A stretch of 64,000 nucleotides of DNA, from contig NZ_CP061368.1 of assembly GCF_014725735.1 (NCBI RefSeq), positions 3,673,225 through 3,737,224 on the forward strand, written 5' to 3'. Source of the stretch: Wenzhouxiangella sp. AB-CW3. GTDB taxonomy: Bacteria > Pseudomonadota > Gammaproteobacteria > Xanthomonadales > Wenzhouxiangellaceae. Below are positions 1-64,000 of this stretch, one piece after another. A program made the translations under genes and the position numbers. Numbering within the stretch: position 1 is the stretch's first letter; the number at the start of each line of letters is the position of its first letter. Under the pieces are notes generated by a model. It ran no database searches. It saw nothing but the letters and a program-made list of their open reading frames with translations, and was not told the DNA's origin.

Positions 1-120
1 CAGGTCCAGCCCGACCTGGCCATCGAGGGAATTCGGCTGCTGCTCAAGACCGGGGGCAAGTCCGGCCGCTACGAGCATCCCGACGGCATCGGCGAGCTGC
101 CCGAAGGCTTCGGTTCGTGA
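1..120 (+). CDS. moaC: Cyclic pyranopterin monophosphate synthase MoaC, C-terminal end (partial)
   Basis: The window opens inside a reading frame that ends in TGA at 118-120 and gives 39 residues. Its segment IRLLLKTGGKSGRYEHP matches the conserved C-terminal strand of MoaC, where E. coli has VRLLAKSGGKSGDF. MoaC acts in the first step of molybdopterin synthesis, converting the MoaA product to cyclic pyranopterin monophosphate. The upstream part lies outside the window. The downstream genes (transporter, moaD, moaE, mobA, moeB) support the call. The stop codon overlaps the GTG start of the next gene, which indicates an operon with translational coupling. Confidence 0.82.
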   Translation, partial: QVQPDLAIEGIRLLLKTGGKSGRYEHPDGIGELPEGFGS

Positions 121-1277
121 ACCGCTCTACGACCAGGAGCTCACCGTGGCACGGTGACCTGACCGGCGCCTTTGCCGATGGTGCGGTACTTTTCCCATTG
201 CTGCTGGCGCTGGCCTGGCAAACCGGGGCTTCGGCCGCAATCATGCTGGCGACCACCGGGGCAGCCTACCTGGTGACCGGCTGGCTGTTTCGCCTGCCCA
301 TTCCCGTTCAGCCACTGAAATCCCTGTCGGTCATGGCCATCGCCGCCGGCGCCAGCGCCCAGGAACTGCAGCTGGCCGGTCTGGCGCTGGGGCTGATCTA
401 TTTTTCCATTGCCTGGCTGCCGGTCAATCGTTTCTCCAATCGGATCCCGCTGGTGCTGGTTCATGGCTTCCAGCTCGGTCTGGGCATCATGCTGATGCTG
501 GCGGCATTGCGCATGCTGGGGGCTTCACCCGCCGAACTGGCCGTGGTCGTGGCGGCCGCCATCACGCTGGTACTGATCACCCAGCTGACACGCTGGCCCC
601 TGCTCGGTCTGGTGGCAGCCGGGGGACTGGTCTGGGGTCTGTTTCACGCCGTACCGGTCAGCGGTGATGTGGCCGACTCCGGCATCCGGGCCAGCATCAT
701 CGCCCTGATGGTCCTGCCGCAGATTGCCCTGACACTGACCAATTCGGTGCTGGGCACGGAACGGGCGGCTCGGGATTACTATGGCGAGCGCGCCGAACGC
801 GTCACTCCGCGCCGATTGTTGCAGTCTCTGGGCATCGGCAACCTGGTAGTCGGCACCTTCGGGGGCATGCCCTACTGCCACGGCTCCGGCGGCGTGACCG
901 CCCACTATCGCGGTGGCAGCCGTACCTGGCGCTCCAACGCCATCATCGGAATCACGTTGCTGGCCATGAGCGCCATCCTGGTCGCTGGCGGCGGTGGACT
1001 ACCGGAGTATCCGGCCATCCTGCAGGCCCTGCTGATCGGCGTGATCGGCTGGTTTCATTTTCAACTCGCCCGGCCGAGCTGGCAGCTCATGCACAGCCGC
1101 GCCGTGCTGTTGCTGATGGGTGGCGCCGCGCTGGTGTTTGCCAACATGCTGGCGGTGCTGGTTGTCGGCACCGCCGCGCTGCTGATCGCGTACCAGCTCG
1201 GCTACCGCTTTCCCGTACCCCGGGCCATCGGCGGCGATGGCTCCACTCCCTCCAGTCCGCAACAGGCAGGTCCCTGA
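117..1277 (+). CDS. MOT1-type molybdate (sulfate-like) transporter
   Basis: A 386-residue polytopic membrane protein of about ten hydrophobic segments. It has the MOT1 hallmarks near the N-terminus: GAFADGAVLFPL (residues 18-29) and PIPVQPLKSLSV (about 61-72), which resemble the anion-binding motifs of the putative sulfate/molybdate transporter family. It probably imports molybdate for the cofactor genes around it. The GTG start at 117 overlaps the moaC stop, and its own stop overlaps the moaD ATG (TGATG). No internal ATG precedes the conserved motif, so the GTG is preferred. Sulfate as substrate cannot be excluded from sequence, but the moa context favours molybdate. Confidence 0.8.
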   Translation: MNRSTTRSSPWHGDLTGAFADGAVLFPLLLALAWQTGASAAIMLATTGAAYLVTGWLFRLPIPVQPLKSLSVMAIAAGASAQELQLAGLALGLIYFSIAWLPVNRFSNRIPLVLVHGFQLGLGIMLMLAALRMLGASPAELAVVVAAAITLVLITQLTRWPLLGLVAAGGLVWGLFHAVPVSGDVADSGIRASIIALMVLPQIALTLTNSVLGTERAARDYYGERAERVTPRRLLQSLGIGNLVVGTFGGMPYCHGSGGVTAHYRGGSRTWRSNAIIGITLLAMSAILVAGGGGLPEYPAILQALLIGVIGWFHFQLARPSWQLMHSRAVLLLMGGAALVFANMLAVLVVGTAALLIAYQLGYRFPVPRAIGGDGSTPSSPQQAGP

Positions 1278-1561
1278 TGAACGACGCAACCGCCACTGAC
1301 AACAATGTGACGATATCCATCCGGCTGTTTGGTGCCTTTCGCCAGTTCGGTGACGACAGCACGGTTACCGTGACCCTCCCCGGCAATGCCCAAGTTCGTG
1401 ATGTGCGCGAGGCGCTGAAAGCGCACTATGCCGGCGACGACAATGCCCTGGCCCTGCTCAAGGCCTCGGCGTTTGCCACCGACCAGGCCGTGCTGGACGA
1501 TGACGACAGCCTGCCGGAGGGCGAACCGCTTTCGATTCTGCCACCGGTGTGTGGAGGGTGA
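1277..1561 (+). CDS. moaD: Molybdopterin synthase small subunit MoaD
   Basis: A 94-residue ubiquitin-like sulfur carrier ending in VCGG. The C-terminal Gly-Gly is adenylated by MoeB and thiocarboxylated before sulfur transfer to cyclic pyranopterin monophosphate by MoaE. The core SIRLFGAFRQFG and PEGEPLSILPPVCGG segments are typical. The N-terminus has about ten extra polar residues compared with the usual protein of about 81 residues. Its ATG overlaps the transporter stop, and moaE starts 2 bp after its TGA, so the two synthase subunits should be made together. Confidence 0.92.
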   Translation: MNDATATDNNVTISIRLFGAFRQFGDDSTVTVTLPGNAQVRDVREALKAHYAGDDNALALLKASAFATDQAVLDDDDSLPEGEPLSILPPVCGG

Positions 1562-1562
1562 G

Positions 1563-2012
1563 ATGAGCATCCATGTCGATGTCACCGATGCCGTGCTCGA
1601 CCCGGTAACCGCACTCGATCACTGCTCGGCGCCCGGTCATGGCGCGGCCGATCTGTTTATCGGACGGGTGCGCGATATCAACCTGGGCCGGCAGGTGCTG
1701 GCAGTGAGCTACGACCTGCATGCCGTACTGTGCCGCAACGTGTTCAGCGAAATCTGTGCCGAAGCCAGACAGCAGTGGGGCGAAGGCATTCACCTGTGGC
1801 TGGCCCATCGTCACGGGCGTCTGGAAGTCGGCGAGGCCAGCGTGATTGCCGCGGCCAGTTCACGCCACCGCGACGAGTCCTTCAAGGCCTGCCGTTACCT
1901 GGTCGAACAGATGAAGCACCGCGCCCCGATCTGGAAGCAGGAACATTACTTTGACGGCGACAGTGAGTGGGTTAAGGGACATGCTTTGTGTGGGGGTTCG
2001 GGTGACAGGTGA
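1563..2012 (+). CDS. moaE: Molybdopterin synthase catalytic subunit MoaE
   Basis: A 149-residue protein matching MoaE: GAADLFIGRVRD near residue 28, then HRHGRLEVGEASVIAAASS (within residues about 82-100), and CRYLVEQMKHRAPIWKQE with the conserved active-site Lys pair. It transfers two sulfurs from MoaD to form the dithiolene. The ATG at 1563 is chosen because it follows moaD by 2 bp and gives normal length. The open frame continues upstream only as an overlap with moaD. The last residues (SGDR and stop) are encoded by a GGTGACA tandem repeat, so the C-terminus is probably variable between relatives. Confidence 0.9.
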   Translation: MSIHVDVTDAVLDPVTALDHCSAPGHGAADLFIGRVRDINLGRQVLAVSYDLHAVLCRNVFSEICAEARQQWGEGIHLWLAHRHGRLEVGEASVIAAASSRHRDESFKACRYLVEQMKHRAPIWKQEHYFDGDSEWVKGHALCGGSGDR

Positions 2013-2035
2013 CAGGTGACAGGTGACAGGTGATT
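2001..2035 (+). repeat. GGTGACA heptad tandem repeat across the moaE/mobA junction
   Basis: Four perfect copies of GGTGACA (2001-2028) are followed by a degenerate copy, GGTGATT. The array contains the moaE stop codon (2010-2012) and candidate mobA starts (GTG 2023, TTG 2035). The unit length of seven is not a multiple of three, so a change in copy number would shift the moaE end and the coupling to mobA. Confidence 0.9.
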
Positions 2036-2577
2036 TGACAGGGATTGTGCTGGCCGGGGGGCGGTCGTCTCGGATGGGGCGGGACAAGGCCGGGTTGGTC
2101 TGGGGCAATGGGCAGACGTTTCTTGACCGTAGCATCGCCTTGCTGGGGGAGGCCGGGTGTGCGCGGGTGATCGTCTCCGGCAACCGGCCATGCTACGACC
2201 ATGTGCCCGACCTGCAGCCCCACCTGGGGCCGATGGGTGGCATTGCTTCGATACTGGTGCGGCGACCGGAACTGGGCGGGACACTGTTGATCGTGCCGGT
2301 GGACATGCCTCATTTGGTCTCCGACGATCTGACTCCATTGGTGAGCGCAGCAGCGTCACACGATGGATCAAGGTTCACAACGACCCCGCTACCGATGGCC
2401 CTGAGTGCCAATCCGAGAATACGCCGGATCATCGTCGCCCTGCTAAACCAGCAGGACCTGGCCTTGCGCAACCTGGCCAATCACCTTGATCTGGCCTCGG
2501 TGGAACCGACTTCCGATCGCTTGTCGGGCAACATCAACAGCCCGGACGACTACCGGTTGGCTTCAGACAACCCATGA
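2035..2577 (+). CDS. mobA: Molybdenum cofactor guanylyltransferase MobA
   Basis: The protein begins TGIVLAGGRSSRMGRDKA, the nucleotide-binding signature of MobA, and continues with LGPMGGIAS and VPVDMPH (the metal-site Asp motif). It attaches GMP to molybdopterin to make the guanine dinucleotide form used by DMSO-reductase-family enzymes such as nitrate reductase. At about 180 residues it is slightly short for the family (about 190-200). The start is uncertain: a TTG at 2035 gives the family-typical N-terminus, while a GTG at 2023 adds four residues from the heptad repeat. Its stop overlaps the moeB ATG (ATGA). Confidence 0.88.
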   Translation: MTGIVLAGGRSSRMGRDKAGLVWGNGQTFLDRSIALLGEAGCARVIVSGNRPCYDHVPDLQPHLGPMGGIASILVRRPELGGTLLIVPVDMPHLVSDDLTPLVSAAASHDGSRFTTTPLPMALSANPRIRRIIVALLNQQDLALRNLANHLDLASVEPTSDRLSGNINSPDDYRLASDNP

Positions 2578-3632
2578 GTTCGCGCTACGCCAAGCAAACC
2601 ATACTGCCCGAGCTTGGCACTGAAGGGCAGCGCCGCCTGGGCGCGGCAACGGTGCTGTGCATCGGTGCCGGTGGGCTGGGTTGTGCCTCGCTGCCCTACC
2701 TGGCCGCCGCCGGCGTCGGTCATATCGTGATCATCGACGACGACCGCGTCGACCTGTCCAACCTGCAGCGCCAGACGCTGTTTGCCGAGACCGATATCGG
2801 GCAACCCAAGGCAAAGGCGGCAGCCGAGCGGCTGGCCGCCATGAACGGCGACATCGTCGTCGAACCCCTGGTCTCGCGCCTGGACGTCGACAATGTCGAG
2901 TCGCTGTTTGCCCGGGCCGACGTGGTCATCGACGGCAGCGACAACTACGCCACCAAGTATCTGGTCGCCGATGCCTCGGTGAAGTTCGCTGTGCCGCTGG
3001 TCTACGGCTCGGCCACCGGCATGGAAGCGATGGTGACGGTATTCGCCCCGGATCACGGCCCCTGCCTGCGCTGCCTGTTTCCCGAGCCCCCCACCGGCTG
3101 GATGCCCAACTGCGCCGAGGCCGGGGTGCTGGGACCCCTGGTCGGCATGGCCGGCTGCATTCAAGCCGCCGAAGCCATCAAGTGCCTGGTCAGCGGCCCG
3201 AAGCTGGAAAGCCTGTCAGGGCGATTGTGGATGTTCGATGCGCGCGACATGAGCAGCCGGCAGATGTCCATAACCCACAAGCCGGATTGCCCGCTTTGCA
3301 GTCAGCCGGCGGCGACCATTTCACTGTCTGGCATTGGCAACAGGCTGATCGAGCTTGTCCCGGAAGATGCGCTCGCCCTGGGTGACACGCTCTGGGTCGA
3401 CGTGCGCGAAGCCGATGAGTTTGCCCAGGGCCATGTCGACGGGGCCCTCAACCTGCCCCTGTCGAAGCTGCAGCGCGGCGAGGTCAAGGTGCCACGGGCA
3501 CCAGCGGCAATCATTTACTGTCAGAGCGGTATGCGCTGTCAGACAGCCGCCCCGGTGCTCTCGGCAGCAGGCATCGAAACCCTCTACAGTCTCAAGGGTG
3601 GGTTTGAAGCGTGGAGTCGACGCCGTTGGTGA
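2574..3632 (+). CDS. moeB: Molybdopterin synthase adenylyltransferase with C-terminal rhodanese domain (MoeB/MoeZ type)
   Basis: A 352-residue two-domain protein. Residues 1-240 form an E1-like ThiF/MoeB domain with the ATP loop GAGGLGC (about 32-38), the N-L-Q-R-Q segment, and zinc Cys pairs (CLRC about 163-166 and CPLC about 239-242). Residues 255-352 form a rhodanese domain with VDVREADEFAQGH and the active-site loop CQSGMR. The protein should adenylate the MoaD C-terminus and may also pass sulfur to it, as in MoeZ and MOCS3. It ends the mo-cofactor operon, with an opposite-strand gene 10 bp away. Confidence 0.88.
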   Translation: MSSRYAKQTILPELGTEGQRRLGAATVLCIGAGGLGCASLPYLAAAGVGHIVIIDDDRVDLSNLQRQTLFAETDIGQPKAKAAAERLAAMNGDIVVEPLVSRLDVDNVESLFARADVVIDGSDNYATKYLVADASVKFAVPLVYGSATGMEAMVTVFAPDHGPCLRCLFPEPPTGWMPNCAEAGVLGPLVGMAGCIQAAEAIKCLVSGPKLESLSGRLWMFDARDMSSRQMSITHKPDCPLCSQPAATISLSGIGNRLIELVPEDALALGDTLWVDVREADEFAQGHVDGALNLPLSKLQRGEVKVPRAPAAIIYCQSGMRCQTAAPVLSAAGIETLYSLKGGFEAWSRRRW

Positions 3633-3642
3633 ACAGGCTGGT

Positions 3643-3858
3643 TCAGGCCATGACGTCGATGAGGCGCCCGAGCGATTCATCGACGGCGCGCACTACCTCG
3701 ACGGCCGCCTCCACTTCGCGCTGGGCTGATTGCATTTCGACTACCGCAGAAACGAATCCGTCCTGGGCCGGCCCGGAGCTGACGCGCTCGGCGGCCTCGC
3801 GGAAGTTGGTCGTGCCCTGCTGAAGTGCCTGCGCTGCAGAATTGAAGGTTGCGTCCAT
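3643..3858 (-). CDS. Miniature flagellar rod/hook-like protein (71 aa)
   Basis: The 71-residue product looks like the two conserved helices of FlgC/FlgG-type rod proteins joined without the middle domain. The N-terminal part DATFNSAAQALQQGTTNF resembles the rod N-terminal helix. The C-terminal part (VVEMQSAQREVEAAVEVVR, then DESLGRLIDVMA) resembles the usual C-terminal pattern of an A-K-V-x-R-T-x-D-E-M-L core followed by L-L-D. This is a pattern match made by eye. No flagellar gene is nearby, and the neighbours are moeB (convergent) and an AraC-type regulator. Start is ATG at 3858, with a weak ribosome site. Function is unknown, and export through the flagellar system is not shown. Confidence 0.6.
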   Translation of the reverse strand: MDATFNSAAQALQQGTTNFREAAERVSSGPAQDGFVSAVVEMQSAQREVEAAVEVVRAVDESLGRLIDVMA

Positions 3859-4069
3859 GGCGGCTGCCCCGAGCTGAGTGGGTCGCTAAGCCCACACACT
3901 GGCCCGGTTGCGCCTGTGCAGGGCAGGGCGAAAATCGAAACGGATTACCGCCGTGCCCCATTTAGCGGCCAGCAGGCAAGGAACTTTAGAAGGCTTGGGC
4001 GCATTGGCCATCGGGACTTGGTACTCTTGAGCCCTGTCCACCACCCAAGCCAGTTGCCGGCAGCCACCC

Positions 4070-4576
4070 ATGGAACCCCTGGTCAATCATCTGATCGACA
4101 GAATTCGCAGCTACCTGCAGTCGGCCGGTGGCTCCCTGCGAGACCTGGCCAACCAGGCCAATATTCCCCCGGAACGCCTGGCCGGCGAGCCGACAGATCT
4201 GTCGCTGTCACAGCTCGCCCGGTTATGGATGCTGGCCCAGGAGAGGATGCGTCAGACTCCGGGCTTCTCCCCGCAGGTCCGCGAACTGATCCGTCGCAAG
4301 CTGGAAACCGGGCGTGCCCGGGCCGCAGTGATCGCCGCGGAACTCCATATCAGCCGACAGACGCTATACAAGCGCCTCAAGCAGGAAAACCAGACGTTCG
4401 CCGCACTGCTCGAAGACGTGCGACGCGAGCAGGCGCTGTGGTTTGTCAGTGATACGGACCGCAGCCTGACCGAGGTCGCTCAGTGCCTGGGCTTTTCCGA
4501 GCTCAGCGCCTTCAGTCGCGCCTTCAAGCGCTGGATGGGGCTGTCTCCGGCACGCTTCAGGGCTCGTTTTTCCTGA
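4070..4576 (+). CDS. AraC-family DNA-binding regulator without a classical sensor domain
   Basis: A 168-residue protein. Residues 75-168 form the double helix-turn-helix AraC domain: [16 protein letters not shown] for the first HTH, then [20 protein letters not shown] (first 20 residues) and [12 protein letters not shown] for the second HTH and AraC signature. The first 70 residues are short, helical and possibly HTH-like, unlike a cupin sensor. The 3' end overlaps fabB on the other strand by 20 bp. The convergent neighbour gives no clear target, and regulation of fabAB is only a possibility. Confidence 0.85.
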
Positions 4577-5774
4577 ACACCAGGGTGGCGTTGGTGCCGC
4601 CGAAACCGAAGCTGTTGCTCATCACCAGGGGCAATTCGACCGCATCACGCAGTTCACGCACGATGGGATAGCCTTCGGCGCCTGTATCCAGATCTTCGAT
4701 ATTGGCTGACGGCGTGATGTAGTTGCCGCGCTGCATCAGCAGGCAGTAGATCGCCTCGTGTACGCCGGCCGCCCCCAGGGAATGACCGGTCAGGGGCTTG
4801 GTCGACCCCAGGGCCGGCAGATCCTGGCCGAACACCTCGGATATGGCTTTCAGCTCGACGATGTCGCCGGCCGGTGTACTGGTGCCATGGGTATTGATAT
4901 AGCTGATCGGCTCTTCCAGTCCGTCCAGGGCCATCTGCATGCAGCGCACCGCGCCTTCACCGCTGGGCTGGACCATGTCGGCGCCGTCCGAAGTGGCACC
5001 GAAGCCGGCCACCTCCGCCCAGATCGTGGCCCCGCGTTCCAGCGCATGGTCGCGCTCCTCCAAAACAAGCATGCCGCCGCCGCCGGAGATGACAAAGCCA
5101 TCACGATGGGCGTCGTAAGTCCGTGAAGCCGCCTCGGGCGTGTCGTTGTAGCGTGTGGACAGGGCGCCCATGGCATCGAACAGCAGACTCAGACTCCAGT
5201 GCAGGTCTTCACCGCCACCGGCAAACATCACGTCCTGGCGGCCGAGTGCAATCAGGTCGGCGGCATGGCCAATGGCGTGGGCGCTGGTGGCGCAGGCCGA
5301 GGTGATGCCGTAGTTGATGCCGCGGATTCCAAACGCCGTGCTCAGCGAGGCATTGATGGCACTGCTCATGGTGCGCGGTACCCGAAACGGTCCGACGCGT
5401 CGGATACCGCGCTCACGATGGGTATCGACGGCATCGAGCAGCTCCACGCTGGAATTGCCGCCGGAGCCGGCCACCAGGCCGGTGCGGTCGCTGCTGACCA
5501 CGGTCGGGTCGAGTCCGGCCCGCTCGATGGCCTCGCGCATGGCCAGCCAGGCATAGCCGGCACCCGGGCACATGAAACGTCGCAGTTTCCGGTCGATCAG
5601 GGCTTCGAGATCCACGTCGATGGAGCCCCAGACATGGCTGCGCAAGCCGGCCTCACGGGCCTCCTCGCTGAAAGTCAGGCCGGAGCGAACTGACCGCAGG
5701 GATTCATCAACCGCATCCAGATCATTGCCCAGGCTGGAGACCACGCCCAGGCCGGTCACCACCACACGCCTCAT
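4557..5774 (-). CDS. fabB: Beta-ketoacyl-ACP synthase I
   Basis: A 405-residue thiolase-fold condensing enzyme that elongates acyl-ACP in fatty acid synthesis. FabB is needed for unsaturated chains. Visible motifs are SACATS with the nucleophile Cys, NTHGTST and GHSLGAAG with the two catalytic His, and the glycine-rich [10 protein letters not shown] near the end. Length matches the family (about 405). It follows fabA with an ATGA overlap, the standard fabAB arrangement for anaerobic unsaturated fatty acid synthesis. Confidence 0.95.
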
Positions 5775-6298
5775 GAGCCACCTCCCTCGAATGCATCCAT
5801 GGACGTGAACAGGCAGACCTTGAGGTTGCGGGCGGTATAGATGTCCCGACCATCGACGGCCACGCTGCCGTCGGCCACGGCCATGTCCAGACCGCGGCGA
5901 ATGACGCGGCGGATATCAAGCCGGTAGCTGACCAGTTTGTTGTCGGGCAGGACCTGGCCAAAGAACTTCACTTCGCCCACGCCCAGCGCCCGCCCTCGTC
6001 CATTGCCGCCGTTCCACGCCAGGAAGAAGCCCACCAGTTGCCACAAGGCATCAAGACCCAGGCAACCGGGCATGACCGGGTCTTCAATGAAATGGCAGTC
6101 GAAGAACCAGAGGTCCGGATGGATATCCAGTTCCGCGACCACCTCGCCCTTGCCATGGGCACCGCCCTGGTCGCTGATGTGGGTGATCCGATCGAACATC
6201 AGCATCTTGTCGACCGGCAAGCGCATATTGCCTTCAAAAAGGCGCCCCATGCCGCAGGCCTGGAGCGCCGCTTTGTCGTAATGCGAGGGAGAAGTCAT
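5771..6298 (-). CDS. fabA: 3-hydroxydecanoyl-ACP dehydratase/isomerase
   Basis: A 175-residue hotdog-fold dehydratase. The motif [20 protein letters not shown] carries the catalytic His (about residue 69) and Asp (about residue 83). It dehydrates 3-hydroxydecanoyl-ACP and isomerises the product to the cis-3 form, starting unsaturated fatty acid synthesis. Length and N-terminal segment ([19 protein letters not shown]) are family-like. It is the first gene of fabAB on the minus strand. The roughly 180-bp region upstream (6299-6480) holds the nirK-side terminator and probably the fabA promoter. Confidence 0.95.
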
Positions 6299-6428
6299 GA
6301 TGAATATTCTTTGCGGGTGAACCGGCTCACTTTAGCTGCTCGGATCCATTGGTGCTTGACCCTGCGTGACGTACGGTAGCGAATGGTTGAGCATGGCCAG
6401 CCTGATTGAATTCAGGTTCTGCCAAATG

Positions 6429-6454
6429 AAAGGGCCGGGAGAACCCGGCCCTTT
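6429..6454 (-). terminator. Hairpin terminator downstream of the NirK-like gene
   Basis: A perfect 11-bp stem, AAAGGGCCGGG with CCCGGCCCTTT, and a 4-nt AGAA loop lie 27 bp past the nirK-like stop. Read on the minus strand, the stem ends in a short T run, as expected for an intrinsic terminator. Confidence 0.75.
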
Positions 6455-6480
6455 GCATGTCCTGACAGGAGGGGGTGTGA

Positions 6481-8109
6481 TCAGTTGCTCGGCTCGCGAA
6501 CAATGACCTTGCCCTTCATGTAGGGGTGGGGCGTGCAGATGTAGGTGTACTCGCCCGTCTCGCTGAAGGTGAAGCTGTCGGCTTCGGCATGTCCCAGCAT
6601 GCCGGTGGCAAACAGTTCCGGACCATCAATGGCCACGGCATTGTGAATGCCCGAGAACTCGCCGGCCATGTAGGTGAAGACGTCTTCATTGACCCAGGTC
6701 ACCTTGGTGCCCGGCTCGATCTCAATGACCTTCGGATAGTAGGAGTTGCCGATGATCTGCACGAACACTTCATCGACTTCCGGGCCATAGCTGACCGGGC
6801 GGTCCGGCTCGGCAGGCAGGCCATTGAGGCGCTCGGCCGGAGCAAACGGGGAGATCGCCCGCATGGCCGTTTCGCGGATCTCGTCAATCTCTTCCTCGGT
6901 GTATTCGGGGCCGTCGGCCAGAACGGTCTTGGGCGTGTCTGCATCGGCGTCGGCCACCAGCACCCCGATCGCGCCACGGGCCGTGGAACCGACCGCGTGC
7001 GAGAGCATCAGGTAGGCGCCTTCATCGGGCGGTACACGGAACTCAATCACCCAGGAGTCGGACGGTCCGGCAGTGACAGTCTGGCCACCCGGCATCCATG
7101 CTTCCGGATGCCCCTGCCAGTAAACGAAGTCCCAGATGATGCCCACCAGGTGGAAGGTCGAGACCAGGTTGGGGCCGATGTTGAGGAAGTTGACGCGCAC
7201 GTAGTCGCCGGGCTTGGCCACGATCGGCTCTTCGACGTAGCGGAACAACTTGCCATTGAAGGCGGTATAGATCGGGTTGCCTTCGATGGCGTCCTTGCCG
7301 CTGGCATAGAACTCGTGCTGGATCATGTAGAGTTCCAGGTCCGGACCATGGCCAAGCTTCTCCTCGAGCTTGTACTTGGTCTCCTTCGGTTCGACCACGA
7401 TCATGCCGTACTGACCGAACAGCACGTGCATCGGAATGGCATGGCCACCCGGCGCGCAGTGCCACATGTAGACGCCCGGCATGTTGGCGCGGAAGGTCAC
7501 GCTCTTCGACTGACCCGGGCCGATATCACCGATGTACTTGGAGGTCTGTGTATCGGCGGCATGGATGGAGGCACCGTGCGGAACCGTGCCGGTGTTTTCC
7601 ACCGTGATTCGCACGATATCGCCCTCGGTCACCTTCAGCGTCGGGCCGGGAATCTTGCCGTCGGAGAGAAAGCCGTCGTAGATGACGCCCTGACCGATGT
7701 AGGTCTCGCCCTCGTCCAGGCGAATGGTGAACTCCACATCCGGTTCGGCGTCCTGCGGCACGTAGCTGGTGGCGGGAATGTCGAGCCCTTCGTCGCGCTT
7801 GATGATCTCGATGAAATCGGCACCCTCGAAGATGGCATCGAGAACGACATCGCCGCCCCGGGCCGCGGCCACGGAACTGGCGGTGATCGCCTGGCTGGCC
7901 GAGCCCAGCGGCAGGCCTTCCTGGTTGGCCACGGCGGCCAGCAGGTCGCGCCCGACGGCCGTGTGGGCCCGTTCATTCTTGAGTTCGTGCATGAACGAGT
8001 CGTTGCACGACGGGCAGGCCTGCGCATCCGGTGAGAACACGGCCGCACTCAGGCCAACCGCCAGAGCGGCGGCCCCCAGAAGCGTGGTTGGTGTGTATCT
8101 ATTTAACAT
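6481..8109 (-). CDS. NirK-like multicopper protein with a C-terminal amicyanin-like cupredoxin domain
   Basis: A 542-residue exported protein with a signal peptide, then CPSC at 32-35. Residues about 120-390 form the two cupredoxin domains of copper nitrite reductase. Residues 440-542 are an extra cupredoxin with a complete type 1 site (H489, C525, H528, M531, motif CTPHPYM). In the NirK part, type 2 ligands are kept (H183, H217, H371), as are type 1 H178, C218 and H228. However, Q233 sits where the axial Met is expected, and the catalytic Asp and His of NirK (Asp98 and His255 in the usual numbering) align with S181 and I325. Alignment was by eye. It may be a divergent nitrite reductase or another two-domain copper oxidase. 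It lies 38 bp after a cytochrome c gene and behind a FNR-type box. Confidence 0.75.
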   Translation of the reverse strand: MLNRYTPTTLLGAAALAVGLSAAVFSPDAQACPSCNDSFMHELKNERAHTAVGRDLLAAVANQEGLPLGSASQAITASSVAAARGGDVVLDAIFEGADFIEIIKRDEGLDIPATSYVPQDAEPDVEFTIRLDEGETYIGQGVIYDGFLSDGKIPGPTLKVTEGDIVRITVENTGTVPHGASIHAADTQTSKYIGDIGPGQSKSVTFRANMPGVYMWHCAPGGHAIPMHVLFGQYGMIVVEPKETKYKLEEKLGHGPDLELYMIQHEFYASGKDAIEGNPIYTAFNGKLFRYVEEPIVAKPGDYVRVNFLNIGPNLVSTFHLVGIIWDFVYWQGHPEAWMPGGQTVTAGPSDSWVIEFRVPPDEGAYLMLSHAVGSTARGAIGVLVADADADTPKTVLADGPEYTEEEIDEIRETAMRAISPFAPAERLNGLPAEPDRPVSYGPEVDEVFVQIIGNSYYPKVIEIEPGTKVTWVNEDVFTYMAGEFSGIHNAVAIDGPELFATGMLGHAEADSFTFSETGEYTYICTPHPYMKGKVIVREPSN

Positions 8110-8147
8110 GGTCTTGTTCCTCAGGTGTCTTGGTTACAGGGTGAAGC

Positions 8148-8534
8148 TCAATCCGAAAGTGACTGGATATAGGCCACGATGTCGTGGATGGATGAGTCGT
8201 CCAGCGTGTGCCGGAATGCGGGCATCGTGGCGCGCATGCCAACAGCCATTCCGCCATCGCGCGTGGCAATGAAAAGGCGCTCACCAGTCAGGCCCTCGCG
8301 GGTCAGATCCGAGGGTGGCGGCTCATAGGCACCAGCCCACGAGCCGTCGCCCCGGCCATGCTCTCCATGGCAATCGGCACAATGTGTCTGGTAGAGCTCC
8401 TGGCCGACCTGCACATCGCCCTTGCCGTTGAAAGTCTCCTCGGCCAGCACGGGGGCGACGGCAAAGAGCATCACCACGGCCACCAGCGTGTGGCGGAAGA
8501 CAGGTTTCAATGGGATTGGCGTGTGGTGGGTCAT
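8148..8534 (-). CDS. Periplasmic c-type cytochrome, likely partner of the NirK-like protein
   Basis: About 128 residues with a signal peptide (ending near VLAEE), one CADCH heme-binding motif, and a likely axial Met in the MPAFRHTLDD region. It resembles the small cytochrome at 45993-46343 in its C-terminal ALRHTLDD-like and IVAYIQSL segments. The start at ATG 8534 is preferred over 8591 because it puts a normal signal peptide at the N-terminus. It is the first gene of a two-gene unit with the NirK-like gene, and a FNR/DNR-type box lies about 90 bp upstream. It is a plausible electron donor or acceptor for that enzyme. Confidence 0.88.
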   Translation of the reverse strand: MTHHTPIPLKPVFRHTLVAVVMLFAVAPVLAEETFNGKGDVQVGQELYQTHCADCHGEHGRGDGSWAGAYEPPPSDLTREGLTGERLFIATRDGGMAVGMRATMPAFRHTLDDSSIHDIVAYIQSLSD

Positions 8535-8621
8535 GTTTGTCCATCGCTGGGAGTGTCTACCGACGGTTTCACCGACCGTCGCGCTTGACAAACATGCTAT
8601 GAAAATACTGCTTTGCAGATG

Positions 8622-8635
8622 TTGACCTGGGTCAA
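8622..8635 (-). promoter_or_regulatory. FNR/DNR-type binding site upstream of cytochrome c-nirK-like genes
   Basis: The 14-bp palindrome TTGACCTGGGTCAA fits the TTGAY-N4-RTCAA pattern of the FNR/DNR/FixK family. It lies about 90 bp before the cytochrome start. A TATTTT-like AT-rich segment follows on the minus strand at suitable spacing for a -10 element. Confidence 0.72.
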
Positions 8636-8664
8636 TTCCTCAAAAAAGTTTGGAGTTGGAGCGT

Positions 8665-9150
8665 TCAGAGGTAAGGCTCGACTGCTGCCAGCAGATCCTC
8701 GCCTGTCTGCAGACCGAGCATTGTTTCGCGAACCTGCCCTTCGCGGTCTATGATCAGCGTGGTCGGATAGGTTCGGGCCTGAAACAGCTCACCGGCCTCG
8801 TCCGCGGTGGTCTTCCACAGGGGATAGACCGGTTCGATTTCCAGCCGGTGGGTCCAGAATCGCTGTATCGCCGAAGCACTGCCCGAGTCGACGGCGAGGC
8901 CGACTACCGTGGCCCCCACATCTTCAAGTTTTGGCTGCAGTCGTACCAGGTGGGGAATTTCGATCAAGCAAGGGGAACACCAGACGGCCCAGAGATTCAA
9001 CACGACAACCTGACCTTCGAGTGACCGCAGGTCAGCCTGGCCGCCATCGATAGTATCAAAGCAGGCATCGGGCACAGGGTCGGCAGCAAACGCCGGCATG
9101 CCAACCAGTAGACAAGTAACGATGAGAGAGACGAACAACAGTTTATTCAT
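8665..9150 (-). CDS. TlpA/ResA-like periplasmic thioredoxin
   Basis: About 161 residues: signal peptide (MNKLLFVSLIVTCLLVG), then a thioredoxin-like fold with WCSPC as the redox motif and a cis-Pro segment YPTTLIID. Proteins of this type reduce disulfides during cytochrome c maturation or copper-site assembly. ATG 9150 is chosen because the signal peptide starts there, and the open frame to 9207 adds only polar residues. It ends 29 bp before the FNR-type box of the cytochrome/nirK-like unit, so it is probably transcribed separately but belongs functionally with it. Confidence 0.85.
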   Translation of the reverse strand: MNKLLFVSLIVTCLLVGMPAFAADPVPDACFDTIDGGQADLRSLEGQVVVLNLWAVWCSPCLIEIPHLVRLQPKLEDVGATVVGLAVDSGSASAIQRFWTHRLEIEPVYPLWKTTADEAGELFQARTYPTTLIIDREGQVRETMLGLQTGEDLLAAVEPYL

Positions 9151-9332
9151 GGATTTCCAACTCCGGTCAGCGGCCCGCCTGAACCCGTCAATGGAACGGG
9201 GGAGCAACTTTCATGAATGCACTGTACTTCTTTGTGGCCCTTCAGGATTTGCCCTGTGTCAAACCTCGCTGCTTCAGAAAGAGGCAATCTGGCCGCTACA
9301 AACAGAGGAGGCGAGACCATCGAGAGGCCACC

Positions 9333-10403
9333 GTGCTTAGCCGCATACTAGGAACAAGCGGGAAAAGGAATTCTGGCAGCCAAACCGGCCAGCCGACCGG
9401 TGGCGATGCCGATGGTGCCGGGCGAGGCGTGGAAAAGCCCCGCCCCCGTACCATGCCGCGAAACACGAAGCACTTCCTGCAGCAGCTCAACCTGCTCTCC
9501 AACGAGTGCGGCGTGATCGTGGGCGAGCTTTTCGAGCCCATGTCGCACACCTACAGCTCTCAGGATCTGATGGGGCAGGCCGCGAAACATGTCACGCTGC
9601 TCGATGACCGGCTGGATACCATCCGCACGACTGTGGAGGAACGCAAGGGCATTGCCGGCAAGCTGCGTGGCCATGTCAGCCACATCGAGGGATTTGTCGC
9701 ACGGATTGAAAACATCTCGGCGCAGACCCGGATCCTGTCACTTAATGCCGCCATCGAAGCAGCCCGGGCCGGAGAGCACGGCAAGGGCTTTGCTGTTGTT
9801 GCCGATGAAGTACGCAAGCTTTCGGATAACGTTACCCGGATCACGCGCGATATCGGCGAACAACTGGAAGGCATCGAGTCCGACACTCAGGCCACCGAAT
9901 CACTGATCGAGGTTCTGGCCGGCAGCCTGGAGGATATCAGCCAGGTATCCACCGAGGTCAACGAAGTGACCACGGACACCCACCATCGTATGGTCGATTT
10001 GCAGAAGGCGGCTTACAAGAGCATGGCTGCCGGTCACCTGATGGCTGTAATGTGCTGGCTCAATGAGCTCCATACCCGGATCATACTGGCCTTCGAAAAT
10101 CCCGATCGACATGGCTTCCCCGAAGTGAGCAAGACCGGCAATTACTTCGGTGAGTGGTACTATGATGCATCGGATAACGAATTCGACTTTCGTGATCTGC
10201 CTGAATTCAGTCGGCTGGGGCAGGCCTATGACGAGCTTTTCGAGTTGTACGAGGGAATCCGAAATGACTGGCAACGTGGCAACCGCCAGGCAGGCCTGGC
10301 TAGTATGGGCGATCTGTCTCGACAGATCGATCACATGCACCAGTTTCTTGATCAGATTCGGAATTATCTGGTGGAGCAAATGCAATCACAGCTTTCGGGC
10401 TAA
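9333..10403 (+). CDS. Soluble methyl-accepting chemotaxis-like protein with degenerate CZB domain
   Basis: A cytoplasmic protein with no membrane segment. The central part has the MCP signalling tip ([20 protein letters not shown], then [20 protein letters not shown]). The C-terminal roughly 110 residues look like a chemoreceptor zinc-binding (CZB) domain, with FGEWYYD and a following helical pair. By eye, most expected zinc ligands are replaced: Tyr at the usual Cys position, and no His pair in the last helix. The GTG at 9333 is preferred because a GAGAGG ribosome site precedes it. An ATG at 9213 would add 40 residues without coding character. It may sense a cytoplasmic redox or metal signal, or have lost zinc binding. 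Confidence 0.8.
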
Positions 10404-10456
10404 AGCTGCGGTAGCCGGGTCGGGGACAAACCAAGGGATATCGCAGACTTCCGGCC

Positions 10457-12703
10457 ATGAATTGCAACGACAGCACTGAAACTCTGGGTCGGCTGTTTCT
10501 CGAGGGGCTGGGCGAGGCCGTCCTCATTCACGATGCCCAGGGGCACATCCTTCATGCCAATGCGGCAGCCTGTCGGCAAAGCGGCTACGAACTGCGGGAA
10601 CTGTACAAACTCAACGTCGCCGACCTTGATACGGACGTTCTTCCCGAGGAAGTGTCGCAAAAGCTGCTGGAAGCCCTGCCGGCCGGAGAGGACGAAACCC
10701 ACTTCCACGCACAGCATCGCCGGTCATCGGGAGAGATACGCCAGGTACTGGTCAGCCTGTCCAGGCTGCGTAGAGACCCCACACCGCTCTATGCCGCCAT
10801 CATGCGACCGCTGGATGAACCTCAGCGTCTGCATGACAGCGTCGAACAGCGCATCGGGTTCAACCGCTTGCTACTCGATATTTCCCTGCGCCTGGTCAAG
10901 CTGGATCCGGAATCGCTGGATCAGGCTATCGATGAATTGCTGGCCGATATCGGTAGATTCTTTGCAGTCGACCGCTGCTACCTGTTCACCATCGACTGGC
11001 AAAACGACACCATCACCAACACACATGAATGGTTTGATCAGGGTATTCCCCCGGCCATCCATCGGCTTCAGAACCTGCCATTTGCCAAACTGCCCTGGCT
11101 CAGGGAGCACATGAAAGCCAACTGTGTGGCTCACGCGCCGGATGTTGACGGAATGGATGATCAGTATGCCCATGATCGGACCGAGTACCAGGCACAGAAT
11201 ATCAAGTCGCTGCTGATCGTACCGATCATCCGGGGCGGAGAGGTTGCAGGCATGTTCGGCCTGGATGCGGTGCGGCAGCGTCAGTACTGGAACGACGAGA
11301 TTCAGCACGATTTGCGCCTGCTGGGACAATTGCTGGCGGGTGCACTGGATGCCGCGGGTCTGGGTCGTCAGTTGCGCCACATGGCCTATCACGATGTGCT
11401 GACCCAGTTGCCGAATCGCAAGCTGCTGGCCGATCGGATCGAGCAGACAGCTCACCGGTGCCGGCGCTACAACCAGCGCGCCGCCCTGATGCTGCTGGAT
11501 ATCGACGACTTCAAGATCATCAACGATACCCTCACGCACGCCGCCGGCGATCAGTTGCTGGTTGAAGTGGGTCGGCGGCTGAAATCGGCGCTGCGCGAAT
11601 CCGACACGGTGGCCCGACTGGGTGGAGACGAGTTTGTCCTTCTGTGCGAGATCAGCAAGCGTGATGACGCCATCGAAATGGCCAGGCGGATCATGGCAGC
11701 GATTACCGCACCTGTCGAACTGCGGGGGCAACGGCTGAGCATACAGGCCAGCATTGGAATCACCCTCATGCCGGATGACGATCAGGACCAGGAACGACTG
11801 CTGCGCAACGCAGACCTGGCCATGTACGAAGCCAAGGCCGCTGGCAAGAACACCTTCCGATTTTTCGAGCCGGCCATGTCGGCTGCCATTTCCGACACAC
11901 TCCGATTGCGCTCCGAACTGGCCGATGCTGTAGAGCGGGATGCACTGGAGGCCTGGTACCAGCCCATCTACCGCCTGAATGACGGTCGGCTGATTGGCCT
12001 GGAAACCCTGGTGCGATGGCAGCATCCCGAACGCGGCATGCTGCCGCCGGGCCAGTTCCTTTCTCTGGCCGAGCGCTTCAAGCTGATCGGTCGAATTGAT
12101 CGTCAGATGATTTCCCGCGCTTGCCGGATACTGGTGTCCTGGTCTCCCGCCCGGACTCCCGGGTTCCTGATGGCCGTCAATCTGTCAGCCAGCGACCTGT
12201 ATGACGCCGAGCATGTGCTGGCACTGATCAGGGACACGCAGAAAAGCGGCGGCGAGAGTGGCGAACGACTGTGCTTCGAGATTACCGAGACAGCACTGAT
12301 GGAAGACATGCCAACAGCCATCAAGCACCTGCACCTGATCAAGCGACGCCTGCCCGGCATCAGTATTGCCATTGACGACTTTGGCAGCGGCTACTCTTCG
12401 CTGAATTATCTTCGACAACTGCCGGTCGACACACTGAAGATCGATCGTCGCTTCATTGCCGACCTGCGCACCGACCAGACCAGCGGTCAAGCCATTGTGC
12501 GCGCCATCATCGGCCTTGCCCACAACCTGGACATGCGGGTGGTGGCCGAAGGAATCGAGAACGCCCGCCAGTATCAATTGCTCAGGGACATGGGCTGCGA
12601 GCTGGCCCAGGGCTTTCTGATGGGTCGACCGGTTCCCTCCAATGAACTCAGACAGCTGGCGCTCGAGTTCGATTCATCGGCCAGCCATGTTTCAGAAACG
12701 TGA
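10457..12703 (+). CDS. PAS-GAF-GGDEF-EAL cyclic di-GMP turnover protein
   Basis: A 748-residue soluble protein. Residues about 10-120 are a PAS domain, 135-290 a GAF domain, 300-465 a GGDEF domain and 480-735 an EAL domain. The cyclase motif GGDEF is intact, and an inhibitory RxxD site (RESD) lies five residues before it. The phosphodiesterase keeps key acidic motifs (ETLVRW in place of EAL, DDFGSGYSSL, and AEGIE). The protein could therefore make and degrade c-di-GMP under control of its sensor domains. It follows the MCP-like gene after 53 bp and may be co-transcribed. Confidence 0.92.
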   Translation: MNCNDSTETLGRLFLEGLGEAVLIHDAQGHILHANAAACRQSGYELRELYKLNVADLDTDVLPEEVSQKLLEALPAGEDETHFHAQHRRSSGEIRQVLVSLSRLRRDPTPLYAAIMRPLDEPQRLHDSVEQRIGFNRLLLDISLRLVKLDPESLDQAIDELLADIGRFFAVDRCYLFTIDWQNDTITNTHEWFDQGIPPAIHRLQNLPFAKLPWLREHMKANCVAHAPDVDGMDDQYAHDRTEYQAQNIKSLLIVPIIRGGEVAGMFGLDAVRQRQYWNDEIQHDLRLLGQLLAGALDAAGLGRQLRHMAYHDVLTQLPNRKLLADRIEQTAHRCRRYNQRAALMLLDIDDFKIINDTLTHAAGDQLLVEVGRRLKSALRESDTVARLGGDEFVLLCEISKRDDAIEMARRIMAAITAPVELRGQRLSIQASIGITLMPDDDQDQERLLRNADLAMYEAKAAGKNTFRFFEPAMSAAISDTLRLRSELADAVERDALEAWYQPIYRLNDGRLIGLETLVRWQHPERGMLPPGQFLSLAERFKLIGRIDRQMISRACRILVSWSPARTPGFLMAVNLSASDLYDAEHVLALIRDTQKSGGESGERLCFEITETALMEDMPTAIKHLHLIKRRLPGISIAIDDFGSGYSSLNYLRQLPVDTLKIDRRFIADLRTDQTSGQAIVRAIIGLAHNLDMRVVAEGIENARQYQLLRDMGCELAQGFLMGRPVPSNELRQLALEFDSSASHVSET

Positions 12704-12775
12704 ACCAGTTCAAGGCACTGGAGCCTTCGTTCCAGCTAGAATGACGGGTTGAATTCGCCAGGAGGCGGAGAATAC

Positions 12776-14878
12776 ATGACGGACGGATCGAACACTTGCT
12801 GGCAGAGACTCTGGCAGTTGACAGGTCTGGCACTGGCGTTATGTTGCAGTATTGCGGCCATGTCCGATGATGGGGAATATGCACTGGAGTCCAGGCTGGA
12901 CGACTACCTGTTGCTGCTGGATCGACCGGACACCGACCGCGAAACCAGTCACTCGGCCATCCGTGCCATCATCGATGACTTCACCGAAACCACGCCGGCC
13001 GCAACTCAGGTTCGTGCACTGGGATATCTTGTCCTGCACCAGGTCTTTCATGGCGATTTGGATGCCGCGGAGATCACGGCGCAAACCCTCATCGAGGTTG
13101 CCGAAAACGACGACGACATCCAGGCATTGAGCGAAGCGCTGGGCTTTCGGATGGAAGCACTGATGGCCACCGGGGAGCTTTCAGAGGCCTTGCTGCTGGC
13201 GCCCCGGGCCGAGCAGACACTGACCGAGGTTCGCGACCCGCGCGTGCGCTACTACGTGCACAATGTACTGGGAAGACTGCTGCGCCAGGTCAGTCAGTTC
13301 GAGGAGGCCATGGCGCATTTTCTGGCCGCCCACGACGCTCAGCTGGAATCGGACGACCCACGCTCGCCGCTGCGCAGGCAGTTTCTCAACGTCAACATGG
13401 CCTATCTTCAGGCCGAGCTGCGCAACCACGAGACGGCTTTGGACATGGTGGAGCGCGCAATCGAGCAGGCCACTGAAATCGGCATCGATCATTCCATCCC
13501 CGAACTACTGCTCTTTCGCGGCTACCTGGAGAATCACCTGGAACGGTTCGATGACTCCATCCACACGCATGAACAGGCATGGAAGCTGGCCCTGGAGTAC
13601 GACCAGGCCAGCGTGGTTCTCAACAGCATGAACAACATCGGCTCGGCCCTGGTGCACCTGGGCCGCTACGATGAAGCGAAAGCCATCATGCAGGAAGCAC
13701 TGATCGAAGCTCGCGAACAGGAGGCAGAAGTCACGGCAGACCTGCTGGATTTCAACCTGGGCTACATCGCCGTCATGCAGGGGCAGCACGATGATGGCCT
13801 GGCTCGCCTGGAAGATGCGAAAGAGCGGCTTGAAGCGCAGTACACCCGTTCGCAGTTTTCGGCCCTGCTCGACTACGTGGCCCGCGCCTATCAGGAAGCC
13901 GCGCACTACCCGCAAGCCATTTCGGTATTGAAGCAGCAGCGCAGTCTGAACGAGGCGTTGTTTCGCAGCGAACGGGAACGCAGCCTCAGCGAACTTCAGA
14001 CCCGCTACGAGGCGCAGGAGCAGGCCACGCAGATCGAACTGCTCGAGCAACGCAATGCACTTCAGGAAGAAATGATCGAGAACCAGCGTTTGCAGCAGCG
14101 CATCGCCATACTGTTCGTGCTGGTCGTACTGATGGGTCTGGTACTGCTCTGGCTGGCCTGGCGTGCGGCACGGCAGGCCAACCGCAGCCTGAAGGTGGCC
14201 AACCGGCAATTGGAATACCAGTCGCGGCATGATCCGCTGACCGGCCTGCTCAATCGGCGCCTGTTCCATGAAAGGATGCTTGATCGCAGCGAAACGGCCA
14301 CGGATCGCCGTGACGACGATCTCCCGGATGCCATACTGCTGCTGGATGTGGATCACTTCAAGCGCATCAATGACCGGCACGGCCACAGCACCGGAGATGC
14401 CGTGCTGGTGGAGTTAGCCCGCAGACTGGAAGCACTGACCCGCGAATCGGACATGGTTGTGCGATGGGGCGGAGAGGAGTTGCTGATGTATCTGCGCCAG
14501 ATGGATCCCGATTGCCTGCCGGGTTACGCGCGGAAGGTGCTGTCTGCCATTGGTGAGCAGCCGGTTGTTCACGACGGCAGGTCAGTCCAGGTCACCGCAA
14601 CCGGCGGCTTTGTCACCTTGCCCCTCGCCGGAGCCGAAGAACACAATATCGGCTGGGAAAAGGCGCTGCAGATTGCCGATCTGGCGCTGTACATGGGCAA
14701 GACCCAGGGCCGCAACCAGGCCGTTGGAGTTCTCGGCCTGGAAGTGTCGCTGGAAACGGTTGGCCAAACGTTGCAGACGGATCTGGCCGGCGCCATTGAG
14801 AAGGGCTGGGTCAATGCCGTCACGCTGCAGGGCCCCCGCACTACCAAGTCGTCCAACGATTGGGGAGCCTCTGAGTAA
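12776..14878 (+). CDS. TPR-repeat membrane diguanylate cyclase
   Basis: About 700 residues: signal peptide (LTGLALALCCSIAAM), a long periplasmic TPR-type helical region (about 100-430), a coiled coil (about 400-450), one transmembrane helix (about 450-470, ILFVLVVLMGLVLLWLAW), and a cytoplasmic GGDEF domain with GGEEL and an upstream RxxD (RESD) inhibitory site. It should make c-di-GMP in response to a periplasmic or protein signal. ATG 12776 is chosen because a GGAGGCGGAG ribosome site precedes it. An upstream TTG at 12749 is weaker. Confidence 0.9.
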   Translation: MTDGSNTCWQRLWQLTGLALALCCSIAAMSDDGEYALESRLDDYLLLLDRPDTDRETSHSAIRAIIDDFTETTPAATQVRALGYLVLHQVFHGDLDAAEITAQTLIEVAENDDDIQALSEALGFRMEALMATGELSEALLLAPRAEQTLTEVRDPRVRYYVHNVLGRLLRQVSQFEEAMAHFLAAHDAQLESDDPRSPLRRQFLNVNMAYLQAELRNHETALDMVERAIEQATEIGIDHSIPELLLFRGYLENHLERFDDSIHTHEQAWKLALEYDQASVVLNSMNNIGSALVHLGRYDEAKAIMQEALIEAREQEAEVTADLLDFNLGYIAVMQGQHDDGLARLEDAKERLEAQYTRSQFSALLDYVARAYQEAAHYPQAISVLKQQRSLNEALFRSERERSLSELQTRYEAQEQATQIELLEQRNALQEEMIENQRLQQRIAILFVLVVLMGLVLLWLAWRAARQANRSLKVANRQLEYQSRHDPLTGLLNRRLFHERMLDRSETATDRRDDDLPDAILLLDVDHFKRINDRHGHSTGDAVLVELARRLEALTRESDMVVRWGGEELLMYLRQMDPDCLPGYARKVLSAIGEQPVVHDGRSVQVTATGGFVTLPLAGAEEHNIGWEKALQIADLALYMGKTQGRNQAVGVLGLEVSLETVGQTLQTDLAGAIEKGWVNAVTLQGPRTTKSSNDWGASE

Positions 14879-14984
14879 CTCTGCGCGGAGGGCGTTTCTG
14901 CCTAAAAAGCCGCCGACCGTGTGGTGCGTTCCGGGCGTAAGCCAAAGCCCAAACTGCTGCTCGCAGATGCCCTATACTGACCGT

Positions 14985-15186
14985 GATGGTTCTCATGTCC
15001 GGCGGCACATTGCCGGCCTGGGATGAAAAGGGAATTCGGTGCGCCGGCAACCATTCCGGCTATTCCGAAGCTGCCCCCGCAACTGTAAGTGGTTCGGGCG
15101 CTCCATGACGCCACTGACCGGTCGACCCCCTCGGCCGGATGGGAAGGCGGAGCTGCTCCAAACACCACGAGCCAGGAGACCTGCCA
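14985..15186 (+). ncRNA. Cobalamin riboswitch
   Basis: The segment has the conserved landmarks of the cobalamin element in order: GGGAATTCGGTG, then ATTCCG, GCTGCCCCCGCAACTGTAA, the CCACTG turn, GGGAAGGCGG, and the B12 box AGCCAGGAGACCTGCC (ending near 15186). A TATACT hexamer at 14973-14978 is a candidate -10. Adenosylcobalamin binding should lower expression of the B12-independent methionine synthase downstream. The gene immediately behind it is a small unknown ORF rather than metE itself. Boundaries are approximate. Confidence 0.93.
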
Positions 15187-15234
15187 TCACGTCAAACCCG
15201 AAACAACCAGCGGAGGGCTGGTGGAGGTGCATGC

Positions 15235-15684
15235 ATGAAGTCTCCGTCAAACGGCGACGGGTTCGGATCGAACGCGTCCCGGCAATCTCGGCAAGTGGAC
15301 ACGCTGGCATCGCGCCGCGCGCCCGGTGAGCCCGATGGACTGTCCCGACAGCAAGCGGCCCGGTGGCCGAATGGTTCCTCACGCGACGACCGCGAGGATG
15401 TATTGCTGCGGGCACTGCATGGCGATTTCGCTGATGCCGATGCGGAAGACCTGATCCTGGCCTGGCTGTTCCTGCAGCCGGATTCACCCGGAACAGTCCC
15501 GGCCGCCCGCCGGCTGCTGGCCGCATTGCGTCGCGATATCTCCCCAATCCTGGCGACACCTCGCAACCGTCGTCTGCTGGTGCTTCTGGAAACCATTGCC
15601 GGAGCGCAAACCACCCCGAATGCCCGGGGCAGAATCCGGCACCATCAGCACTACGGAGAACCCCATGACGATACAAGCAACTAA
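15235..15684 (+). CDS. Unknown 149-aa protein between the cobalamin riboswitch and metE
   Basis: I do not recognise a family. The ATG at 15235 has a good ribosome site (GGAGGT at 15222-15227). The first 50 residues are polar and low in structure. Residues about 55-125 form an amphipathic helical segment (DVLLRALHGDFADADAEDLI, LILAWLFLQP, AARRLLAALRRDISPIL). The 3' end overlaps the metE start by 20 bp in another frame. It therefore sits under the riboswitch and may be coupled to metE translation. The poor sequence quality of its ends leaves open that it is a leader ORF rather than a stable protein. Confidence 0.5.
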   Translation: MKSPSNGDGFGSNASRQSRQVDTLASRRAPGEPDGLSRQQAARWPNGSSRDDREDVLLRALHGDFADADAEDLILAWLFLQPDSPGTVPAARRLLAALRRDISPILATPRNRRLLVLLETIAGAQTTPNARGRIRHHQHYGEPHDDTSN

Positions 15685-17956
15685 TCTCGGCTTTCCACGC
15701 ATTGGCGCACGCCGCGAACTCAAGAAAGCCACTGAAGGCTACTGGTCGGGGCGGCTGGAAGACGGCGAGCTGAAAGACATCGGTCGCGAGTTAAGAAAAA
15801 GGCACTGGTCATTGCAGGCCGAATGCGGCCTGGACGTCATTCCGTCCAATGATTTTTCCTATTATGACCAGGTGCTGGACATGATCGCCATGCTCGGCGC
15901 CATACCCGAGCGCTTCGCCGATATTGGCGATGGTAAGGATTTGACCACCTACTTCGCCATGGCGCGGGGCACCGACCAGGCGCCGGCGATGGAAATGACC
16001 AAGTGGTTCGATACCAATTACCACTACATCGTGCCGGAGTTCTGCCACGACCAGCACTTCAGCCTGTCATCCAGCAAGGCCATCGACGAGTTCCTTGAGG
16101 CGCGGGAACTCGGCATCCACACACGACCGGTGCTGATCGGGCCGGTGAGTTTCCTGTTACTGGGAAAGCTGCGTGACGAGCCGTGCCGCCCACTTGATCT
16201 GCTTCAGCGCCTGCTGCCCGTCTACCGCGAGCTGCTCCAGCGCCTGGTCGCTGCAGGGGCCGACTGGGTTCAGATCGACGAACCCTTTCTGGCGATGGAT
16301 CTCGATGAATCGGCCCGAGACGCGTTTCAGCAAGCCTACGACGGCCTGGCCGGGTCCGGGGTCAGACTGCTGCTGGCCACCTACTTCGAAGGCTTGCGCG
16401 ACAACCGGCATCTGGCCTGCAGACTCCCGGTCGCAGGTCTGCACCTGGATCGCATACGCGGCAATGACCATCTCGACGAACTGGCCGCGGAGCTGCATCC
16501 CGACCAGACCGTGTCGCTGGGGGTTGTCGACGGACGCAACATCTGGCGCAGCGACCTCGACGCGACACTGGAGCTGCTCGAACAGGCCCGGGAGTTACTT
16601 GGCCAACGCCCTCTGCAGATCGCGCCATCGTGTTCCCTGCTGCATGTTCCGGTGGACCTGTCACTGGAACGGCATCTCGATGACGAACTGGCTGCCATGC
16701 TGGCCTTCGGCCGCCAGAAGCTTGAGGAGATCAGTGCCCTGGCCCGAGCACTGAACGGTCAAGGAGATCAGGCACGCAGCACCTTCGAGGACAGTCGTCG
16801 GACCTTGCATGCCCGGAGCAGCTCCGACCGAATTCACAACACTGCCGTTGCCCAACGACTGGCCGCAGTCGGGCCGGACGACGTGGTTCGCGACAGCTCT
16901 TACCCCGTGCGACGCAAGGTGCAGCAGGCCCACCTGAACCTGCCTGGCTTTCCGACCACGACCATCGGCTCGCTGCCACAGACCATGGAAGTCCGGCGCA
17001 CCCGGGCAGCCTGGCGCCGGGGTGACATCGACGATGCGACCTACCGGTCTTTCATCGAACGTCAGATCGACCATGCCATCGAGTTTCAGGAACGCATTGG
17101 ACTCGACGTGCTGGTCCACGGCGAGTTCGAGCGCAACGACATGGTTGAGTATTTCGGCGAAAAGCTCGAGGGATTTGCCTTCACCGACAATGGCTGGGTG
17201 CAATCCTACGGTTCGCGTTGCGTCAAGCCACCGATCATCTTCGGTGATGTCCGGCGACCCGAGGCCATGACCACGCAATGGCTACGCTATGCGCAGTCGT
17301 GTACCCGGCGTCCCGTCAAGGCCATGCTGACCGGCCCGGTCACCATGCTGCAATGGTCGTTTGTACGCGACGACCAGCCGCGCTCGGATACCTGTCAGCA
17401 GATCGCACTGGCACTGCGCGACGAGGTGGCGGATCTGGAATCGGCCGGGGCGCGGGCCATCCAGGTCGACGAACCGGCCCTGCGCGAGGGCCTGCCTCTG
17501 CGGCGGGCCGACCACGACGACTACCTGGACTGGGCAACATGCAGCTTCCGGCTGGCCACGTCCGTGGCCGGCAACAGTACGCAGATCCACACCCACATGT
17601 GCTACTCCGAGTTCAACGACATCATGCCCGCCATCGCGGCGCTGGATGCCGATGTCATCTCGATCGAGGCCTCGCGCTCGGCCATGGAACTGCTCGATGC
17701 CTTCGTGGATTTCGACTACCCCAACGAGATCGGCCCGGGTATCTGGGACATTCACTCGCCACGTGTGCCGTCGAGCGAAGCGATGACCCGGCTGCTTGAA
17801 AGAGCCGCCAGCGTGATCGACCGCGATCGCCTGTGGGTCAACCCGGACTGCGGCCTCAAGACCCGCGACTGGCCCGAGGTTGAACAGGCCCTGACCCACT
17901 TGGTCGCGGCGGCGAGAACCATGCGCGAGTCGACGTCACAACGCCACTCCGCCTGA
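15665..17956 (+). CDS. metE: Cobalamin-independent methionine synthase
   Basis: A 763-residue enzyme that transfers a methyl group from methyltetrahydropteroyl-triglutamate to homocysteine. The two-barrel family structure is visible: NLGFPRIGARRELK at the N-terminus, TTTIGSLPQT starting the C-terminal barrel, and zinc-site segments THMCYSEF and NPDCGLKTR. ATG 15665 is chosen because the family N-terminus starts there. The longer frame from 15596 adds unrelated residues. The cobalamin riboswitch 480 bp upstream suggests repression when B12 is available, implying a B12-dependent MetH elsewhere in the genome. Confidence 0.95.
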   Translation: MTIQATNLGFPRIGARRELKKATEGYWSGRLEDGELKDIGRELRKRHWSLQAECGLDVIPSNDFSYYDQVLDMIAMLGAIPERFADIGDGKDLTTYFAMARGTDQAPAMEMTKWFDTNYHYIVPEFCHDQHFSLSSSKAIDEFLEARELGIHTRPVLIGPVSFLLLGKLRDEPCRPLDLLQRLLPVYRELLQRLVAAGADWVQIDEPFLAMDLDESARDAFQQAYDGLAGSGVRLLLATYFEGLRDNRHLACRLPVAGLHLDRIRGNDHLDELAAELHPDQTVSLGVVDGRNIWRSDLDATLELLEQARELLGQRPLQIAPSCSLLHVPVDLSLERHLDDELAAMLAFGRQKLEEISALARALNGQGDQARSTFEDSRRTLHARSSSDRIHNTAVAQRLAAVGPDDVVRDSSYPVRRKVQQAHLNLPGFPTTTIGSLPQTMEVRRTRAAWRRGDIDDATYRSFIERQIDHAIEFQERIGLDVLVHGEFERNDMVEYFGEKLEGFAFTDNGWVQSYGSRCVKPPIIFGDVRRPEAMTTQWLRYAQSCTRRPVKAMLTGPVTMLQWSFVRDDQPRSDTCQQIALALRDEVADLESAGARAIQVDEPALREGLPLRRADHDDYLDWATCSFRLATSVAGNSTQIHTHMCYSEFNDIMPAIAALDADVISIEASRSAMELLDAFVDFDYPNEIGPGIWDIHSPRVPSSEAMTRLLERAASVIDRDRLWVNPDCGLKTRDWPEVEQALTHLVAAARTMRESTSQRHSA

Positions 17957-17975
17957 TTCCTGGTCGGCACGTCCG

Positions 17976-18009
17976 GCTGACCACCCGGCGCTGCGCGCGG
18001 GTGGTCAGC
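17976..18009 (+). terminator. Hairpin after metE
   Basis: A 12-bp inverted repeat (GCTGACCACCCG and CGGGTGGTCAGC) with a 10-nt GC-rich loop lies 20 bp past the metE stop. There is no strong T run after it, so it may act with Rho or only stabilise the message. Confidence 0.6.
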
Positions 18010-18124
18010 ATTCTGGGCCCGCAACACGCCTGCCGCCTCAGGCGGCCCGCGACATCAGGATCAGCGCACCGCATGGATTCGGTATCATACGGTGACGTAT
18101 GCGTTGATTCCCCCGGGACTCCTG

Positions 18125-20023
18125 ATGACCGTGCCGACCTCCCCCAGCGGGTCCTTACATGATGTGGCCGCCTCGGACTTGCTCGATGCGCTGCTCGACA
18201 TTTCCGGTCAGCTGGTGGTCATGCTTGATGCCGAAGGTCGAATCCTGTTGTTCAACCGGGCCTGCGAGGAACTGACCGGGCATGCCGCCGGGGAGATCAT
18301 CGGGCGATCGATCTGGGAGACTCTGATTCCCGCCGATCAGGCCGACAGGGTCCGCGCCGTGGCAGAGGCACTGGTATCGGGAACCGGCGGCAGGGAGTTC
18401 ACCAATCACTGGGTGGGACGCAACGGCCAAAGACACCTCATCCGCTGGCGCAACCGGTTGCTCACGGGCGGCGATGGCAAGTCTACTTGCATCCTGGCAA
18501 CCGGCATAGACATCAGCGCAGAAGACCGCGCCAGACGGCAGCGTCGGCACGCGGAAGTCCGGCTGGAACACCTGCTGGACTCGCTGCCTGTACTGATCGC
18601 CCAGATCGACTGCAATTGCCGGGTGCTCTATGCCAACGACGGCTACCGGGAATGGTTTGGCCTGGACCCCGCCGCACAGCACGGGCGACATGTCCGGGAA
18701 ATCATCGGTGAGGCCGCTTTTGCCACGCTCGGGCCGCGCTTTGCGCAGGCACTGGCCGGAGAAAGCGCCACGCCTCACGGCAAAGTGCCTTATGCCCGAG
18801 GCGGAACCCGCTTCATACACGGCAACTACATCCCCTCTTACGATGAGCACGGACAGGTCGACGGCTTTTACATCCTGGCCGTCGACATCACTGCCGAGAA
18901 CCGCCTGCGCGAGCAGCTCGCCGAAGAACTGCGTCGCAGCAAGACCATTGTCGATCATGCTTTTGACGGCATCATCACCATCGACCCCGATGGAATCATC
19001 CAGAGCTTCAATCCGGCCGCCGAGGAGATGTTCGGCTATAGCGCCAGAGAAGTCATCGGCCGCAATGTCGGCATACTCATGACCGAGATGGACCGCAACC
19101 ACCATGACGGCTATCTCGCGAACTACCTGTCTGGTGGCCAGGCCCGCATCATTGACAGCGCCAGGGAGGTCACGGGTCTGCACCGGGATGGCTCCCCGAT
19201 CGACCTCAAACTGGCCGTGGCCGAGATCCGCGACCGGGAACATATCTTTGTCGGCTTCACCCGCGACATTCGCGCTCGCAAGCGGGCCGAACGGCAAGCC
19301 CGCGAACACCTGGCCGAACTGTCCCACGTGACCCGGCTTTCGGCCATGAACGAGGTCACCTCGGGCCTGACGCACGAACTGAGTCAGCCGCTTACGGCCA
19401 TTGCGGCTTCAGTCGAAGCCTGCCAGATGCTCAGCGAGAGAGGTGAAGTGGACCTGGCACGGTTGCGGCACATGCTCGAGCAGATCGCCTGTCAGGGCGA
19501 ACGGGCCCGCGGAATCATCGATCAGCTGCGCTCCTTCCTTCGCAAGGGGCAACCCGAGGAGCTGGTCAGTTGCCAACCGGCCAAGCTGGTGGATAACGTA
19601 CGCAAGCTGCTGATTCACGAACTGGAAGTGGCGGGTATCGACGTTCGAATCGACATGGATCAGGCGCCCGACCAATGGCAGGTCAATCGAATCCAGGTTG
19701 AGCAAGTGCTGTTCAATTTGTCCAAGAACGCCATCGATGCCATGCGTGAATCCAGCAAAGATCGAATCCTGCAGATTCGTGCACAAGGCCTGGACGAGGG
19801 CTGCCAGATCGAGATCATGGACAATGGCCCTGGTATTTCCGAGGACGCCATGCAGCAGTTGTTCAGCCCGTTTTTCACGACCAAGAGCGAAGGCCTCGGA
19901 CAGGGCCTGGCCATCTGTCGATCCATTGTCGACCGTCATGGCGGATGCCTGGAAGCAAGCAATCGGCCCACGGGAGGCGCGGTATTTACTATGTGGCTTC
20001 CACTGAGTCCACCGGCGTCATGA
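18125..20023 (+). CDS. fixL: FixL-like oxygen-sensing histidine kinase (three PAS domains)
   Basis: A 632-residue soluble kinase: three PAS domains (about 17-130, 142-255, 268-382), then HisKA (about 392-460) and HATPase. The phosphorylated His is H417 in LTHELSQPLT, and the ATP site shows NAIDAM, DNGPGIS and GQGLAI. The third PAS matches the heme PAS of FixL. It has NHHDGY, whose second His (H327) aligns with the heme-ligating His200 of Bradyrhizobium FixL, and R347 aligns with the O2-contact Arg220. It should autophosphorylate when deoxygenated and pass phosphate to FixJ, which overlaps by ATGA. ATG 18125 is chosen over an upstream GTG at 18092. Confidence 0.88.
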   Translation: MTVPTSPSGSLHDVAASDLLDALLDISGQLVVMLDAEGRILLFNRACEELTGHAAGEIIGRSIWETLIPADQADRVRAVAEALVSGTGGREFTNHWVGRNGQRHLIRWRNRLLTGGDGKSTCILATGIDISAEDRARRQRRHAEVRLEHLLDSLPVLIAQIDCNCRVLYANDGYREWFGLDPAAQHGRHVREIIGEAAFATLGPRFAQALAGESATPHGKVPYARGGTRFIHGNYIPSYDEHGQVDGFYILAVDITAENRLREQLAEELRRSKTIVDHAFDGIITIDPDGIIQSFNPAAEEMFGYSAREVIGRNVGILMTEMDRNHHDGYLANYLSGGQARIIDSAREVTGLHRDGSPIDLKLAVAEIRDREHIFVGFTRDIRARKRAERQAREHLAELSHVTRLSAMNEVTSGLTHELSQPLTAIAASVEACQMLSERGEVDLARLRHMLEQIACQGERARGIIDQLRSFLRKGQPEELVSCQPAKLVDNVRKLLIHELEVAGIDVRIDMDQAPDQWQVNRIQVEQVLFNLSKNAIDAMRESSKDRILQIRAQGLDEGCQIEIMDNGPGISEDAMQQLFSPFFTTKSEGLGQGLAICRSIVDRHGGCLEASNRPTGGAVFTMWLPLSPPAS

Positions 20024-20643
20024 CTCGCGCCCGGGAGACTTCGGCAACAGTGGTCATCGTGGACGATGACGATGGTGTTCGCCTGTCTCTGGAATCACTG
20101 CTGGAAGTCGCCGGCTACACAACCGTCACGCATGCCAGTGCCGAAAGTTTCCTGGACTCCGACTGGCCAGGCGGACCCGCCTGCGTTCTGCTGGATTTGC
20201 GCATGCCGGGACTCGGTGGCATCGACGCACACCACCAGATCAGGAACAGGGATGCAGAACTGCCAGTCATCTTCCTGACCGGCCATGCCGATGTACCTGC
20301 TGCAGTGCAGGCACTAAAGCAAGGCGCCTACGACTTTTTCGAGAAGACCGGATTTGATCACGGCCAGTTGCTGGAGCGGATCGAATCGGCCATGGCACAA
20401 CACCGACAGCGACTGGCGCACCGTCAGGAAGAGCAGGCGCTTCAGTCACGGCTGTTGACACTAAGCGAACGTGAACGCCAGGTGGCCTGTCTCGCCGCTC
20501 GTGGCATGCCCAACAAGATCATTGGCCAGGAACTGGGAATCAGCGAACGCACCGTCGAAGTTCACCGGGGCCGGGTGATGCGCAAGCTGGCGCTGCGAAG
20601 CGCGGCCGACCTGGTCCGACTGGAGCGCTTCCTCGATGACTGA
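20020..20643 (+). CDS. fixJ: FixJ-like response regulator
   Basis: A 207-residue two-domain regulator. The N-terminal receiver has the acidic cluster VDDDD and phospho-acceptor Asp at about residue 59 (LLDLRMPG). The C-terminal part is a LuxR-type HTH (LSERERQVACLAARGMPNK, then GISERTVEVHRGRVMRKL). Its ATG overlaps the fixL stop, so it is the expected cognate regulator. In classical systems FixJ activates fixK-type genes under low oxygen, and a fixK-like gene lies 600 bp downstream. Confidence 0.9.
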   Translation: MTRARETSATVVIVDDDDGVRLSLESLLEVAGYTTVTHASAESFLDSDWPGGPACVLLDLRMPGLGGIDAHHQIRNRDAELPVIFLTGHADVPAAVQALKQGAYDFFEKTGFDHGQLLERIESAMAQHRQRLAHRQEEQALQSRLLTLSERERQVACLAARGMPNKIIGQELGISERTVEVHRGRVMRKLALRSAADLVRLERFLDD

Positions 20644-20697
20644 TTACTTGACTCCCATCACCTCCATGTCTGGCCCGGCATGCTCCAATATTGTCCC

Positions 20698-21138
20698 ATG
20701 ACGACCATTCCAGGGTTACGGTTGATGGAACACGCAGGGTTTGCCTACGGAAAACCGCCGATCATCATCGTCGAAGACGATGATGCCGTGCGTGCCTCCC
20801 TGGTGACACTGGCCGAGCTCAGGGGCTGGAATGTAACGGCCTTCGCCTCGGCGCTGGAGTTTCTCGACTGGTCCGAGGAAGCCGAGGTACGCCCGGCCTG
20901 CCTGGTGATCGACCTGCAGATGCCGGAGATGAACGGCGCGGAGCTGGCCGAGTGGCTTCAATCGCACAACCGCAATATCCCCACGCTGGCATTGACCGCG
21001 TGGCCTGATGGTGACCTGGCCCACCGGGCCAGCAGTGCGGGCGTGTCTAAGGTCATGTCCAAGCCGATTACCCCATCGGAATGGATCCGGGCCGTGGAAC
21101 AGGTCTGTACCCTGCAGCCCGGACCACGCATGCAGTAG
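20698..21138 (+). CDS. Single-domain FixJ-type receiver protein
   Basis: About 146 residues with only a receiver domain: acidic pair VEDDDA, phospho-acceptor Asp72 in LVIDLQMPEMNG, and the Lys switch SKPI. There is no output domain. It may compete with FixJ for phosphate from FixL or act as a phosphate sink, as FixT-like or single-domain receivers do elsewhere. An imperfect FNR/FixK-like site (TTGACTCCCATCAC, 20648-20661) lies upstream, which would allow feedback. The start could be ATG 20698 or 20725, and 20698 is taken here. Confidence 0.8.
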   Translation: MTTIPGLRLMEHAGFAYGKPPIIIVEDDDAVRASLVTLAELRGWNVTAFASALEFLDWSEEAEVRPACLVIDLQMPEMNGAELAEWLQSHNRNIPTLALTAWPDGDLAHRASSAGVSKVMSKPITPSEWIRAVEQVCTLQPGPRMQ

Positions 21139-21245
21139 GTTAACCTGGCAGGTATGTAGACATCAGTCGTACGGGGATCCCCTCATTGGCAGCTCTGCCT
21201 GTCAGCGCTAGTCTGTTTCGACAGTGAACACAGAGGAGCGTCGAC

Positions 21246-21944
21246 ATGGGCCTGAATCCGCAGCGACACAAGCCGGCTCCTCATCGTGCTGTCACGTCGT
21301 CCCGACACTGGAGTACCGGGACCGAAAAACATTTCGCCACACGCCGTCTCCTGCAGCAAGGCGAACATCTCTTTCACGCCGGCGAACAGCTCAAGCACGC
21401 CTACGTGGTACGCAGCGGCTCGCTGAAAAGCTATGTGATTCACCGGGACGGCGAAGAGCAGTTTCTCGAAATACATGGCCCCGGCGACGTACTCGGGTTC
21501 GACGCAGCCCTTGGCGCTCCGGCCAACCGCGGGGTGATTGCACTGGATGTCTGCAGCCTGCAGCCCCTGTTGCACGTGGCAACCTCCATTGATGCCGGCA
21601 GTACCGATGATTCGGTTCACACGCTGCTGATGGGCATGTACCGCGAGATCGGTCGGCTGACCCGACGACTTGAACTGGAGCGCCACCACAGCGAACGCCG
21701 CATGGCCGGATTTCTGCTCGACCTGGCACAACGCCAGGGTCGTGACATTGGCTGCCCGACCCGGATTGACCTGCCGGTCTCCCGGCGCAACCTGGCTCAT
21801 TACCTTGGAATGGCGCCGGAAACGGTATCGCGCACTCTGTGTGGTTTCGAAAGCCGTGAGTTCATCCAGGTCGACAACCGCCGCATTCGAATCGTCGATT
21901 CGGAGGCCCTGGAAACGATGGCCGCCGGTGGGGAAGTTTCTTAG
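21246..21944 (+). CDS. fixK: CRP/FNR-family regulator, FixK-like
   Basis: A 232-residue cAMP-binding-fold regulator: cyclic-nucleotide-type beta roll (about 35-140), dimer helix, and C-terminal winged HTH with VSRRNLAHYLGMAPETVSR. The E-x-x-S-R recognition motif predicts binding to TTGAT-type half sites. The N-terminus lacks the Cys cluster of oxygen-sensing FNR, so FixJ or another signal is likely to control it, as in FixK. The ribosome site GAGGAG lies just upstream of ATG 21246. Neighbouring FixL/FixJ genes support this role. Confidence 0.85.
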   Translation: MGLNPQRHKPAPHRAVTSSRHWSTGTEKHFATRRLLQQGEHLFHAGEQLKHAYVVRSGSLKSYVIHRDGEEQFLEIHGPGDVLGFDAALGAPANRGVIALDVCSLQPLLHVATSIDAGSTDDSVHTLLMGMYREIGRLTRRLELERHHSERRMAGFLLDLAQRQGRDIGCPTRIDLPVSRRNLAHYLGMAPETVSRTLCGFESREFIQVDNRRIRIVDSEALETMAAGGEVS

Positions 21945-22025
21945 TCACTCACCGTTCCGGACCGTGCCCCCGGCGCCAGTCCTTGGTAAACTTCGGTTCC
22001 CCACCGAAGCCAAAGACAGGATCGG

Positions 22026-22484
22026 ATGCGCTACAAGACGGTAAAGGATGTGCTCGACTGGACTGCCGAGCTGCACAAGCAGCTGGGAGACCTGGCCAGG
22101 AAGGTTGCTGACAATCCCGAGAGGGCTCGTCTCAAGCTGGTAGTCGACTACCTGGCAGACCACGAAGCGCGCCTGAAAGACGCCATCGTGAAGTTCGAGG
22201 AAGCCTCCCCCGACGGTGTACTGGCAACCTGGTTCGACCGTGCCCCCGAGATCGAGCTGCCCGACCTGGAACAGGAGGCCGTGGCGCTGGCGCACGCCGA
22301 CAATATCGAACAGGCGGTCTCCCGGGTGGTGGAATTCCATGAGCATATCGTCGGAATCTACACTCAGCTGGCCGAGCAGACCAACAACGAAAAGATTCGC
22401 GAACTGTTCGAGAATCTCGCCGCACTGGAAAACCACGACAAGCTGCACCTGGTACGCAACGCGCATCACCTGCGCGACATGTAA
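22026..22484 (+). CDS. Four-helix-bundle protein, possibly ferritin-like
   Basis: A 152-residue, strongly helical acidic protein with no signal peptide. The last two helices hold regularly spaced Glu and His residues (VVEFHEHIVGIYTQLAEQ, then NLAALENHDKLHLVRNAHHL), which could bind metal as in ferritin-like proteins. I cannot assign a family firmly. It lies between the FixK-like regulator and the Fur-boxed TonB receptor, which would suit an iron-related or stress role. That is only inference from position. Confidence 0.6.
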   Translation: MRYKTVKDVLDWTAELHKQLGDLARKVADNPERARLKLVVDYLADHEARLKDAIVKFEEASPDGVLATWFDRAPEIELPDLEQEAVALAHADNIEQAVSRVVEFHEHIVGIYTQLAEQTNNEKIRELFENLAALENHDKLHLVRNAHHLRDM

Positions 22485-22686
22485 GCGCAGATCCGTGCCG
22501 CCCGTCGCGGCGTCAGCAGGCATGACCCACTAGTCACCGACTGTATCGACGGCGCATTACGGCGAGCGGCCGATCAACCGGCAACCAGGTTGCCGTGCCC
22601 ATCCATGCCCCCGGAGCGCTCCTGGAATCTCGGGTAAGCACCGGATCATGACGATCCGGAGGTTTAAGGGAATACTTGGTGTTGTA
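22485..22686. other. Intergenic region before the TonB receptor
   Basis: About 200 bp without a gene. It contains two short palindromes, CGGCAAC/GTTGCCG (22579-22595) and CCGGATC/GATCCGG (22642-22660). They may terminate the upstream transcript or bind a regulator. Nothing else is recognisable before the Fur-type site. Confidence 0.4.
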
Positions 22687-22705
22687 AATGCGAGTGACTC
22701 TCATT
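22687..22705 (+). promoter_or_regulatory. Fur-box-like operator
   Basis: A 19-bp palindrome, AATGCGAG-TGA-CTCTCATT, with seven of eight arm positions complementary. Size and sequence fit a Fur box (AATGAGAA-type arms). It sits 39 bp before the receptor ATG. Confidence 0.65.
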
Positions 22706-22743
22706 ACAATATCGATTCCTATTTGAACCAACGTGTACCTCAT

Positions 22744-24870
22744 ATGTCGAAAAGAACGCACAACAATAACGCTCTGCCCGTGGTGATTTCCGCCGCCACC
22801 CTGCTCGCCACCGGCCTGACCCATTCCGCCGTAGATACCGATGGCGCCGGAGAACGTACCTTCCAGGAGGCCGCTTCGATTGAGCTGCCGCGTATACGCG
22901 TCGTTGCCCCGACGCTGACCGCCCTGTCCACCACCCCGGGGGCCGTTTACGAGATTTCCGAAGAGGATATCGAACAGATCCAGCCACGCTCGACCGAGGA
23001 CCTTCTCCGTCGCGTGCCCGGCATCTACATCAAGCGTGAGGAAGACAGCGCGGTGGTGACCAACTTCGGCGTGCGCGGTCTGCCGGCCGGAGACTACAAG
23101 ACCCTGGTGCTGGAGGATGGGGTCCCGATCCAGCCCGGAATCTTTGTCGGCAACGCCCGCTACTACAACCCGCGCGTGCAGCGCATGGAAGGAGTCGAGG
23201 TGCTCAAGGGCGCCTCATCACTGCGCTATGGCCCGAACAACATCGGCGGCGTGATCAACTACCTGACCCGGACTCCCGATGATGGCCTGGTGATTTCGAG
23301 CCGGGTCGGTTCCTGGAACACGCGCGAGGCCACCGTGGAACTGGGCGGCAGCTCGGCTTCCCGTGAATCCCAGTTCGGCATCATGGCCACCCGCGGTACA
23401 AGCGATGGCTGGATGGACAAGGGCTGGGACATGACCGATGTCATGGTCAAGGCCGGCAGCGCGCTCGGTGACGATCATTTTGTCGGGGTGAAATTATCCT
23501 ACTACGAAAATGACGCCAACATCTCCTACCGCGGCTACTTCGAGGATGCCTTCGAGGCCGGTGCCACCTTCAACCCCGCACCGGATGACTACTTCCTGAC
23601 CGACCGCCGGGCCTTCGATGTCAACCACGAATGGAACATCAGTGACGATATGCGCTTGCAGACCGTGGCCTTCTGGAGCGAGATGAGCCGTGATTACTGG
23701 CGGTTCAATGTTGACGGCACGACCACCAACGCCGAGGGCCTGACCGTGTGGAACTTTACCGACATCCTGGAGGGCCGCAACCGCGATTTCGAGCGGGTGG
23801 GTTTCGAATCCCGCTTGTTCGTGAACCACAAAGCCTTGGGTGTCGACAACGAGGCCCAGTTCGGCCTGCGATTCATGCAAGAAGAGATGCACGACACCCG
23901 TCCCCGGGCGACCCGGGCTGCCCCTCGCGACCCGGTTTCTCTGGACTCGGGACCGGGCCAGCCAGCCTTGCGTCGCAACCGACTGGATTCCGCCGACAGC
24001 CTGGCGCTGTATGCCCAGAACCGTTTCGACGTCAGCGAGCGACTGTCGGTCACGACGGGATTGCGCGTGGAAACCTACGAGCAGGAACGCAAGGACCTGC
24101 AGCAGACGGTCGATCGCGTGGACAGCTTCAGCAATACCGAATGGCTGCCCGGCTTCGGCGCCACCTTCCAGGTCAACCCCTCCACGCAGCTCTATGGCAG
24201 CGTATACATTGCATTTGCACCGCCCCTGGTCGGCAGCGTAGTCGGCTCCGATGATGTCCCCACCGAGGCCGAGAAATCAGTCAATGTGGATCTCGGCATG
24301 CGCGGTGGCAGTGGCTCGTTCACCTATGAGTTCACCGCCTTCCGCATGGATTTTTCCAACCAGGTGGATCCGGGCATTTCCGGCATCCGGCCGCCGCATG
24401 AGGGCAGCGCCCTGATTCAGGGCATGGAGGCCTCTGCCGGCTACGAGTTCGGCAACGGTTTCGGCATCAACGGCAACCTGACCTGGATCCCGACCGCCGA
24501 ATTCGGTGAAGATCGCCCCGGTGAAGCGGAGGAAGGCAATCGCCTGGCCTACTCACCAGACTGGACCGCCAATCTCACCCTGAGCTATCGAACAGGCGGG
24601 CTGAAGTCCGCCGTGCTGCTGAATTACACCGACGAGGTGTTCGGGGATGGGATGAACCGCACGGAGATCGACCCGCTCAATCATATGGGTGGATTGATAC
24701 CGAGCTATTACACTGTCGACCTCACGGCAAACTACGACTTCAGCCAGCACCTCAACGTCTTCGGTGCCGTCAGGAACCTCACCGACAGGCGCTATATCGC
24801 TGGACTGCGCCAGGGCATCTACGCCGGCCCCGAGCGCAACTTCGAAGTCGGGCTGACTTACCGTTTCTGA
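22744..24870 (+). CDS. TonB-dependent outer-membrane receptor (FecA-like siderophore class)
   Basis: About 708 residues. A signal peptide is followed by a plug domain (about 45-180; STEDLLRRVPGIYIK, NFGVRGL, VEVLKGASSLRYGPNNIGG) and a 22-strand-type barrel ending in Phe (GLTYRF). The TonB box is not certain. The plug resembles FecA/iron-siderophore receptors. ATG 22744 is chosen because it follows the Fur-like operator and starts the signal sequence. The frame extends upstream only into the operator. It ends 6 bp before ubiV on the opposite strand. The substrate cannot be read from sequence. Confidence 0.9.
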   Translation: MSKRTHNNNALPVVISAATLLATGLTHSAVDTDGAGERTFQEAASIELPRIRVVAPTLTALSTTPGAVYEISEEDIEQIQPRSTEDLLRRVPGIYIKREEDSAVVTNFGVRGLPAGDYKTLVLEDGVPIQPGIFVGNARYYNPRVQRMEGVEVLKGASSLRYGPNNIGGVINYLTRTPDDGLVISSRVGSWNTREATVELGGSSASRESQFGIMATRGTSDGWMDKGWDMTDVMVKAGSALGDDHFVGVKLSYYENDANISYRGYFEDAFEAGATFNPAPDDYFLTDRRAFDVNHEWNISDDMRLQTVAFWSEMSRDYWRFNVDGTTTNAEGLTVWNFTDILEGRNRDFERVGFESRLFVNHKALGVDNEAQFGLRFMQEEMHDTRPRATRAAPRDPVSLDSGPGQPALRRNRLDSADSLALYAQNRFDVSERLSVTTGLRVETYEQERKDLQQTVDRVDSFSNTEWLPGFGATFQVNPSTQLYGSVYIAFAPPLVGSVVGSDDVPTEAEKSVNVDLGMRGGSGSFTYEFTAFRMDFSNQVDPGISGIRPPHEGSALIQGMEASAGYEFGNGFGINGNLTWIPTAEFGEDRPGEAEEGNRLAYSPDWTANLTLSYRTGGLKSAVLLNYTDEVFGDGMNRTEIDPLNHMGGLIPSYYTVDLTANYDFSQHLNVFGAVRNLTDRRYIAGLRQGIYAGPERNFEVGLTYRF

Positions 24871-24876
24871 GAACCT

Positions 24877-25743
24877 TCAGTCGGCCATGCCGGGCGCGCC
24901 CCGCCAGTAGCCACCGACCGAATCGGCCGACGCTGTGACCGGTTCCCCGGACAGCGCCTGAACAAAGCGCTCAATGGTCTTTTCCATGTCATTGTCCTGG
25001 GGGTAGATGCGCAGAATGTCGGCGCCGGCTGTGGCCAGTTCCTGCACATGGGAGGAGAGATCCTGAATGCCGGCACTCTGGATCTGTATGCCGTTCATGT
25101 TAAGAAAGGGCTGATCCTCCCGGGTTCTGACCCGCTGGCCATCGGGATGATGGATGCACTCGAACTGGCACTGGTCCTTGCCGCGCCCCACCGCCCTGGC
25201 CGTGAAACAGCGTGCCGAATGCGAAAGGGGGATACGCCCGTAAGCCAGCACTTCGAACTCCGGCAGCTCCCCGCCGTCCTCGCGTAGCCCGGCCTTCATG
25301 GATTCAAGCTGCTCCCGGCCCAGTTCCACCGGCAACACCATGCGACGCATGCCCGCGCGCATGAGAATGCGCGCGGCCTGGTGATTGTAGGTATTGACCC
25401 CGGGGCCGGCAACGAAATCCAACCCGGCCTGTCGACAGAGTTCCACGACCGACAGATCACCGGCCTCGACCGGAAAGCTGCCGTTGCCAACGATACGCTT
25501 GCAGGCCGACAACTCGGAGGCCGCCTCGATCAGCGTCAGGGTGGACAGCACTACCTCGTGTCCGGCCGCATGCAGATCGCGCGCCAGGCGCATCCAGTCA
25601 TCCAGACTGAGCTCGCGCCGTTTCGAACAGACCGTTTCTCCAAGATAAATGGTGTCCAGTGGCTGACCGGCCATGGCCCGGTAGAAGTCCAGCGTCTTTT
25701 CGCGCGGCCAGAAATACTGCAGGGGGCCCAGAGACAGTTTCAT
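24877..25743 (-). CDS. ubiV: O2-independent ubiquinone biosynthesis protein UbiV (U32 family)
   Basis: A 288-residue U32-peptidase-family protein. It starts MKLSLGPLQYFWPRE, as in E. coli UbiV, and has [4Fe-4S] Cys positions in ETVCSKR and in a CX12CX3C group (ARCFTARAV...QCQFECIHH). With UbiU it hydroxylates ubiquinone precursors without oxygen, using prephenate in known systems. The ATG overlaps the ubiU stop (ATGA). The longer frame to 25815 lies inside ubiU. Expression is probably from the FNR-type box upstream of ubiU. Confidence 0.92.
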   Translation of the reverse strand: MKLSLGPLQYFWPREKTLDFYRAMAGQPLDTIYLGETVCSKRRELSLDDWMRLARDLHAAGHEVVLSTLTLIEAASELSACKRIVGNGSFPVEAGDLSVVELCRQAGLDFVAGPGVNTYNHQAARILMRAGMRRMVLPVELGREQLESMKAGLREDGGELPEFEVLAYGRIPLSHSARCFTARAVGRGKDQCQFECIHHPDGQRVRTREDQPFLNMNGIQIQSAGIQDLSSHVQELATAGADILRIYPQDNDMEKTIERFVQALSGEPVTASADSVGGYWRGAPGMAD

Positions 25744-26744
25744 TGCCAGGCCCTCTGGTAGGGGCCCAGCGTGACCTGGTGGCCCTCGGAAAGCCGGGTC
25801 AGTTCCTGCTGCCATTCTTGCTCGTTGACCGAGGCTTGCGGCGAAGCCTCCAGGCGATCGATGGCTTGTCGCCAGATACGGGTCACTGTTCCGACATAGG
25901 CCGGGCTGCGCTGGCGCCCCTCGATTTTGACGGCGGCAATGCCCATGGCCTTGAGCCGGGGCAGCAGTTCAAGAGTATTGAGGCTGGTGGGCTCTTCCAG
26001 GGCATGAAAAGTCTGCCCGCCAACCCGGTAACGACCCTTGCACACCACTGGGTAGCCGGCCGGCTCATCGGCGGCAAAACGGTCGATCAGCACGCCGTTC
26101 AGACGAGCCGTCTTGCCCGCCGGCGTATCTTCCCACTGGACGAATTCGGCCGGTGAACAGACACCGGCAACGTTGGGCGACTTGCCAGTGACGTAGCTCG
26201 ACAGCTGACAGCGACCTTCGACCATGATGCACAGGCTGCCAAAGGCAAAGACCTCCAGCTCCACCGGCGACTGCCCGGCCAGATGCTCGACCTGCCCGAT
26301 GGCCAGCACTCTCGGCAGCACGGCCCGGGATATGCCGAACTGCTCATGGTAGAAACGAAGTGCGGCCGGGGTGGTGGCCGATCCCTGCACCGACAGGTGC
26401 CGGCGAATATGGGGATGCTTGCGGGCTGCAAAGTCCATCACCGCCATTTCGGCGATGATCAGGGTGTCCACGCCCAGATCGGCGGCACGATCGACCGCCG
26501 AGTACCACTGGTCGAGGCGATCGGATGTGGGATAGGTATTGAGCGCCACGTAGACCTGGCACCCCCGGGACCGGGCATGGGCCAGGCCCTTATCGATCTC
26601 GCGATCGGAAAAATTCAGGCCCGGAAAGGCGCGTGCATTGGTGGCGTCGCGAAAACCCAGATAAACCGCGTCGGCGCCGTTGTTGACGGCTTCGTAAAGG
26701 GCGGGCAGCGAGCCGGCCGGACAAACCAGTTTCATGTCGAGCAT
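25740..26744 (-). CDS. ubiU: O2-independent ubiquinone biosynthesis protein UbiU (U32 family)
   Basis: A 334-residue U32-family protein. The N-terminus KLVCPAGSLPALYEAVNNGA matches UbiU. Four Cys for the [4Fe-4S] cluster are visible in the second half (SLCIMVEGRCQL, VAGVCSP, PVVCKGRY). It forms a complex with UbiV for anaerobic hydroxylation steps of ubiquinone synthesis. The start may be ATG 26744 or ATG 26735, and the latter gives the more usual MKL start. A FNR-type site lies about 50 bp upstream, so the pair is probably induced under oxygen limitation. UbiT is encoded separately at 44822-45325. Confidence 0.92.
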   Translation of the reverse strand: MLDMKLVCPAGSLPALYEAVNNGADAVYLGFRDATNARAFPGLNFSDREIDKGLAHARSRGCQVYVALNTYPTSDRLDQWYSAVDRAADLGVDTLIIAEMAVMDFAARKHPHIRRHLSVQGSATTPAALRFYHEQFGISRAVLPRVLAIGQVEHLAGQSPVELEVFAFGSLCIMVEGRCQLSSYVTGKSPNVAGVCSPAEFVQWEDTPAGKTARLNGVLIDRFAADEPAGYPVVCKGRYRVGGQTFHALEEPTSLNTLELLPRLKAMGIAAVKIEGRQRSPAYVGTVTRIWRQAIDRLEASPQASVNEQEWQQELTRLSEGHQVTLGPYQRAWQ

Positions 26745-26791
26745 CGGAGATGGCAGCAGTGGAAGTGTGCGACTCCCCGGACGAAATTTCC

Positions 26792-26805
26792 TTGACCATC
26801 ATCAA
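26792..26805 (-). promoter_or_regulatory. FNR/DNR-type binding site upstream of ubiUV
   Basis: The sequence TTGACCATCATCAA fits TTGAY-N4-ATCAA. It lies about 50 bp before the ubiU start and is the only such site in the ubiU/cyclase intergenic region. Orientation could serve either gene, but the distance and known FNR control of ubiUV in other bacteria favour ubiU. Confidence 0.72.
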
Positions 26806-26945
26806 GGTCCGTATCCCGGAGACGGCGGGTGGAAAGGGCCGCGCCGGCAGGCCACGAGTCTGGGCACGAAGTTGATCCGTCACAATAACGTGGCCCGGCA
26901 CATCGCTTAGACTGAACTGCATACCCGCTCCATCCGGCCCGGCCC

Positions 26946-28085
26946 ATGCTTCCGAAACGCCCCGAACTGAATCAACAGCAAAGCCTGGCTCTGGCGACGT
27001 ATCACCAGCAGCTCGCCCGGCAGATGCTGATTGCCGCCTCCGGGCTGGTCATCTTGGTGGTGCCGGCCTACCAGCTTCAGGAGTTCTTCCTGATCGGCGC
27101 GGTGCCCGAACACTGGGCGGCACATGCCGCCTGGCGTTCACTGCCCCTGCTCGTCGCCGTCTTTGCACTGGCCTGGTGCAGCATTCGCGGCGACGCTCAT
27201 GGTGCGCCTGTCCTGCTGCGCCTGCTGGCCCTGGCGGTAATGAGCATGATGTTCGGCCTTTTTGCCGTGCACTGGATGAATGATGGCACCCAGGTTGATC
27301 GGATGCTGCGCGGCATCATCATCTCCACCTTCGCCGTGACCCTGTTTTCACTGAAGGGCTGGCGAGAGTTGCTGGTTTTCTTCGGACTGCCCTTTGTTGC
27401 CCTGCTGGCCATGCTTCAAGCCCGGGGGTACCCGGCGCTGGAGGTCATGACGGTCATGTTCGACCCTCTGATGATGTTCCTGATCGCCGCCATTGGCGCC
27501 GAACTGCTGTATCGCACCTGGCTGGATGCCTTTCTGGCCAACCAGAAACTGGCCGAGCACGCGGCCACCGACCCGCTCACCGGCCTGAGCAACCGGCGCC
27601 ACATCAAACCGCAGCTCCACAGCGAAACCGCGCGCGCGCGGCGACACGGCACACCCTATTCCATCCTCATGGCCGACCTCGACCACTTCAAGACCGTCAA
27701 CGACCGCTACGGCCATGCCGTCGGCGATCTGGTCCTGCAGGAAACGGCCCGGAGAATGCGCGCCGTTGTTCGAACCGAAGACCGTATTGCACGCTGGGGG
27801 GGAGAGGAGTTCCTGATCCTGCTGACCGAGTGCGATGCCGATCAGGCAGCCATTGCGGCCGAGAAGATACGTCAGTACATGGCCGATGAACCGTTCCAGT
27901 GCGACGGGCATGCCATTCCGGTCACGATCAGCATCGGCGTGGCCCAGCATGAGGGGGCACAGGAGCCGGACGAAGTCATCGAGCGTGCCGACCAGGCGCT
28001 CTACCAGGCCAAGCAGGACGGGCGCAACCGGGTGTGTCGTGCACCGGCCATTCGGCCGGCCGCACCGGTGACCGGCGCGGCCTGA
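26946..28085 (+). CDS. Membrane diguanylate cyclase
   Basis: A 379-residue protein: six hydrophobic segments in the first 200 residues (a MASE-like integral membrane sensor), then a GGDEF domain from about residue 205. The catalytic motif GGEEF is intact, with an RTED inhibitory RxxD site five residues earlier. It should make c-di-GMP at the membrane. The start is ATG 26946, divergent from ubiU. It ends directly against the ubiD stop on the other strand with no intergenic DNA. Confidence 0.9.
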   Translation: MLPKRPELNQQQSLALATYHQQLARQMLIAASGLVILVVPAYQLQEFFLIGAVPEHWAAHAAWRSLPLLVAVFALAWCSIRGDAHGAPVLLRLLALAVMSMMFGLFAVHWMNDGTQVDRMLRGIIISTFAVTLFSLKGWRELLVFFGLPFVALLAMLQARGYPALEVMTVMFDPLMMFLIAAIGAELLYRTWLDAFLANQKLAEHAATDPLTGLSNRRHIKPQLHSETARARRHGTPYSILMADLDHFKTVNDRYGHAVGDLVLQETARRMRAVVRTEDRIARWGGEEFLILLTECDADQAAIAAEKIRQYMADEPFQCDGHAIPVTISIGVAQHEGAQEPDEVIERADQALYQAKQDGRNRVCRAPAIRPAAPVTGAA

Positions 28086-29576
28086 TCAGGCCACGATCTG
28101 CCGGGCCAGTTCGGACATCCGGCGTTCCACCTCGGGGTCGGGCACAATGGCTTCGGGCCAGCGGCGATGAATTTCGCCCGGCAATTTGCGGGTGGCGTCG
28201 ATGCCCAGCTTGGAGCCCATGCCGGCCTCGGCGGAAGCAAAATCCAGTACATCGACCGGGGTACGCTCGACCATCATCGAGTCGCGTACCGGATCGACAT
28301 GATTGGCCAGCGCCCACAGCACCTCGTTGCCGTCGCGAATATCGATGTCGGCATCGACCACGACAACGAACTTCGTGTAGGTGAACTGGCGCAGGTACGA
28401 CCATACCCCCATCATCACACGCCGCGCATGACCCGGGTAGCGCTTGTCGATCGACACCAGGGCAATGCGATAGGAACAGGCGGCCGGCGGCAGGTAGAAA
28501 TCATGGATCTCGGGAAAGATGCCGCGCAGTATGGGCACGAACAGGTCATTGAGCGCACTGGCGAGCACCGATGGCTCGTCATGCGGGGACTTGCCCATGA
28601 AACTGCCCTGGTAAATGGCGCCGTCTCGCATCGACAGGCGATCAACCGTCAGCACCGGGTAGAGCCCACGGGCGTTGTAATGTCCGGTGTGATCGCCAAA
28701 CGGCCCTTCTTCGGCAAAGTCATCAAGGTGGATATGGCCTTCCAGCACGATCTCGGCTCCCGCCGGCACCTCCAGGCCCGTCAGGGTCGTGGTCACGGTT
28801 TCGCTGCGTGCGCCGCGCAGCAGACCGGCAAACTGGAACTCCGAGAGCGTGTCGGGCACCGGGGCGACGGCCGCCAGGGTGGTGGCCGGATCGGCACCGA
28901 TCACCACGGCGACCGGAAAAGGTTCGCCCGGGCGGTCCTGCTGCCACTGGGCAAGATCCTGGGCGCCGCCACGATGGGCCAGCCAGCGCATGATCACCCG
29001 GTTTCGACCCAGCAGCTGCTGCCGGTAGATGCCGATATTGCTGCGTGCCAGCCGGTCGTTGTGGGTCACGACCAGGCCCAGGGTGATCAGGCGCCCGGCA
29101 TCTGCCGGCCAGCAGTGCTGAATGGGCAATGACTCGAGATCGACATCCGGCCCTTCCTGCACGCAGTCATCAAATGCGGCCCGTTTGACTCGCCTGGGGG
29201 AGACCAGCGCCAGTTGGCCCAGCTCCGGCCAGTCGGCCAGGGCGCTGCGGATCGAGCGCGGCAGCCTCGGTTGCTGCAGGCGCGCCAGAAGTTCACCGAG
29301 CTCACCGAAATCACGGACCGGTCGGTCGCCCAGTACGGCTTCGATGCGGCGGCGGTGACCGAACAGGTTGAGCAACAGGGGATGGATACTGCCGGTGGGC
29401 TGCTCCAGAAACAGTGCCGGGCCCGCGGCGGACTGGACCTGGTGGGCCAGGGTCGTGGCCTCGAGCACGGGATCGACCGGCTGGTCGACCCGAACCAGAT
29501 CACCACGGCGCTCAAGGGCCGCAACAAAGCTTCTGAGATCCTGATAGGGCAACTCTCTCTCCTGCCGGACCGACAC
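28086..29576 (-). CDS. ubiD: 3-octaprenyl-4-hydroxybenzoate carboxy-lyase UbiD
   Basis: A 496-residue prenyl-FMN-dependent decarboxylase that removes the carboxyl group from the prenylated 4-hydroxybenzoate in ubiquinone synthesis. Family segments are visible: DLRSFVAALERRGDLVRVD at the N-terminus, RSNIGIYRQQLLGRNRVIMR (first 20 residues), EEGPFGDHTGHY and MGVWSYLRQFTYTKFVVVVD. It needs flavin from a UbiX partner, which is not in this window. Together with ubiU, ubiV and ubiT it indicates a complete anaerobic quinone capability. The region 29577-29736 holds only promoter-like AT-rich sequence for korA. Confidence 0.93.
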   Translation of the reverse strand: MSVRQERELPYQDLRSFVAALERRGDLVRVDQPVDPVLEATTLAHQVQSAAGPALFLEQPTGSIHPLLLNLFGHRRRIEAVLGDRPVRDFGELGELLARLQQPRLPRSIRSALADWPELGQLALVSPRRVKRAAFDDCVQEGPDVDLESLPIQHCWPADAGRLITLGLVVTHNDRLARSNIGIYRQQLLGRNRVIMRWLAHRGGAQDLAQWQQDRPGEPFPVAVVIGADPATTLAAVAPVPDTLSEFQFAGLLRGARSETVTTTLTGLEVPAGAEIVLEGHIHLDDFAEEGPFGDHTGHYNARGLYPVLTVDRLSMRDGAIYQGSFMGKSPHDEPSVLASALNDLFVPILRGIFPEIHDFYLPPAACSYRIALVSIDKRYPGHARRVMMGVWSYLRQFTYTKFVVVVDADIDIRDGNEVLWALANHVDPVRDSMMVERTPVDVLDFASAEAGMGSKLGIDATRKLPGEIHRRWPEAIVPDPEVERRMSELARQIVA

Positions 29577-29736
29577 GTGAATGGCCAGACTTTATGACCG
29601 ACCGGGTCATCATTCCATGCGCCAGGTCAAATCCCGACGCTTGCCGACATGACATGATTCGGGACCTGATCAGTTCGAGCCGGCCTGAGAACCGGGTCGA
29701 TGGTACAATAAATGTATTTGATATACAGGTTAGTGG

Positions 29737-31473
29737 ATGCGCATGTCCTCCGATTCTCTCTCCCTGGCCCTGATCGGTAGCGGCGGCGCCGGCGTGATGA
29801 CCGCCGGCCAGACCCTGCTGGATGCAGCCGCGGCCTGCGGTCTGTACGGGCTGATGACGCGCGCGACCGGACCGCAGATTCGTGGTGGCGAGGCGGCAGC
29901 CATCCTGCGACTGTCCAGTGAGCCGGTCGAATGCCAGGATGATCGCCTGGATGTCCTGCTGGCCATCGACTGGAACAAGGCCGAACGCTTTGCCGACGAA
30001 CTCATACTGGATGCCAACAGCCGGATCATCGCCGACCCCGGGCAGGGCCAGGCACCCGAATGGGTCCGCACATCCGGCGCACGGGTGCTGGACGTTCCGT
30101 TAAGCGAGCTGGTCAAGAACCACCGTGGAACACGCGCCAATACCATTGCCGTGGGCCTGCTGAGCCACTGGATCGGCCTGGACAACGCCAGGACCGAGAA
30201 CACCGTGCGGGGCATTCTGGAAAGCAAGGGCGCACGCCTGGTCGATGCAGCCATTGCCGGACTGCAACTCGGTTTCTCGCAGGCCCGTGAGCTGCCGGAA
30301 CTGCCGCAAACCCTGCCCGCCGCCGGTGCGGCTCGGGAGCGCTGGCTGATCAGCGGCAATGAAGCCGTTGGCCTGGGCGCGCTGCGTGCCGGTGTTCGCT
30401 TCTGCGCCGCCTACCCCATCACGCCTTCGACCGAGATCCAGGAATGGCTGGCTGTCCACCTGCCGGCTGTCGGCGGCACCCTGGTACAGGCCGAAGACGA
30501 ACTGGCCTCGATCAATATGTGCCTGGGCGCCTCGTTCGGCGGCGTGCCGGCCATCACGGCAACCTCCGGCCCCGGCTTTTCGCTGATGGTCGAGGCCCTG
30601 GGACTGGCCAGTCAGGCGGAGATTCCGATGGTGGTGGTGGACGTGATGCGCGGCGGGCCTTCCACCGGCATTCCGACCCGCTCCGAACAGGCCGATCTGA
30701 ACATCGCGATTCATGGCGCCCACGGCGATGCACCGCGCCTGGTGCTGGCACCCAACAGTATTGGCGACTGCGTGAGCACCACGGAATGGGCCGTACACCT
30801 GGCAGAAGCGCTACAGACTCCCGCCGTGGTCCTGAGCGACCAGCGCCTGGGCCAGGGCCGGGCGGCCATTCCGTCACCGCCGCCGGCCCGCTGGCAGGCC
30901 CAGCGCAAGCTGACCACGGATACGGGAGAGTCCTTCCGGCGTTTTGCCGACAGCAGCGACGGTATATCGCCCATGTCGCTGCCGGGCATGGCCGGGGGCG
31001 AGTACACCGCCACCGGCCTGAGTCACATGGCATCCGGCCGTCCTTCGGCCAGCGGCAGCGACCACCGCCGCCAGCTCGACAAGCGTCGTCGCAAGCTGCA
31101 GGCTTTCGACTTCGGCAAGCAGTGGGCCGACATCGAAGGCGACGGTGACACCGCGGTGCTGACCTGGGGCTCGACCACGCTGGCCGCCAGAGAAGCCGTG
31201 ACCCGCCTGCGCGCCAAGGGCCAGTCCGTCCGGCTGGTCTCGATACGCCTGCTCAGCCCGCTCGATACCGGCGCGCTTGAAGAAGCGCTGGCACCAGTCA
31301 AGCGACTGCTCATCGTCGAGCAGAGCCATGGCGGACAGTTCCATCGCTACCTCAGATCACTGATCGACCTGCCGGCACACACCCGCGTGCTGGCACGGCC
31401 CGGCCCGCTCAACATCGGCCCCGGCGAGATTGCCCGTGCCATCCAATCACTCTGCCTGGAGGAAGCCGCATGA
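29737..31473 (+). CDS. korA: 2-oxoacid:ferredoxin oxidoreductase, fused gamma-alpha subunit (KorA-like)
   Basis: A 578-residue fusion. Residues about 8-180 are the gamma domain (GSGGAGVMTAGQTLLDAA, ATGPQIRGGEAAA). Residues 200-570 are the pyruvate/2-oxoglutarate ferredoxin oxidoreductase alpha part (FCAAYPITPSTEIQEWLA, EDELASINMCLGAS). With KorB it decarboxylates a 2-oxoacid, probably 2-oxoglutarate, and reduces ferredoxin. It overlaps korB by ATGA. Such an oxygen-tolerant or anaerobic route fits the oxygen-limited theme of the window. An AT-rich segment (29700-29730) precedes it as promoter. Confidence 0.9.
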   Translation: MRMSSDSLSLALIGSGGAGVMTAGQTLLDAAAACGLYGLMTRATGPQIRGGEAAAILRLSSEPVECQDDRLDVLLAIDWNKAERFADELILDANSRIIADPGQGQAPEWVRTSGARVLDVPLSELVKNHRGTRANTIAVGLLSHWIGLDNARTENTVRGILESKGARLVDAAIAGLQLGFSQARELPELPQTLPAAGAARERWLISGNEAVGLGALRAGVRFCAAYPITPSTEIQEWLAVHLPAVGGTLVQAEDELASINMCLGASFGGVPAITATSGPGFSLMVEALGLASQAEIPMVVVDVMRGGPSTGIPTRSEQADLNIAIHGAHGDAPRLVLAPNSIGDCVSTTEWAVHLAEALQTPAVVLSDQRLGQGRAAIPSPPPARWQAQRKLTTDTGESFRRFADSSDGISPMSLPGMAGGEYTATGLSHMASGRPSASGSDHRRQLDKRRRKLQAFDFGKQWADIEGDGDTAVLTWGSTTLAAREAVTRLRAKGQSVRLVSIRLLSPLDTGALEEALAPVKRLLIVEQSHGGQFHRYLRSLIDLPAHTRVLARPGPLNIGPGEIARAIQSLCLEEAA

Positions 31474-32315
31474 GTTCGGCCGTGGAAAAGCAGATCAGTA
31501 TTCTGGGACACAAGGACTTCAAGTCCGATTACAAGCCGGTCTGGTGTGCCGGCTGCGGAGATTTCGGTGTGCTCAACGCACTCACCAAGGCCATGGCCGC
31601 ACTCGAACTGCAGCCGGAAAACGTGGCCATGATTGCCGGCATCGGCTGCTCTTCGCGCATTCCGGCCTACACCAGCGTCTACGGCTTTCACGGTGTGCAC
31701 GGGCGCGCCCTGCCCCTGGCGGCCGGACTGGCCATCAGCCGGCCCGACCTGACGGTGATCGCCACCGGTGGCGACGGCGACGGCTTTTCCATCGGCGGCA
31801 ACCATTTTCTGCATGCCTGCCGTCGCAACGTCGACATGACCTACCTGGTCATGGACAACACGGTTTACGGCATGACCAAGGGACAGGCCTCGCCGACCAC
31901 CGAGTGCGACTGGACCGGCAGCAAGCTGTCTCCACAGGGCACCGGCCAGCCACCGCTGCAGCCGCTGGAAATCGCCCTGGCCGCCGGCGCCCCCTATATC
32001 GCGCGCGCCTTTTCCAACAGCCCCAACGACCTGGCCCGGACCATGGCCGAGGCGCTGTCGTTCAGAGGCTTTTCCTTTGTTCAGATCCTCAGCCCGTGCA
32101 TCACCTTTCGCCCGGACCAGCTGGGCTGGAAGAAGCGCGTCCACGCCGGCTTCGAGGCCACCGACAATCGTGCCGCCGCGTTTGCCGCACTGGCCGACGA
32201 CGACGGCTTTACCACCGGCACGCTGTACCGCGCACCCCGCCCCTGCCACGCCAGTGCCCGGGCCGAGGAGACCACGGTTCAGGCCATCCAGGATCAATTC
32301 GGGGTGAAAACATGA
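31470..32315 (+). CDS. korB: 2-oxoacid:ferredoxin oxidoreductase beta subunit (KorB-like)
   Basis: A 281-residue thiamine-diphosphate subunit. The ThDP motif ATGGDGDGFSIGGNHFLH through YLVMDN is clear. Four Cys for one [4Fe-4S] cluster are visible in VWCAGCGDFG, IAGIGCSSR and ILSPCITFR. It pairs with the fused KorA to make a two-subunit enzyme. Its stop overlaps the ATG of a ferritin-like gene, so all three are probably made together. The longer +1-frame reading that spans this gene is a shadow. Confidence 0.92.
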   Translation: MSSAVEKQISILGHKDFKSDYKPVWCAGCGDFGVLNALTKAMAALELQPENVAMIAGIGCSSRIPAYTSVYGFHGVHGRALPLAAGLAISRPDLTVIATGGDGDGFSIGGNHFLHACRRNVDMTYLVMDNTVYGMTKGQASPTTECDWTGSKLSPQGTGQPPLQPLEIALAAGAPYIARAFSNSPNDLARTMAEALSFRGFSFVQILSPCITFRPDQLGWKKRVHAGFEATDNRAAAFAALADDDGFTTGTLYRAPRPCHASARAEETTVQAIQDQFGVKT

Positions 32316-32830
32316 AGCCAACCAGCCACCTGGGCTGCTTTCTCGCCCACGCCGTCGTCCTCGAGGACGAGGCCGCGACCCGCTACCGGGAACTGGCCGA
32401 TGCCATGGCCGTGCACAACAACCCCGAGGTCGAAGCCCTGTTTCGCAAGATGGCGGAGTATTCCGACATGCACCGGGCCGAGGCCGTTTCGCATGCCGAG
32501 CAGCATGCCAACGGTCTGCCCGACCTCAAGCCATGGGAATTCGAATGGCCGGGCAATGAAAGTCCGGAAAGCGGGCGCCTGGAATCGGCGCACTACATGA
32601 TGACGCCCTATCACGCCCTGGAGCTGGCGCTGCAGGCCGAACAGGGCGCTTTTGCCTTCTACGACGACATGGCCCGGCGCAGTGAACTGGACGCAGTCCG
32701 GGCCCTGGCCCGCGAGTTTGCCGAGGAAGAAGCCGGCCATGTCAGGGCACTGGAGAAGTGGCTGGCGGAATTTCCCGAGCCTCCGGAGAACTGGGCCGAC
32801 GACCTCGATCCGCCGGTTGATATCGACTGA
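32312..32830 (+). CDS. Rubrerythrin/ferritin-like protein in the korAB operon
   Basis: A 172-residue four-helix protein with repeated Glu and His typical of ferritin-like di-iron proteins: EDEAATRYRELADAM, AEYSDMHRAEAV, LALQAEQGAFAFYDDMA and REFAEEEAGHVRALEKWL. No rubredoxin domain is present. It may protect the oxygen-labile KorAB enzyme from peroxide or bind iron. A paralogue at 46643-47101 shares the same helix pattern. ATG overlaps the korB stop. Its own stop is 9 bp from the convergent dadA. Confidence 0.82.
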   Translation: MKPTSHLGCFLAHAVVLEDEAATRYRELADAMAVHNNPEVEALFRKMAEYSDMHRAEAVSHAEQHANGLPDLKPWEFEWPGNESPESGRLESAHYMMTPYHALELALQAEQGAFAFYDDMARRSELDAVRALAREFAEEEAGHVRALEKWLAEFPEPPENWADDLDPPVDID

Positions 32831-32839
32831 CCGATTCGC

Positions 32840-34120
32840 TCAGAGGCGCGCCAAACCATAGGGCTGCGCCTCGATGGCCGGTGGCTCCCCGGTCAACCGG
32901 GCGGCCAGCAATTGGGCCGATCCGCAGGCCATGGTCCAGCCCATGGGTCCGTGGCCGGTGTTGAGATACAGCCCGCGCACGGGGGTCGAATCGATCAGCG
33001 GCACGCCGTCAGGCGTGACCGGTCGCAGCCCGGCCCAGAGTTCGGCGCGTTCGCGTCGAAGCACCTCCGAAAGCTCGGGCAACAGGCGGCGGGCGCCGGC
33101 CAGCAGACTGTCGATCCGACGCGACTCGATGGTTCGCTTGCCGCCGGCAAAATCCGCCAGCCCGGCAATCCGGAACTTGCGCTCACCCAGCCGCACGGTC
33201 ACGAAACGACTGGCGGTGTCGAGCATGGGCAGGGTCGGCAGATGTTCACTGTGCTCGACCTCGAACGTGGCCGAGTAGCCGCGCACCGGGTAGATCGGAA
33301 GGCGCAGACCGAGCGGACGCGCCAGGGCCGCGGAATCCGGACCGGCGGCCAGCACACAGGCATCGGCCGCAATGCGGCCCTGATCGGTGACCACGGCGCG
33401 AAACGCGCCGTCCTCGGTCTCGATCGACTCGATGGTCTGGCCGAACTGTAGTCTTGCCCCCCGGGCGCCCGCGGTTTCGGCAGCCAGCTGACTGAACAAC
33501 CGGGCATCACCCGACTCGTGGTCCGGGAAGACAATGGCGCCGGCCAGCCGGTCACGGATCGGCGCCAGCGCCGGTTCGCGGGCGATGGCCTCGTCGACTC
33601 CCACTGCTTCCACCGGGGCCCAGCCCTGCAGCAGCTCGCGCCGGAACTGCACCGCCTCGGCCAGGATCTCGCGCGAGAAATACACCTGCATCGAACCCGA
33701 CAGGGTCTGGTCGTAGGCCAGGTCGTAGCGTTCCCGCCACTGGCGCAGGCACTCCAGCGAATACAGCCCCAGGCGGATGTTGCAACGCGCATTGTGGACA
33801 AAGCGTTCGCGGCGCATGTTGGCCAGAAAACGCAACCCCCACAGACCCATGCCGGGCAGCGCCGTGGGTGCCAGGCGGTAGGGTGCATCGGCGCGGCCGA
33901 GGTTGCGCACCAGTTTGCCCAGCAAACCCGGCGCATTCCAGGGCTCGGCATGAGCCGGGGTGACACCTCCGCCGTTGGCATGACTGGTGTCGGCGGCGGC
34001 CAGGCGATGGCGATCGACCAGGGTGACCTCGACGCCGCGCTCGGCCAGTGCCAACGCGGTGGTCGCACCGACCACGCCGGCGCCAATGACAACAACACTC
34101 GAAGGGACGTCACGAGTCAT
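32840..34120 (-). CDS. dadA: D-amino-acid dehydrogenase (DadA-like)
   Basis: A 426-residue FAD-dependent oxidoreductase. The N-terminus has the dinucleotide fold VVVIGAGVVGATTALALAER, and the C-terminus has LYLNTGHGPMGWTMACGSAQ, the DAO-family flavin segment. DadA oxidises D-amino acids such as D-alanine and delivers electrons to the quinone pool. Other DAO-family activities cannot be excluded. It overlaps the next gene on the same strand by 11 bp, so both are probably co-transcribed. Confidence 0.85.
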   Translation of the reverse strand: MTRDVPSSVVVIGAGVVGATTALALAERGVEVTLVDRHRLAAADTSHANGGGVTPAHAEPWNAPGLLGKLVRNLGRADAPYRLAPTALPGMGLWGLRFLANMRRERFVHNARCNIRLGLYSLECLRQWRERYDLAYDQTLSGSMQVYFSREILAEAVQFRRELLQGWAPVEAVGVDEAIAREPALAPIRDRLAGAIVFPDHESGDARLFSQLAAETAGARGARLQFGQTIESIETEDGAFRAVVTDQGRIAADACVLAAGPDSAALARPLGLRLPIYPVRGYSATFEVEHSEHLPTLPMLDTASRFVTVRLGERKFRIAGLADFAGGKRTIESRRIDSLLAGARRLLPELSEVLRRERAELWAGLRPVTPDGVPLIDSTPVRGLYLNTGHGPMGWTMACGSAQLLAARLTGEPPAIEAQPYGLARL

Positions 34121-35549
34121 GGTGTTGATCCACTACCTTTCCCGGGTTGAACAGGGCATCCGGGTCAAGACACTGCTTGAGCCGGCCAAGAAGTTTCAGT
34201 TTGACGGGGTCGGCGCGCCGGGCCAGTTCGTCACGCCGGAGTCGGCCGATGCCATGCTCGGCGGCGATCGATCCATGGTGCTTCTGCACCAGGTCGAACA
34301 CGATGCGGTTGCACTCCGGCTCGGTGGCCCGAAACGCGTCCGCCCCCATGTGTTCGGGCTGACTGAGATTGAAATGCAGGTTGCCGTCACCGACGTGACC
34401 GAACACACACGGCCGGATGCCGGGCACCGCCTCGGCCAGGGCAGCCGTGGCCTGCTCGATAAAGGCGGGAATGGCGGCCACCGGCACTGAGATGTCGTGC
34501 TTGAGGCTCACGCCGCCACGCTTCTGGGCCCTGGGAACGGCATCGCGCAGCTGCCAGAGCCGTTCGGCCTGGGCATCGCCGCCAGCCACGATGACATCAC
34601 GCGTCAGCCCCTCCAGGTCGGCCAGCTCCAGCGCCGCCAGGCAGGCCTCGCGCAGCCAGTCTCCGGCCACGGCGCTGTCGGCCTGGGCAAACACGTACCA
34701 GGCATGGGGCTGACCGAAAGGATCATGCACATCGGGCAGGTCGGCCAGCACGTAGTCCATGGCCAGCCTCGGCATCAGCTCGAAAGCCGACAGGGTTTCG
34801 CCCAGGCGATTGCGCAGCAGGCGCAGCAGGGCCAGGGCATCTGTCAGTTCGGCCAGTCCGACCAGGGTGGTGAGGCTTTGTCGCGGGGCGGGGACGAGTG
34901 CCAGCGACGCGGCCGTCACAATGCCCAGGGTGCCCTCCGAACCGATGAACAGCTGGTTGAGATCATAGCCACTGTTGTCCTTGCGCAATGCCGTCAGACC
35001 GTTGTATATGCTGCCATCGGCCAGCACGACTTCCAGCCCCAGCACCTGGCGGCGGGTATTGCCGTAGCGAACCGTCATGTGGCCGCCGGCGTTGGTGGCG
35101 ATATTGCCTCCGATGGTGGCCGTGCCGGACGAGGCCAGGTGAAGCGGAAACATGAGACCGGCACCGGCGGCAGCCTCGCGCACGCGGGCCAGCGGACAAC
35201 CGGCCTCCACCACCATCGTGGCGCCCTCGGGGTCGAGCTCGCGAACGGCCCGCATGCGTTCCAGCGAGACGATCAGCTCACGACGCCCGAGCCCGGCCGC
35301 AGCACCCCCGACCAGTCCGGTATTGCCGCCCTGGGGCACGATCGCCACACCGGCATCCCGACACAGGGCTACAACGGCGGCCACTTCCTGAGTGCTGCCC
35401 GGGCGCACCACCGCAAGCGGCTGCCCCCGGTAGCGACCCCTGGGCTCGTGGACATAGCGTTCGATATCGTCGTCGGCGCCCATCACGGCATCGGCACCCA
35501 GCAGGTGAATCAGCCGGTTTGACAGATCATCGGTGGCTGGCGCGGACAT
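34110..35549 (-). CDS. FAD-linked D-2-hydroxyacid dehydrogenase (glycolate oxidase GlcD / D-2-hydroxyglutarate dehydrogenase family)
   Basis: A 479-residue flavoprotein with FAD-binding PCMH domain (VVPQGGNTGLVGGA, SSGTATIGGNIATNAGG) and C-terminal FAD-oxidase domain ending in LFNPGK. Zinc-site His of the D-2-hydroxyglutarate type are visible in FGHVGDGNLHFN. It should oxidise a D-2-hydroxyacid, with electrons going to quinone or an ETF. The start ATG 35549 gives normal length. The open frame to 36047 runs through an unrelated stretch. Coupled to dadA by overlap. Confidence 0.85.
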   Translation of the reverse strand: MSAPATDDLSNRLIHLLGADAVMGADDDIERYVHEPRGRYRGQPLAVVRPGSTQEVAAVVALCRDAGVAIVPQGGNTGLVGGAAAGLGRRELIVSLERMRAVRELDPEGATMVVEAGCPLARVREAAAGAGLMFPLHLASSGTATIGGNIATNAGGHMTVRYGNTRRQVLGLEVVLADGSIYNGLTALRKDNSGYDLNQLFIGSEGTLGIVTAASLALVPAPRQSLTTLVGLAELTDALALLRLLRNRLGETLSAFELMPRLAMDYVLADLPDVHDPFGQPHAWYVFAQADSAVAGDWLREACLAALELADLEGLTRDVIVAGGDAQAERLWQLRDAVPRAQKRGGVSLKHDISVPVAAIPAFIEQATAALAEAVPGIRPCVFGHVGDGNLHFNLSQPEHMGADAFRATEPECNRIVFDLVQKHHGSIAAEHGIGRLRRDELARRADPVKLKLLGRLKQCLDPDALFNPGKVVDQHHDS

Positions 35550-35720
35550 GACGGGTATTATCCTCCCAACAATAAATGCATATGTTGTGCATGTTATGAT
35601 GATCCCACTGGAATGTCGAGGAATCGCGGGCATGACCCGGAACGTTGAAAACCTTTGGCAGCACGGGCCCGGGTTACCATGGGCAATCAATATCAGTTTC
35701 TCTGTCGGAGGTTCACGGCC

Positions 35721-36017
35721 ATGGTTGCCAAACGCAAGCAGGAAGCGCAGGAAGCCGCATGCTCCGAGGCGGTACTCGAAGTTTGCTGGGAAGACCTTCC
35801 GCTGTCGTGCCCGACAGCGGAGATGAAACTGTGGAATGCCCACCCGCGCGTCTACCTGCCCATCCATCGCAGCGGCGAAGCCCGTTGCAGCTATTGCGGC
35901 ACCCGCTATGTGCTGAAGGATCCCGAGCCGGATCAGGCCATGCCGCGTTTCGACAACCAGGAGATCGAGGACCGCTTCCGGCGCGCCCAGCAGCGCGTAC
36001 GCGACATGCGCGTCTGA
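35721..36017 (+). CDS. Small CHCC zinc-finger protein
   Basis: A 98-residue protein whose C-terminal half holds a CHCC-type zinc site: CPTAEMKLWNAHPRVYLPIH (20 residues with the first Cys and a His) and CSYCGTRYVL. This domain is also found in NDUFS6-like complex I proteins and in bacterial small proteins of unknown role. ATG 35721 is chosen because a GGAGG site precedes it at about 8 bp. The frame from 35655 lacks one. It sits 28 bp before nnrS. The roughly 170-bp gap upstream (35550-35720) is AT-rich and presumably promoter. Confidence 0.78.
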   Translation: MVAKRKQEAQEAACSEAVLEVCWEDLPLSCPTAEMKLWNAHPRVYLPIHRSGEARCSYCGTRYVLKDPEPDQAMPRFDNQEIEDRFRRAQQRVRDMRV

Positions 36018-36045
36018 TCCTGCGCCGTGGCCGGCCTCGTACTGC

Positions 36046-37176
36046 ATGAGCGCCGGGGCCCGATCAAAACGCCCGACGACCGAACGGCTGCTGTTTCCAC
36101 TGGCAGCCGCTTACGGCGCACTGAGCATACCGCTGTCGCTCATGGGCATGGACGGGCATTCTTCGCCCCCCGGGCTGGCATTTCCCGCCGGTCACGCCCA
36201 TGAACTGTTTTTTGGCTATGCGCTGGCCGTGGTGGCAGGATTTCTGATCAATCGTCTGTCAGCCCGGGGGCTGGTGATGCTGGCCGTGTTGTGGCTGTCG
36301 GCGCGCATCAGCTTCCTGTGGTGGCCCGGCAGCCTGCTGTCGCTGGCGCTCAATACCGGGTTTGCACTGGCCGTGGCCACTGTTGCGGCACCCCGGTTCA
36401 TGAAAGCGGCGAAAAAATGGCGCAACCGCATCATCGGCCCGCTGCTGCTGGCCATCTGCACCGCCGCCATCGTGCTCCAGCTGGCCCTGACGGCCGAATC
36501 CACCGTGGCTGCCTGGGTCGTGATCCGGATGGCGGTGCTGATGTTTGCGCTGTTGATGCTGTTTTTCGGCGGGCGCCTGATCGCCCCGGCCGCGGCCGGC
36601 GCCATCGAACAGGCCGGAGGGCATCTCGAGGCCCGGGTGCAACCGCGCATCGAAGGCGCCCTGATCATTCTCCTGGCCGCGGCCATGCCGGCCTCGGCGT
36701 TGCCCGCGCTGGATCCGCTTCGTGGTGTGCTGCTGCTCACTGCCGCGACGCTGGCAGTGGTCCGGCTGGGTCGCTGGCGATTGTGGGCTTGCCCTGGACG
36801 GGCGGACCTCTACTGTCTTGGCGTGGGTTACGCCTGGCTGGGCATTGGTTTGGGGATGATGGGACTGGCGGCGCTGCAGTGGGCCGGCCCTGGCGAGAAC
36901 GCTGCCGTCCACGCCATTACGGTCGGGGCGCTGGGTACGCTGACCTCGATCATCATGCTGCGCACCCGCCTGCTGCTGTTGAAAGTGTCGGTCCAGACAT
37001 TCTGGCCGGCCAGCCTGCTGCTGACGGCACTGATGTCCGCCGCGGCGATACTCCGGCTGGCCGCCCCGCAGGACACCCTGGCGCCGTCCGTGGCGGCGAG
37101 CTGCTGGTCGCTGGCCCTGCTGATGCTGACCGGCCTGCTCCTGTTCATCCCGGGGCAGTCACGCCGTCAGGCTTGA
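36046..37176 (+). CDS. nnrS: NnrS family heme-copper membrane protein
   Basis: A 376-residue polytopic membrane protein with about 12 helices. Segment HAHELFFGYALAVVAGFL (about 49-66) is the NnrS signature and includes conserved His residues. NnrS proteins are linked to nitric oxide metabolism and relieve nitrosative stress. The gene's presence in the same window as NirK-like and Tyr-less heme-copper genes supports an NO role. Its 3' end overlaps hrpB on the other strand by 10 bp. Confidence 0.85.
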   Translation: MSAGARSKRPTTERLLFPLAAAYGALSIPLSLMGMDGHSSPPGLAFPAGHAHELFFGYALAVVAGFLINRLSARGLVMLAVLWLSARISFLWWPGSLLSLALNTGFALAVATVAAPRFMKAAKKWRNRIIGPLLLAICTAAIVLQLALTAESTVAAWVVIRMAVLMFALLMLFFGGRLIAPAAAGAIEQAGGHLEARVQPRIEGALIILLAAAMPASALPALDPLRGVLLLTAATLAVVRLGRWRLWACPGRADLYCLGVGYAWLGIGLGMMGLAALQWAGPGENAAVHAITVGALGTLTSIIMLRTRLLLLKVSVQTFWPASLLLTALMSAAAILRLAAPQDTLAPSVAASCWSLALLMLTGLLLFIPGQSRRQA

Positions 37177-39617
37177 CCCACGCCCTCCCGGGGGCGGGCG
37201 CGCAACGGATCTTCCGGCCATGGATGCTTGGGGTAGCGACCGCGCATGTCCTTGCGCACATCGGGGTAGGCATTGGTCCAGAAACTGGCCAGATCGGCCG
37301 TGACAGCCAGCGGCCGCTGCGCCGGCGAGAGCAGGTGCAACACCACCGGCACCCGGCCATCGGCCAGCTTGGGGGACTCCGTCCAGCCGAACACGCTCTG
37401 CAGCTTGGTCGCCAGCACGGGGCCGCCTTCGGCGGTGTAGTCCAGTCGCACCCGGCGGCCGGTGGGAATTTCCAGGTGAGTGGGTACCAGTCGGGTCAGC
37501 TCGCGCTGCTGATCGTAATCGAGCAGGGCATTGAGCGTGTTGAACAGGTCGATCTGTTCGAGCTCGCGCCAGTGCGCCAGGCCGGCGAGAAAGGGTCGGA
37601 GCCAGTCATCGATGCTTTCCAGCAGCGCATTGTCATCGACATCCGGCCAGCGTTCCGGCCACTGCCCGTGCAGTAACTGCACGCGGGCCTGCCACTGGCG
37701 GGCCGTATCGGTCCATGGCAGGGCGTCCAGCCCTTTTCGCCACACTGCGGCGAGCAGGCCGGCCTCGATGGTGGCCGCGTCGGGTCGCTCCAGCTCTTTG
37801 CTCTCAAGCACCAGCGCACCCAGTTTTCTTTCCCGCCTGGCAATGACGGTGCCGCGTCGCTCGTCCCAGTCGGCCGATGTCTCGTTGGTGATGTGATCGG
37901 CCAGGTCGGATTCCAGTACGGTCGGATCGACTGCGGCGGCAAGAAAGATGCGTGACTCGCGCGCCTGACCGTCGACCTCCGCGGCGACCAGCCAGTCTTC
38001 GCCGGCCAGCGGATCGTCTTCGAACAGGAACGCGCCACGACCATTGCTGAGCCGGTAACGGCCGCGCCCGCCCCGGGAACACGCGATTCGGTCGGGAAAG
38101 GCCAGCGCCAACAGACAGCCGGCATCCAGTGATTCGTTTCGACCATTCCGTTTGCCCGCAATCTGCGCGGCGAGTTTGCGAGCCTGGGCCAGTCGTCCGC
38201 GCGCAACGCGCGGGTTTCCGCCACGCAGGGCATTGAGCCGCAAACCCATGTCGGCCCCGGCGCCGGGGCCCAGCAGGTCGCGATCGGACAGCAGCGCAGC
38301 CAGTTCCGCGGTCAGACCGCCGGCATTGCGTTCGCGACCGCGAATGACCATATGCGCCAGGCGTGGATGCAGACCCAGCTCCAGCATGGCGCGGCCATGG
38401 GTGGTGATGCGTCCTGACTCGTCCAGCGCGTCAAGCCAGCGCAGCAGTCCGACCGCCTGTTGCCAGTGGGCCTGCGGCGGTGCATCCAGCCAGGTGAGTT
38501 CGCCGGGATTGTCAATGCCCCAATGCGCCAACTCCAGCACCATCGGGGCCAGGTCGGCATCCAGGATCTCGGCCGGCGTATGCGACCGCAGGGCGGTCTG
38601 TTGCGACTCGCTCCACAGCCGGTAGCACACCCCCGGCTCCAGACGCCCGGCCCGGCCTGCGCGCTGCGCGCTGGATGCGCGCGAAACCGATTCGGTGACC
38701 AGCCGCGACATGCCGCTGTTGGCATCGAAGCGCGAGCGTCGTTGCAGGCCGGCGTCGATGACCACCCTTATGCCCTCGATGGTCAGGCTGGACTCGGCGA
38801 TGGCCGTGGCCAGCACAACCTTGCGCACGCCGTCCGGCGCCGGTGCGATGGCGGCATCCTGCTCGGCCGGTTTCAGGTTGCCGTGCAGGGGACAGACCGT
38901 CACGTTGGCGGGGAGCTGACCGTCCAGTAAATCGGCCACCCGGCGGATCTCGCCCATGCCCGGCAGGAAGACCAGCAGCGAACCGCCGTCATTGTCCAGA
39001 GCATGTCGAATGCTTGCCGCGACGTGGGCGGGGAGCTGTTTTTCGCGTGGGCAGGGGCGGTAGTGCACGTCGACCGGAAAGCTTCTACCTTCGCTGACGA
39101 TCAACGGCGGATCATCGAGCAGGGCTTTGAGCGGTTCGACCGCCAGCGTGGCCGACATCACCAGCACGCGCAGATCGGCCCTGAGCGCCTGCTGCGATTC
39201 GCGCACCAGTGCCAGCCCCAGGTCGGCACGGAGCGAGCGTTCATGAAACTCGTCGAATATCACGCAGGCATAGTCGGCCAGTTCCGGATCGGACTGGATC
39301 ATGCGTGTGAGAATGCCCTCGGTGACCACCTCGATGCGGGTGGCCTTCGAAACCTTCGTGTCCAGTCGCGTGCGATAGCCTACCGTCCGCCCCACGGTCT
39401 CGCCCATTTCGCCGGCCATGAAGCGTGCGGCAGAGCGCGCGGCAAGACGGCGCGGCTCCAGCATTACAATCCGGCGCCCGTCCAGCCAGTCGGTTCCGAG
39501 CAAGGCCGGCGGCACCCGCGTGGTCTTGCCGGCCCCGGGTGGCGCGGTCAGCAGAACAGTCGGGTGGGTTTCTAGCGCCGCCAGCAGGTCGGGGAGGGCG
39601 TCGTCGATGGGAAGCAT
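37167..39617 (-). CDS. hrpB: ATP-dependent helicase HrpB
   Basis: An 816-residue DExH-box helicase. Walker A is APPGAGKTTRVP, the DEFH box is FDEFHERSL, and motif III is VMSATL. Motif VI is QRAGRAGR. The long C-terminal HrpB-specific region is present. HrpB acts on RNA, but its precise substrate is not established. There is no link to its neighbours by overlap except the convergent nnrS. Sequence upstream of its start contains a heptad-repeat inverted array. Confidence 0.92.
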   Translation of the reverse strand: MLPIDDALPDLLAALETHPTVLLTAPPGAGKTTRVPPALLGTDWLDGRRIVMLEPRRLAARSAARFMAGEMGETVGRTVGYRTRLDTKVSKATRIEVVTEGILTRMIQSDPELADYACVIFDEFHERSLRADLGLALVRESQQALRADLRVLVMSATLAVEPLKALLDDPPLIVSEGRSFPVDVHYRPCPREKQLPAHVAASIRHALDNDGGSLLVFLPGMGEIRRVADLLDGQLPANVTVCPLHGNLKPAEQDAAIAPAPDGVRKVVLATAIAESSLTIEGIRVVIDAGLQRRSRFDANSGMSRLVTESVSRASSAQRAGRAGRLEPGVCYRLWSESQQTALRSHTPAEILDADLAPMVLELAHWGIDNPGELTWLDAPPQAHWQQAVGLLRWLDALDESGRITTHGRAMLELGLHPRLAHMVIRGRERNAGGLTAELAALLSDRDLLGPGAGADMGLRLNALRGGNPRVARGRLAQARKLAAQIAGKRNGRNESLDAGCLLALAFPDRIACSRGGRGRYRLSNGRGAFLFEDDPLAGEDWLVAAEVDGQARESRIFLAAAVDPTVLESDLADHITNETSADWDERRGTVIARRERKLGALVLESKELERPDAATIEAGLLAAVWRKGLDALPWTDTARQWQARVQLLHGQWPERWPDVDDNALLESIDDWLRPFLAGLAHWRELEQIDLFNTLNALLDYDQQRELTRLVPTHLEIPTGRRVRLDYTAEGGPVLATKLQSVFGWTESPKLADGRVPVVLHLLSPAQRPLAVTADLASFWTNAYPDVRKDMRGRYPKHPWPEDPLRARPREGVGQA

Positions 39618-39628
39618 TGGGGAAGGAA

Positions 39629-39780
39629 GGGTTCAGCGTTCAGGTTTCAGGGTTCAGGGGTGGCTTCGCTACAGGGCAGCGGATTATGCAGAGACAGAGG
39701 AGGTGTCGCCAAGCCGTGGTGTTCCAAGGCTATCAATCGAAGCCCGCCCTGAAACCTGAACCCTGAAACCCGAAACCTTC
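39629..39780. repeat. Inverted heptad array between hrpB and the thioredoxin-like gene
   Basis: The left arm (39629-39660) has GTTCAG-type heptads (GGTTCAG, CGTTCAG, GTTTCAG, GGTTCAG). The right arm (39747-39780) has the complementary kind (CCTGAAA, CCTGAAC, CCTGAAA, CCCGAAA). They can pair into a long imperfect hairpin. No gene is visible between the arms. Confidence 0.75.
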
Positions 39781-39782
39781 CT

Positions 39783-40340
39783 TCATCCCTTCCACTTGAT
39801 ATTGCACCCGATCGAGGGCTTCTGCTCCTTCGCCACCGGCTGGCCCTCGATCAGTGCATCGAGGGCGGCGCGCAGGTCCTTGCCGGTGACCTCGATGCCG
39901 TTGCCGGGGCGCGAGTCGTCGAGCTGGCCGCGGTAGACAAGTTTGCGGTCGGCATCGAAGACGAAGAAGTCGGGCGTGCAGGCGGCATCATAGGCGCGCG
40001 CCGTGTTCTGGGATTCGTCATAAAGATAGGGAAAGGAGAAACCCTTAGCCTGGGCAAGCTCGGCCATCCGTTCGGGCCGGTCCTGCGGGTAGCCGGTGAC
40101 ATCGTTGGAACTGATCGCGACCACGCCGATGCCGCGGTCTGGATAATCCCGACCCAGCCGGGCCAGCTCGTCGAGCACGTGCTTGACGAAGGGACAGTGA
40201 TTGCAGATGAACATCACCAGCGTGCCCTTCTCGCCGGCGGCATCGTCGAGCGAAAAATCCTTGCCGCTGACGGTATCGGGAAGCCTGAAGTCGGGCGCCG
40301 GGGTGCCCAGCGGCAGCATGGTGGATTCGGTTTTGGCCAT
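39783..40340 (-). CDS. Thioredoxin-like/AhpC-TSA-family protein
   Basis: A 185-residue cytoplasmic protein with no signal peptide. The N-terminal part (GTPAPDFRLPDTVSGKDFSL) is of the AhpC/TSA type, and the redox motif is CNHCP. A further Cys lies in YDAACTPDFFVFD. It could be a thiol peroxidase or disulfide reductase. Its start adjoins the mscS stop (1 bp apart on the same strand), which suggests one transcript with mscS and the following DUF432-like gene. Confidence 0.82.
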   Translation of the reverse strand: MAKTESTMLPLGTPAPDFRLPDTVSGKDFSLDDAAGEKGTLVMFICNHCPFVKHVLDELARLGRDYPDRGIGVVAISSNDVTGYPQDRPERMAELAQAKGFSFPYLYDESQNTARAYDAACTPDFFVFDADRKLVYRGQLDDSRPGNGIEVTGKDLRAALDALIEGQPVAKEQKPSIGCNIKWKG

Positions 40341-41237
40341 TCAGTCCTCCTTGGATGATGCGTCGCTTTCAGCAGGGGCCTCTCTCTGAACCTTGGCGCT
40401 GTCGCCGCCATCGTCAACCAGCCGGATCGGGAAGGGCTTGCTGACCTCGCCGGTGTAGATCGATCGGTGCGGGAACGGAATTTCGATGCCGGCAGCATCG
40501 AAAGCCACCTTGATCTCGGCGGCAATACCGTTCCTCAATGCCAGGAAATTTTCACGCTTGGCCCACACCGAAAACTGGATCTCCAGCGCCGAGTCGCCGA
40601 AGCCGGTAAAAATGAACAGCGGTGCCGGCTCGTCCAGGCAAAGTGGATTGGCCTCGGCCACGCCCATGAGCACTTCGCGTACGTGGTCGATGTCTTCCTT
40701 GTAAGCCACGCCCAGCATCAGGTCGTGACGTCGGATGGGAAAGCGGCTGAGCGTGGTCACCTCGCTTTTGATCAGGGTTTCATTGGGAATGCGCACATAA
40801 AGATTGTCGAAGGTTCTGAGCTTGACCGACAGGGCGTCGATCGACAGCACCTCACCGGTGGTCTCGCCCACCCGAATGATGTCGCCGATCTCGAAACTGC
40901 GCTCGCCGATCAAAAACAGCCCGCTGATCAGGTTCGAGGCCGTGGTCTGCGAGGCAAAGCCCAGCGCCACGGTCAGCACGCCGGCTGCGCCCATGATCAC
41001 GCCGATGCTGAATCCCAGTTCGGCCAGGGCGGCGGCCACGAACACGCCAAGCAGACCATAAAAAATGCCCCGCCGGGCCAGTTGCAGCAGTTGTGGTGTC
41101 AGCCGCGCACGTAGCGCACGCGCGGTCAGCCGGGCCGACAGCGAGGCCAGCAGCAGGCCCAGCGCCACCAGGATGACGGCGCGGCCGAAGGTCAGCAGCC
41201 CTTCGAATTCGATCAGTCCGGATAGCGTATCGAGCAT
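40341..41237 (-). CDS. mscS: MscS-family small-conductance mechanosensitive channel
   Basis: A 298-residue membrane protein with three transmembrane helices and a cytoplasmic beta domain. The pore-lining TM3 (GAAGVLTVALGFASQTTASN) and the following segment FLIGERSFEIGDIIRVGE match MscS. It opens under membrane tension to release solutes. The acidic C-terminal tail (SDASSKED) is longer than in E. coli. A DUF432-like gene lies 1 bp upstream on the same strand. Confidence 0.92.
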   Translation of the reverse strand: MLDTLSGLIEFEGLLTFGRAVILVALGLLLASLSARLTARALRARLTPQLLQLARRGIFYGLLGVFVAAALAELGFSIGVIMGAAGVLTVALGFASQTTASNLISGLFLIGERSFEIGDIIRVGETTGEVLSIDALSVKLRTFDNLYVRIPNETLIKSEVTTLSRFPIRRHDLMLGVAYKEDIDHVREVLMGVAEANPLCLDEPAPLFIFTGFGDSALEIQFSVWAKRENFLALRNGIAAEIKVAFDAAGIEIPFPHRSIYTGEVSKPFPIRLVDDGGDSAKVQREAPAESDASSKED

Positions 41238-41238
41238 G

Positions 41239-42045
41239 TCAGTTCCCCAACAACAGGTTCAGAGCCCGCGTCATGCCCGATCGACCCCCTTCGATACGGG
41301 GGCCGGCCAGCCGATCGAGCTTGCGTTGCACCTCGGGCAGGTTGGAGTCGACCTTGACGCGCGCCTGCTCGGCCTGGTCCTCAAGGGTCAGGGTGACGCG
41401 CTGGGTCCACAGGCTGCCGTCCCCGGCGCCGTACAAGGAAAGCATCGGCACCGGCAGGCTGATCTTCTCCAATGGCACCGGCTGGGCGGATTCGTTGTGA
41501 ATGGTCATCGGCGTGATCGCCCGGTGGGGACGCTGCGGCAGTTCGGCCAGATTGTGGCGCGCCTGGGTGCGTCCGGCGTAGCACAGCTCTCCCTCGCGTG
41601 TCGAAGGTCCAAACCAGGTGTCGGACATGCGCAGGACCGGAAACTCCTTGAGCAGCACGGGCGGGTCGGAGACTTCCACGCGCAACCAGATCGGGGTCGA
41701 CAGGTAGAGGGTGATCTGCTGGCCGGCCAACAGGTAGACGGGCTGGCGCGGCCGGATGACGACCGGACGATCAGCCAGTCGCGGGCTCAGCACGACCTGG
41801 TCGGATTGACCGGCGTGAACGAAACGTTCGTCGGCCTCATCGGGCAGGCCTTTTCTGACGCGTACCCGGGTATTGTCGCCATCGTCGGCCGACTCCTCGG
41901 ATGATTCGATCTTCAGCGACCACTCGTCCTCGCCATGACCCAGCATCATGGCCAGCGGCCCCAGCGAGAATTGCAGGCTTTGGCCCCCGGAGACATCCCG
42001 GGGGGACCACCAAGCGGACTGCTGCGTCTTGCGCTGTGCTGCCAT
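41239..42045 (-). CDS. DUF432-like protein upstream of mscS
   Basis: A 268-residue soluble protein without a signal peptide. It is rich in predicted beta strands (VIRPRQPVYLLAGQQITLYL, PIWLRVEVSD, RVTLTLEDQ). Homologues named DUF432 are known next to mscS, and this position and the beta-rich pattern suggest that family. I cannot confirm it without a profile search. Function is unknown, and a role with the channel is inferred only from adjacency. Confidence 0.5.
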   Translation of the reverse strand: MAAQRKTQQSAWWSPRDVSGGQSLQFSLGPLAMMLGHGEDEWSLKIESSEESADDGDNTRVRVRKGLPDEADERFVHAGQSDQVVLSPRLADRPVVIRPRQPVYLLAGQQITLYLSTPIWLRVEVSDPPVLLKEFPVLRMSDTWFGPSTREGELCYAGRTQARHNLAELPQRPHRAITPMTIHNESAQPVPLEKISLPVPMLSLYGAGDGSLWTQRVTLTLEDQAEQARVKVDSNLPEVQRKLDRLAGPRIEGGRSGMTRALNLLLGN

Positions 42046-42104
42046 GGACGGCCCTCGATGACTGAATGAACAGTGTACTGCAAGCCAGGCGTGTCCCGGC
42101 CGAT

Positions 42105-43016
42105 TCAGGGCGCCTCAGCGGCTGGAGGATGCCCCCCCACGGCCCGTCTGAGCAAGTCGGCAAGACGTCTGGCACCTGGGCCGGCAAACGATGCATCGGC
42201 CAGGACCAGATACAGCGCGGCCCAGCGCTCTGCACCTTCGACTAGCGGAAGGGGTTTGAGTGCGCCGGAATCAAGCTCCCGGCGGATGATGTCCTCGGCA
42301 TACCAGGCAAATCCCAGGCCCATGCACGCTGCCCGAATGGAGGTGGCCTTGGAGGTCACCGTCCAGCGCTGTTCGGTCACCTGCAGCGCGGCCGACTGGG
42401 CCGGCTGGGCACCGGAATCCCGCACCACCAGGTGTCGGTGCTGGCGCAGATCGTCACTGGTCACGGGTCGGCCCAGCCGGTGCAGTGGATGCGTCGGGGC
42501 GGCAGCCGCAACGAACCGAACCTGCATCAGGGCGTCACCCACAAAGCCACCGGGAATCGTCGAGGTAATCGCCAGGTCGACCCGACCCTGGGTAAGCAGC
42601 TCGGTGGTGCCACCGAGCACTGACTCATGCAACTGTACGCGCATCTGCGGCTGTTCGGCCGAGATCTGGCCCAGGCATTCGAGCAACAGCCAGGTGGGGA
42701 AAATGATCTCGGCGGCAATCCGCAGCTCCGCCTCCCAGCCTTCGGCAAGCTTTGCTGCGGCGCGCTCCAAGCGGGCCGCCTCGTCAACCAGCGCCCGGCC
42801 GCGCCGGTAAAGCACCTGGCCGGCCGGCGTGAGAACCGAGCGTCGGCCCTGTACTTCCAGCACCTTCAACTCCAGCAGCTCCTCGATGCGATGCACGGCA
42901 TAGCTGACGGTGGACTGCGACTTGTGCAAGGCCTCGGCGGCGCGCGCGTAGCCACCTTCCTCGACGACCGCCACCAGCGCCCGCCATTGCTCCAGACTGA
43001 TCCGGGGATCGCTCAT
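42105..43016 (-). CDS. LysR-family transcriptional regulator
   Basis: A 303-residue regulator with an N-terminal LysR HTH (ALVAVVEEGGYARAAEALHK, SQSTVSYAVHRIEELL) and a C-terminal effector-binding domain. The start ATG 43016 is chosen because the HTH begins there. A longer frame runs into intergenic repeats. The target may be the azoR-pirin pair, since the genes are divergent with 242 bp between them. This is inferred from position only. Confidence 0.88.
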   Translation of the reverse strand: MSDPRISLEQWRALVAVVEEGGYARAAEALHKSQSTVSYAVHRIEELLELKVLEVQGRRSVLTPAGQVLYRRGRALVDEAARLERAAAKLAEGWEAELRIAAEIIFPTWLLLECLGQISAEQPQMRVQLHESVLGGTTELLTQGRVDLAITSTIPGGFVGDALMQVRFVAAAAPTHPLHRLGRPVTSDDLRQHRHLVVRDSGAQPAQSAALQVTEQRWTVTSKATSIRAACMGLGFAWYAEDIIRRELDSGALKPLPLVEGAERWAALYLVLADASFAGPGARRLADLLRRAVGGHPPAAEAP

Positions 43017-43087
43017 GATTCGATCTAATCGAATGGTTGAGGCTATATTTTGCGCTTTTTGTTCGATCCAGGCAAATGTATTGTGGC

Positions 43088-43170
43088 GGTGAAAGGTAAA
43101 AAGTGAAAGGTGAAAGGTGAAAGAAAGGGTGAATGGATAGATCGAAACCTGAGCCCTGAAACCGACAGCG
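43088..43170. repeat. Heptad array between lysR and azoR
   Basis: A run of GGTGAAA-type heptads (GGTGAAA, GGTAAAA, AGTGAAA, GGTGAAA, GGTGAAA, 43088-43122) is followed by weaker complementary units of the CCTGAAA kind near 43145-43170. It lies in the divergent intergenic region. The rest of this region (43017-43258) holds the presumed promoters. Confidence 0.65.
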
Positions 43171-43258
43171 CAAAGCGCCGATCCGGGAACTCCATCAGCC
43201 GGCAACAAAGCCGGCCTGGTGACATGACAAACCGAACATACTAACTGGAGGCAATAGA

Positions 43259-43879
43259 ATGCGAACTTTGCTGGTCATCAAATCAAGTCTGTTCAACGGG
43301 TCGGGTCAGTCGAGCAAGCTGGCTGATGACTTCGTCGAATTGTGGAAGGCGAATCATCCGGACGGCCGGGTGATGTGCCGTGATCTGGCATCCGATCCGG
43401 TGCCGCACCTCAGCGCTGAGGCCTTTGGTGGGTTTCTTGCCGATGCGGCCGAGCGCAGCCCGTCACAGCAGGCAGCGGTGGCGGTCTCCGACGCCCTGAT
43501 TGCCGAACTCAAGCAGGCCGACGAAGTGGTTATCGGCTTGCCCATGTACAACTTTACCGTGCCGTCGACCTTCAAGGCGTGGATGGATTACGTGGCGCGG
43601 GCGGGCGTGACCTTCCGTTATACCGAAAACGGCCCTGAAGGTCTGATCGATGACAAGCCGCTACACGTGCTCTGTGCCCGCGGTGGCGAGTACGCAGGTA
43701 CGTCGGCCGACACCCAGTCTCCGCTGATCGTGTCGTTCTTTGGCATGCTGGGCATCAGGGACATACGCTTTGTCTATGCCGAGGGCCTGGCCCTTGGGGA
43801 CGAGGCGCGTGAAGAATCTCTGCTCAAGGCGCGCGGTCAAATCGATCATGTCATCGAATCGGCCCGCGACGCGGCGTAA
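43259..43879 (+). CDS. azoR: FMN-dependent NADH:quinone/azo oxidoreductase
   Basis: A 206-residue flavodoxin-like protein. Visible segments are LLVIKSSLFNGSGQSSKLAD (phosphate loop), VIGLPMYNFTVPSTFKAWMD (FMN contact, AzoR signature) and LCARGGEYAG. It uses NADH for two-electron reduction of quinones or azo compounds. A good ribosome site (GGAGG) precedes the ATG. The pirin gene follows after 12 bp. Confidence 0.9.
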   Translation: MRTLLVIKSSLFNGSGQSSKLADDFVELWKANHPDGRVMCRDLASDPVPHLSAEAFGGFLADAAERSPSQQAAVAVSDALIAELKQADEVVIGLPMYNFTVPSTFKAWMDYVARAGVTFRYTENGPEGLIDDKPLHVLCARGGEYAGTSADTQSPLIVSFFGMLGIRDIRFVYAEGLALGDEAREESLLKARGQIDHVIESARDAA

Positions 43880-43891
43880 GGAGCAACAGCC

Positions 43892-44755
43892 ATGAGTGCA
43901 CGCAAGCTGACCCGAATCATCGAGTCGATCGCGACCTCAGATGGCGCCGGGGTCAAGCTCCGGCGCAGCCTGGGCTCGAACCCGCATGCGCGGCTCGATC
44001 CGTTCCTGATGCTCGACGAGTTCTACTCCGACAACCCCGACGACTACATCGCCGGCTTCCCGCCGCATCCGCACCGCGGTTTCGAGACGGTGACCTACAT
44101 GCTCGACGGGCGCATGGAGCACAAGGACCATCTGGGCAACACCGGCGACCTGGGCCCGGGTTCGGTGCAGTGGATGACCGCCGGCCGCGGCGTGATCCAC
44201 TCGGAAATGCCGAAACAGAACGAGGGGCGCATGCGCGGCTTCCAGCTCTGGATCAACCTGCCGTCCAGCGAGAAGATGAAGCCGGCCGACTACCGCGACA
44301 TCCCGGCCTCCGATATTGCCAGGCTGGACTTCGAAGGCGGGTCGGCACGGGTCATTGCCGGCACGCTGCACCTCAACGACCAGTCGGCGACCGGGCCGGT
44401 CAACTCCGCAGACCAACCCTTGAGCACCGACCCCCTCTACGTCGACCTGCGCCTGGATGCCAACCGCGAGGTCGAGATCCCGGTGAGTGCCGGGCACAAC
44501 GTGTTCGTCTACCTCTACGACGGCGAGGCCAGCATCGGCGGACGCACCCTGCCGCATCGCTCCACCGGAGTGCTGAGCGATGGAGACCGGGTCGTGTTCC
44601 ATGCCGGCTCAGACGGCGCGGGCGCCCTGCTGCTGGCCGGCAAGCCGATCGGCGAGCCGGTGGCCCAGTACGGCCCGTTCGTGATGAATACGCGCGAGGA
44701 GATCGAGCAGGCGATTGCGGACTATCGGTCCGGGCGCTTGACGGGTGTGGCGTGA
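43892..44755 (+). CDS. Pirin-family protein
   Basis: A 287-residue double cupin. The N-terminal cupin shows the metal-binding HPHRGFETVTYMLDG and the downstream GVIHSEMP segments typical of pirins. Some members are quercetinases, others transcription cofactors. The pairing with azoR under a divergent LysR regulator suggests a quinone- or electrophile-stress unit, which is inference. A heptad array follows the stop. Confidence 0.88.
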   Translation: MSARKLTRIIESIATSDGAGVKLRRSLGSNPHARLDPFLMLDEFYSDNPDDYIAGFPPHPHRGFETVTYMLDGRMEHKDHLGNTGDLGPGSVQWMTAGRGVIHSEMPKQNEGRMRGFQLWINLPSSEKMKPADYRDIPASDIARLDFEGGSARVIAGTLHLNDQSATGPVNSADQPLSTDPLYVDLRLDANREVEIPVSAGHNVFVYLYDGEASIGGRTLPHRSTGVLSDGDRVVFHAGSDGAGALLLAGKPIGEPVAQYGPFVMNTREEIEQAIADYRSGRLTGVA

Positions 44756-44835
44756 GGTGAAAGGTGAGAGGTGAAAAGTGAAAGGTGAAAGGAAATATTG
44801 GGGCCAAGCCGTTCTTGGCCTTTAGCCTTTCACCT
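44755..44835. repeat. Heptad array with bidirectional hairpin between pirin and ubiT
   Basis: AGGTGAA-type heptads (44756-44790) are followed by the hairpin GGCCAAG/CTTGGCC (44802-44820) with a T-rich tail, and then CCTTTCACC, the complementary unit. It lies between convergent genes and probably serves as a two-way terminator. The last part encodes the C-terminal residues of UbiT. Confidence 0.7.
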
Positions 44836-45325
44836 GTCGTACCCGCTTTCCGAATCGCGCCACTCGGTTGAGCAGGATGCGCGCTGGCAAAGGTATGGCT
44901 TCCAGCGGCAGGCGGTCGAGGTGATTGCGAACGGTCAGCCCCAGGGCGGTATCGCCGGTGACTTCCAGGCGGCGCTGGAAGAACAGCGTGTCGGGGTCTT
45001 CCAGGCGGGCGGCCAACAGCAGGAATTCCACGGCGCGGCCGCGAATGGTGGCGTCGGCGGCCTGTCGACGTGATGCCGCGAGCAAGCGTCCATCGTTGAC
45101 GGTGAACACGCGACGCAACTGCATGTCGCTGACTTCCACGGCCAGGTAGCGCCCCTGCAGGAAATCGAACTCTCCCTCTGCGGCCTGCTCGGCCAGCACA
45201 CGATTGAGCAGCCCGGAAACAACTCGATGCTCCAGTGCCGTTGGCACCAGTCTCAGCGGCAACCCCACCCGTTCAGGCGGCGGCATGCGACGGGCAGCCA
45301 GGTTCAGCAGTACTTCAGGCGGCAT
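44822..45325 (-). CDS. ubiT: Ubiquinone biosynthesis accessory factor UbiT (SCP2 domain)
   Basis: A 167-residue SCP2-like protein. Segments EGEFDFLQGRYLAVEVSD, TIRGRAVEFLLLAARLEDP, DTLFFQRRLEVTGDTALGL and LTVRNHLDRL fit UbiT (YhbT). UbiT binds isoprenoid quinone intermediates and is needed with UbiU and UbiV for oxygen-independent ubiquinone synthesis. Here it is split from ubiUV and forms the last gene of an operon with a cytochrome c and a SCO protein (3 bp after the SCO gene). Confidence 0.85.
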   Translation of the reverse strand: MPPEVLLNLAARRMPPPERVGLPLRLVPTALEHRVVSGLLNRVLAEQAAEGEFDFLQGRYLAVEVSDMQLRRVFTVNDGRLLAASRRQAADATIRGRAVEFLLLAARLEDPDTLFFQRRLEVTGDTALGLTVRNHLDRLPLEAIPLPARILLNRVARFGKRVRQVKG

Positions 45326-45328
45326 GTT

Positions 45329-45985
45329 TCAGATCCGGTTTCGTTCGAAGTGGCCGCGCAGCCTCTGAAATTGTTCGGCCATGCGTTGCGGTTCCAGTGG
45401 CGGTGACAACGCCCCGACCACGCGACCGCGTGGATCGACGATCATCACCGACGAGGTATGGTCGATGCTGCGATAGCCTGTCTCGTCGACATGCTCGGCA
45501 TACTTGATCGCCATGGGAGCAGCCAGGCGATCGATCTGCTCGAGTTCGCCGTGCAGCCCGATGAAGTCCTCGTGGTACCAGTCCAGGTATTCCTGCATTT
45601 CCGCGGGACTGTCATTGTCCGGGTCGAGCGAGACAAACAGTACCTGGAGGTTGTCAGCGGCTCCCTGTGCTTCGAGAAAATCATGCATGCCGCGCAATGC
45701 ATGGAGGCTCATCGGGCAGACATCGGGACAGGCCATGTAGCCGTAGAAGACAAAACTCCAGTACCCCTTGAACTGGTCGCGACCAAAGGGCCGTCCGTGC
45801 TGGGTATGAAGCTGGAACTCGGCCAGTGAACGCGGCTCCGGCCACATCACGGCCTGCACCTCGGGCGGCGCACTGCCCCAGGCAGTGCGCCCTGTCGGTT
45901 GCTGGCTGAGCCAGATTCCGGCCAGCAGCGAACCCGCCATGACCAGCAGCAGAAACGGAATCAGCAGCCGGCGGCGGGTGGTCAT
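45329..45985 (-). CDS. SCO1/SenC-type copper metallochaperone
   Basis: A 218-residue protein with an N-terminal membrane anchor (LLIPFLLLVMAGSLLAGIWL) and a thioredoxin-like domain with the copper site CPDVCP and a conserved His near the C-terminus (SIDHTSSVMIV). It probably delivers copper to a CuA site, such as the subunit II at 54459-55031. ATG 45985 is chosen because it gives a normal anchor. The longer frame to 46060 lies within the cytochrome gene. A second SCO gene is at 51039-51836. Confidence 0.9.
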   Translation of the reverse strand: MTTRRRLLIPFLLLVMAGSLLAGIWLSQQPTGRTAWGSAPPEVQAVMWPEPRSLAEFQLHTQHGRPFGRDQFKGYWSFVFYGYMACPDVCPMSLHALRGMHDFLEAQGAADNLQVLFVSLDPDNDSPAEMQEYLDWYHEDFIGLHGELEQIDRLAAPMAIKYAEHVDETGYRSIDHTSSVMIVDPRGRVVGALSPPLEPQRMAEQFQRLRGHFERNRI

Positions 45986-45992
45986 GACTGGC

Positions 45993-46343
45993 TCAATCGG
46001 CCAGGCTGCGGATGAAGGCAACGACGTTGTCGAGGTCGTCATCATCCAGGGTGTGACCAAATGCGGTCATCGTCGGTGCCAGACCGGCAGCCGGTCCACC
46101 CTTTTCGGTCACCAGGCGAATATGATCGTCGGTGGTTTCCTCCTGCCAGGCCGGGTCCGACATGTCAGGCGGTGCCGGACGCAAGGCACGGCCGGCCGGG
46201 CCGTCACCCTTGCCGGAATCACCGTGACAGGTGGCACAGAGTTGCTTGAACTTGGTCTCGCCGGCTTCGACATCGGCGGCGGAGACCGGCTGAACCGCCA
46301 CGGCCAGGGCGGCGACACACAGGGCATTGAAAATAAGGCGCAT
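45993..46343 (-). CDS. Small periplasmic c-type cytochrome
   Basis: A 116-residue monoheme cytochrome with a signal peptide (ALCVAALAVAVQPVSA), one CATCH motif and a probable axial Met in TMTAFGHTLDD. It closely resembles the cytochrome upstream of the NirK-like gene and likely arose from the same family. It leads an operon with SCO and ubiT. It could feed electrons to the CuA-type heme-copper enzyme encoded nearby. Confidence 0.9.
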   Translation of the reverse strand: MRLIFNALCVAALAVAVQPVSAADVEAGETKFKQLCATCHGDSGKGDGPAGRALRPAPPDMSDPAWQEETTDDHIRLVTEKGGPAAGLAPTMTAFGHTLDDDDLDNVVAFIRSLAD

Positions 46344-46486
46344 TTCCGTTTCCTCGGTTTGGATTGCAGTTCGATTGTATCGTCTTGTTGGTTATAGGGC
46401 CGCCAACGCGGTCCTTTACTTGGATGCGTTCAGTATAAAGAAGTTTCCCGAATGCATTTTTGATTTCGCGCAAGCTTTCGTCTTGG

Positions 46487-46654
46487 GGGAAGCTCTGAAG
46501 AACGTAGCGAGCGGGCGCCTGACGGTGGCCGCCGGAGCGCAGAAACCGCAGCGCCGGGTCGGAGCCGTCGCGCGTGTATATGTGAAATACATGAGGATTT
46601 TGAGCACCGCCGGACGCCGTCAGGCGCACGCGCAGTAGTTCTTCAGAGCTTCCC
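46487..46654. mobile_element. MITE-like element with 17-bp perfect terminal inverted repeats
   Basis: A 168-bp segment bounded by GGGAAGCTCTGAAGAAC (46487-46503) and its exact reverse complement (46638-46654). Complementarity extends inward to CGCCTGACGG on both sides (about 38 bp with mismatches). There is no transposase. The ends are IS5-like in style. I see no clear target duplication. ORFs read within it are not real genes. The region 46344-46486 next to it shows no gene and is presumably the promoter for the cytochrome. Confidence 0.8.
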
Positions 46655-47101
46655 GAGCCACCTTTCAAGGTGCTCGACATGCTCGGCTTCCTCTTCCGAG
46701 AACTCCTGGGCCAGTTCCTGGACACGTTCCGAGCGGGTTTCTCCGGCGATCATGGAATAGAAGTCGCAGGCACGGCGCTCGGTTTCCAGGGCAGTCTCGA
46801 TGGCCTTTTTCGGTGTGATACCGTCGAGTTCGGCGTGGGCCAGTGGATTCTCCGGGCTCCACCGGTCTGGCCAGGTGACATCGTCAAGATCGTCCTCGAA
46901 AACCTTGCCCAGTTCACGCTCCTGAATCTCGCGCACTTCCTTGTGGTGCAAGCGCGAGAACTCGCCGAACTTCGCGAACAGGGCGGTGACCTCCTCATCG
47001 CCGAGCTCGTCCATCTTCTGCGCCAGCTGGTCGTAGCCGGCGGCCGCGTCAGCCTCGAGCATGGCGGCACATCTCAAGAATCGTTCCAGGTCATGAATCA
47101 T
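46643..47101 (-). CDS. Rubrerythrin/ferritin-like protein with 3' end formed by the MITE
   Basis: A 152-residue four-helix protein with di-iron-type Glu/His patterns (LEADAAAGYDQLAQKM, EFSRLHHKEVREI, ALETERRACDFYSMI, EFSEEEAEHVEHLERWL). It is a paralogue of 32312-32830. The last codons GGG-AAG-CTC-TGA are exactly the outer end of the MITE, so the insertion supplied the stop and the terminal GKL. The parent gene may once have continued, since the paralogue extends about 18 residues further. Function is likely iron binding or peroxide protection. Confidence 0.82.
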   Translation of the reverse strand: MIHDLERFLRCAAMLEADAAAGYDQLAQKMDELGDEEVTALFAKFGEFSRLHHKEVREIQERELGKVFEDDLDDVTWPDRWSPENPLAHAELDGITPKKAIETALETERRACDFYSMIAGETRSERVQELAQEFSEEEAEHVEHLERWLGKL

Positions 47102-47106
47102 GTCTT

Positions 47107-47295
47107 TCAGCCTCCGGTCAGCGCGCGCATGATCAACTGGGCTGCGATCACCAGCCCGAGAAAGATCAGAAAGAACCAGGCCGAGCGCCAGCCACCCAGC
47201 GGCTTGCCGTGGCGGCGCTCGATGGCCATGACGGCGTGGTGGCTGATGAAGTACACCACCACCACGACCAGTCCGAAAAGCAGAATTTCCATCAT
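47107..47295 (-). CDS. Small membrane protein (about 62 aa)
   Basis: A short protein with two hydrophobic segments (MEILLFGLVVVVVYFISHH and FFLIFLGLVIAAQLIMRAL). I do not recognise a family. ATG 47295 puts the first hydrophobic segment at the N-terminus, while an in-frame ATG at 47313 adds six residues. It lies 5 bp before the ferritin-like gene on the same strand, so they are likely co-transcribed. Confidence 0.6.
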   Translation of the reverse strand: MMEILLFGLVVVVVYFISHHAVMAIERRHGKPLGGWRSAWFFLIFLGLVIAAQLIMRALTGG

Positions 47296-47322
47296 GTCGT
47301 TATTTCTCCGCAAAAGTGAACC

Positions 47323-47541
47323 GGATCATTTGCATGCTTTGGCCATTGTTCCATCGGGGCTTGAAATAACCGCAGATGAACGCGGATAAACGCGGATAGA
47401 AATGTGCTCACTAATGAGCAGACGCTCGGAACTTCCGAGCCGTTTTTTCCGTAATACATAAACTCCTCGTCCATCTGCGTTCATCTGCGGTCGAATGATC
47501 CCAATCCGGACCATGACCGAGAAACATGCGTTGTCAGGATA
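47323..47541. repeat. Large inverted repeat with decamer units, copy A
   Basis: Left arm contains tandem 10-mers CGCAGATGAA, CGCGGATAAA, CGCGGATAGA (47371-47400). The right arm has the complement (ATCTGCGTTCATCTGCGG, 47473-47490), followed by a tail GGACCATGACCGAGAAACAT. The outer parts of both arms are also related (CATGCTTTGGCCATTGTTCC against the tail complement). The interior holds a TGCTCA/TGAGCA hairpin. It lies just past the stop of the 459-aa gene. A second copy is at 62276-62578. Confidence 0.78.
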
Positions 47542-47546
47542 GTGAA

Positions 47547-48926
47547 TCAGGTCGCGCCGGCCAGAACGGGACGGCGGCGGGTGAGCACGGCCTGGCCGTA
47601 GGCGACCAGGAACAGCACGCCGCCAATGATGGCGACAAGGCCGCCGATCCCCATGACGATCATGCCGCCAAGCTGGGCGATGGTCTCGAGCATCTGGTCG
47701 GCACCCGCGGTCTTGCGCTGAACGCCGTGACCGCCGGAAAACGCCAGCCCGATGACATGCAGAAACTGACCCGTCCCGTATATCCAGGGCAGGGCCAGCA
47801 TCATCTTCAGGCTGGCCGGCCGAAATCCGAATTTGGGCAGCAGGTAGAGCGCCAGCATCATGAAGGTCAGGGTGATGGCGACGATGCAGCCGTGGTAGTG
47901 GGCCGGCACCATGGTGTTGGAGTCGGTAATCAGAAAGCCCAGCGCGCCGCCAAAACCGAACAGGGCGATGGAAAAGACCAGCCCGGCGCGCAGCGCACTT
48001 TCGGTCATATTCTTCGCCCGGTCGCTCTTCCACCAGCCGATCAGCAACGCCAGCCCGATCGGTCCGGACGCCAGTCCGCCGCCGGCGGCCATCAGCCAGA
48101 CGAAAAAGGTGCGGTGGCCGGGACTGCCGACATCAAAGTACAGGTAGCCCCAGATGGCCAAAAAGGCCGGGATCACGCCCGCGAGCAGGAAGGCCATGAC
48201 CAGGCGCGGACTCAGGGGGATGCGGATGCCCGAGCTGGAGGCCAGCCACAGCCAGGCCACCAGCATGAACTGCACCCAGGCAAACTGAAGAATGTGGCCA
48301 CCGCCCCAGAACAGCACCTCGTAGTACTGCGGGCCGAACAGGTATTCGGGCATGGCCAGGAACGACCAGATCAGCGCACCGAACGACAGCACCAGCGCGA
48401 TCACCCCGGTGTGCACGCCAAAGCGCATCACGCCCTCCTCGGCCGGCTGGCCGGATGCGGCCAACGGGTTGACCATCGAACGCATGGCGCTGATCAGCAG
48501 GCCCAGACCAAAGATGGCCAGGCCACCGAGAAACAGGGCATTGTCGAGCACCGGTACGTAGTTGCTCATGATGGCCTGGCCTTGCTGGAACGGGGCGATG
48601 GCGATCAGAAGCGAACCGACCGCCATCACGACCAGCGAACCCCACCCGGTGATGGCCGCCACCGGCCGGCTGGCCAGCGTCCAAAGAATCGCGCTGAAGG
48701 CGCCGAACCACACCAGCACCGAGAAATCGACGTGGGCGACGATAGCCAGGTGGAAAAAGTTTTCATAGGGAAACAGCGTGGACACGCCCGGCGTGCGCGA
48801 GGCCACGATGAGGATGACGAACACGCCAGAGAGCAACAGCGCGATCACCGCCGCCTGCATCCAGGCATTGGCCAGGGGCTTGCGGAAGTCGTCGGGTACG
48901 GTCAGTTGCCAGGATTGCTGTTGCAT
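47547..48926 (-). CDS. Heme-copper oxidase subunit I-like protein with altered CuB site
   Basis: A 459-residue polytopic protein of about 12 helices in the cbb3/NOR-like style. Heme ligands are visible: H65 in helix II (AHVDFSVLVW) and H343/H345 in helix X (VPAHYHG). CuB-type ligands are incomplete. Helix VI has H211 (GGGHILQF) and no Tyr four residues later, while helix VII shows only GHRT (H271, R272) where a His pair is expected. It may be a NO-reductase-like family with a modified metal site or a redox-inactive partner. ATG 48926 follows an AAGGAG site. It is the last gene of the respiratory operon. Assignments are by eye. Confidence 0.75.
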   Translation of the reverse strand: MQQQSWQLTVPDDFRKPLANAWMQAAVIALLLSGVFVILIVASRTPGVSTLFPYENFFHLAIVAHVDFSVLVWFGAFSAILWTLASRPVAAITGWGSLVVMAVGSLLIAIAPFQQGQAIMSNYVPVLDNALFLGGLAIFGLGLLISAMRSMVNPLAASGQPAEEGVMRFGVHTGVIALVLSFGALIWSFLAMPEYLFGPQYYEVLFWGGGHILQFAWVQFMLVAWLWLASSSGIRIPLSPRLVMAFLLAGVIPAFLAIWGYLYFDVGSPGHRTFFVWLMAAGGGLASGPIGLALLIGWWKSDRAKNMTESALRAGLVFSIALFGFGGALGFLITDSNTMVPAHYHGCIVAITLTFMMLALYLLPKFGFRPASLKMMLALPWIYGTGQFLHVIGLAFSGGHGVQRKTAGADQMLETIAQLGGMIVMGIGGLVAIIGGVLFLVAYGQAVLTRRRPVLAGAT

Positions 48927-48955
48927 GATGTTCTCCTTGTACCAGGGCCTCATCG

Positions 48956-49462
48956 CTATTGCGGAAGACGCAGGGCGACGTCACCGTCGCCGATCTCCAG
49001 CAGGGCCGAGTGGCCCGGTTCCAGTGCCAGTTTGAATTGGCGCTGCATGTCATAGCCCTCCTCGCGCGGGCTGTCGCGCAGGGCCAGTTCCAGTTCGTAA
49101 TGTCCGGCCGGCAGCGGCTCGAATTCGAGCAGGTAGGCGCGTCCGTCTTCCTGCCATCCGGCGGCCTTGACGCGCCGGTCGATGATCAGCTCACCGTCCA
49201 GGCGCACCCGCACCAGGGTCGGAACGCGCCCGCGCGGGCAGACTTCGGTGACACGCCGCGTGGGCGGCAGATCGGTCTGTTCTTCCTCGGTCAGGGGGCG
49301 GCAGGGCTCGACGCGTTCGGCCAGGTGGGCCATGCTGATCTTCAGTTCGCCGTAGCCTTCAGGCACGGGCGAGAAGGCAGGGCCCATGGCGAAAGCGGCA
49401 ATCACGACCAGGAACAGGGTCCAGGCCGCCAACTGGCCGACATGACGTGCCAGGCGCCTCAT
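48956..49462 (-). CDS. Membrane-anchored unknown protein in the respiratory operon
   Basis: A 168-residue protein with one N-terminal hydrophobic helix (AAWTLFLVVIAAFAMGPAF) and a beta-rich periplasmic part containing two Cys (about 54 and 75), GHYELELALRD and LEPGHSALLEIGDG. No family is recognised. Its ATG overlaps the stop of the cytochrome b/ferredoxin fusion (ATGA) and it precedes the heme-copper-like gene by 29 bp, so it probably helps assemble or fold those proteins. Confidence 0.7.
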   Translation of the reverse strand: MRRLARHVGQLAAWTLFLVVIAAFAMGPAFSPVPEGYGELKISMAHLAERVEPCRPLTEEEQTDLPPTRRVTEVCPRGRVPTLVRVRLDGELIIDRRVKAAGWQEDGRAYLLEFEPLPAGHYELELALRDSPREEGYDMQRQFKLALEPGHSALLEIGDGDVALRLPQ

Positions 49463-51042
49463 TGCACTTCCTCGCGCCGGCCCGACTCCTGCGGGTCGGT
49501 TTGCTCTTCTTCGCCGGAAAGGTCGGCCAGGTGTTTACCGAATTCGGTCAGTTTCTGATCCAGCCGGGTTTCGTCACCTGTCTTCATCCATACCGTCAAA
49601 AGACGTTCGCGCGGCACCCGTTTGCGCAGGCCGGGCTGGCGTTCGCGTTCGATGCGCTGGCGGGTGAAATCATCGCCGAGGCGGTGGTGACAGTCGCAGC
49701 CCTCGCAGCCGGCAATCGCCACCCCGGAATAGCCCGTCGAACGCATGGCGTAGTCGATGCCCGCGGGCGGAATCATACCCACGCAGGGCAAGCTGACGGT
49801 ATGGGTCTTCGGACCGGCCACGCGTTCGACCCGCGGGCCGTGGTCGCAGCCGAACACCAGCACCGCTCCGCGCGCCTTGTCTGCCGCCACATCGATCTGC
49901 AGCCGGAAATCTTCCATGGTGAAGTGCGGCATCTCGATGCCGGTGGTCAGCGGTCGGCGCTGGCGAAACGGCGAGGAGGACGGGCAAGATCCCGTGCAGA
50001 TCCCGCAGGACACGCACAGGTCGGGATTGACCTTGGCCTCGAGTTTGAAATTGCGCTCGTCGCTGCGCTCGACCATGTCGATGGCGCCGTAGGGGCAGTC
50101 CTCGGCACAGAAACCGCAGCCGGTACAGTCGGGCAGGTGCACTTCGGCGACAGGCGGCTTCTTGGCCGGCGGCAGCCACGGCAGGGCGGCCAGCACCAGG
50201 GTGCCGCCACCGGCGACCAGCCACACGAAGCCCTCGGAGGTCAGAGACATCAGCGGGAAGATGGCCAGGTAGAACCAGTCGATGTCCAGCGACAGCGGGA
50301 CGCGGTCGAGATCGGCCGGCGGGTGGCTGTAGACCGGCACCAGCACCGACAGCACCAGTAGTGCGACCAGGCTGCCCAGCATCAGCTTGCGCGTCGGGTT
50401 GATGCGCGGGCGACGAACCCTGAGCAGGTGGAACCAGATCGCCAGCACCGCGATGATGGGCAGGCCGACCAAGTGGATAAAGGCGATCAGCGTGAACAGG
50501 CGACTGCTGACCGCCTCATTGCTGATGAAGTTGCGGCTCATCGGGTCGGTGAAGATCGGCAGCCAGTCCATCAGCCGCGCGCTACCCACGGCCACGTACT
50601 GGGCCAGCTCGTCCCACACCATCCAGTAGCCGGAAATGCCGAACCACAGCACGATCCAGATCAACGGCACACCGGTCAGCCAGGAGAACCAGCGTGGGCC
50701 CTTGTGGCGGCTGCGTATCATCTCGCGAACGATATGCAGACCCAGAGTGATCACCGCGGCGTCTGAAGCATAGCGGTGCAGGCTGCGCAGGATGCCGCCG
50801 GCATACCATTGCTCGTGCGTGAGATATTCCACCGATTCCCAGGCCCCTTCCAGGCTGGTGCGGTAGAAGATGAACAGGTAGATGCCGGTGACCAGGGCGA
50901 CGTAGAAAAAGAAGATGGTCAGCGCACCGAGGTGATGCATGGGATTGTGCACGCCGTCGAAGGCCCGCGACAACGGCATTTCCAGCCTTGCCAGGAGGCG
51001 CCTGGCCGATCCTGGCAGCGCGTGTGCTTGCGGGGTAGTCAT
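49459..51042 (-). CDS. Cytochrome b / 2x[4Fe-4S] ferredoxin / MvhD-like fusion protein
   Basis: A 527-residue multidomain protein. Residues 1-210 are a cytochrome b/b6-type four-helix bundle with two heme b pairs: H89/H103 (HX13H) and H190/H205 (HX14H). Three more hydrophobic helices (about 215-295) follow. Residues 303-355 have two [4Fe-4S] motifs: C306-C309-C312-C316 and C343-C346-C349-C353. Residues 390-500 look like an MvhD/hydrogenase iron-sulfur domain (VFGCDHG, LPCVGM, GCEGCDC). The order resembles QmoB/QmoC-type parts joined. It should move electrons between quinol and a soluble partner or the heme-copper subunits. Confidence 0.85.
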   Translation of the reverse strand: MTTPQAHALPGSARRLLARLEMPLSRAFDGVHNPMHHLGALTIFFFYVALVTGIYLFIFYRTSLEGAWESVEYLTHEQWYAGGILRSLHRYASDAAVITLGLHIVREMIRSRHKGPRWFSWLTGVPLIWIVLWFGISGYWMVWDELAQYVAVGSARLMDWLPIFTDPMSRNFISNEAVSSRLFTLIAFIHLVGLPIIAVLAIWFHLLRVRRPRINPTRKLMLGSLVALLVLSVLVPVYSHPPADLDRVPLSLDIDWFYLAIFPLMSLTSEGFVWLVAGGGTLVLAALPWLPPAKKPPVAEVHLPDCTGCGFCAEDCPYGAIDMVERSDERNFKLEAKVNPDLCVSCGICTGSCPSSSPFRQRRPLTTGIEMPHFTMEDFRLQIDVAADKARGAVLVFGCDHGPRVERVAGPKTHTVSLPCVGMIPPAGIDYAMRSTGYSGVAIAGCEGCDCHHRLGDDFTRQRIERERQPGLRKRVPRERLLTVWMKTGDETRLDQKLTEFGKHLADLSGEEEQTDPQESGRREEVQ

Positions 51043-51836
51043 ACCGTTCTCCGGCGACGGTAGTGGACAATCTCCACGCCCAGCCAGCCCAGCGCGAGCG
51101 CGAGAATGACGGTGCCAATGAAGATGCCCATGAACAGGGAATAATCGAAGTAGTAGCGGTCGCCGCGGGCGTCGTAGACGGTGCAGAACAGGCGCACGCG
51201 GTTGGCTACCCGGGTCAGCAGGCCGTCGTCGGGCGAGGGCCGACCCAGCACCAGATCTTTCATCGGCTCGACCAGCAAAGGCGTATCGAAGATCTCGCCG
51301 TAGACCTGGCGGTAGACACGGCCTTCCTGGTCGATGATGGTGACCTGCACGGTGTGATCGTAGCCGCGTGAGGACTCCTGGTAGATGAAGCCGACATCCT
51401 CCATGAGCTGTTCGAGTTCATCGGGATTGCGGCTGGCCATGAAGTGCCAGTTCGGGTCGCGCACGCCGTGCCGGCGGGCGTAGTGCTTCATGGCATCCGG
51501 GGTGTCGACCGGGTAGTCGAAGCCGATGGTGAGAAAGTTGAAGCTGGCATCGCCCAGGGCATTGCGCGCGATCTGGACGACGCGGTTGATGTGCTGCGTG
51601 CTGACGCTGCACGAATGCACGCAGGCGGTGTAGATCACCGAAATGACCAGCGGGGCGCCGTAGAAGTCGGCCAGTCGATGGGCCTCGCCGTTGGTATCGA
51701 TCAGTTCGATATCGCGCACTTCACGCCCCAGGGCGGCCTGGCTGACCTCGATGGCTTCGCGATTGATGTCGGCTTCGGCGGTTGCGGCAAGCAACAGCGC
51801 CAGGGCCGCCGCGATTGCGCGCGCCCAGGCGTTCAT
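51039..51836 (-). CDS. SCO1/SenC-type assembly protein
   Basis: A 265-residue protein with a signal peptide (AIAAALALLLAATAEA), a thioredoxin-like domain with copper-type site TACVHSCSV, and one C-terminal transmembrane helix (FMGIFIGTVILALALGWLGV). It differs from the SCO at 45329-45985 in this C-terminal anchor. It likely loads the CuA site of the adjacent subunit II. The ATG at 51836 overlaps the cyoE stop, and the longer frame to 52313 is a shadow of cyoE. Confidence 0.88.
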   Translation of the reverse strand: MNAWARAIAAALALLLAATAEADINREAIEVSQAALGREVRDIELIDTNGEAHRLADFYGAPLVISVIYTACVHSCSVSTQHINRVVQIARNALGDASFNFLTIGFDYPVDTPDAMKHYARRHGVRDPNWHFMASRNPDELEQLMEDVGFIYQESSRGYDHTVQVTIIDQEGRVYRQVYGEIFDTPLLVEPMKDLVLGRPSPDDGLLTRVANRVRLFCTVYDARGDRYYFDYSLFMGIFIGTVILALALGWLGVEIVHYRRRRTV

Positions 51837-52756
51837 CCCGGCACCATGAAGGCGGTGAAAAGGCCGGCCAGCAGCGCACCCAGTTGAATCAGCGAGGCCT
51901 TGAAGGCGGTCATGGCCTTGCCGCGCACCGGGTCGCGCACCATCTGCCAGGTGGTCCACAGCAGCCAGCCCGAACCGGCCAGTGCACCCAGCCACAGAAG
52001 CGGCGTGTTCACGACCACGGCCAGCGCCACAGTACTGGCAGCCAGCAGCAGCGTGTTGATCCAGTTCCAGCGCACGGCGGTTGTCACGCCCCGGGTGACC
52101 GGCAGCATCGGCACCTTGGCGCGACGGTAATCGTCGGCCAGGGCGATGGCCAGGCTCCAGAAATGCGATGGGGTCCAGAGAAACAGCACCAGGGCCAGCC
52201 ACAACACGGCGGTGGAACCGAATTCGCCGGTTGCCGCGGCGCCGGCCAGCACGGCCCAGCTGCCGGCGGCACCGCCTATGACGATATTGAGGTCGGTGCG
52301 CCGCTTCAGCCACATCGTGTAGACGATGGCGTAGGTCAGCGCGCCGGCGGCGGTGAACAGCCCCGCGGCCAGGTTGAAGTGCCAGGCGGCCAGGCCGGAA
52401 CCAGCCGCAATCATGGCGAAAAACAGCACCGGCCAGGCGGTTCTGGCGCTGATCAGGCCGTTGACGAAGGGACGGCCGCGGGTGCGGCCCATGACCGCGT
52501 CGATATCGCGGTCATAGTAGTGGTTGTAGGCGCCGGCCCCCGACGCGGCCAGCAGCACCGCCACCGACAGGATCAGCGTATCGAGCAGCGGTGGCCACTG
52601 GCCCGCGGCCAGCACCGCGCCGCCCAAGGCCGCCAGGGTGATGGCAAAGCCGATGCGCACCTTGAACAGCGCGGTGCACAGTGCGACCAGGGAGACTGCC
52701 GGCGGCGGAGCAACCGCCGGCAGGGCCTGGGTGGTGTCGAGGGGACGCCGGCTCAT
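51833..52756 (-). CDS. cyoE: Heme O synthase (protoheme IX farnesyltransferase)
   Basis: A 307-residue UbiA-family membrane protein. Active-site Asp motifs are YNHYYDRDIDAVMGRTRGRP (20 residues) and DDYRRAKVPMLP. It farnesylates heme b to heme O, the precursor of heme A made by CtaA encoded at 56204-57277. This implies that the heme-copper enzyme of the cluster carries heme O or A. It overlaps the subunit I gene by one base (TGATG). Confidence 0.93.
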   Translation of the reverse strand: MSRRPLDTTQALPAVAPPPAVSLVALCTALFKVRIGFAITLAALGGAVLAAGQWPPLLDTLILSVAVLLAASGAGAYNHYYDRDIDAVMGRTRGRPFVNGLISARTAWPVLFFAMIAAGSGLAAWHFNLAAGLFTAAGALTYAIVYTMWLKRRTDLNIVIGGAAGSWAVLAGAAATGEFGSTAVLWLALVLFLWTPSHFWSLAIALADDYRRAKVPMLPVTRGVTTAVRWNWINTLLLAASTVALAVVVNTPLLWLGALAGSGWLLWTTWQMVRDPVRGKAMTAFKASLIQLGALLAGLFTAFMVPG

Positions 52757-54462
52757 CAGCTGAACTTCCAGACCGAGGCCAGGTAGCCGTAGTTGATGAA
52801 GTAGTAGACGACGAACACCAGCAGCAGGAACATCGCCAGGATGAAGGTCCCCGGTGCCGGGAAGCCCTTGATGCCCAGACCGATGTTGCCATGGCCGGTC
52901 AGCGACTCGGCCGGACCGGTCAGGACCGCCGGCTTGCTGCTCGAGTACTCCGCCGCGCCCTTCTTCTTGCCGAACAGGATGGTGCCGACGATGACCAGTA
53001 CGAAGATGGCGCCGCCGGCCACGGCCATGATGGCGCTGACACCATTGAGGGCCATCATGGTGTAGGCCATGCCCGGGTAGGCCCATTCAAAGGCCGAACC
53101 GGCAAAGGCCATGTCCCAGTGGCGACGCGATACACCCAGCGTGCCCGCGCCCATCATGAAGAAGGCCTGCAACGCGGTACCGATACCGAACAGCCACGGC
53201 TGCCACATGGCCAGCTTCGGCCAGATCAGCTCGCGCCGGAACAGCACCGGCACCAGCCACAGCGACAGCGCCATGAACGCCAGCGTGGTACCCAGCGCCA
53301 CCGTGCCGTGGAAGTGACCGGGCACGTAGATGGTGTTGTGGATCAGGAAGTTGATCTGCTCGGCGCCCATGACCACGCCGGAGATGCCGCCGATAAAGCC
53401 GAAGCCGACCAGCGACAGGAACATGCCGGAGAACACCGGATTGCCCCAGGGTGCTTTCCTGAGCCACTCGAACAGGCCTTTGTCGTGACCCTTCTCGCGC
53501 TGGGCGACCTCGATGGCGCCGGGTACGGTCAGGCCGTGGACCAGGCTGGCGAGTACGGCCAGGTACATGGCATAGGAGGTATTGAAGATCTTCCATTCGG
53601 TCGACAGGCCCGGGTCACCGAGCAGGTGGTGGGCCGAGGCAATCGAAATGAACAGGATGTAGAGGAAGAACGCGCCGCGGCTGACCTTCTCCGACATCGG
53701 CTTGGCGCCAAAGACAATCGCGGCGATGGCGTACCACACGGCCACGTGGGCGGCGACGTTGATCTGCTGCGAGGAGTGGCCCATGCCCCACCAGATCAGG
53801 CGGTACATCAAGGCATCGATCTCGCTGATATAGCCAATCGACCACAGGAAAGTGGGGATCAGGATGATCGCGCCGCAGGCAATGGTGAACACGGCAATAA
53901 TTGCCGCGGTCAGCGCGCCGAAGGTCACCAGCGGAATGGAGCCCTCGTAGGTCTTCTCGTCTTTGGCAATGACCAGCGTACCGAAGAAGATGAAGGTACC
54001 GATCAGCGCCCCCACCGCGAACAATATCAATCCGAGGTAGAAGTGCGGTTCGGCCGGCATCGGCACATAGGAGGTAAACATCACGCTCGAGCCGCCCTGC
54101 AGAATGGCCACGGCGGTGATGGCCGCACCGACGGTCATCAGGCCGAAAGCGACCCAGCCCAGGCGCGGTGTGGCGATGCGACAGCGCAGCAGCACCGACG
54201 AGCAGAAATACAGCAGTGCCATTTCGAAAAACAGGATCCACACCAGCAGGGTGACGATCCCGTGGCCGGTCAGCACCGTGTAGAAGAGCTCGGCATCGAG
54301 CAGTTGCACGGCCGGCCAGCGCGTCAGCGCCACCAGCAGGCCAAGCAGGCCACCGACGGCCAGAAAGACGACCGCGGCGATGGCATTGGCCTTGATCAGG
54401 TTTTCGGCCGGGCGGTGCAAGACCAGGCCCGAGTCCGGACAGGTTCTGAATTCGGGTTTCAT
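52756..54462 (-). CDS. B-type-like heme-copper subunit I lacking the active-site tyrosine (predicted NO reductase)
   Basis: A 568-residue 13-helix protein related to ba3-type oxidase subunit I. All six His ligands are present: H67 (TGHGIV, low-spin heme), H229 (helix VI), H278/H279 (ASAHHLLG, helix VII), and H383/H385 (VPGHFHG, helix X). The Tyr expected at H229+4 is Gln233 (GHSSQQ), and helix VII has no Tyr at the cbb3-type position. Loss of this Tyr is typical of NO-reducing families (sNOR, eNOR and relatives) rather than oxygen reductases. The CuA subunit II overlaps it. Oxidase function cannot be excluded without biochemistry. Confidence 0.85.
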   Translation of the reverse strand: MKPEFRTCPDSGLVLHRPAENLIKANAIAAVVFLAVGGLLGLLVALTRWPAVQLLDAELFYTVLTGHGIVTLLVWILFFEMALLYFCSSVLLRCRIATPRLGWVAFGLMTVGAAITAVAILQGGSSVMFTSYVPMPAEPHFYLGLILFAVGALIGTFIFFGTLVIAKDEKTYEGSIPLVTFGALTAAIIAVFTIACGAIILIPTFLWSIGYISEIDALMYRLIWWGMGHSSQQINVAAHVAVWYAIAAIVFGAKPMSEKVSRGAFFLYILFISIASAHHLLGDPGLSTEWKIFNTSYAMYLAVLASLVHGLTVPGAIEVAQREKGHDKGLFEWLRKAPWGNPVFSGMFLSLVGFGFIGGISGVVMGAEQINFLIHNTIYVPGHFHGTVALGTTLAFMALSLWLVPVLFRRELIWPKLAMWQPWLFGIGTALQAFFMMGAGTLGVSRRHWDMAFAGSAFEWAYPGMAYTMMALNGVSAIMAVAGGAIFVLVIVGTILFGKKKGAAEYSSSKPAVLTGPAESLTGHGNIGLGIKGFPAPGTFILAMFLLLVFVVYYFINYGYLASVWKFS

Positions 54463-55031
54463 GACGACGGTTCTCCCTGGTTGCGACCGCTTTCAACGAC
54501 GTAGAGCTTGCTCAGCATGGCGTGGTGCATGATTCCGCAATACTCGTTGCACACCACAGCGTATTCGCCGGTTTCGGTGGGGGTGATCTGCAGCACCATC
54601 TCGTAGCCGGGCAGCACCTGGAAATTGATGTTGATCGGCTGAATCGACAGGCCGTGCTGCCAATCGGTGGAAGAGACATGCAGGCGATAGGTCTCGCCCT
54701 TCTCGAGCTCGAGAATTGGGTACCAGTCCCACAGGCGGCCAAGCAGATAAATGTCCGAGCCTGCCGGCGGCCTGACGACCGGGATCTGGCGGTCGGTCTC
54801 GTGGCGCACGGTGTGCTCGGCAACGAACTCGTTGACCTTCTCGGCGAAGCGCTCGGGCTGTACGCGGTAGGCCTCGCCGGAGTAGTTCTGATCGCCGTAG
54901 ACATGCCAGAAGGGCATGAAGAAGAACATGATCAGGCACCACACCAGGGCGATGCCGATCCAGACGATCTCGACCCGGTCGACGGGTTGTTTCCACCAGA
55001 TCTTTTTCGATGGGGGTTGCAATGCAGTCAT
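54459..55031 (-). CDS. CuA-containing subunit II of the heme-copper enzyme
   Basis: A 190-residue protein with one N-terminal transmembrane helix (VWIGIALVWCLIMFFFMPFW) and a cupredoxin domain. The full CuA site is visible: H126 (DWQHG), C161, E163, C165, H169 and M172 (in VVCNEYCGIMHHAM). It accepts electrons from a periplasmic cytochrome and passes them to subunit I. It overlaps subunit I by ATGA and follows a 63-residue membrane protein by 18 bp. Confidence 0.93.
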   Translation of the reverse strand: MTALQPPSKKIWWKQPVDRVEIVWIGIALVWCLIMFFFMPFWHVYGDQNYSGEAYRVQPERFAEKVNEFVAEHTVRHETDRQIPVVRPPAGSDIYLLGRLWDWYPILELEKGETYRLHVSSTDWQHGLSIQPININFQVLPGYEMVLQITPTETGEYAVVCNEYCGIMHHAMLSKLYVVESGRNQGEPSS

Positions 55032-55049
55032 GGTGATGGCTCCCTTGAA

Positions 55050-55241
55050 TCAGCGTCCGATGGGGATCGTGACGATTTCCATCACGCCCCAGATGATGTA
55101 GCTGACCGAAGGAACGGTGACGCCGAGAAACAGCAGCAAAAACGGGTTGTCGAGCATGCGCTGCATCATCGGGAGGCGTTCTTCGGACTCATCATCGGGT
55201 GCGTGTTCGTGGTCTTGCCGGTTCTGGTCTTGTTCGGTCAT
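55050..55241 (-). CDS. Small single-helix membrane subunit
   Basis: A 63-residue protein with an acidic, His-containing N-terminal tail (DQNRQDHEHAPDDESEERL) and one hydrophobic helix (FLLLFLGVTVPSVSYIIWG). Small subunits of this type (CcoQ- or CbaD-like) stabilise heme-copper oxidases. No sequence family is certain. It is the first gene of the respiratory operon. Confidence 0.72.
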   Translation of the reverse strand: MTEQDQNRQDHEHAPDDESEERLPMMQRMLDNPFLLLFLGVTVPSVSYIIWGVMEIVTIPIGR

Positions 55242-55352
55242 GGCGGACCCTCCTGCTATCGGGTTTCCGTACTTAACATGCGTGCAAGATGCATGTTTGT
55301 GGGTGCAATGGTGCGTGGTTGGCAGTCTAGCGCCGGGGGTTGGCGCTGGTCA

Positions 55353-55366
55353 TTGATGTAGATCAA
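55353..55366 (-). promoter_or_regulatory. Perfect FNR/DNR box upstream of the respiratory operon
   Basis: TTGATGTAGATCAA is a complete TTGAT-N4-ATCAA palindrome. It lies 112 bp before the first gene of the minus-strand operon. A TAGACT hexamer on that strand about 20 bp further gives a candidate -10. Confidence 0.82.
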
Positions 55367-55377
55367 ATTCGGGTTTT

Positions 55378-55459
55378 AGGTGAAAGGTAAGAGGTAAAAG
55401 GTAAGAGGCAAGGTGGCCAGGGTTTATCCTTTCACCTTTCACCTTTCACCTTTTACCTC
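55378..55459. repeat. Inverted heptad array between the two divergent units
   Basis: The left arm has five AGGTRAR heptads (AGGTGAA, AGGTAAG, AGGTAAA, AGGTAAG, AGGCAAG, 55378-55412). The right arm has CCTTTCA three times, then CCTTTTA (55430-55457). The arms are complementary and can form a long hairpin. It lies 12 bp from the FNR/DNR box, between divergent genes. Confidence 0.85.
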
Positions 55460-55562
55460 CCCCAAATTGATCCCAATCAGTTTTACCCGCCCCGATCCGG
55501 TATATCTTTGCCTCATGATTCATGCATTCAACATGCGCCTTAAGCTCGGGAGGGCCGCGCCA

Positions 55563-56207
55563 ATGATTTCCATGCCTGCAAGATTGACCATTCCGACGGC
55601 TCTGGCCGTCACCCTTATCATCGCGGCCTGTGGCGGCGCGGACGATGCGCCGCCGGTTTCAGACTCCTGGTCGCGCATTGGACCGGACGGTGAGACACTG
55701 GCCGACAACGACCCGGACCACCACTGCATCTTCGACGAGCGCACCGGCCTGATGTGGGAGGTCAAGCGCGAGGATGCCGGGCTGCATCAGCCCGGCCAAC
55801 AGTATTCCTGGTACTTTGCCGATGAGCAGATCAACATGGGTGAACCGGGCGCCCGCGATGACGGCGATTGTGTAAACTCGCGCTGTGACACGGAAGGCTT
55901 TGCCAGCGCGGTCAACGAGGCCGGCTTGTGCGGCTTTCACGACTGGCGCGTGCCGACCCGCAATGAAATGATGACACTGGGCGACCGGCGTTTGATGGAC
56001 GAAACCGGCCTGATCGTCGACCCGGCCTGGCTTCCCCATGTCAAGGCCGGGGAATACTGGGCCAGTGAAACCTTCCGACTGTATCCGCAAAGCGCCTGGG
56101 CCGTGGACATGCGCCACGGACTGGATCGCGCCGATCACAAGAAGGAAGTCAAGGCGGTTCGCCTGGTGCGGCAGCACCGGACACCGGCGCAGGAGATTGA
56201 TGGATGA
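55563..56207 (+). CDS. DUF1566-type lipoprotein
   Basis: About 214 residues. A lipoprotein signal peptide ends in LIIAACGG (lipobox Cys at about residue 23). The rest has DUF1566-like features: DERTGLMWEVKR, HDWRVPTRNEM and YWASETF. These proteins often bind ligands at the cell envelope, but no activity is established. ATG 55563 is preferred because it has a GGGAGGG site and gives a normal signal length. Upstream ATGs at 55515 and 55533 are possible. It overlaps ctaA by ATGA. Confidence 0.8.
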   Translation: MISMPARLTIPTALAVTLIIAACGGADDAPPVSDSWSRIGPDGETLADNDPDHHCIFDERTGLMWEVKREDAGLHQPGQQYSWYFADEQINMGEPGARDDGDCVNSRCDTEGFASAVNEAGLCGFHDWRVPTRNEMMTLGDRRLMDETGLIVDPAWLPHVKAGEYWASETFRLYPQSAWAVDMRHGLDRADHKKEVKAVRLVRQHRTPAQEIDG

Positions 56208-57277
56208 ATTTTATTGAACGACGTAACGAGCGCATTCTCGGCCGCTGGCTGATGGCCTGCTGCCTGGTCCTCCTGATCCTGGTGATCGTGGGCGGAGCCA
56301 CCCGTCTGACCGGTTCGGGCCTGTCCATGGTCGAGTGGCAGCCGCTGACAGTGATTCCGCCCATGAACGAGGAGTCATGGATGGCGGAGTTCGACGCCTA
56401 CCGCGCCAGCCCGGAGTACCAGAAGATCAACTACGGCATGTCGCTGTCGGAATTCAAGGTGATTTACTGGTGGGAGTTCGGCCATCGCCTGCTGGCTCGC
56501 GGACTGGGCCTGGTCTTCGCCCTGCCGTTGCTATTTTTCTGGGTACGCGGCATGGTGCCCGTGCGGCTGCGCTGGCCTCTGCTCGGCCTACTGGCCCTGG
56601 GCGGCTTTCAGGGCTGGCTGGGCTGGTACATGGTGCAGAGCGGACTGGTCGACATCCCGCGCGTGAGCCCCTATCGCCTGGCCGCTCATCTGGGCGTGGC
56701 CCTGGTGATATTCGCGATCATGTTCCGGTTGGCGCTGAGCCTGCTCTGGCCGGGGCCCCGGAGACCGGCTCCTCGGCGCTGGCGGCCGTGGACCATCGCC
56801 TTGCTGGCCATGGTTTCGGTCACCATCATCTGGGGCGCTTTCGTGGCCGGCCTCAACGCCGGGCTGGTCTACAACACATTCCCGCTGATGGCCGGCCAGT
56901 GGATCCCGCATGGGATTCTGGGGCTGGAGCCGACCTGGCGGAACCTGTTTGAAAACACGGCCACCGTGCAATTCATTCATCGCGTACTGGCCGTGGTCAC
57001 TTTTGTCATCGCCCTGGTCGCCTGGCTGCGGGTCTGGAAGAGAGAACCCGATGCCCGTATCCGGTGGACCTTTCACGCTCTGTTTGCGGTGGTGGCCATA
57101 CAGGTGGGCCTGGGAATCGCCACCCTGCTGACGTATGTCCCGGTCACTCTGGGCACGATTCATCAGGGTGTGGCGGTGCTGGTGCTGGCGGCAGTCATCG
57201 GGGCCGACTACCTGGCCGACCGCGACCCGTCGGGTGAGCGCCAGACCGCGCACGAGACCCGTCTGACCACGGCCTGA
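56204..57277 (+). CDS. ctaA: Heme A synthase (CtaA/COX15)
   Basis: A 357-residue eight-helix membrane protein. Conserved His-bearing segments are visible: GGATRLTGSGLSMVEWQPLT (first 20 residues), YWWEFGHRLLARGLG, YRLAAHLGVAL, VQFIHRVLA and TIHQGVAVL. It oxidises heme O to heme A. Heme A is used by A-type and some B-type heme-copper enzymes, so its place beside the cluster suggests heme A in that enzyme. The gene may also serve an aa3 oxidase elsewhere in the genome. Confidence 0.93.
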   Translation: MNFIERRNERILGRWLMACCLVLLILVIVGGATRLTGSGLSMVEWQPLTVIPPMNEESWMAEFDAYRASPEYQKINYGMSLSEFKVIYWWEFGHRLLARGLGLVFALPLLFFWVRGMVPVRLRWPLLGLLALGGFQGWLGWYMVQSGLVDIPRVSPYRLAAHLGVALVIFAIMFRLALSLLWPGPRRPAPRRWRPWTIALLAMVSVTIIWGAFVAGLNAGLVYNTFPLMAGQWIPHGILGLEPTWRNLFENTATVQFIHRVLAVVTFVIALVAWLRVWKREPDARIRWTFHALFAVVAIQVGLGIATLLTYVPVTLGTIHQGVAVLVLAAVIGADYLADRDPSGERQTAHETRLTTA

Positions 57278-57285
57278 GACGAGAT

Positions 57286-57990
57286 CTATGCCCGGGGCTG
57301 GGACGAGCCCCGGGCAATCTGCTGAAGCTCCTCGGGCGCCCGCACGGTAATGCGGCGGGCCTGCATGTCGATCACCCCGTTGTTCTGCAGAATAGCCAGG
57401 CTGCGCGAAAGGGTTTCTGGCTGAATGGCGAGCAATCCGGCAATATGCTTCTTGCTCGCTTCCAGCCGGAACGGACCCCGCGATTCCTGCTGGCGATAGA
57501 CGTCAAGCAGGTAGTGAGCGACACGCAAATGGGCGTTCTGCAATGCCAGCGATTCGATCTGGTTGATCTTTTCCTGAATCCGGCAACTGAGCGTGCCGAG
57601 CAGACGAAAGCACGCATCCGGGGACTCCCTGAGCGTGGCCACCAGCGCGTCGGCATCGAATCCGACCAGTTCGCTGGGCTTGAGTGCCGCACAGTTGACC
57701 GGGTAACGGCGCTCGGGCAGAAACATCGTGGCCTCGGCGAAACTTCTCCCGGGCTGAATGATGGCCACGATCTTCTCATGGCCGTCACTGGACAGGCGAA
57801 ACAGCTTGAGTTGTCCCGAACGGCACAGCCAGATGCGCCGGGCCGGCTCTCCTTGCCGGAAAAGTTGCTCGCCGCGCTCGACTTGAACAATGCGGGAGTG
57901 CGCCAGCGCCTCTTCTCTCTGCTCGGCTTCGAGCGCGTTGAGCAGAGGAAATACCCTGAGATCGTCGGTTGTAGCCTGGGAGCCAGTCAT
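57286..57990 (-). CDS. CRP/FNR-family regulator, DNR-like
   Basis: A 234-residue regulator. The recognition helix HIAGLLAIQPETLSRSLAIL is nearly that of P. aeruginosa DNR (IAGHLSIQPETFSR), which responds to NO. The N-terminal FNR iron-sulfur Cys cluster is absent. The E-x-x-S-R motif predicts TTGAT-type sites such as those found in this window. ATG 57990 is chosen because it starts the conserved region. A TTGAC-N4-ATCAA site lies 80 bp upstream, suggesting autoregulation or cross-control by the FixK-like protein. Confidence 0.85.
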   Translation of the reverse strand: MTGSQATTDDLRVFPLLNALEAEQREEALAHSRIVQVERGEQLFRQGEPARRIWLCRSGQLKLFRLSSDGHEKIVAIIQPGRSFAEATMFLPERRYPVNCAALKPSELVGFDADALVATLRESPDACFRLLGTLSCRIQEKINQIESLALQNAHLRVAHYLLDVYRQQESRGPFRLEASKKHIAGLLAIQPETLSRSLAILQNNGVIDMQARRITVRAPEELQQIARGSSQPRA

Positions 57991-58070
57991 TGTCACGATG
58001 TGTCCCGGACACCAGCCAGGCTGGCCTTTGAATACGGCTACCATTTAACAGGCAAACTACCTGCATGGTT

Positions 58071-58084
58071 TTGACAAGGATCAA
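58071..58084 (-). promoter_or_regulatory. FNR/DNR-type binding site upstream of the DNR-like gene
   Basis: TTGACAAGGATCAA fits TTGAY-N4-ATCAA and lies about 80 bp before the regulator start. AT-rich TTAAAT follows on the minus strand as a candidate -10. Confidence 0.75.
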
Positions 58085-58159
58085 CTATTGGCCCGCTTGG
58101 ATCCAAGCGGCACGAATGTAGATCGCATGCAGCCGGTCGGGGTTGTACGGGGTGTGGTT

Positions 58160-58954
58160 TCAGATCTTGCCCAATCGACCCAGAAGCCTGAGCGGCGCCA
58201 ACATGGCCAGCAGCACCACCAGGGTGGCTCCAAATGGCTGATCAAACTGCATGGCAAGACCAAATCCAGCCAGGTAGGCCAGCACGCCCAGTGCCACGGT
58301 GACGAGCAACGCCTTCCTCCATCCACGACAAAGGGCAAAGGCTACCCAGGCAGGCACGAAGAACATGGCAAAAGCAGGTACTGCCCCCATGGCGACGGTG
58401 CCGAGCACGGTGGCAAAAACGACCAGGGCACCAAAGAGCAGGCGGTGACGCCAGGCCGGCAGGCGGTTGGCAGTGAAGAAATCAGGAAAGAAGCGCCCGG
58501 TCATCAGCCGTTTGGATAACCAGGGCAGGCTGACCAGCAGCAATAGCAGCAACGCTCCGGCCGCCCACAGGTGACCGAGATGGCTGAAGTAAAGCTGCCC
58601 TCGCAAAAGGCTTTCCGCCACCACCGAACCCTGGTGAGTGTTGGCCGCGAAGATCAGGGCCGCTGACCAGCCCAGCAGGATGGTCCAGGCATAGTGATTA
58701 TTGTTGGCCCGGGGCAACAGGTTGAGCAGCAAGGCGACCACGCCGGCGGCCATCGAGGCGGTGACCACCACCGGCAAGCCCAGCGGCAGGGACAGCACAC
58801 CGCCGGCCGCTGCGACATGTGACAGCGCAAAAGCCGCCAGCCACTCGTCACGCAAGCGCAGGTAGGCACCCATCAGCGACAGCACCACGGCCAGGATCAG
58901 GCCATTGAAAAACGGCACCCGGAACATCGGGTCGAGAAAGATCAGCTCACCCAT
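58160..58954 (-). CDS. znuB: Zinc/metal ABC transporter permease (ZnuB-like)
   Basis: A 264-residue protein with about eight transmembrane helices of the ABC-3 metal permease family (PFFNGLILAVVLSLMGAYLR at the start; VFATVLGTVAMGAVPAFAM near the end). It forms the membrane channel with ZnuC. It overlaps the znuC stop by 13 bp. The last 20 residues end with RLLGRLGKI. It closes the zinc operon. Confidence 0.85.
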   Translation of the reverse strand: MGELIFLDPMFRVPFFNGLILAVVLSLMGAYLRLRDEWLAAFALSHVAAAGGVLSLPLGLPVVVTASMAAGVVALLLNLLPRANNNHYAWTILLGWSAALIFAANTHQGSVVAESLLRGQLYFSHLGHLWAAGALLLLLLVSLPWLSKRLMTGRFFPDFFTANRLPAWRHRLLFGALVVFATVLGTVAMGAVPAFAMFFVPAWVAFALCRGWRKALLVTVALGVLAYLAGFGLAMQFDQPFGATLVVLLAMLAPLRLLGRLGKI

Positions 58955-59502
58955 GGCTCGATATCGTGGCGGCGATGGCAGTGTTTGTTGAGAAAGGCCT
59001 GCTCATGGCTGACCAGGACCACGGCACGTTCGGGCGACAGGCTCCCCAGCACCTCGCCCAGTGCCTCGATGGCCTCGCCGTCGAGATTGTTGGTGGGCTC
59101 ATCGAGCAGAACCACGTCCACCGGACTGTTGAGACAAGCCCAGGCCTGGAGGAACTGGTACTGTCCACCGCTCATTTCTGCGATGGGACGGTCGAGCAGT
59201 GGACGGATCAGTGCCGGCGGATTGCCCTCGGCATCAAGCAGGGCGAGCAGCTCCCGGCCGAGCAGCGGCAGCTCCGGTGGACGCTCGGGGCGCTGGCGGT
59301 GGTGTGCGAGACGCACCGCCGGGTCACGCAGGATTCGCCCGGAATGAATCTTCGCCGCGCCAGTTAGCGCCTTGAGCAGGGTGGACTTGCCGGCGCCGTT
59401 GGCACCGCCCAGGCCCAGCACTTCGCCTGCGCGCACGGACAAAGAAACGGGGCCCACGACGGGCCCCGAATAACCTGCGATCAGCTCATCGAGCGTGATC
59501 AG
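58942..59502 (-). CDS. znuC: Zinc ABC transporter ATP-binding protein (ZnuC-like), unusual start
   Basis: A compact ABC ATPase: Walker A GGANGAGKST, signature MSGGQYQFLQA, Walker B VVLLDEPTN and the H-loop VVLVSHEQ. It powers zinc import with ZnuB. The homologous N-terminus (ITLDELIAGYSGPVV) is encoded upstream of the first GTG at 59455-59457 and has no ATG, GTG or TTG. A CTG at 59500-59502, preceded by AAGG, would start it. If the GTG is used, the first strand is lost. The C-terminus is short (about 186 residues against 250 in E. coli). Confidence 0.82.
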   Translation of the reverse strand: MITLDELIAGYSGPVVGPVSLSVRAGEVLGLGGANGAGKSTLLKALTGAAKIHSGRILRDPAVRLAHHRQRPERPPELPLLGRELLALLDAEGNPPALIRPLLDRPIAEMSGGQYQFLQAWACLNSPVDVVLLDEPTNNLDGEAIEALGEVLGSLSPERAVVLVSHEQAFLNKHCHRRHDIEPWVS

Positions 59503-59525
59503 CGACCTTGGAGAGTCGGCTGCAG

Positions 59526-60404
59526 TCAGGGTTTGAAAGCCTCCACCCAGCGGTTGATCAGGTCGAAATAGGCATCGCTGTCAGCACCGATCTCGACCTG
59601 GTTGGGCAATTGTTGCTGCCACCAGCCCAACTCGCGCGAGACAAACTCCGGTCCGCGCGAGGGCTGGAAATCGGCGTAAAGAATAACACCTTCCTCGCCG
59701 CGCAGACTGCTCACCAGTTCGCTCAGATGACGCGCGGTCGGCGGAATGCCAGGCAGCGGCTCGATGTAGCCGAGAATCTCGATACCCATCAACTCGGCCA
59801 GGTAGTCCACATCCTTGTGATAGAACACCGCACCCGGAGCGCCTTCGGTCATGCCCTGCCAGCGCTCGACGTGCTCGGCGGCCTGCTCGGCGAATTCACG
59901 GGCATTGGCCCGGAACTGGTCGGCATGGTCCGGCGCAAAATCAGTCAGACGCTCGGCCAGGGCTTGGGCTACCTCGCCCATGCGAATGGGATCGAAGTAG
60001 TAGTGCGGATTGCCCGCCGGGTGGACATCACCATGGGCCCGGTCGGCTACAAGTCCGACCTGGATCAGGTCGATCTGGGCCGCGCCCTCGAAGTAGCCCT
60101 GGCGCCCGACCTGAACGTTGGGGTTGTGCGCGCCCTGCAGCGCGGCCGGCAGCCAGCCCACTTCCAGTTCGGCGCCGACGGCGACCACCAGGTCGGCCCG
60201 GCGCAGCGCGGCCATCATGGACGGACGCGCTTCCAGGTAGTGGGCGTCGCGATCCGGTGGCGCCAGCACGGTCACATGCACGGCATCACCGCCAACGGTT
60301 TCGGCCAGCATGCCCATGTTGGGCACGGTGGCGACCACGCGCACTTCGGCACTGGCCGCCATGGACGCCAGCAAAAGAATCAGTGTCAGGAACAGTCTCT
60401 TCAT
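59526..60404 (-). CDS. znuA: Periplasmic zinc-binding protein (ZnuA-like)
   Basis: A 292-residue cluster A-I solute-binding protein with signal peptide (RLFLTLILLLASMAASA). The metal ligands are visible: His in RDAHYLE, His in NPHYYFDP, His in FYHKDVDYL and Asp in LYADFQP. It lacks the long His-rich loop of E. coli ZnuA, apart from AHGDVH near residue 120. It delivers zinc to ZnuBC. It follows the outer-membrane gene after 90 bp containing a hairpin. Confidence 0.9.
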   Translation of the reverse strand: MKRLFLTLILLLASMAASAEVRVVATVPNMGMLAETVGGDAVHVTVLAPPDRDAHYLEARPSMMAALRRADLVVAVGAELEVGWLPAALQGAHNPNVQVGRQGYFEGAAQIDLIQVGLVADRAHGDVHPAGNPHYYFDPIRMGEVAQALAERLTDFAPDHADQFRANAREFAEQAAEHVERWQGMTEGAPGAVFYHKDVDYLAELMGIEILGYIEPLPGIPPTARHLSELVSSLRGEEGVILYADFQPSRGPEFVSRELGWWQQQLPNQVEIGADSDAYFDLINRWVEAFKP

Positions 60405-60446
60405 TTCATTCTCCCGGTATTTGACAGCTTTCTGATCGATCTGACT

Positions 60447-60474
60447 TCACCGGCAGGTCATTGCCTGCCGGTGA
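60447..60474 (-). terminator. Hairpin between the outer-membrane gene and znuA
   Basis: A perfect 11-bp stem (TCACCGGCAGG and CCTGCCGGTGA) with a 6-nt loop. It lies just after the outer-membrane gene stop on the minus strand. It may attenuate transcription into znuACB or protect the upstream message. Confidence 0.6.
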
Positions 60475-60494
60475 GGTCCTGCTCCGGGCAGCGA

Positions 60495-62078
60495 TCAGAA
60501 GGCGTGGGCACCATGCACGCCCAGGCTCATGTTGAATTGCAGCATGAACTGCCAGGCATCGTGTCCGTCGGCGATGTCGTTGTAGCTGACCTGCGCACGC
60601 AGGCGTGAGAACTCGGTCGGGGCATAGGTCACCTGACCGCTGTAGCGCCAGGAGGCATCGAGATCCTCACGCATGCCGCGCCGGCCCAGGCTATCCGTAC
60701 CCCCATCGTAGGCGCGGTTGGTCAGACCCGCGCCGTCGACGCGCAGGCCGGCATTCCAGCGCGGTGCGAAACCGTAGACGCCCTGCATGTAAAAGGCATC
60801 CTGGCGCCAGGTCTGATCGCGACGATCGGGATCATCGGCCGGACCGGTCGGGACCAGGTTGGAGAAGTCGGTGAACTGGCGGCTCTGGAACTCGACATCA
60901 CGCTCGCGCAATGCATATTCGGCCTGGAAGACAAAATTGCCGTGCCCCATCAGACCGCCACGGCCGTACTTGTAGACCAGATCGGCACCAACGAACTGGC
61001 TGTCGCCGTCCCAGGTTTCCAGGCGGCCGGAGGAATGCGCGGTCTCGTCCTGCCACACCTGGCTGACACCACCGAAGGCGCCGAGTTGCATGGCGTGGTC
61101 GAAGCCCAGGTCGGGCGCCCACTTGACGAAGCCGGTGAACAGGCGCGGCCCGTCACGGTCACGCAGGTTCTTGTCGGCGCGCCAGCGATTGCGGACCGGC
61201 TCATTATTCTCTCCGGGAAGGACGGTCACCATCTCGTGCCGGCTGTCGCCCAGGTAGCTGGCCACGCCGTCACTGCTGCCTTCGAGCACCTCGACACCGA
61301 AACGGGTGTAGCTGTCGAATGGTGCCAGCCAGGACAGTTGCACACCGGTCTCGCTGAGGCCTTCCTCGCCGAAGATCAGCTCCCGGAACCAGGGCTGGTC
61401 GACAAAGAACCAGTCATGCGGATGCTGCTTGTTGATATAGCCGACATCGCTGAAGAACTTGCCGGCCTTGACCTGCAGGCCCTGCGGCAGCGAGCGGGTG
61501 GTGATGTAGGCTTCTTCCAGCTCGATGCCGTGGTCGCTGATGGCGGCCATTACCATCATGTCGAAGTAGGGGTCGACACTGCCGGTGAAGGTCACTTCGG
61601 CCTCGCGCAGATTAAAGCCCTCCTCGATGCCATGGCCATGGCCCCCATGAGCATGGCTGTGACCGGAGTCGAAGCCGGCTGGATCGTCCAGGTGATCGCT
61701 GAAATGAGCGTAGTAGCCGTCGAGAATCACCGAAATGGCCGGATTGAACGCCGTGCCGGAAGTCACCTCGCCGGTGGCCATGGGACGGGCACGCATGCGT
61801 GCCGGAGTCGGGTCGAGCGGGTCAGCCTGCGGTCCGGCACCGGTGGCCGCCGGGCGTGGCGTGGCGCGTTCGTCATCGTCTTCCCGCGCTTCATCTTCCT
61901 CGAGCGCCTGCGCGGCACGCAACTCGGTTTCAAGGTTTTCGATACGCCCCTGACGCTCGCGATCACGCTCTTCGAGCGCTTCGATCTTGCGCATCAGCTC
62001 TTCCAGTGTCGGTTCCTCGGCCACGACGCTGCCGCTGGCGAATGCGGCGGTCAGGGCCAGTATCCAGAATGCTCTCAT
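60495..62078 (-). CDS. Outer-membrane beta-barrel protein of the zinc operon
   Basis: A 527-residue protein: signal peptide (ILALTAAFASGSVVAEE), coiled coil (about 22-55, LEELMRKIEALEERDRER), acidic linker, then a porin-like barrel with alternating strands and a C-terminal aromatic (AHAF). A His-rich loop, GHSHAHGGHGHG, lies near residue 150. It resembles porins rather than TonB receptors, since no plug is visible. It probably passes zinc across the outer membrane and binds it through this loop. ATG 62078 is preferred because an AGGAGAT site precedes it. It is the first gene of the zinc operon. Confidence 0.8.
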   Translation of the reverse strand: MRAFWILALTAAFASGSVVAEEPTLEELMRKIEALEERDRERQGRIENLETELRAAQALEEDEAREDDDERATPRPAATGAGPQADPLDPTPARMRARPMATGEVTSGTAFNPAISVILDGYYAHFSDHLDDPAGFDSGHSHAHGGHGHGIEEGFNLREAEVTFTGSVDPYFDMMVMAAISDHGIELEEAYITTRSLPQGLQVKAGKFFSDVGYINKQHPHDWFFVDQPWFRELIFGEEGLSETGVQLSWLAPFDSYTRFGVEVLEGSSDGVASYLGDSRHEMVTVLPGENNEPVRNRWRADKNLRDRDGPRLFTGFVKWAPDLGFDHAMQLGAFGGVSQVWQDETAHSSGRLETWDGDSQFVGADLVYKYGRGGLMGHGNFVFQAEYALRERDVEFQSRQFTDFSNLVPTGPADDPDRRDQTWRQDAFYMQGVYGFAPRWNAGLRVDGAGLTNRAYDGGTDSLGRRGMREDLDASWRYSGQVTYAPTEFSRLRAQVSYNDIADGHDAWQFMLQFNMSLGVHGAHAF

Positions 62079-62156
62079 CTCAGGATCTCCTGAAACTCTG
62101 TGGTTTGCGTCAATGAATGCCAGCACCCGCCCGCTGGCGGTATGACTGACCGGAAC

Positions 62157-62179
62157 GAAATAATATAACATAACTTTTC
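62157..62179 (-). promoter_or_regulatory. Zur-box-like operator
   Basis: A 23-bp site matches the known Zur consensus (GAAATGTTATA/TATAACATTTC arms) at 19 of 23 positions by eye. It contains ATATAACATAAC and lies about 80 bp before the outer-membrane gene. Zinc-dependent repression of the whole operon is predicted. Confidence 0.72.
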
Positions 62180-62275
62180 TGGTGCATGTCCAGACCCAAC
62201 CGCAAGCCCGAACGCCTCCAGACACCACCTTCACATTGCGGCCTCGAAGCCACCATGCCCTGCGCAAACCACCAA

Positions 62276-62578
62276 CTGATTACTCAGATGATTCAGCCAT
62301 ATTTCGGTCGGATTTTTTGGAACCGCAGATGAACGCGGATTAACGCAGATTCAAGGGATTACAGCAGGAATAGCAGCTGTAATCGTCCGCAACCCGAGAC
62401 GTTCGCACTCATGTGTCTCAGCTCGTGGACGGATGAAAGCCTGGGCCGTTCTATGAATCGCTGACCCCAGCGCCTATCGATGATCCATGCGTCAGATCAA
62501 CAATCTGCGTTTATCGGCGTTCATCTGCGGTTTCATAATTCAAGTCAGGACCATGGCTGAGAACCATACGTAATCAGG
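62276..62578. repeat. Large inverted repeat with decamer units, copy B
   Basis: The arms pair over about 75 bp. The left arm begins CTGATTAC, contains TTCAGCCAT, and has CGCAGATGAACGCGGATTAA (62324-62343). The right arm mirrors these (GCGTTCATCTGCGG, ATGGCTGAGAA and GTAATCAG). The interior of about 150 bp holds no ORF that I can support. Arms and tail are related to copy A at 47323-47541. It lies 28 bp past the stop of the gene at 62606. Confidence 0.8.
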
Positions 62579-62605
62579 AACCACTAAGAGCAGAATGGAG
62601 AGAGC

Positions 62606-64000
62606 TCAACGTCGCCCGGATTCCTCCCAGCCCGACAGCGTCTCGGGTTGCTCCGGCTCGGGCGGCGCCCGCTCGAAGGGCGTGCGGGCGATGAAGTCGG
62701 CCAGCAGCATTTCCGCCTCTTCCTCGCGACCGGCCCGGCGGTAGACGCCGTAGTGGAAGTAGCTGCGCCCGGCAAGCACGTAGTCGCGCTGGGCGGCATC
62801 GAGGCGAGCCAGGTAGGGATCGTGGTCCAGGCCCGGATTCTGAATCAGGCGCTCGTAGAGCAGGCCCAGCTGATCTCCGGTCAGCCAGCGCGCCAGGCCG
62901 GCCTGCACGGCACGCTGCGTCCGGGGCGCCTGGTATTCGATCAGCGGGCGCCGGTCGGTGTTGATGGCCGCCTCGTCGAACAGGCCCGAGGCAGTGATGT
63001 TGCCGGCATAGAAGCGCAGGTTGACCGCGGCCAGCAGGTCATCGGGCAGATCGGGATTGCCGGCCAGGGCGCGGCCATGGGCGATGGGCACCTGTGGGTC
63101 CAGCGGCTCGGCCCGGTTCTGCCCGACCAGCGCGACAATGGACTGGTCGGGGAACAGGTCGCCGCGCCACAGCACGACCTGGTCGAAGGCTTCGTCCATG
63201 GTGCGCGCCAGGATGCCGAATTCCTTCTCCGAGACCTGGTAGGTCGGCACCCACTGCACGAACAGCCCGCCCTCGTTGAGGCGGGCGGCGGCGGTATGGA
63301 AATGTTCCAGAGTATACAGATTGCCGGTGCCGGCCTTCCACGGCGTGAACAGGTCGGAAATGATGACATCAAAGGTCTGCCGGCTGCGCCTGAGACAGTT
63401 GCGGCCATCCTCGGCGTGAATGGTCACGCGCTCGTCCTCGAACAGCCCCTCGGTCCAAGGGCCGAAATGGGCAGTGGCCAGGTGCACGACCTCCGGGAGG
63501 ATCTCACACACCACCACCCGCTCGACCGGAAACAGCAACGATGCCCCGGCGGTGATGCCCGTGCCCATGCCGAGAAAGAAGACATCGCGCGGGTCCGGGT
63601 GCAGCATCATCGGAATCAGCGCCTGGTTGCGCTCCGACTCCAGTGCACCGGTGCCTCCCAGGGTGTAATGGTTGTTGACCCGGATCAGCAGATGGTCGTC
63701 CCGTTCAATCACCGCCGCGGCGGCGTGACTGCCCTCGCGCAATTCCACCAGACGCTCGCCGTGACCCGGGTTGAGGTAGACGCGAGTGACCCAGTCGGTG
63801 GGCGCAAACAGAAAAGCCAGCGCCAATGCGGCGGGTGCCAATGCCAGTGCCCGACCACCGCCCTGCTCGCGCAGCACCATGAAACCCGCCATGACCAGCA
63901 GGTAGACCGCCGAGAGAATCATCAGGCTGCCGGCCGGACCGACCAGTGGCAGCAAGACGAATCCGGCGATCAGCGCACCGGCGATGGCGCCCACCGTGTT
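62606..64000 (-). CDS. Membrane-linked spermidine-synthase-like protein (partial, 5' end outside)
   Basis: The frame is open to the window end, so the start lies beyond 64000. The N-terminal part seen has two or three transmembrane helices. Residues about 75-300 form a spermidine-synthase-like methyltransferase fold: FFLGMGTGITAGAS (SAM/dcSAM loop), CEILPEVVHLATAHFG, EDGRNCLRRS and DVIISDLFTPW. C-terminal residues form a helical domain. Homologues are annotated as fused MFS/spermidine synthase. The true substrate is unknown. Confidence 0.75.
   Translation of the reverse strand, partial: NTVGAIAGALIAGFVLLPLVGPAGSLMILSAVYLLVMAGFMVLREQGGGRALALAPAALALAFLFAPTDWVTRVYLNPGHGERLVELREGSHAAAAVIERDDHLLIRVNNHYTLGGTGALESERNQALIPMMLHPDPRDVFFLGMGTGITAGASLLFPVERVVVCEILPEVVHLATAHFGPWTEGLFEDERVTIHAEDGRNCLRRSRQTFDVIISDLFTPWKAGTGNLYTLEHFHTAAARLNEGGLFVQWVPTYQVSEKEFGILARTMDEAFDQVVLWRGDLFPDQSIVALVGQNRAEPLDPQVPIAHGRALAGNPDLPDDLLAAVNLRFYAGNITASGLFDEAAINTDRRPLIEYQAPRTQRAVQAGLARWLTGDQLGLLYERLIQNPGLDHDPYLARLDAAQRDYVLAGRSYFHYGVYRRAGREEEAEMLLADFIARTPFERAPPEPEQPETLSGWEESGRR

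Follow-up and report, generated by a model that had tools for sequence, protein, structure and literature searches.

An eNOR-type operon with a linked cytochrome b/iron-sulfur/MvhD fusion as the probable respiratory NO reductase of Wenzhouxiangella sp. AB-CW3

Among the described NO reductase (NOR) families of the heme-copper type, eNOR is listed with a Gln in the active site and sNOR with an Asn (PMC8756737, Table A4). Wenzhouxiangella sp. AB-CW3 lives in a salt lake and is reported as a complete denitrifier that takes nitrate to nitrogen gas. The strain grows anoxically on nitrate, slowly and without nitrite accumulation, and converts nitrite to N2O, though slowly; nitrite does not support its growth (PMC7691419). 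The authors of the genome, who graded nitrite and NO reduction in AB-CW3 as lacking or less effective, described a denitrifier without any gene highly similar to known NORs and reported two unassigned heme-copper enzymes (PMC7691419). Here, we propose that an operon of this genome—comprising an eNOR, cofactor genes and a dedicated electron module—is in all likelihood the respiratory NO reductase of AB-CW3, a reading drawn from sequence comparisons that would name the likely missing NO step in this organism.

Within the window (the whole 64-kb stretch of DNA analysed), eight minus-strand genes occupy positions 47547–55241, with adjacent genes overlapping by 1–4 bases or sitting 2 and 18 bases apart, much as the initial annotation had described (Table 1). 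Its identification of a CuA subunit II, CyoE, SCO and a fusion of cytochrome b, [4Fe-4S] and MvhD domains (CYBFD) is supported by profile matches and motifs, and a synteny comparison revealed that the gene order is kept outside the genus. We read the C-terminal hydrophobic stretch of the SCO protein at 51039–51836 as a putative membrane anchor, and the 63-aa one-helix protein presumably resembles the small helical subunit found in B-type oxidases. Downstream of the operon, a gap of ~450 bases is followed across the genus by the rubrerythrin-like, cytochrome c and second SCO genes; CtaA lies near the operon in relatives too. A contig scan at E ≤ 1e-3 matched at least 555 relatives, the best 80 of which were examined as loci. 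In these best 80, homologues of the 63-aa subunit occurred in 56, SCO genes in 74 (mostly directly before CYBFD) and hemerythrin-like genes in 49, with two members of the latter confirmed by Pfam.

Table 1. Features of the operon and its surroundings (positions in the window).
Feature	Coordinates	Strand	Basis or remark
FNR/DNR-type box TTGATGTAGATCAA	55353..55366	.	~110 bases upstream of first gene
63-aa single-helix small subunit	55050..55241	-	no Pfam match
eNOR subunit II, CuA site (CNEYCGIMHHAM)	54459..55031	-	Pfam COX2 22.6 bits, cut-off 22
eNOR subunit I, GHSSQQ (Gln for cross-linked Tyr)	52756..54462	-	Pfam COX1 217 bits
CyoE/CtaB heme O synthase	51833..52756	-	TIGR01473 224.3 bits, cut-off 210.3; start set by frame
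SCO/SenC copper chaperone (CVHSC, CxxxC)	51039..51836	-	Pfam SCO1-SenC
CYBFD, cytochrome b/2x[4Fe-4S]/MvhD(FlpD) fusion	49459..51042	-	Pfam Cytochrome_B, Fer4_7 and FlpD over cut-off
UNK, anchored protein of unknown kind, one helix + beta-sandwich	48956..49462	-	no Pfam/NCBIfam match
HCO2, heme-copper paralogue without CuB pair	47547..48953	-	residues, tree, structure model
Rubrerythrin/ferritin-like protein, downstream	46643..47101	-	Pfam Rubrerythrin 28.9 bits; kept in genus and family (synteny)
Small CATCH cytochrome c, candidate CuA electron donor	45993..46343	-	Pfam Cytochrom_C, synteny
Second SCO protein	45329..45985	-	Pfam SCO1-SenC
CtaA/COX15 heme A synthase, divergent neighbour	56204..57277	+	Pfam COX15-CtaA 364 bits
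Crp/FNR-family regulator	57286..58044	-	Pfam cNMP_binding, HTH_Crp_2

Residues of the core were counted in 75 aligned subunit I rows, window included, and those of HCO2 in 77 rows (at least 85% profile coverage in both cases, with exact copies removed and near-copies kept). Gln occupies the position of the cross-linked Tyr in 75/75 rows, and the same holds for all three CuB His and, in helix X, for the first His; 74 rows have the helix II His, the remaining one showing a gap, and 74 have the second His of helix X, which is a Lys in the Thermus row. Tyr stands at the same position in the B-type controls and in both A-type oxidases of the AB-CW3 genome. Subunit II, encoded adjoining subunit I, carries the CuA motif CxxxCxxxHxxM. 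In a tree built from 24 of 76 HCO2 and 20 of 74 subunit I sequences taken at random, plus named ones, subunit I joins the Gln-type proteins of Thermus and Thermomicrobium (support 97/94), with the B-type controls separate; the eNOR references here are proteins picked for their residue, and the rows do not include the characterised enzyme of Rhodothermus. The active-site Gln therefore places the core in the eNOR family and, judged by its ligands and its grouping apart from the B-type controls, subunits I and II are an eNOR. Other families were considered and set aside: a cNOR/qNOR-like core (GHSSQQ takes the place of HLWVEG, the FeB Glu motif HxxVEG is absent, and a CuA subunit II replaces the heme c protein NorC or its fused form), sNOR (which needs Asn at the position where subunit I has Gln) and the B-type (ba3) O2 reductases (the cross-linked Tyr is missing). 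The description in the initial annotation of a Tyr-less subunit I, and of a system that is neither a standard oxidase nor cNOR/qNOR, is supported.

Genome-wide searches detected nirS and a Tat-type nosZ with adjoining nosR- and nosD-like genes. No norB was found with a NorB query against the AB-CW3 genome, the best match (E 0.002) falling on a CcoN-like frame; the genome also has two A-type oxidases and a CcoN-like one. A NirK model gave a below-cut-off multicopper match, which we did not count as NirK. The earlier reading of the operon as NO-reducing is supported by the eNOR-type Gln together with a genome that has nirS and nosZ and no norB match, and we infer that the eNOR core reduces NO in AB-CW3.

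The same query was applied to 151 relatives of the order, and 62 of them contained a NorB-like gene, defined as a match to this one NorB at E ≤ 1e-15; the matches range from cNOR-like ones at 66% identity to others at 26%, whose frames of ~770 residues make them qNOR-like in length. Among the relatives with a cd1 protein—62 genomes hand-picked from a score list, including a ~710-aa cd1 variant—a NorB-like gene was missing from 14 of the 20 with the cluster vs 4 of the 42 without it; these and the other genome counts are weakened by the incompleteness of metagenome-assembled genomes and by shared ancestry. Over all 151 genomes, NorB-like genes occurred in 6 of 23 cluster genomes vs 56 of 128 others (p 0.17, not significant); significance is confined to the comparison of cd1 carriers. 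Because those 14 genomes with cd1 and cluster lack a NorB-like match, gene surveys based on norB miss such organisms.

The box ahead of the operon, which the initial annotation had called a perfect FNR/DNR site, is indeed the sole perfect match to TTGATNNNNATCAA within the window and recurs upstream of homologous operons. Boxes with at most one mismatch number 6 in the window, against an average of 0.83 and a maximum of 3 in shuffled sequences. Such boxes precede 25 of the 52 homologous operons that had enough upstream sequence among the best 80 of at least 555 relatives, vs 4.3% of random pieces from the same 52 loci (mostly coding sequence); the box is hence above chance level. A one-mismatch box at 58071–58084 lies upstream of the gene for the Crp/FNR-family regulator, which we liken to Dnr; inspection of its Cys positions showed no FNR-type N-terminal cysteine cluster, and a regulator of this family adjoins the operon elsewhere in the family. 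Taken together, these features suggest that the operon is under FNR/DNR-type control. A promoter scan returned 0 sigma-70-like sites vs 2.7 expected, and terminator-like sites numbered 15 vs 8.2 expected, with no clear one at the operon end.

Beyond the eNOR core, what appears new in the locus lies in CYBFD–UNK and HCO2. The CYBFD alignment comprised the window protein and those from 16 of 23 located places, with fragments and near-copies left out. The heme-ligand pairs H89/H103 and H190/H205 are invariant in 17/17 sequences, indicating two bis-His hemes as in a bc-type cytochrome b, and so are C399, C420, C446 and C451 of the FlpD region (47.1 bits, cut-off 22.3). No Rieske protein was found among the proteins of the operon, and it is accordingly not classed as a cytochrome bc complex. 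In alignments of 20 and 19 rows, UNK displays one invariant His and two invariant Cys, and its structure model is a beta-sandwich (pLDDT 94.5); a fold search returned no match at E ≤ 0.001, the copper protein CopC appearing only at E 0.13–0.16 and not being used. Among the best 80 of at least 555 relatives, eNOR is accompanied by CYBFD and UNK in 52 of 55 long named loci, UNK and CYBFD are fused in frame in 8 of the 80, and three Magnetococcales loci have CYBFD–UNK without eNOR within the stretch examined. In the order, eNOR is present in 20 of 21 CYBFD genomes (hand-picked from a score list), and in the 21st the contig ends inside subunit I. In a sample of the phylum, eNOR was found in 28 of 33 other CYBFD genomes (the remaining 5 having listed completeness of 69–96%) vs 1 of 25 genomes with HCO2 only. 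CYBFD–UNK thus has a conserved link to eNOR. Fusions of cytochrome b to [2Fe-2S]/FAD/NAD domains are known from Accumulibacter, and in several relatives a paralogue of the CYBFD cytochrome b with such domains lies beside HCO2 or UNK; this fusion is absent from the operon, and a CYBFD search showed no such fusion in the AB-CW3 genome. Plasmid cargo as a rule was rejected, as, of the 16 plasmid records that CYBFD matches, a single one spans most of the protein, and UNK matches that record alone; HCO2 had no match in plasmid records. No description of the function of CYBFD–UNK or HCO2 was found in the open-access literature covered, which did not include the main 2024 eNOR paper.

HCO2 was described initially as a second heme-copper-like protein. 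Its structure model shows the fold of a heme-copper oxidase (HCO) subunit I, and the heme ligands, the helix VI His, one Gln and one Arg are present in 77/77 rows, a Glu in 72 and the helix XI His in 74 (the window protein being counted twice, once trimmed); a separate alignment comprised 21 sequences. The helix VII CuB His pair is absent in all 77 rows, with a single His at the place of its second member in 21 and an HHH about ten residues further on in one. The tree joins HCO2 to eNOR as sister (94/95, support just under the program's mark) on a long branch of 2.88, a placement touched by the program's warning that long branches may meet. We therefore place HCO2 as a putative CuB-less paralogue, sister to eNOR, that has kept its heme ligands, and not as an ordinary heme-copper NOR. 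Of the two heme-copper proteins presented earlier as unusual, the core belongs to a known NOR family and so is nothing exceptional in kind, and HCO2, with no CuB pair, is not a further enzyme of the ordinary sort. HCO2 occurs without CYBFD in 25 genomes of the phylum sample and is also found without eNOR; in 11 of 34 genomes inspected, CtaA lies close to it. A sequence search of the PDB with HCO2 gave chance matches only, and a defence role for HCO2 or UNK was dropped, PADLOC giving no match.

Drawing on these features, the eNOR would consist of the CuA subunit II, the Gln-type subunit I and the one-helix subunit, with heme supplied by CyoE and the neighbouring CtaA and copper by SCO. NO from NirS would be reduced to N2O by eNOR and passed on to NosZ. 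Cytochrome c is the probable donor: electrons would run from a periplasmic cytochrome c (possibly that encoded at 45993–46343) to CuA, and from there via the low-spin heme to the heme/CuB site. The initial annotation had the complex take electrons from quinol and/or cytochrome c, a feed in which CYBFD may have a part. In this branch of eNORs, CYBFD–UNK could act as a module for electron transfer in the membrane that is dedicated to the reductase: the cytochrome b hemes would link the cytoplasmic MvhD domain and two [4Fe-4S] clusters either to the quinone pool or to the periplasmic side; the direction of flow can only tentatively be suggested. HCO2, again tentatively, probably aids heme handling or binds NO, rather than turning over as eNOR does. 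If CYBFD feeds eNOR, electron input to NO respiration would be unlike that of cNOR or qNOR. A bolder arrangement, which we consider doubtful, is a two-entry eNOR complex that would receive electrons from cytochrome c via CuA and from a cytoplasmic low-potential carrier via MvhD, [4Fe-4S], hemes b and UNK, with HCO2 as an NO-binding or heme-delivering partner; if true, NO reduction could be driven without a bc1 complex.

Several alternatives were weighed against the proposal of a respiratory NO reductase. The core could be a high-affinity O2 reductase, ba3-like with an altered site and induced at low oxygen, as its B-type ancestry, the oxidase-like operon with CyoE, SCO and neighbouring CtaA, and the oxidase role argued for the related sNOR (PMC6967387) would allow; the Gln in place of the catalytic Tyr in every row, the nirS/nosZ context without a norB match and the A-type and CcoN-like oxidases already in the genome render this highly improbable. 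A cluster devoted to NO detoxification instead of respiration is rather unlikely: the CuA design, the presence of nirS and nosZ in the genome and the strain's anoxic growth on nitrate, during which no nitrite builds up (PMC7691419), speak against it, while the hemerythrin-like genes in 49 of the best 80 loci, the rubrerythrin-like gene in the window and the lack of growth on nitrite (PMC7691419) lend it some weight. As AB-CW3 is slow on nitrate and does not grow on nitrite, its NO reduction is perhaps weak or mainly protective.

The accessory proteins admit different roles as well. CYBFD–UNK might have no respiratory path and supply reductant across the membrane for CuA/CuB assembly, keeping SCO and the UNK Cys reduced. 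The frequent position of SCO just before CYBFD (SCO being present in 74 of the best 80 loci), the invariant His and two Cys of UNK and its occasional fusion to CYBFD are compatible with this role, which we nonetheless judge unlikely, given that the UNK Cys pair could be a structural disulfide, that Thermus and Thermomicrobium eNOR loci manage without either protein within the 21 kb examined, and that spending three Fe-S clusters as well as a pair of b hemes on thiol reduction would be costly. For HCO2, the HCO fold and the residues conserved in 72 to 77 of the 77 rows might point to a protein that itself catalyses the reduction of NO or O2, at a site whose second metal is bound differently; this appears quite improbable in view of the CuB His pair missing throughout, and its occurrence in 25 genomes without CYBFD and near CtaA in 11 of 34 fits heme handling equally.

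The respiratory eNOR proposed here can finally be set against known systems; the analysis also defines two protein families: an eNOR-tied cytochrome b/Fe-S/MvhD fusion with an anchored partner, and a CuB-less eNOR paralogue. The window shares with the eNOR family the Gln for Tyr, the three CuB His and the CuA subunit II. The Thermus and Thermomicrobium eNORs are 44–46% identical to its core, the Thermomicrobium genes are likewise preceded by a homologue of the 63-aa helix protein, and a Thermus copy lies ~3 kb from nirS; unlike the window, these loci have no CYBFD, UNK or HCO2 within the 21 kb examined. The sNOR of Nitrosomonas (norSY-senC) has a B-family core and a SenC gene in common with the operon, and the part of the study available makes no mention of a cytochrome b fusion (PMC6967387); its active site has Asn, in contrast to Gln in the window (PMC8756737, Table A4). 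Residues 297–512 of CYBFD match the C-terminal ferredoxin-MvhD segment of HdrA2 (570–775; 68.9 bits, below the family cut-off), yet CYBFD is joined to a membrane cytochrome b and has no HdrA flavin part. Similarly, the cytochromes b ExtP and ExtQ of selenite/tellurite operons match CYBFD at 35–214 (114.9 bits) and 222–295 (26.2 bits), respectively, both below cut-off; CYBFD differs from them in its Fe-S/MvhD tail and in being encoded within an eNOR operon.

The eight-gene minus-strand operon proposed in the initial annotation, together with the perfect FNR/DNR box (TTGATNNNNATCAA) upstream of its closely spaced genes, is indeed present, with gene order and positions as listed in the table. Profile searches placed subunit I, the CuA subunit II, CyoE, SCO and the component domains of CYBFD (the cytochrome b/2x[4Fe-4S]/MvhD fusion) above curated family cut-offs; HCO2, the second heme-copper-like protein, matched COX1 weakly (27.1 bits, cut-off 34.8), and the same search returned zero matches for the small protein and for UNK, the anchored protein encoded after CYBFD. 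A box of this type with at most one mismatch lies in 25 of the 52 upstream regions of homologous operons found among the best 80 of 555 CYBFD relatives (perfect in five), against 4.3% of pieces drawn at random from those loci (0.7% perfect). A nearby Crp/FNR-family regulator lacks the FNR cysteine cluster and carries its own box with one mismatch. A Pirin-family protein is encoded directly past the downstream SCO gene.

Positions of the operon genes and of other features in the window and in related loci
Feature	Location	Strand	Remark
Operon	47547-55366	-	eight genes behind the box, in the order of the next eight rows
Small protein			one helix
Subunit II	54459-55031	-	CuA
Subunit I	52756-54462	-	Gln-type
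CyoE			
SCO			
CYBFD	49459-51042	-	cytochrome b/2x[4Fe-4S]/MvhD (FlpD)
UNK	48956-49462	-	anchored
HCO2	47547-48953	-	last gene
Pirin-family protein	43892-44755		past downstream SCO gene
Multicopper protein	6940-7743		
cd1-type protein	L167:7544-9682		~710 aa, two CxxCH
cd1-type protein	L169:9097-11211		~710 aa, two CxxCH
Thermus plasmid eNOR	L036:9992-11674		HFK where HFH expected

Judged from its sequence, the core of this operon is eNOR, a family of heme-copper NO reductases. Four residues after the CuB histidine of helix VI, subunit I has Gln. Tyr stands there in all controls, both the B-type enzymes encoded on Haloarcula, Deinococcus and Geobacillus plasmids and AB-CW3's own A-type oxidases. 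The subunit had been described as Tyr-less, and the alignment bears this out: all 75 rows have the Gln and, among the histidines, that of helix VI, the helix VII pair and the first of helix X. The helix II His is found in 74/75 (the remaining row being a gap), as is the second His of helix X, replaced by Lys in the Thermus plasmid copy, which lies ~3 kb away from nirS. In a 56-row tree, for which the eNOR reference rows were picked by residue, the Gln-type rows, including those of Thermus and Thermomicrobium, form a single group (97/94) separate from the B-type controls.

A comparison of gene neighbourhoods, suggested with the initial annotation, recovered the same gene order in relatives from the order, with CYBFD identities down to 40-45%. 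The best 80 CYBFD loci span Gammaproteobacteria, Alphaproteobacteria, Magnetococcales and others; counted anywhere in the fetched stretches, many of which end at contig ends, they contain UNK (79), SCO (74), subunit I (65), subunit II (57), the small protein (56), a hemerythrin-like gene (49), CyoE (38), HCO2 (32) and CtaA (19). Among these 80, 55 loci extend 4.5 kb or more upstream, and 52 of them have eNOR; the other three are Magnetococcales (L104, L154 and L161, with CYBFD and UNK and no eNOR in the fetched stretch). Where at least 2.2 kb lies beyond UNK (61 of the best 80), HCO2 occurs in 27, hemerythrin in 37, both in 14 and neither in 11; a Defluviimonas plasmid carries the operon set with the hemerythrin gene and without HCO2. 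Across the phylum sample, eNOR is present in 28/33 CYBFD genomes (the window's own excluded) versus 1/25 HCO2-only genomes, and CYBFD is therefore tied to eNOR even across separate contigs.

The heme pairs H89/H103 and H190/H205 are invariant in all 17 aligned CYBFD sequences, as are eight cysteines of the Fe-S part and four of the MvhD part. Six helices with a cytoplasmic Fe-S/MvhD part are predicted from hydropathy, judged by eye. Likenesses, all below cut-off, link residues 35-214 to ExtP, 222-295 to ExtQ and 297-512 to the ferredoxin-MvhD end of HdrA2. UNK is predicted as one helix plus a beta-sandwich (pLDDT 94.5) with invariant H46, C54 and C75, and its fold has zero matches among solved structures at E <= 0.001. 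Since UNK and CYBFD share a single frame in 8 of the best 80 loci, the data support a putative physical pair, with MvhD inside and UNK outside; how the pair works is something we infer. In Thioalkalivibrio denitrificans (L093), UNK is flanked by two CYBFD copies. A second cytochrome b, fused to [2Fe-2S], FAD and NAD(P) domains (Pfam assignment for the L055 copy), adjoins HCO2 or UNK in the eNOR operon of some relatives from several lineages (L053, L054, L055, L056, L057, L128, L135 and L201), an addition that hints that electrons might flow from cytoplasmic carriers to the membrane.

The description of HCO2 as a second heme-copper-like protein holds for its fold and heme ligands. Its predicted structure has the heme-copper subunit I fold (pLDDT 86.2; top PDB matches are oxidases), and 77/77 rows retain the helix II and helix VI His, the Gln after the latter and the two histidines of helix X, but the CuB His pair is absent from all 77: none has His at the first position, and 21 have it at the second. 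One row has a run of three His ~10 residues beyond the position of the pair. In the 56-row tree HCO2 forms a single clade (100/100) that joins eNOR at 94/95 on a long branch. It occurs in 33/34 CYBFD genomes of the phylum sample and in 25 further genomes without CYBFD; within the order, one CYBFD genome lacks it, and two genomes with neither eNOR nor CYBFD carry it. At two loci without eNOR or CYBFD, it adjoins a DUF3617 gene (L081) and a hemerythrin gene (L082), both assigned by Pfam. CtaA lies within ~2 kb of HCO2 in 11 of the 34 genomes whose surroundings were read (10/20 longer and 6/29 short stretches, five genomes being common to both). Given this ligand pattern, occurrence and proximity to CtaA, we lean towards the view that HCO2 handles heme or binds NO and away from one in which it turns over substrate.

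The AB-CW3 genome encodes a 548-aa cd1 nitrite reductase adjoining a NapC/NirT-type protein, and nosZ (TIGR04244 above cut-off), next to which lie nosR-like, nosD and ABC-transporter genes. A NorB query matched this genome at best with E 0.002, on a CcoN-like frame, a miss that is meaningful because the same query found NorB-like genes in 62/151 genomes of the order (E <= 1e-15). Subunit I or CYBFD is present in 23 of these 151. A strong cd1 match occurs in 20/23 cluster genomes versus 42/128 others (p 1e-6), and among cd1 carriers a NorB-like gene is missing from 14/20 that have the cluster versus 4/42 that do not (p 2e-6); common ancestry and MAG gaps make both p-values too good, and the cd1 counts take in a ~710-aa putative nitrite reductase that bears two heme c motifs. 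Over all 151 genomes, exclusivity between cluster and NorB-like gene is not significant (p 0.17). Frames of ~710 aa are common among the cd1 matches of the order, and those at L167 and L169 adjoin large TonB-receptor-like genes, named by eye. The multicopper protein in the window matches Cu nitrite reductase below cut-off (127.7 versus 296.3 bits). Family, residues and pathway context together make it probable that the eNOR operon fills the NO-reduction gap. PMC7691419 reports no close match to a known NO reductase in AB-CW3 and leaves two heme-copper enzymes unassigned. These are likely, though not certainly, subunit I and HCO2, as AB-CW3 further encodes two A-type proteins (one with a subunit III-like fusion) and a CcoN-like one.

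The enzyme family is already known: eNOR has been biochemically characterised, according to PMC11388526, and PMC8756737, PMC8114936 and PMC10734462 report it for Chloroflexi, Zetaproteobacteria and Gallionellaceae. The CYBFD-UNK partnership, this eNOR-linked operon and HCO2 had no description that we found in the open-access papers searched; the novelty of this neighbourhood is provisional, because the main eNOR paper lay outside that search. Following PMC8756737, the active-site residue separates the families: with Gln at the Tyr position, subunit I agrees with eNOR and differs from sNOR, which has Asn, and from cNOR and qNOR, which have Glu.
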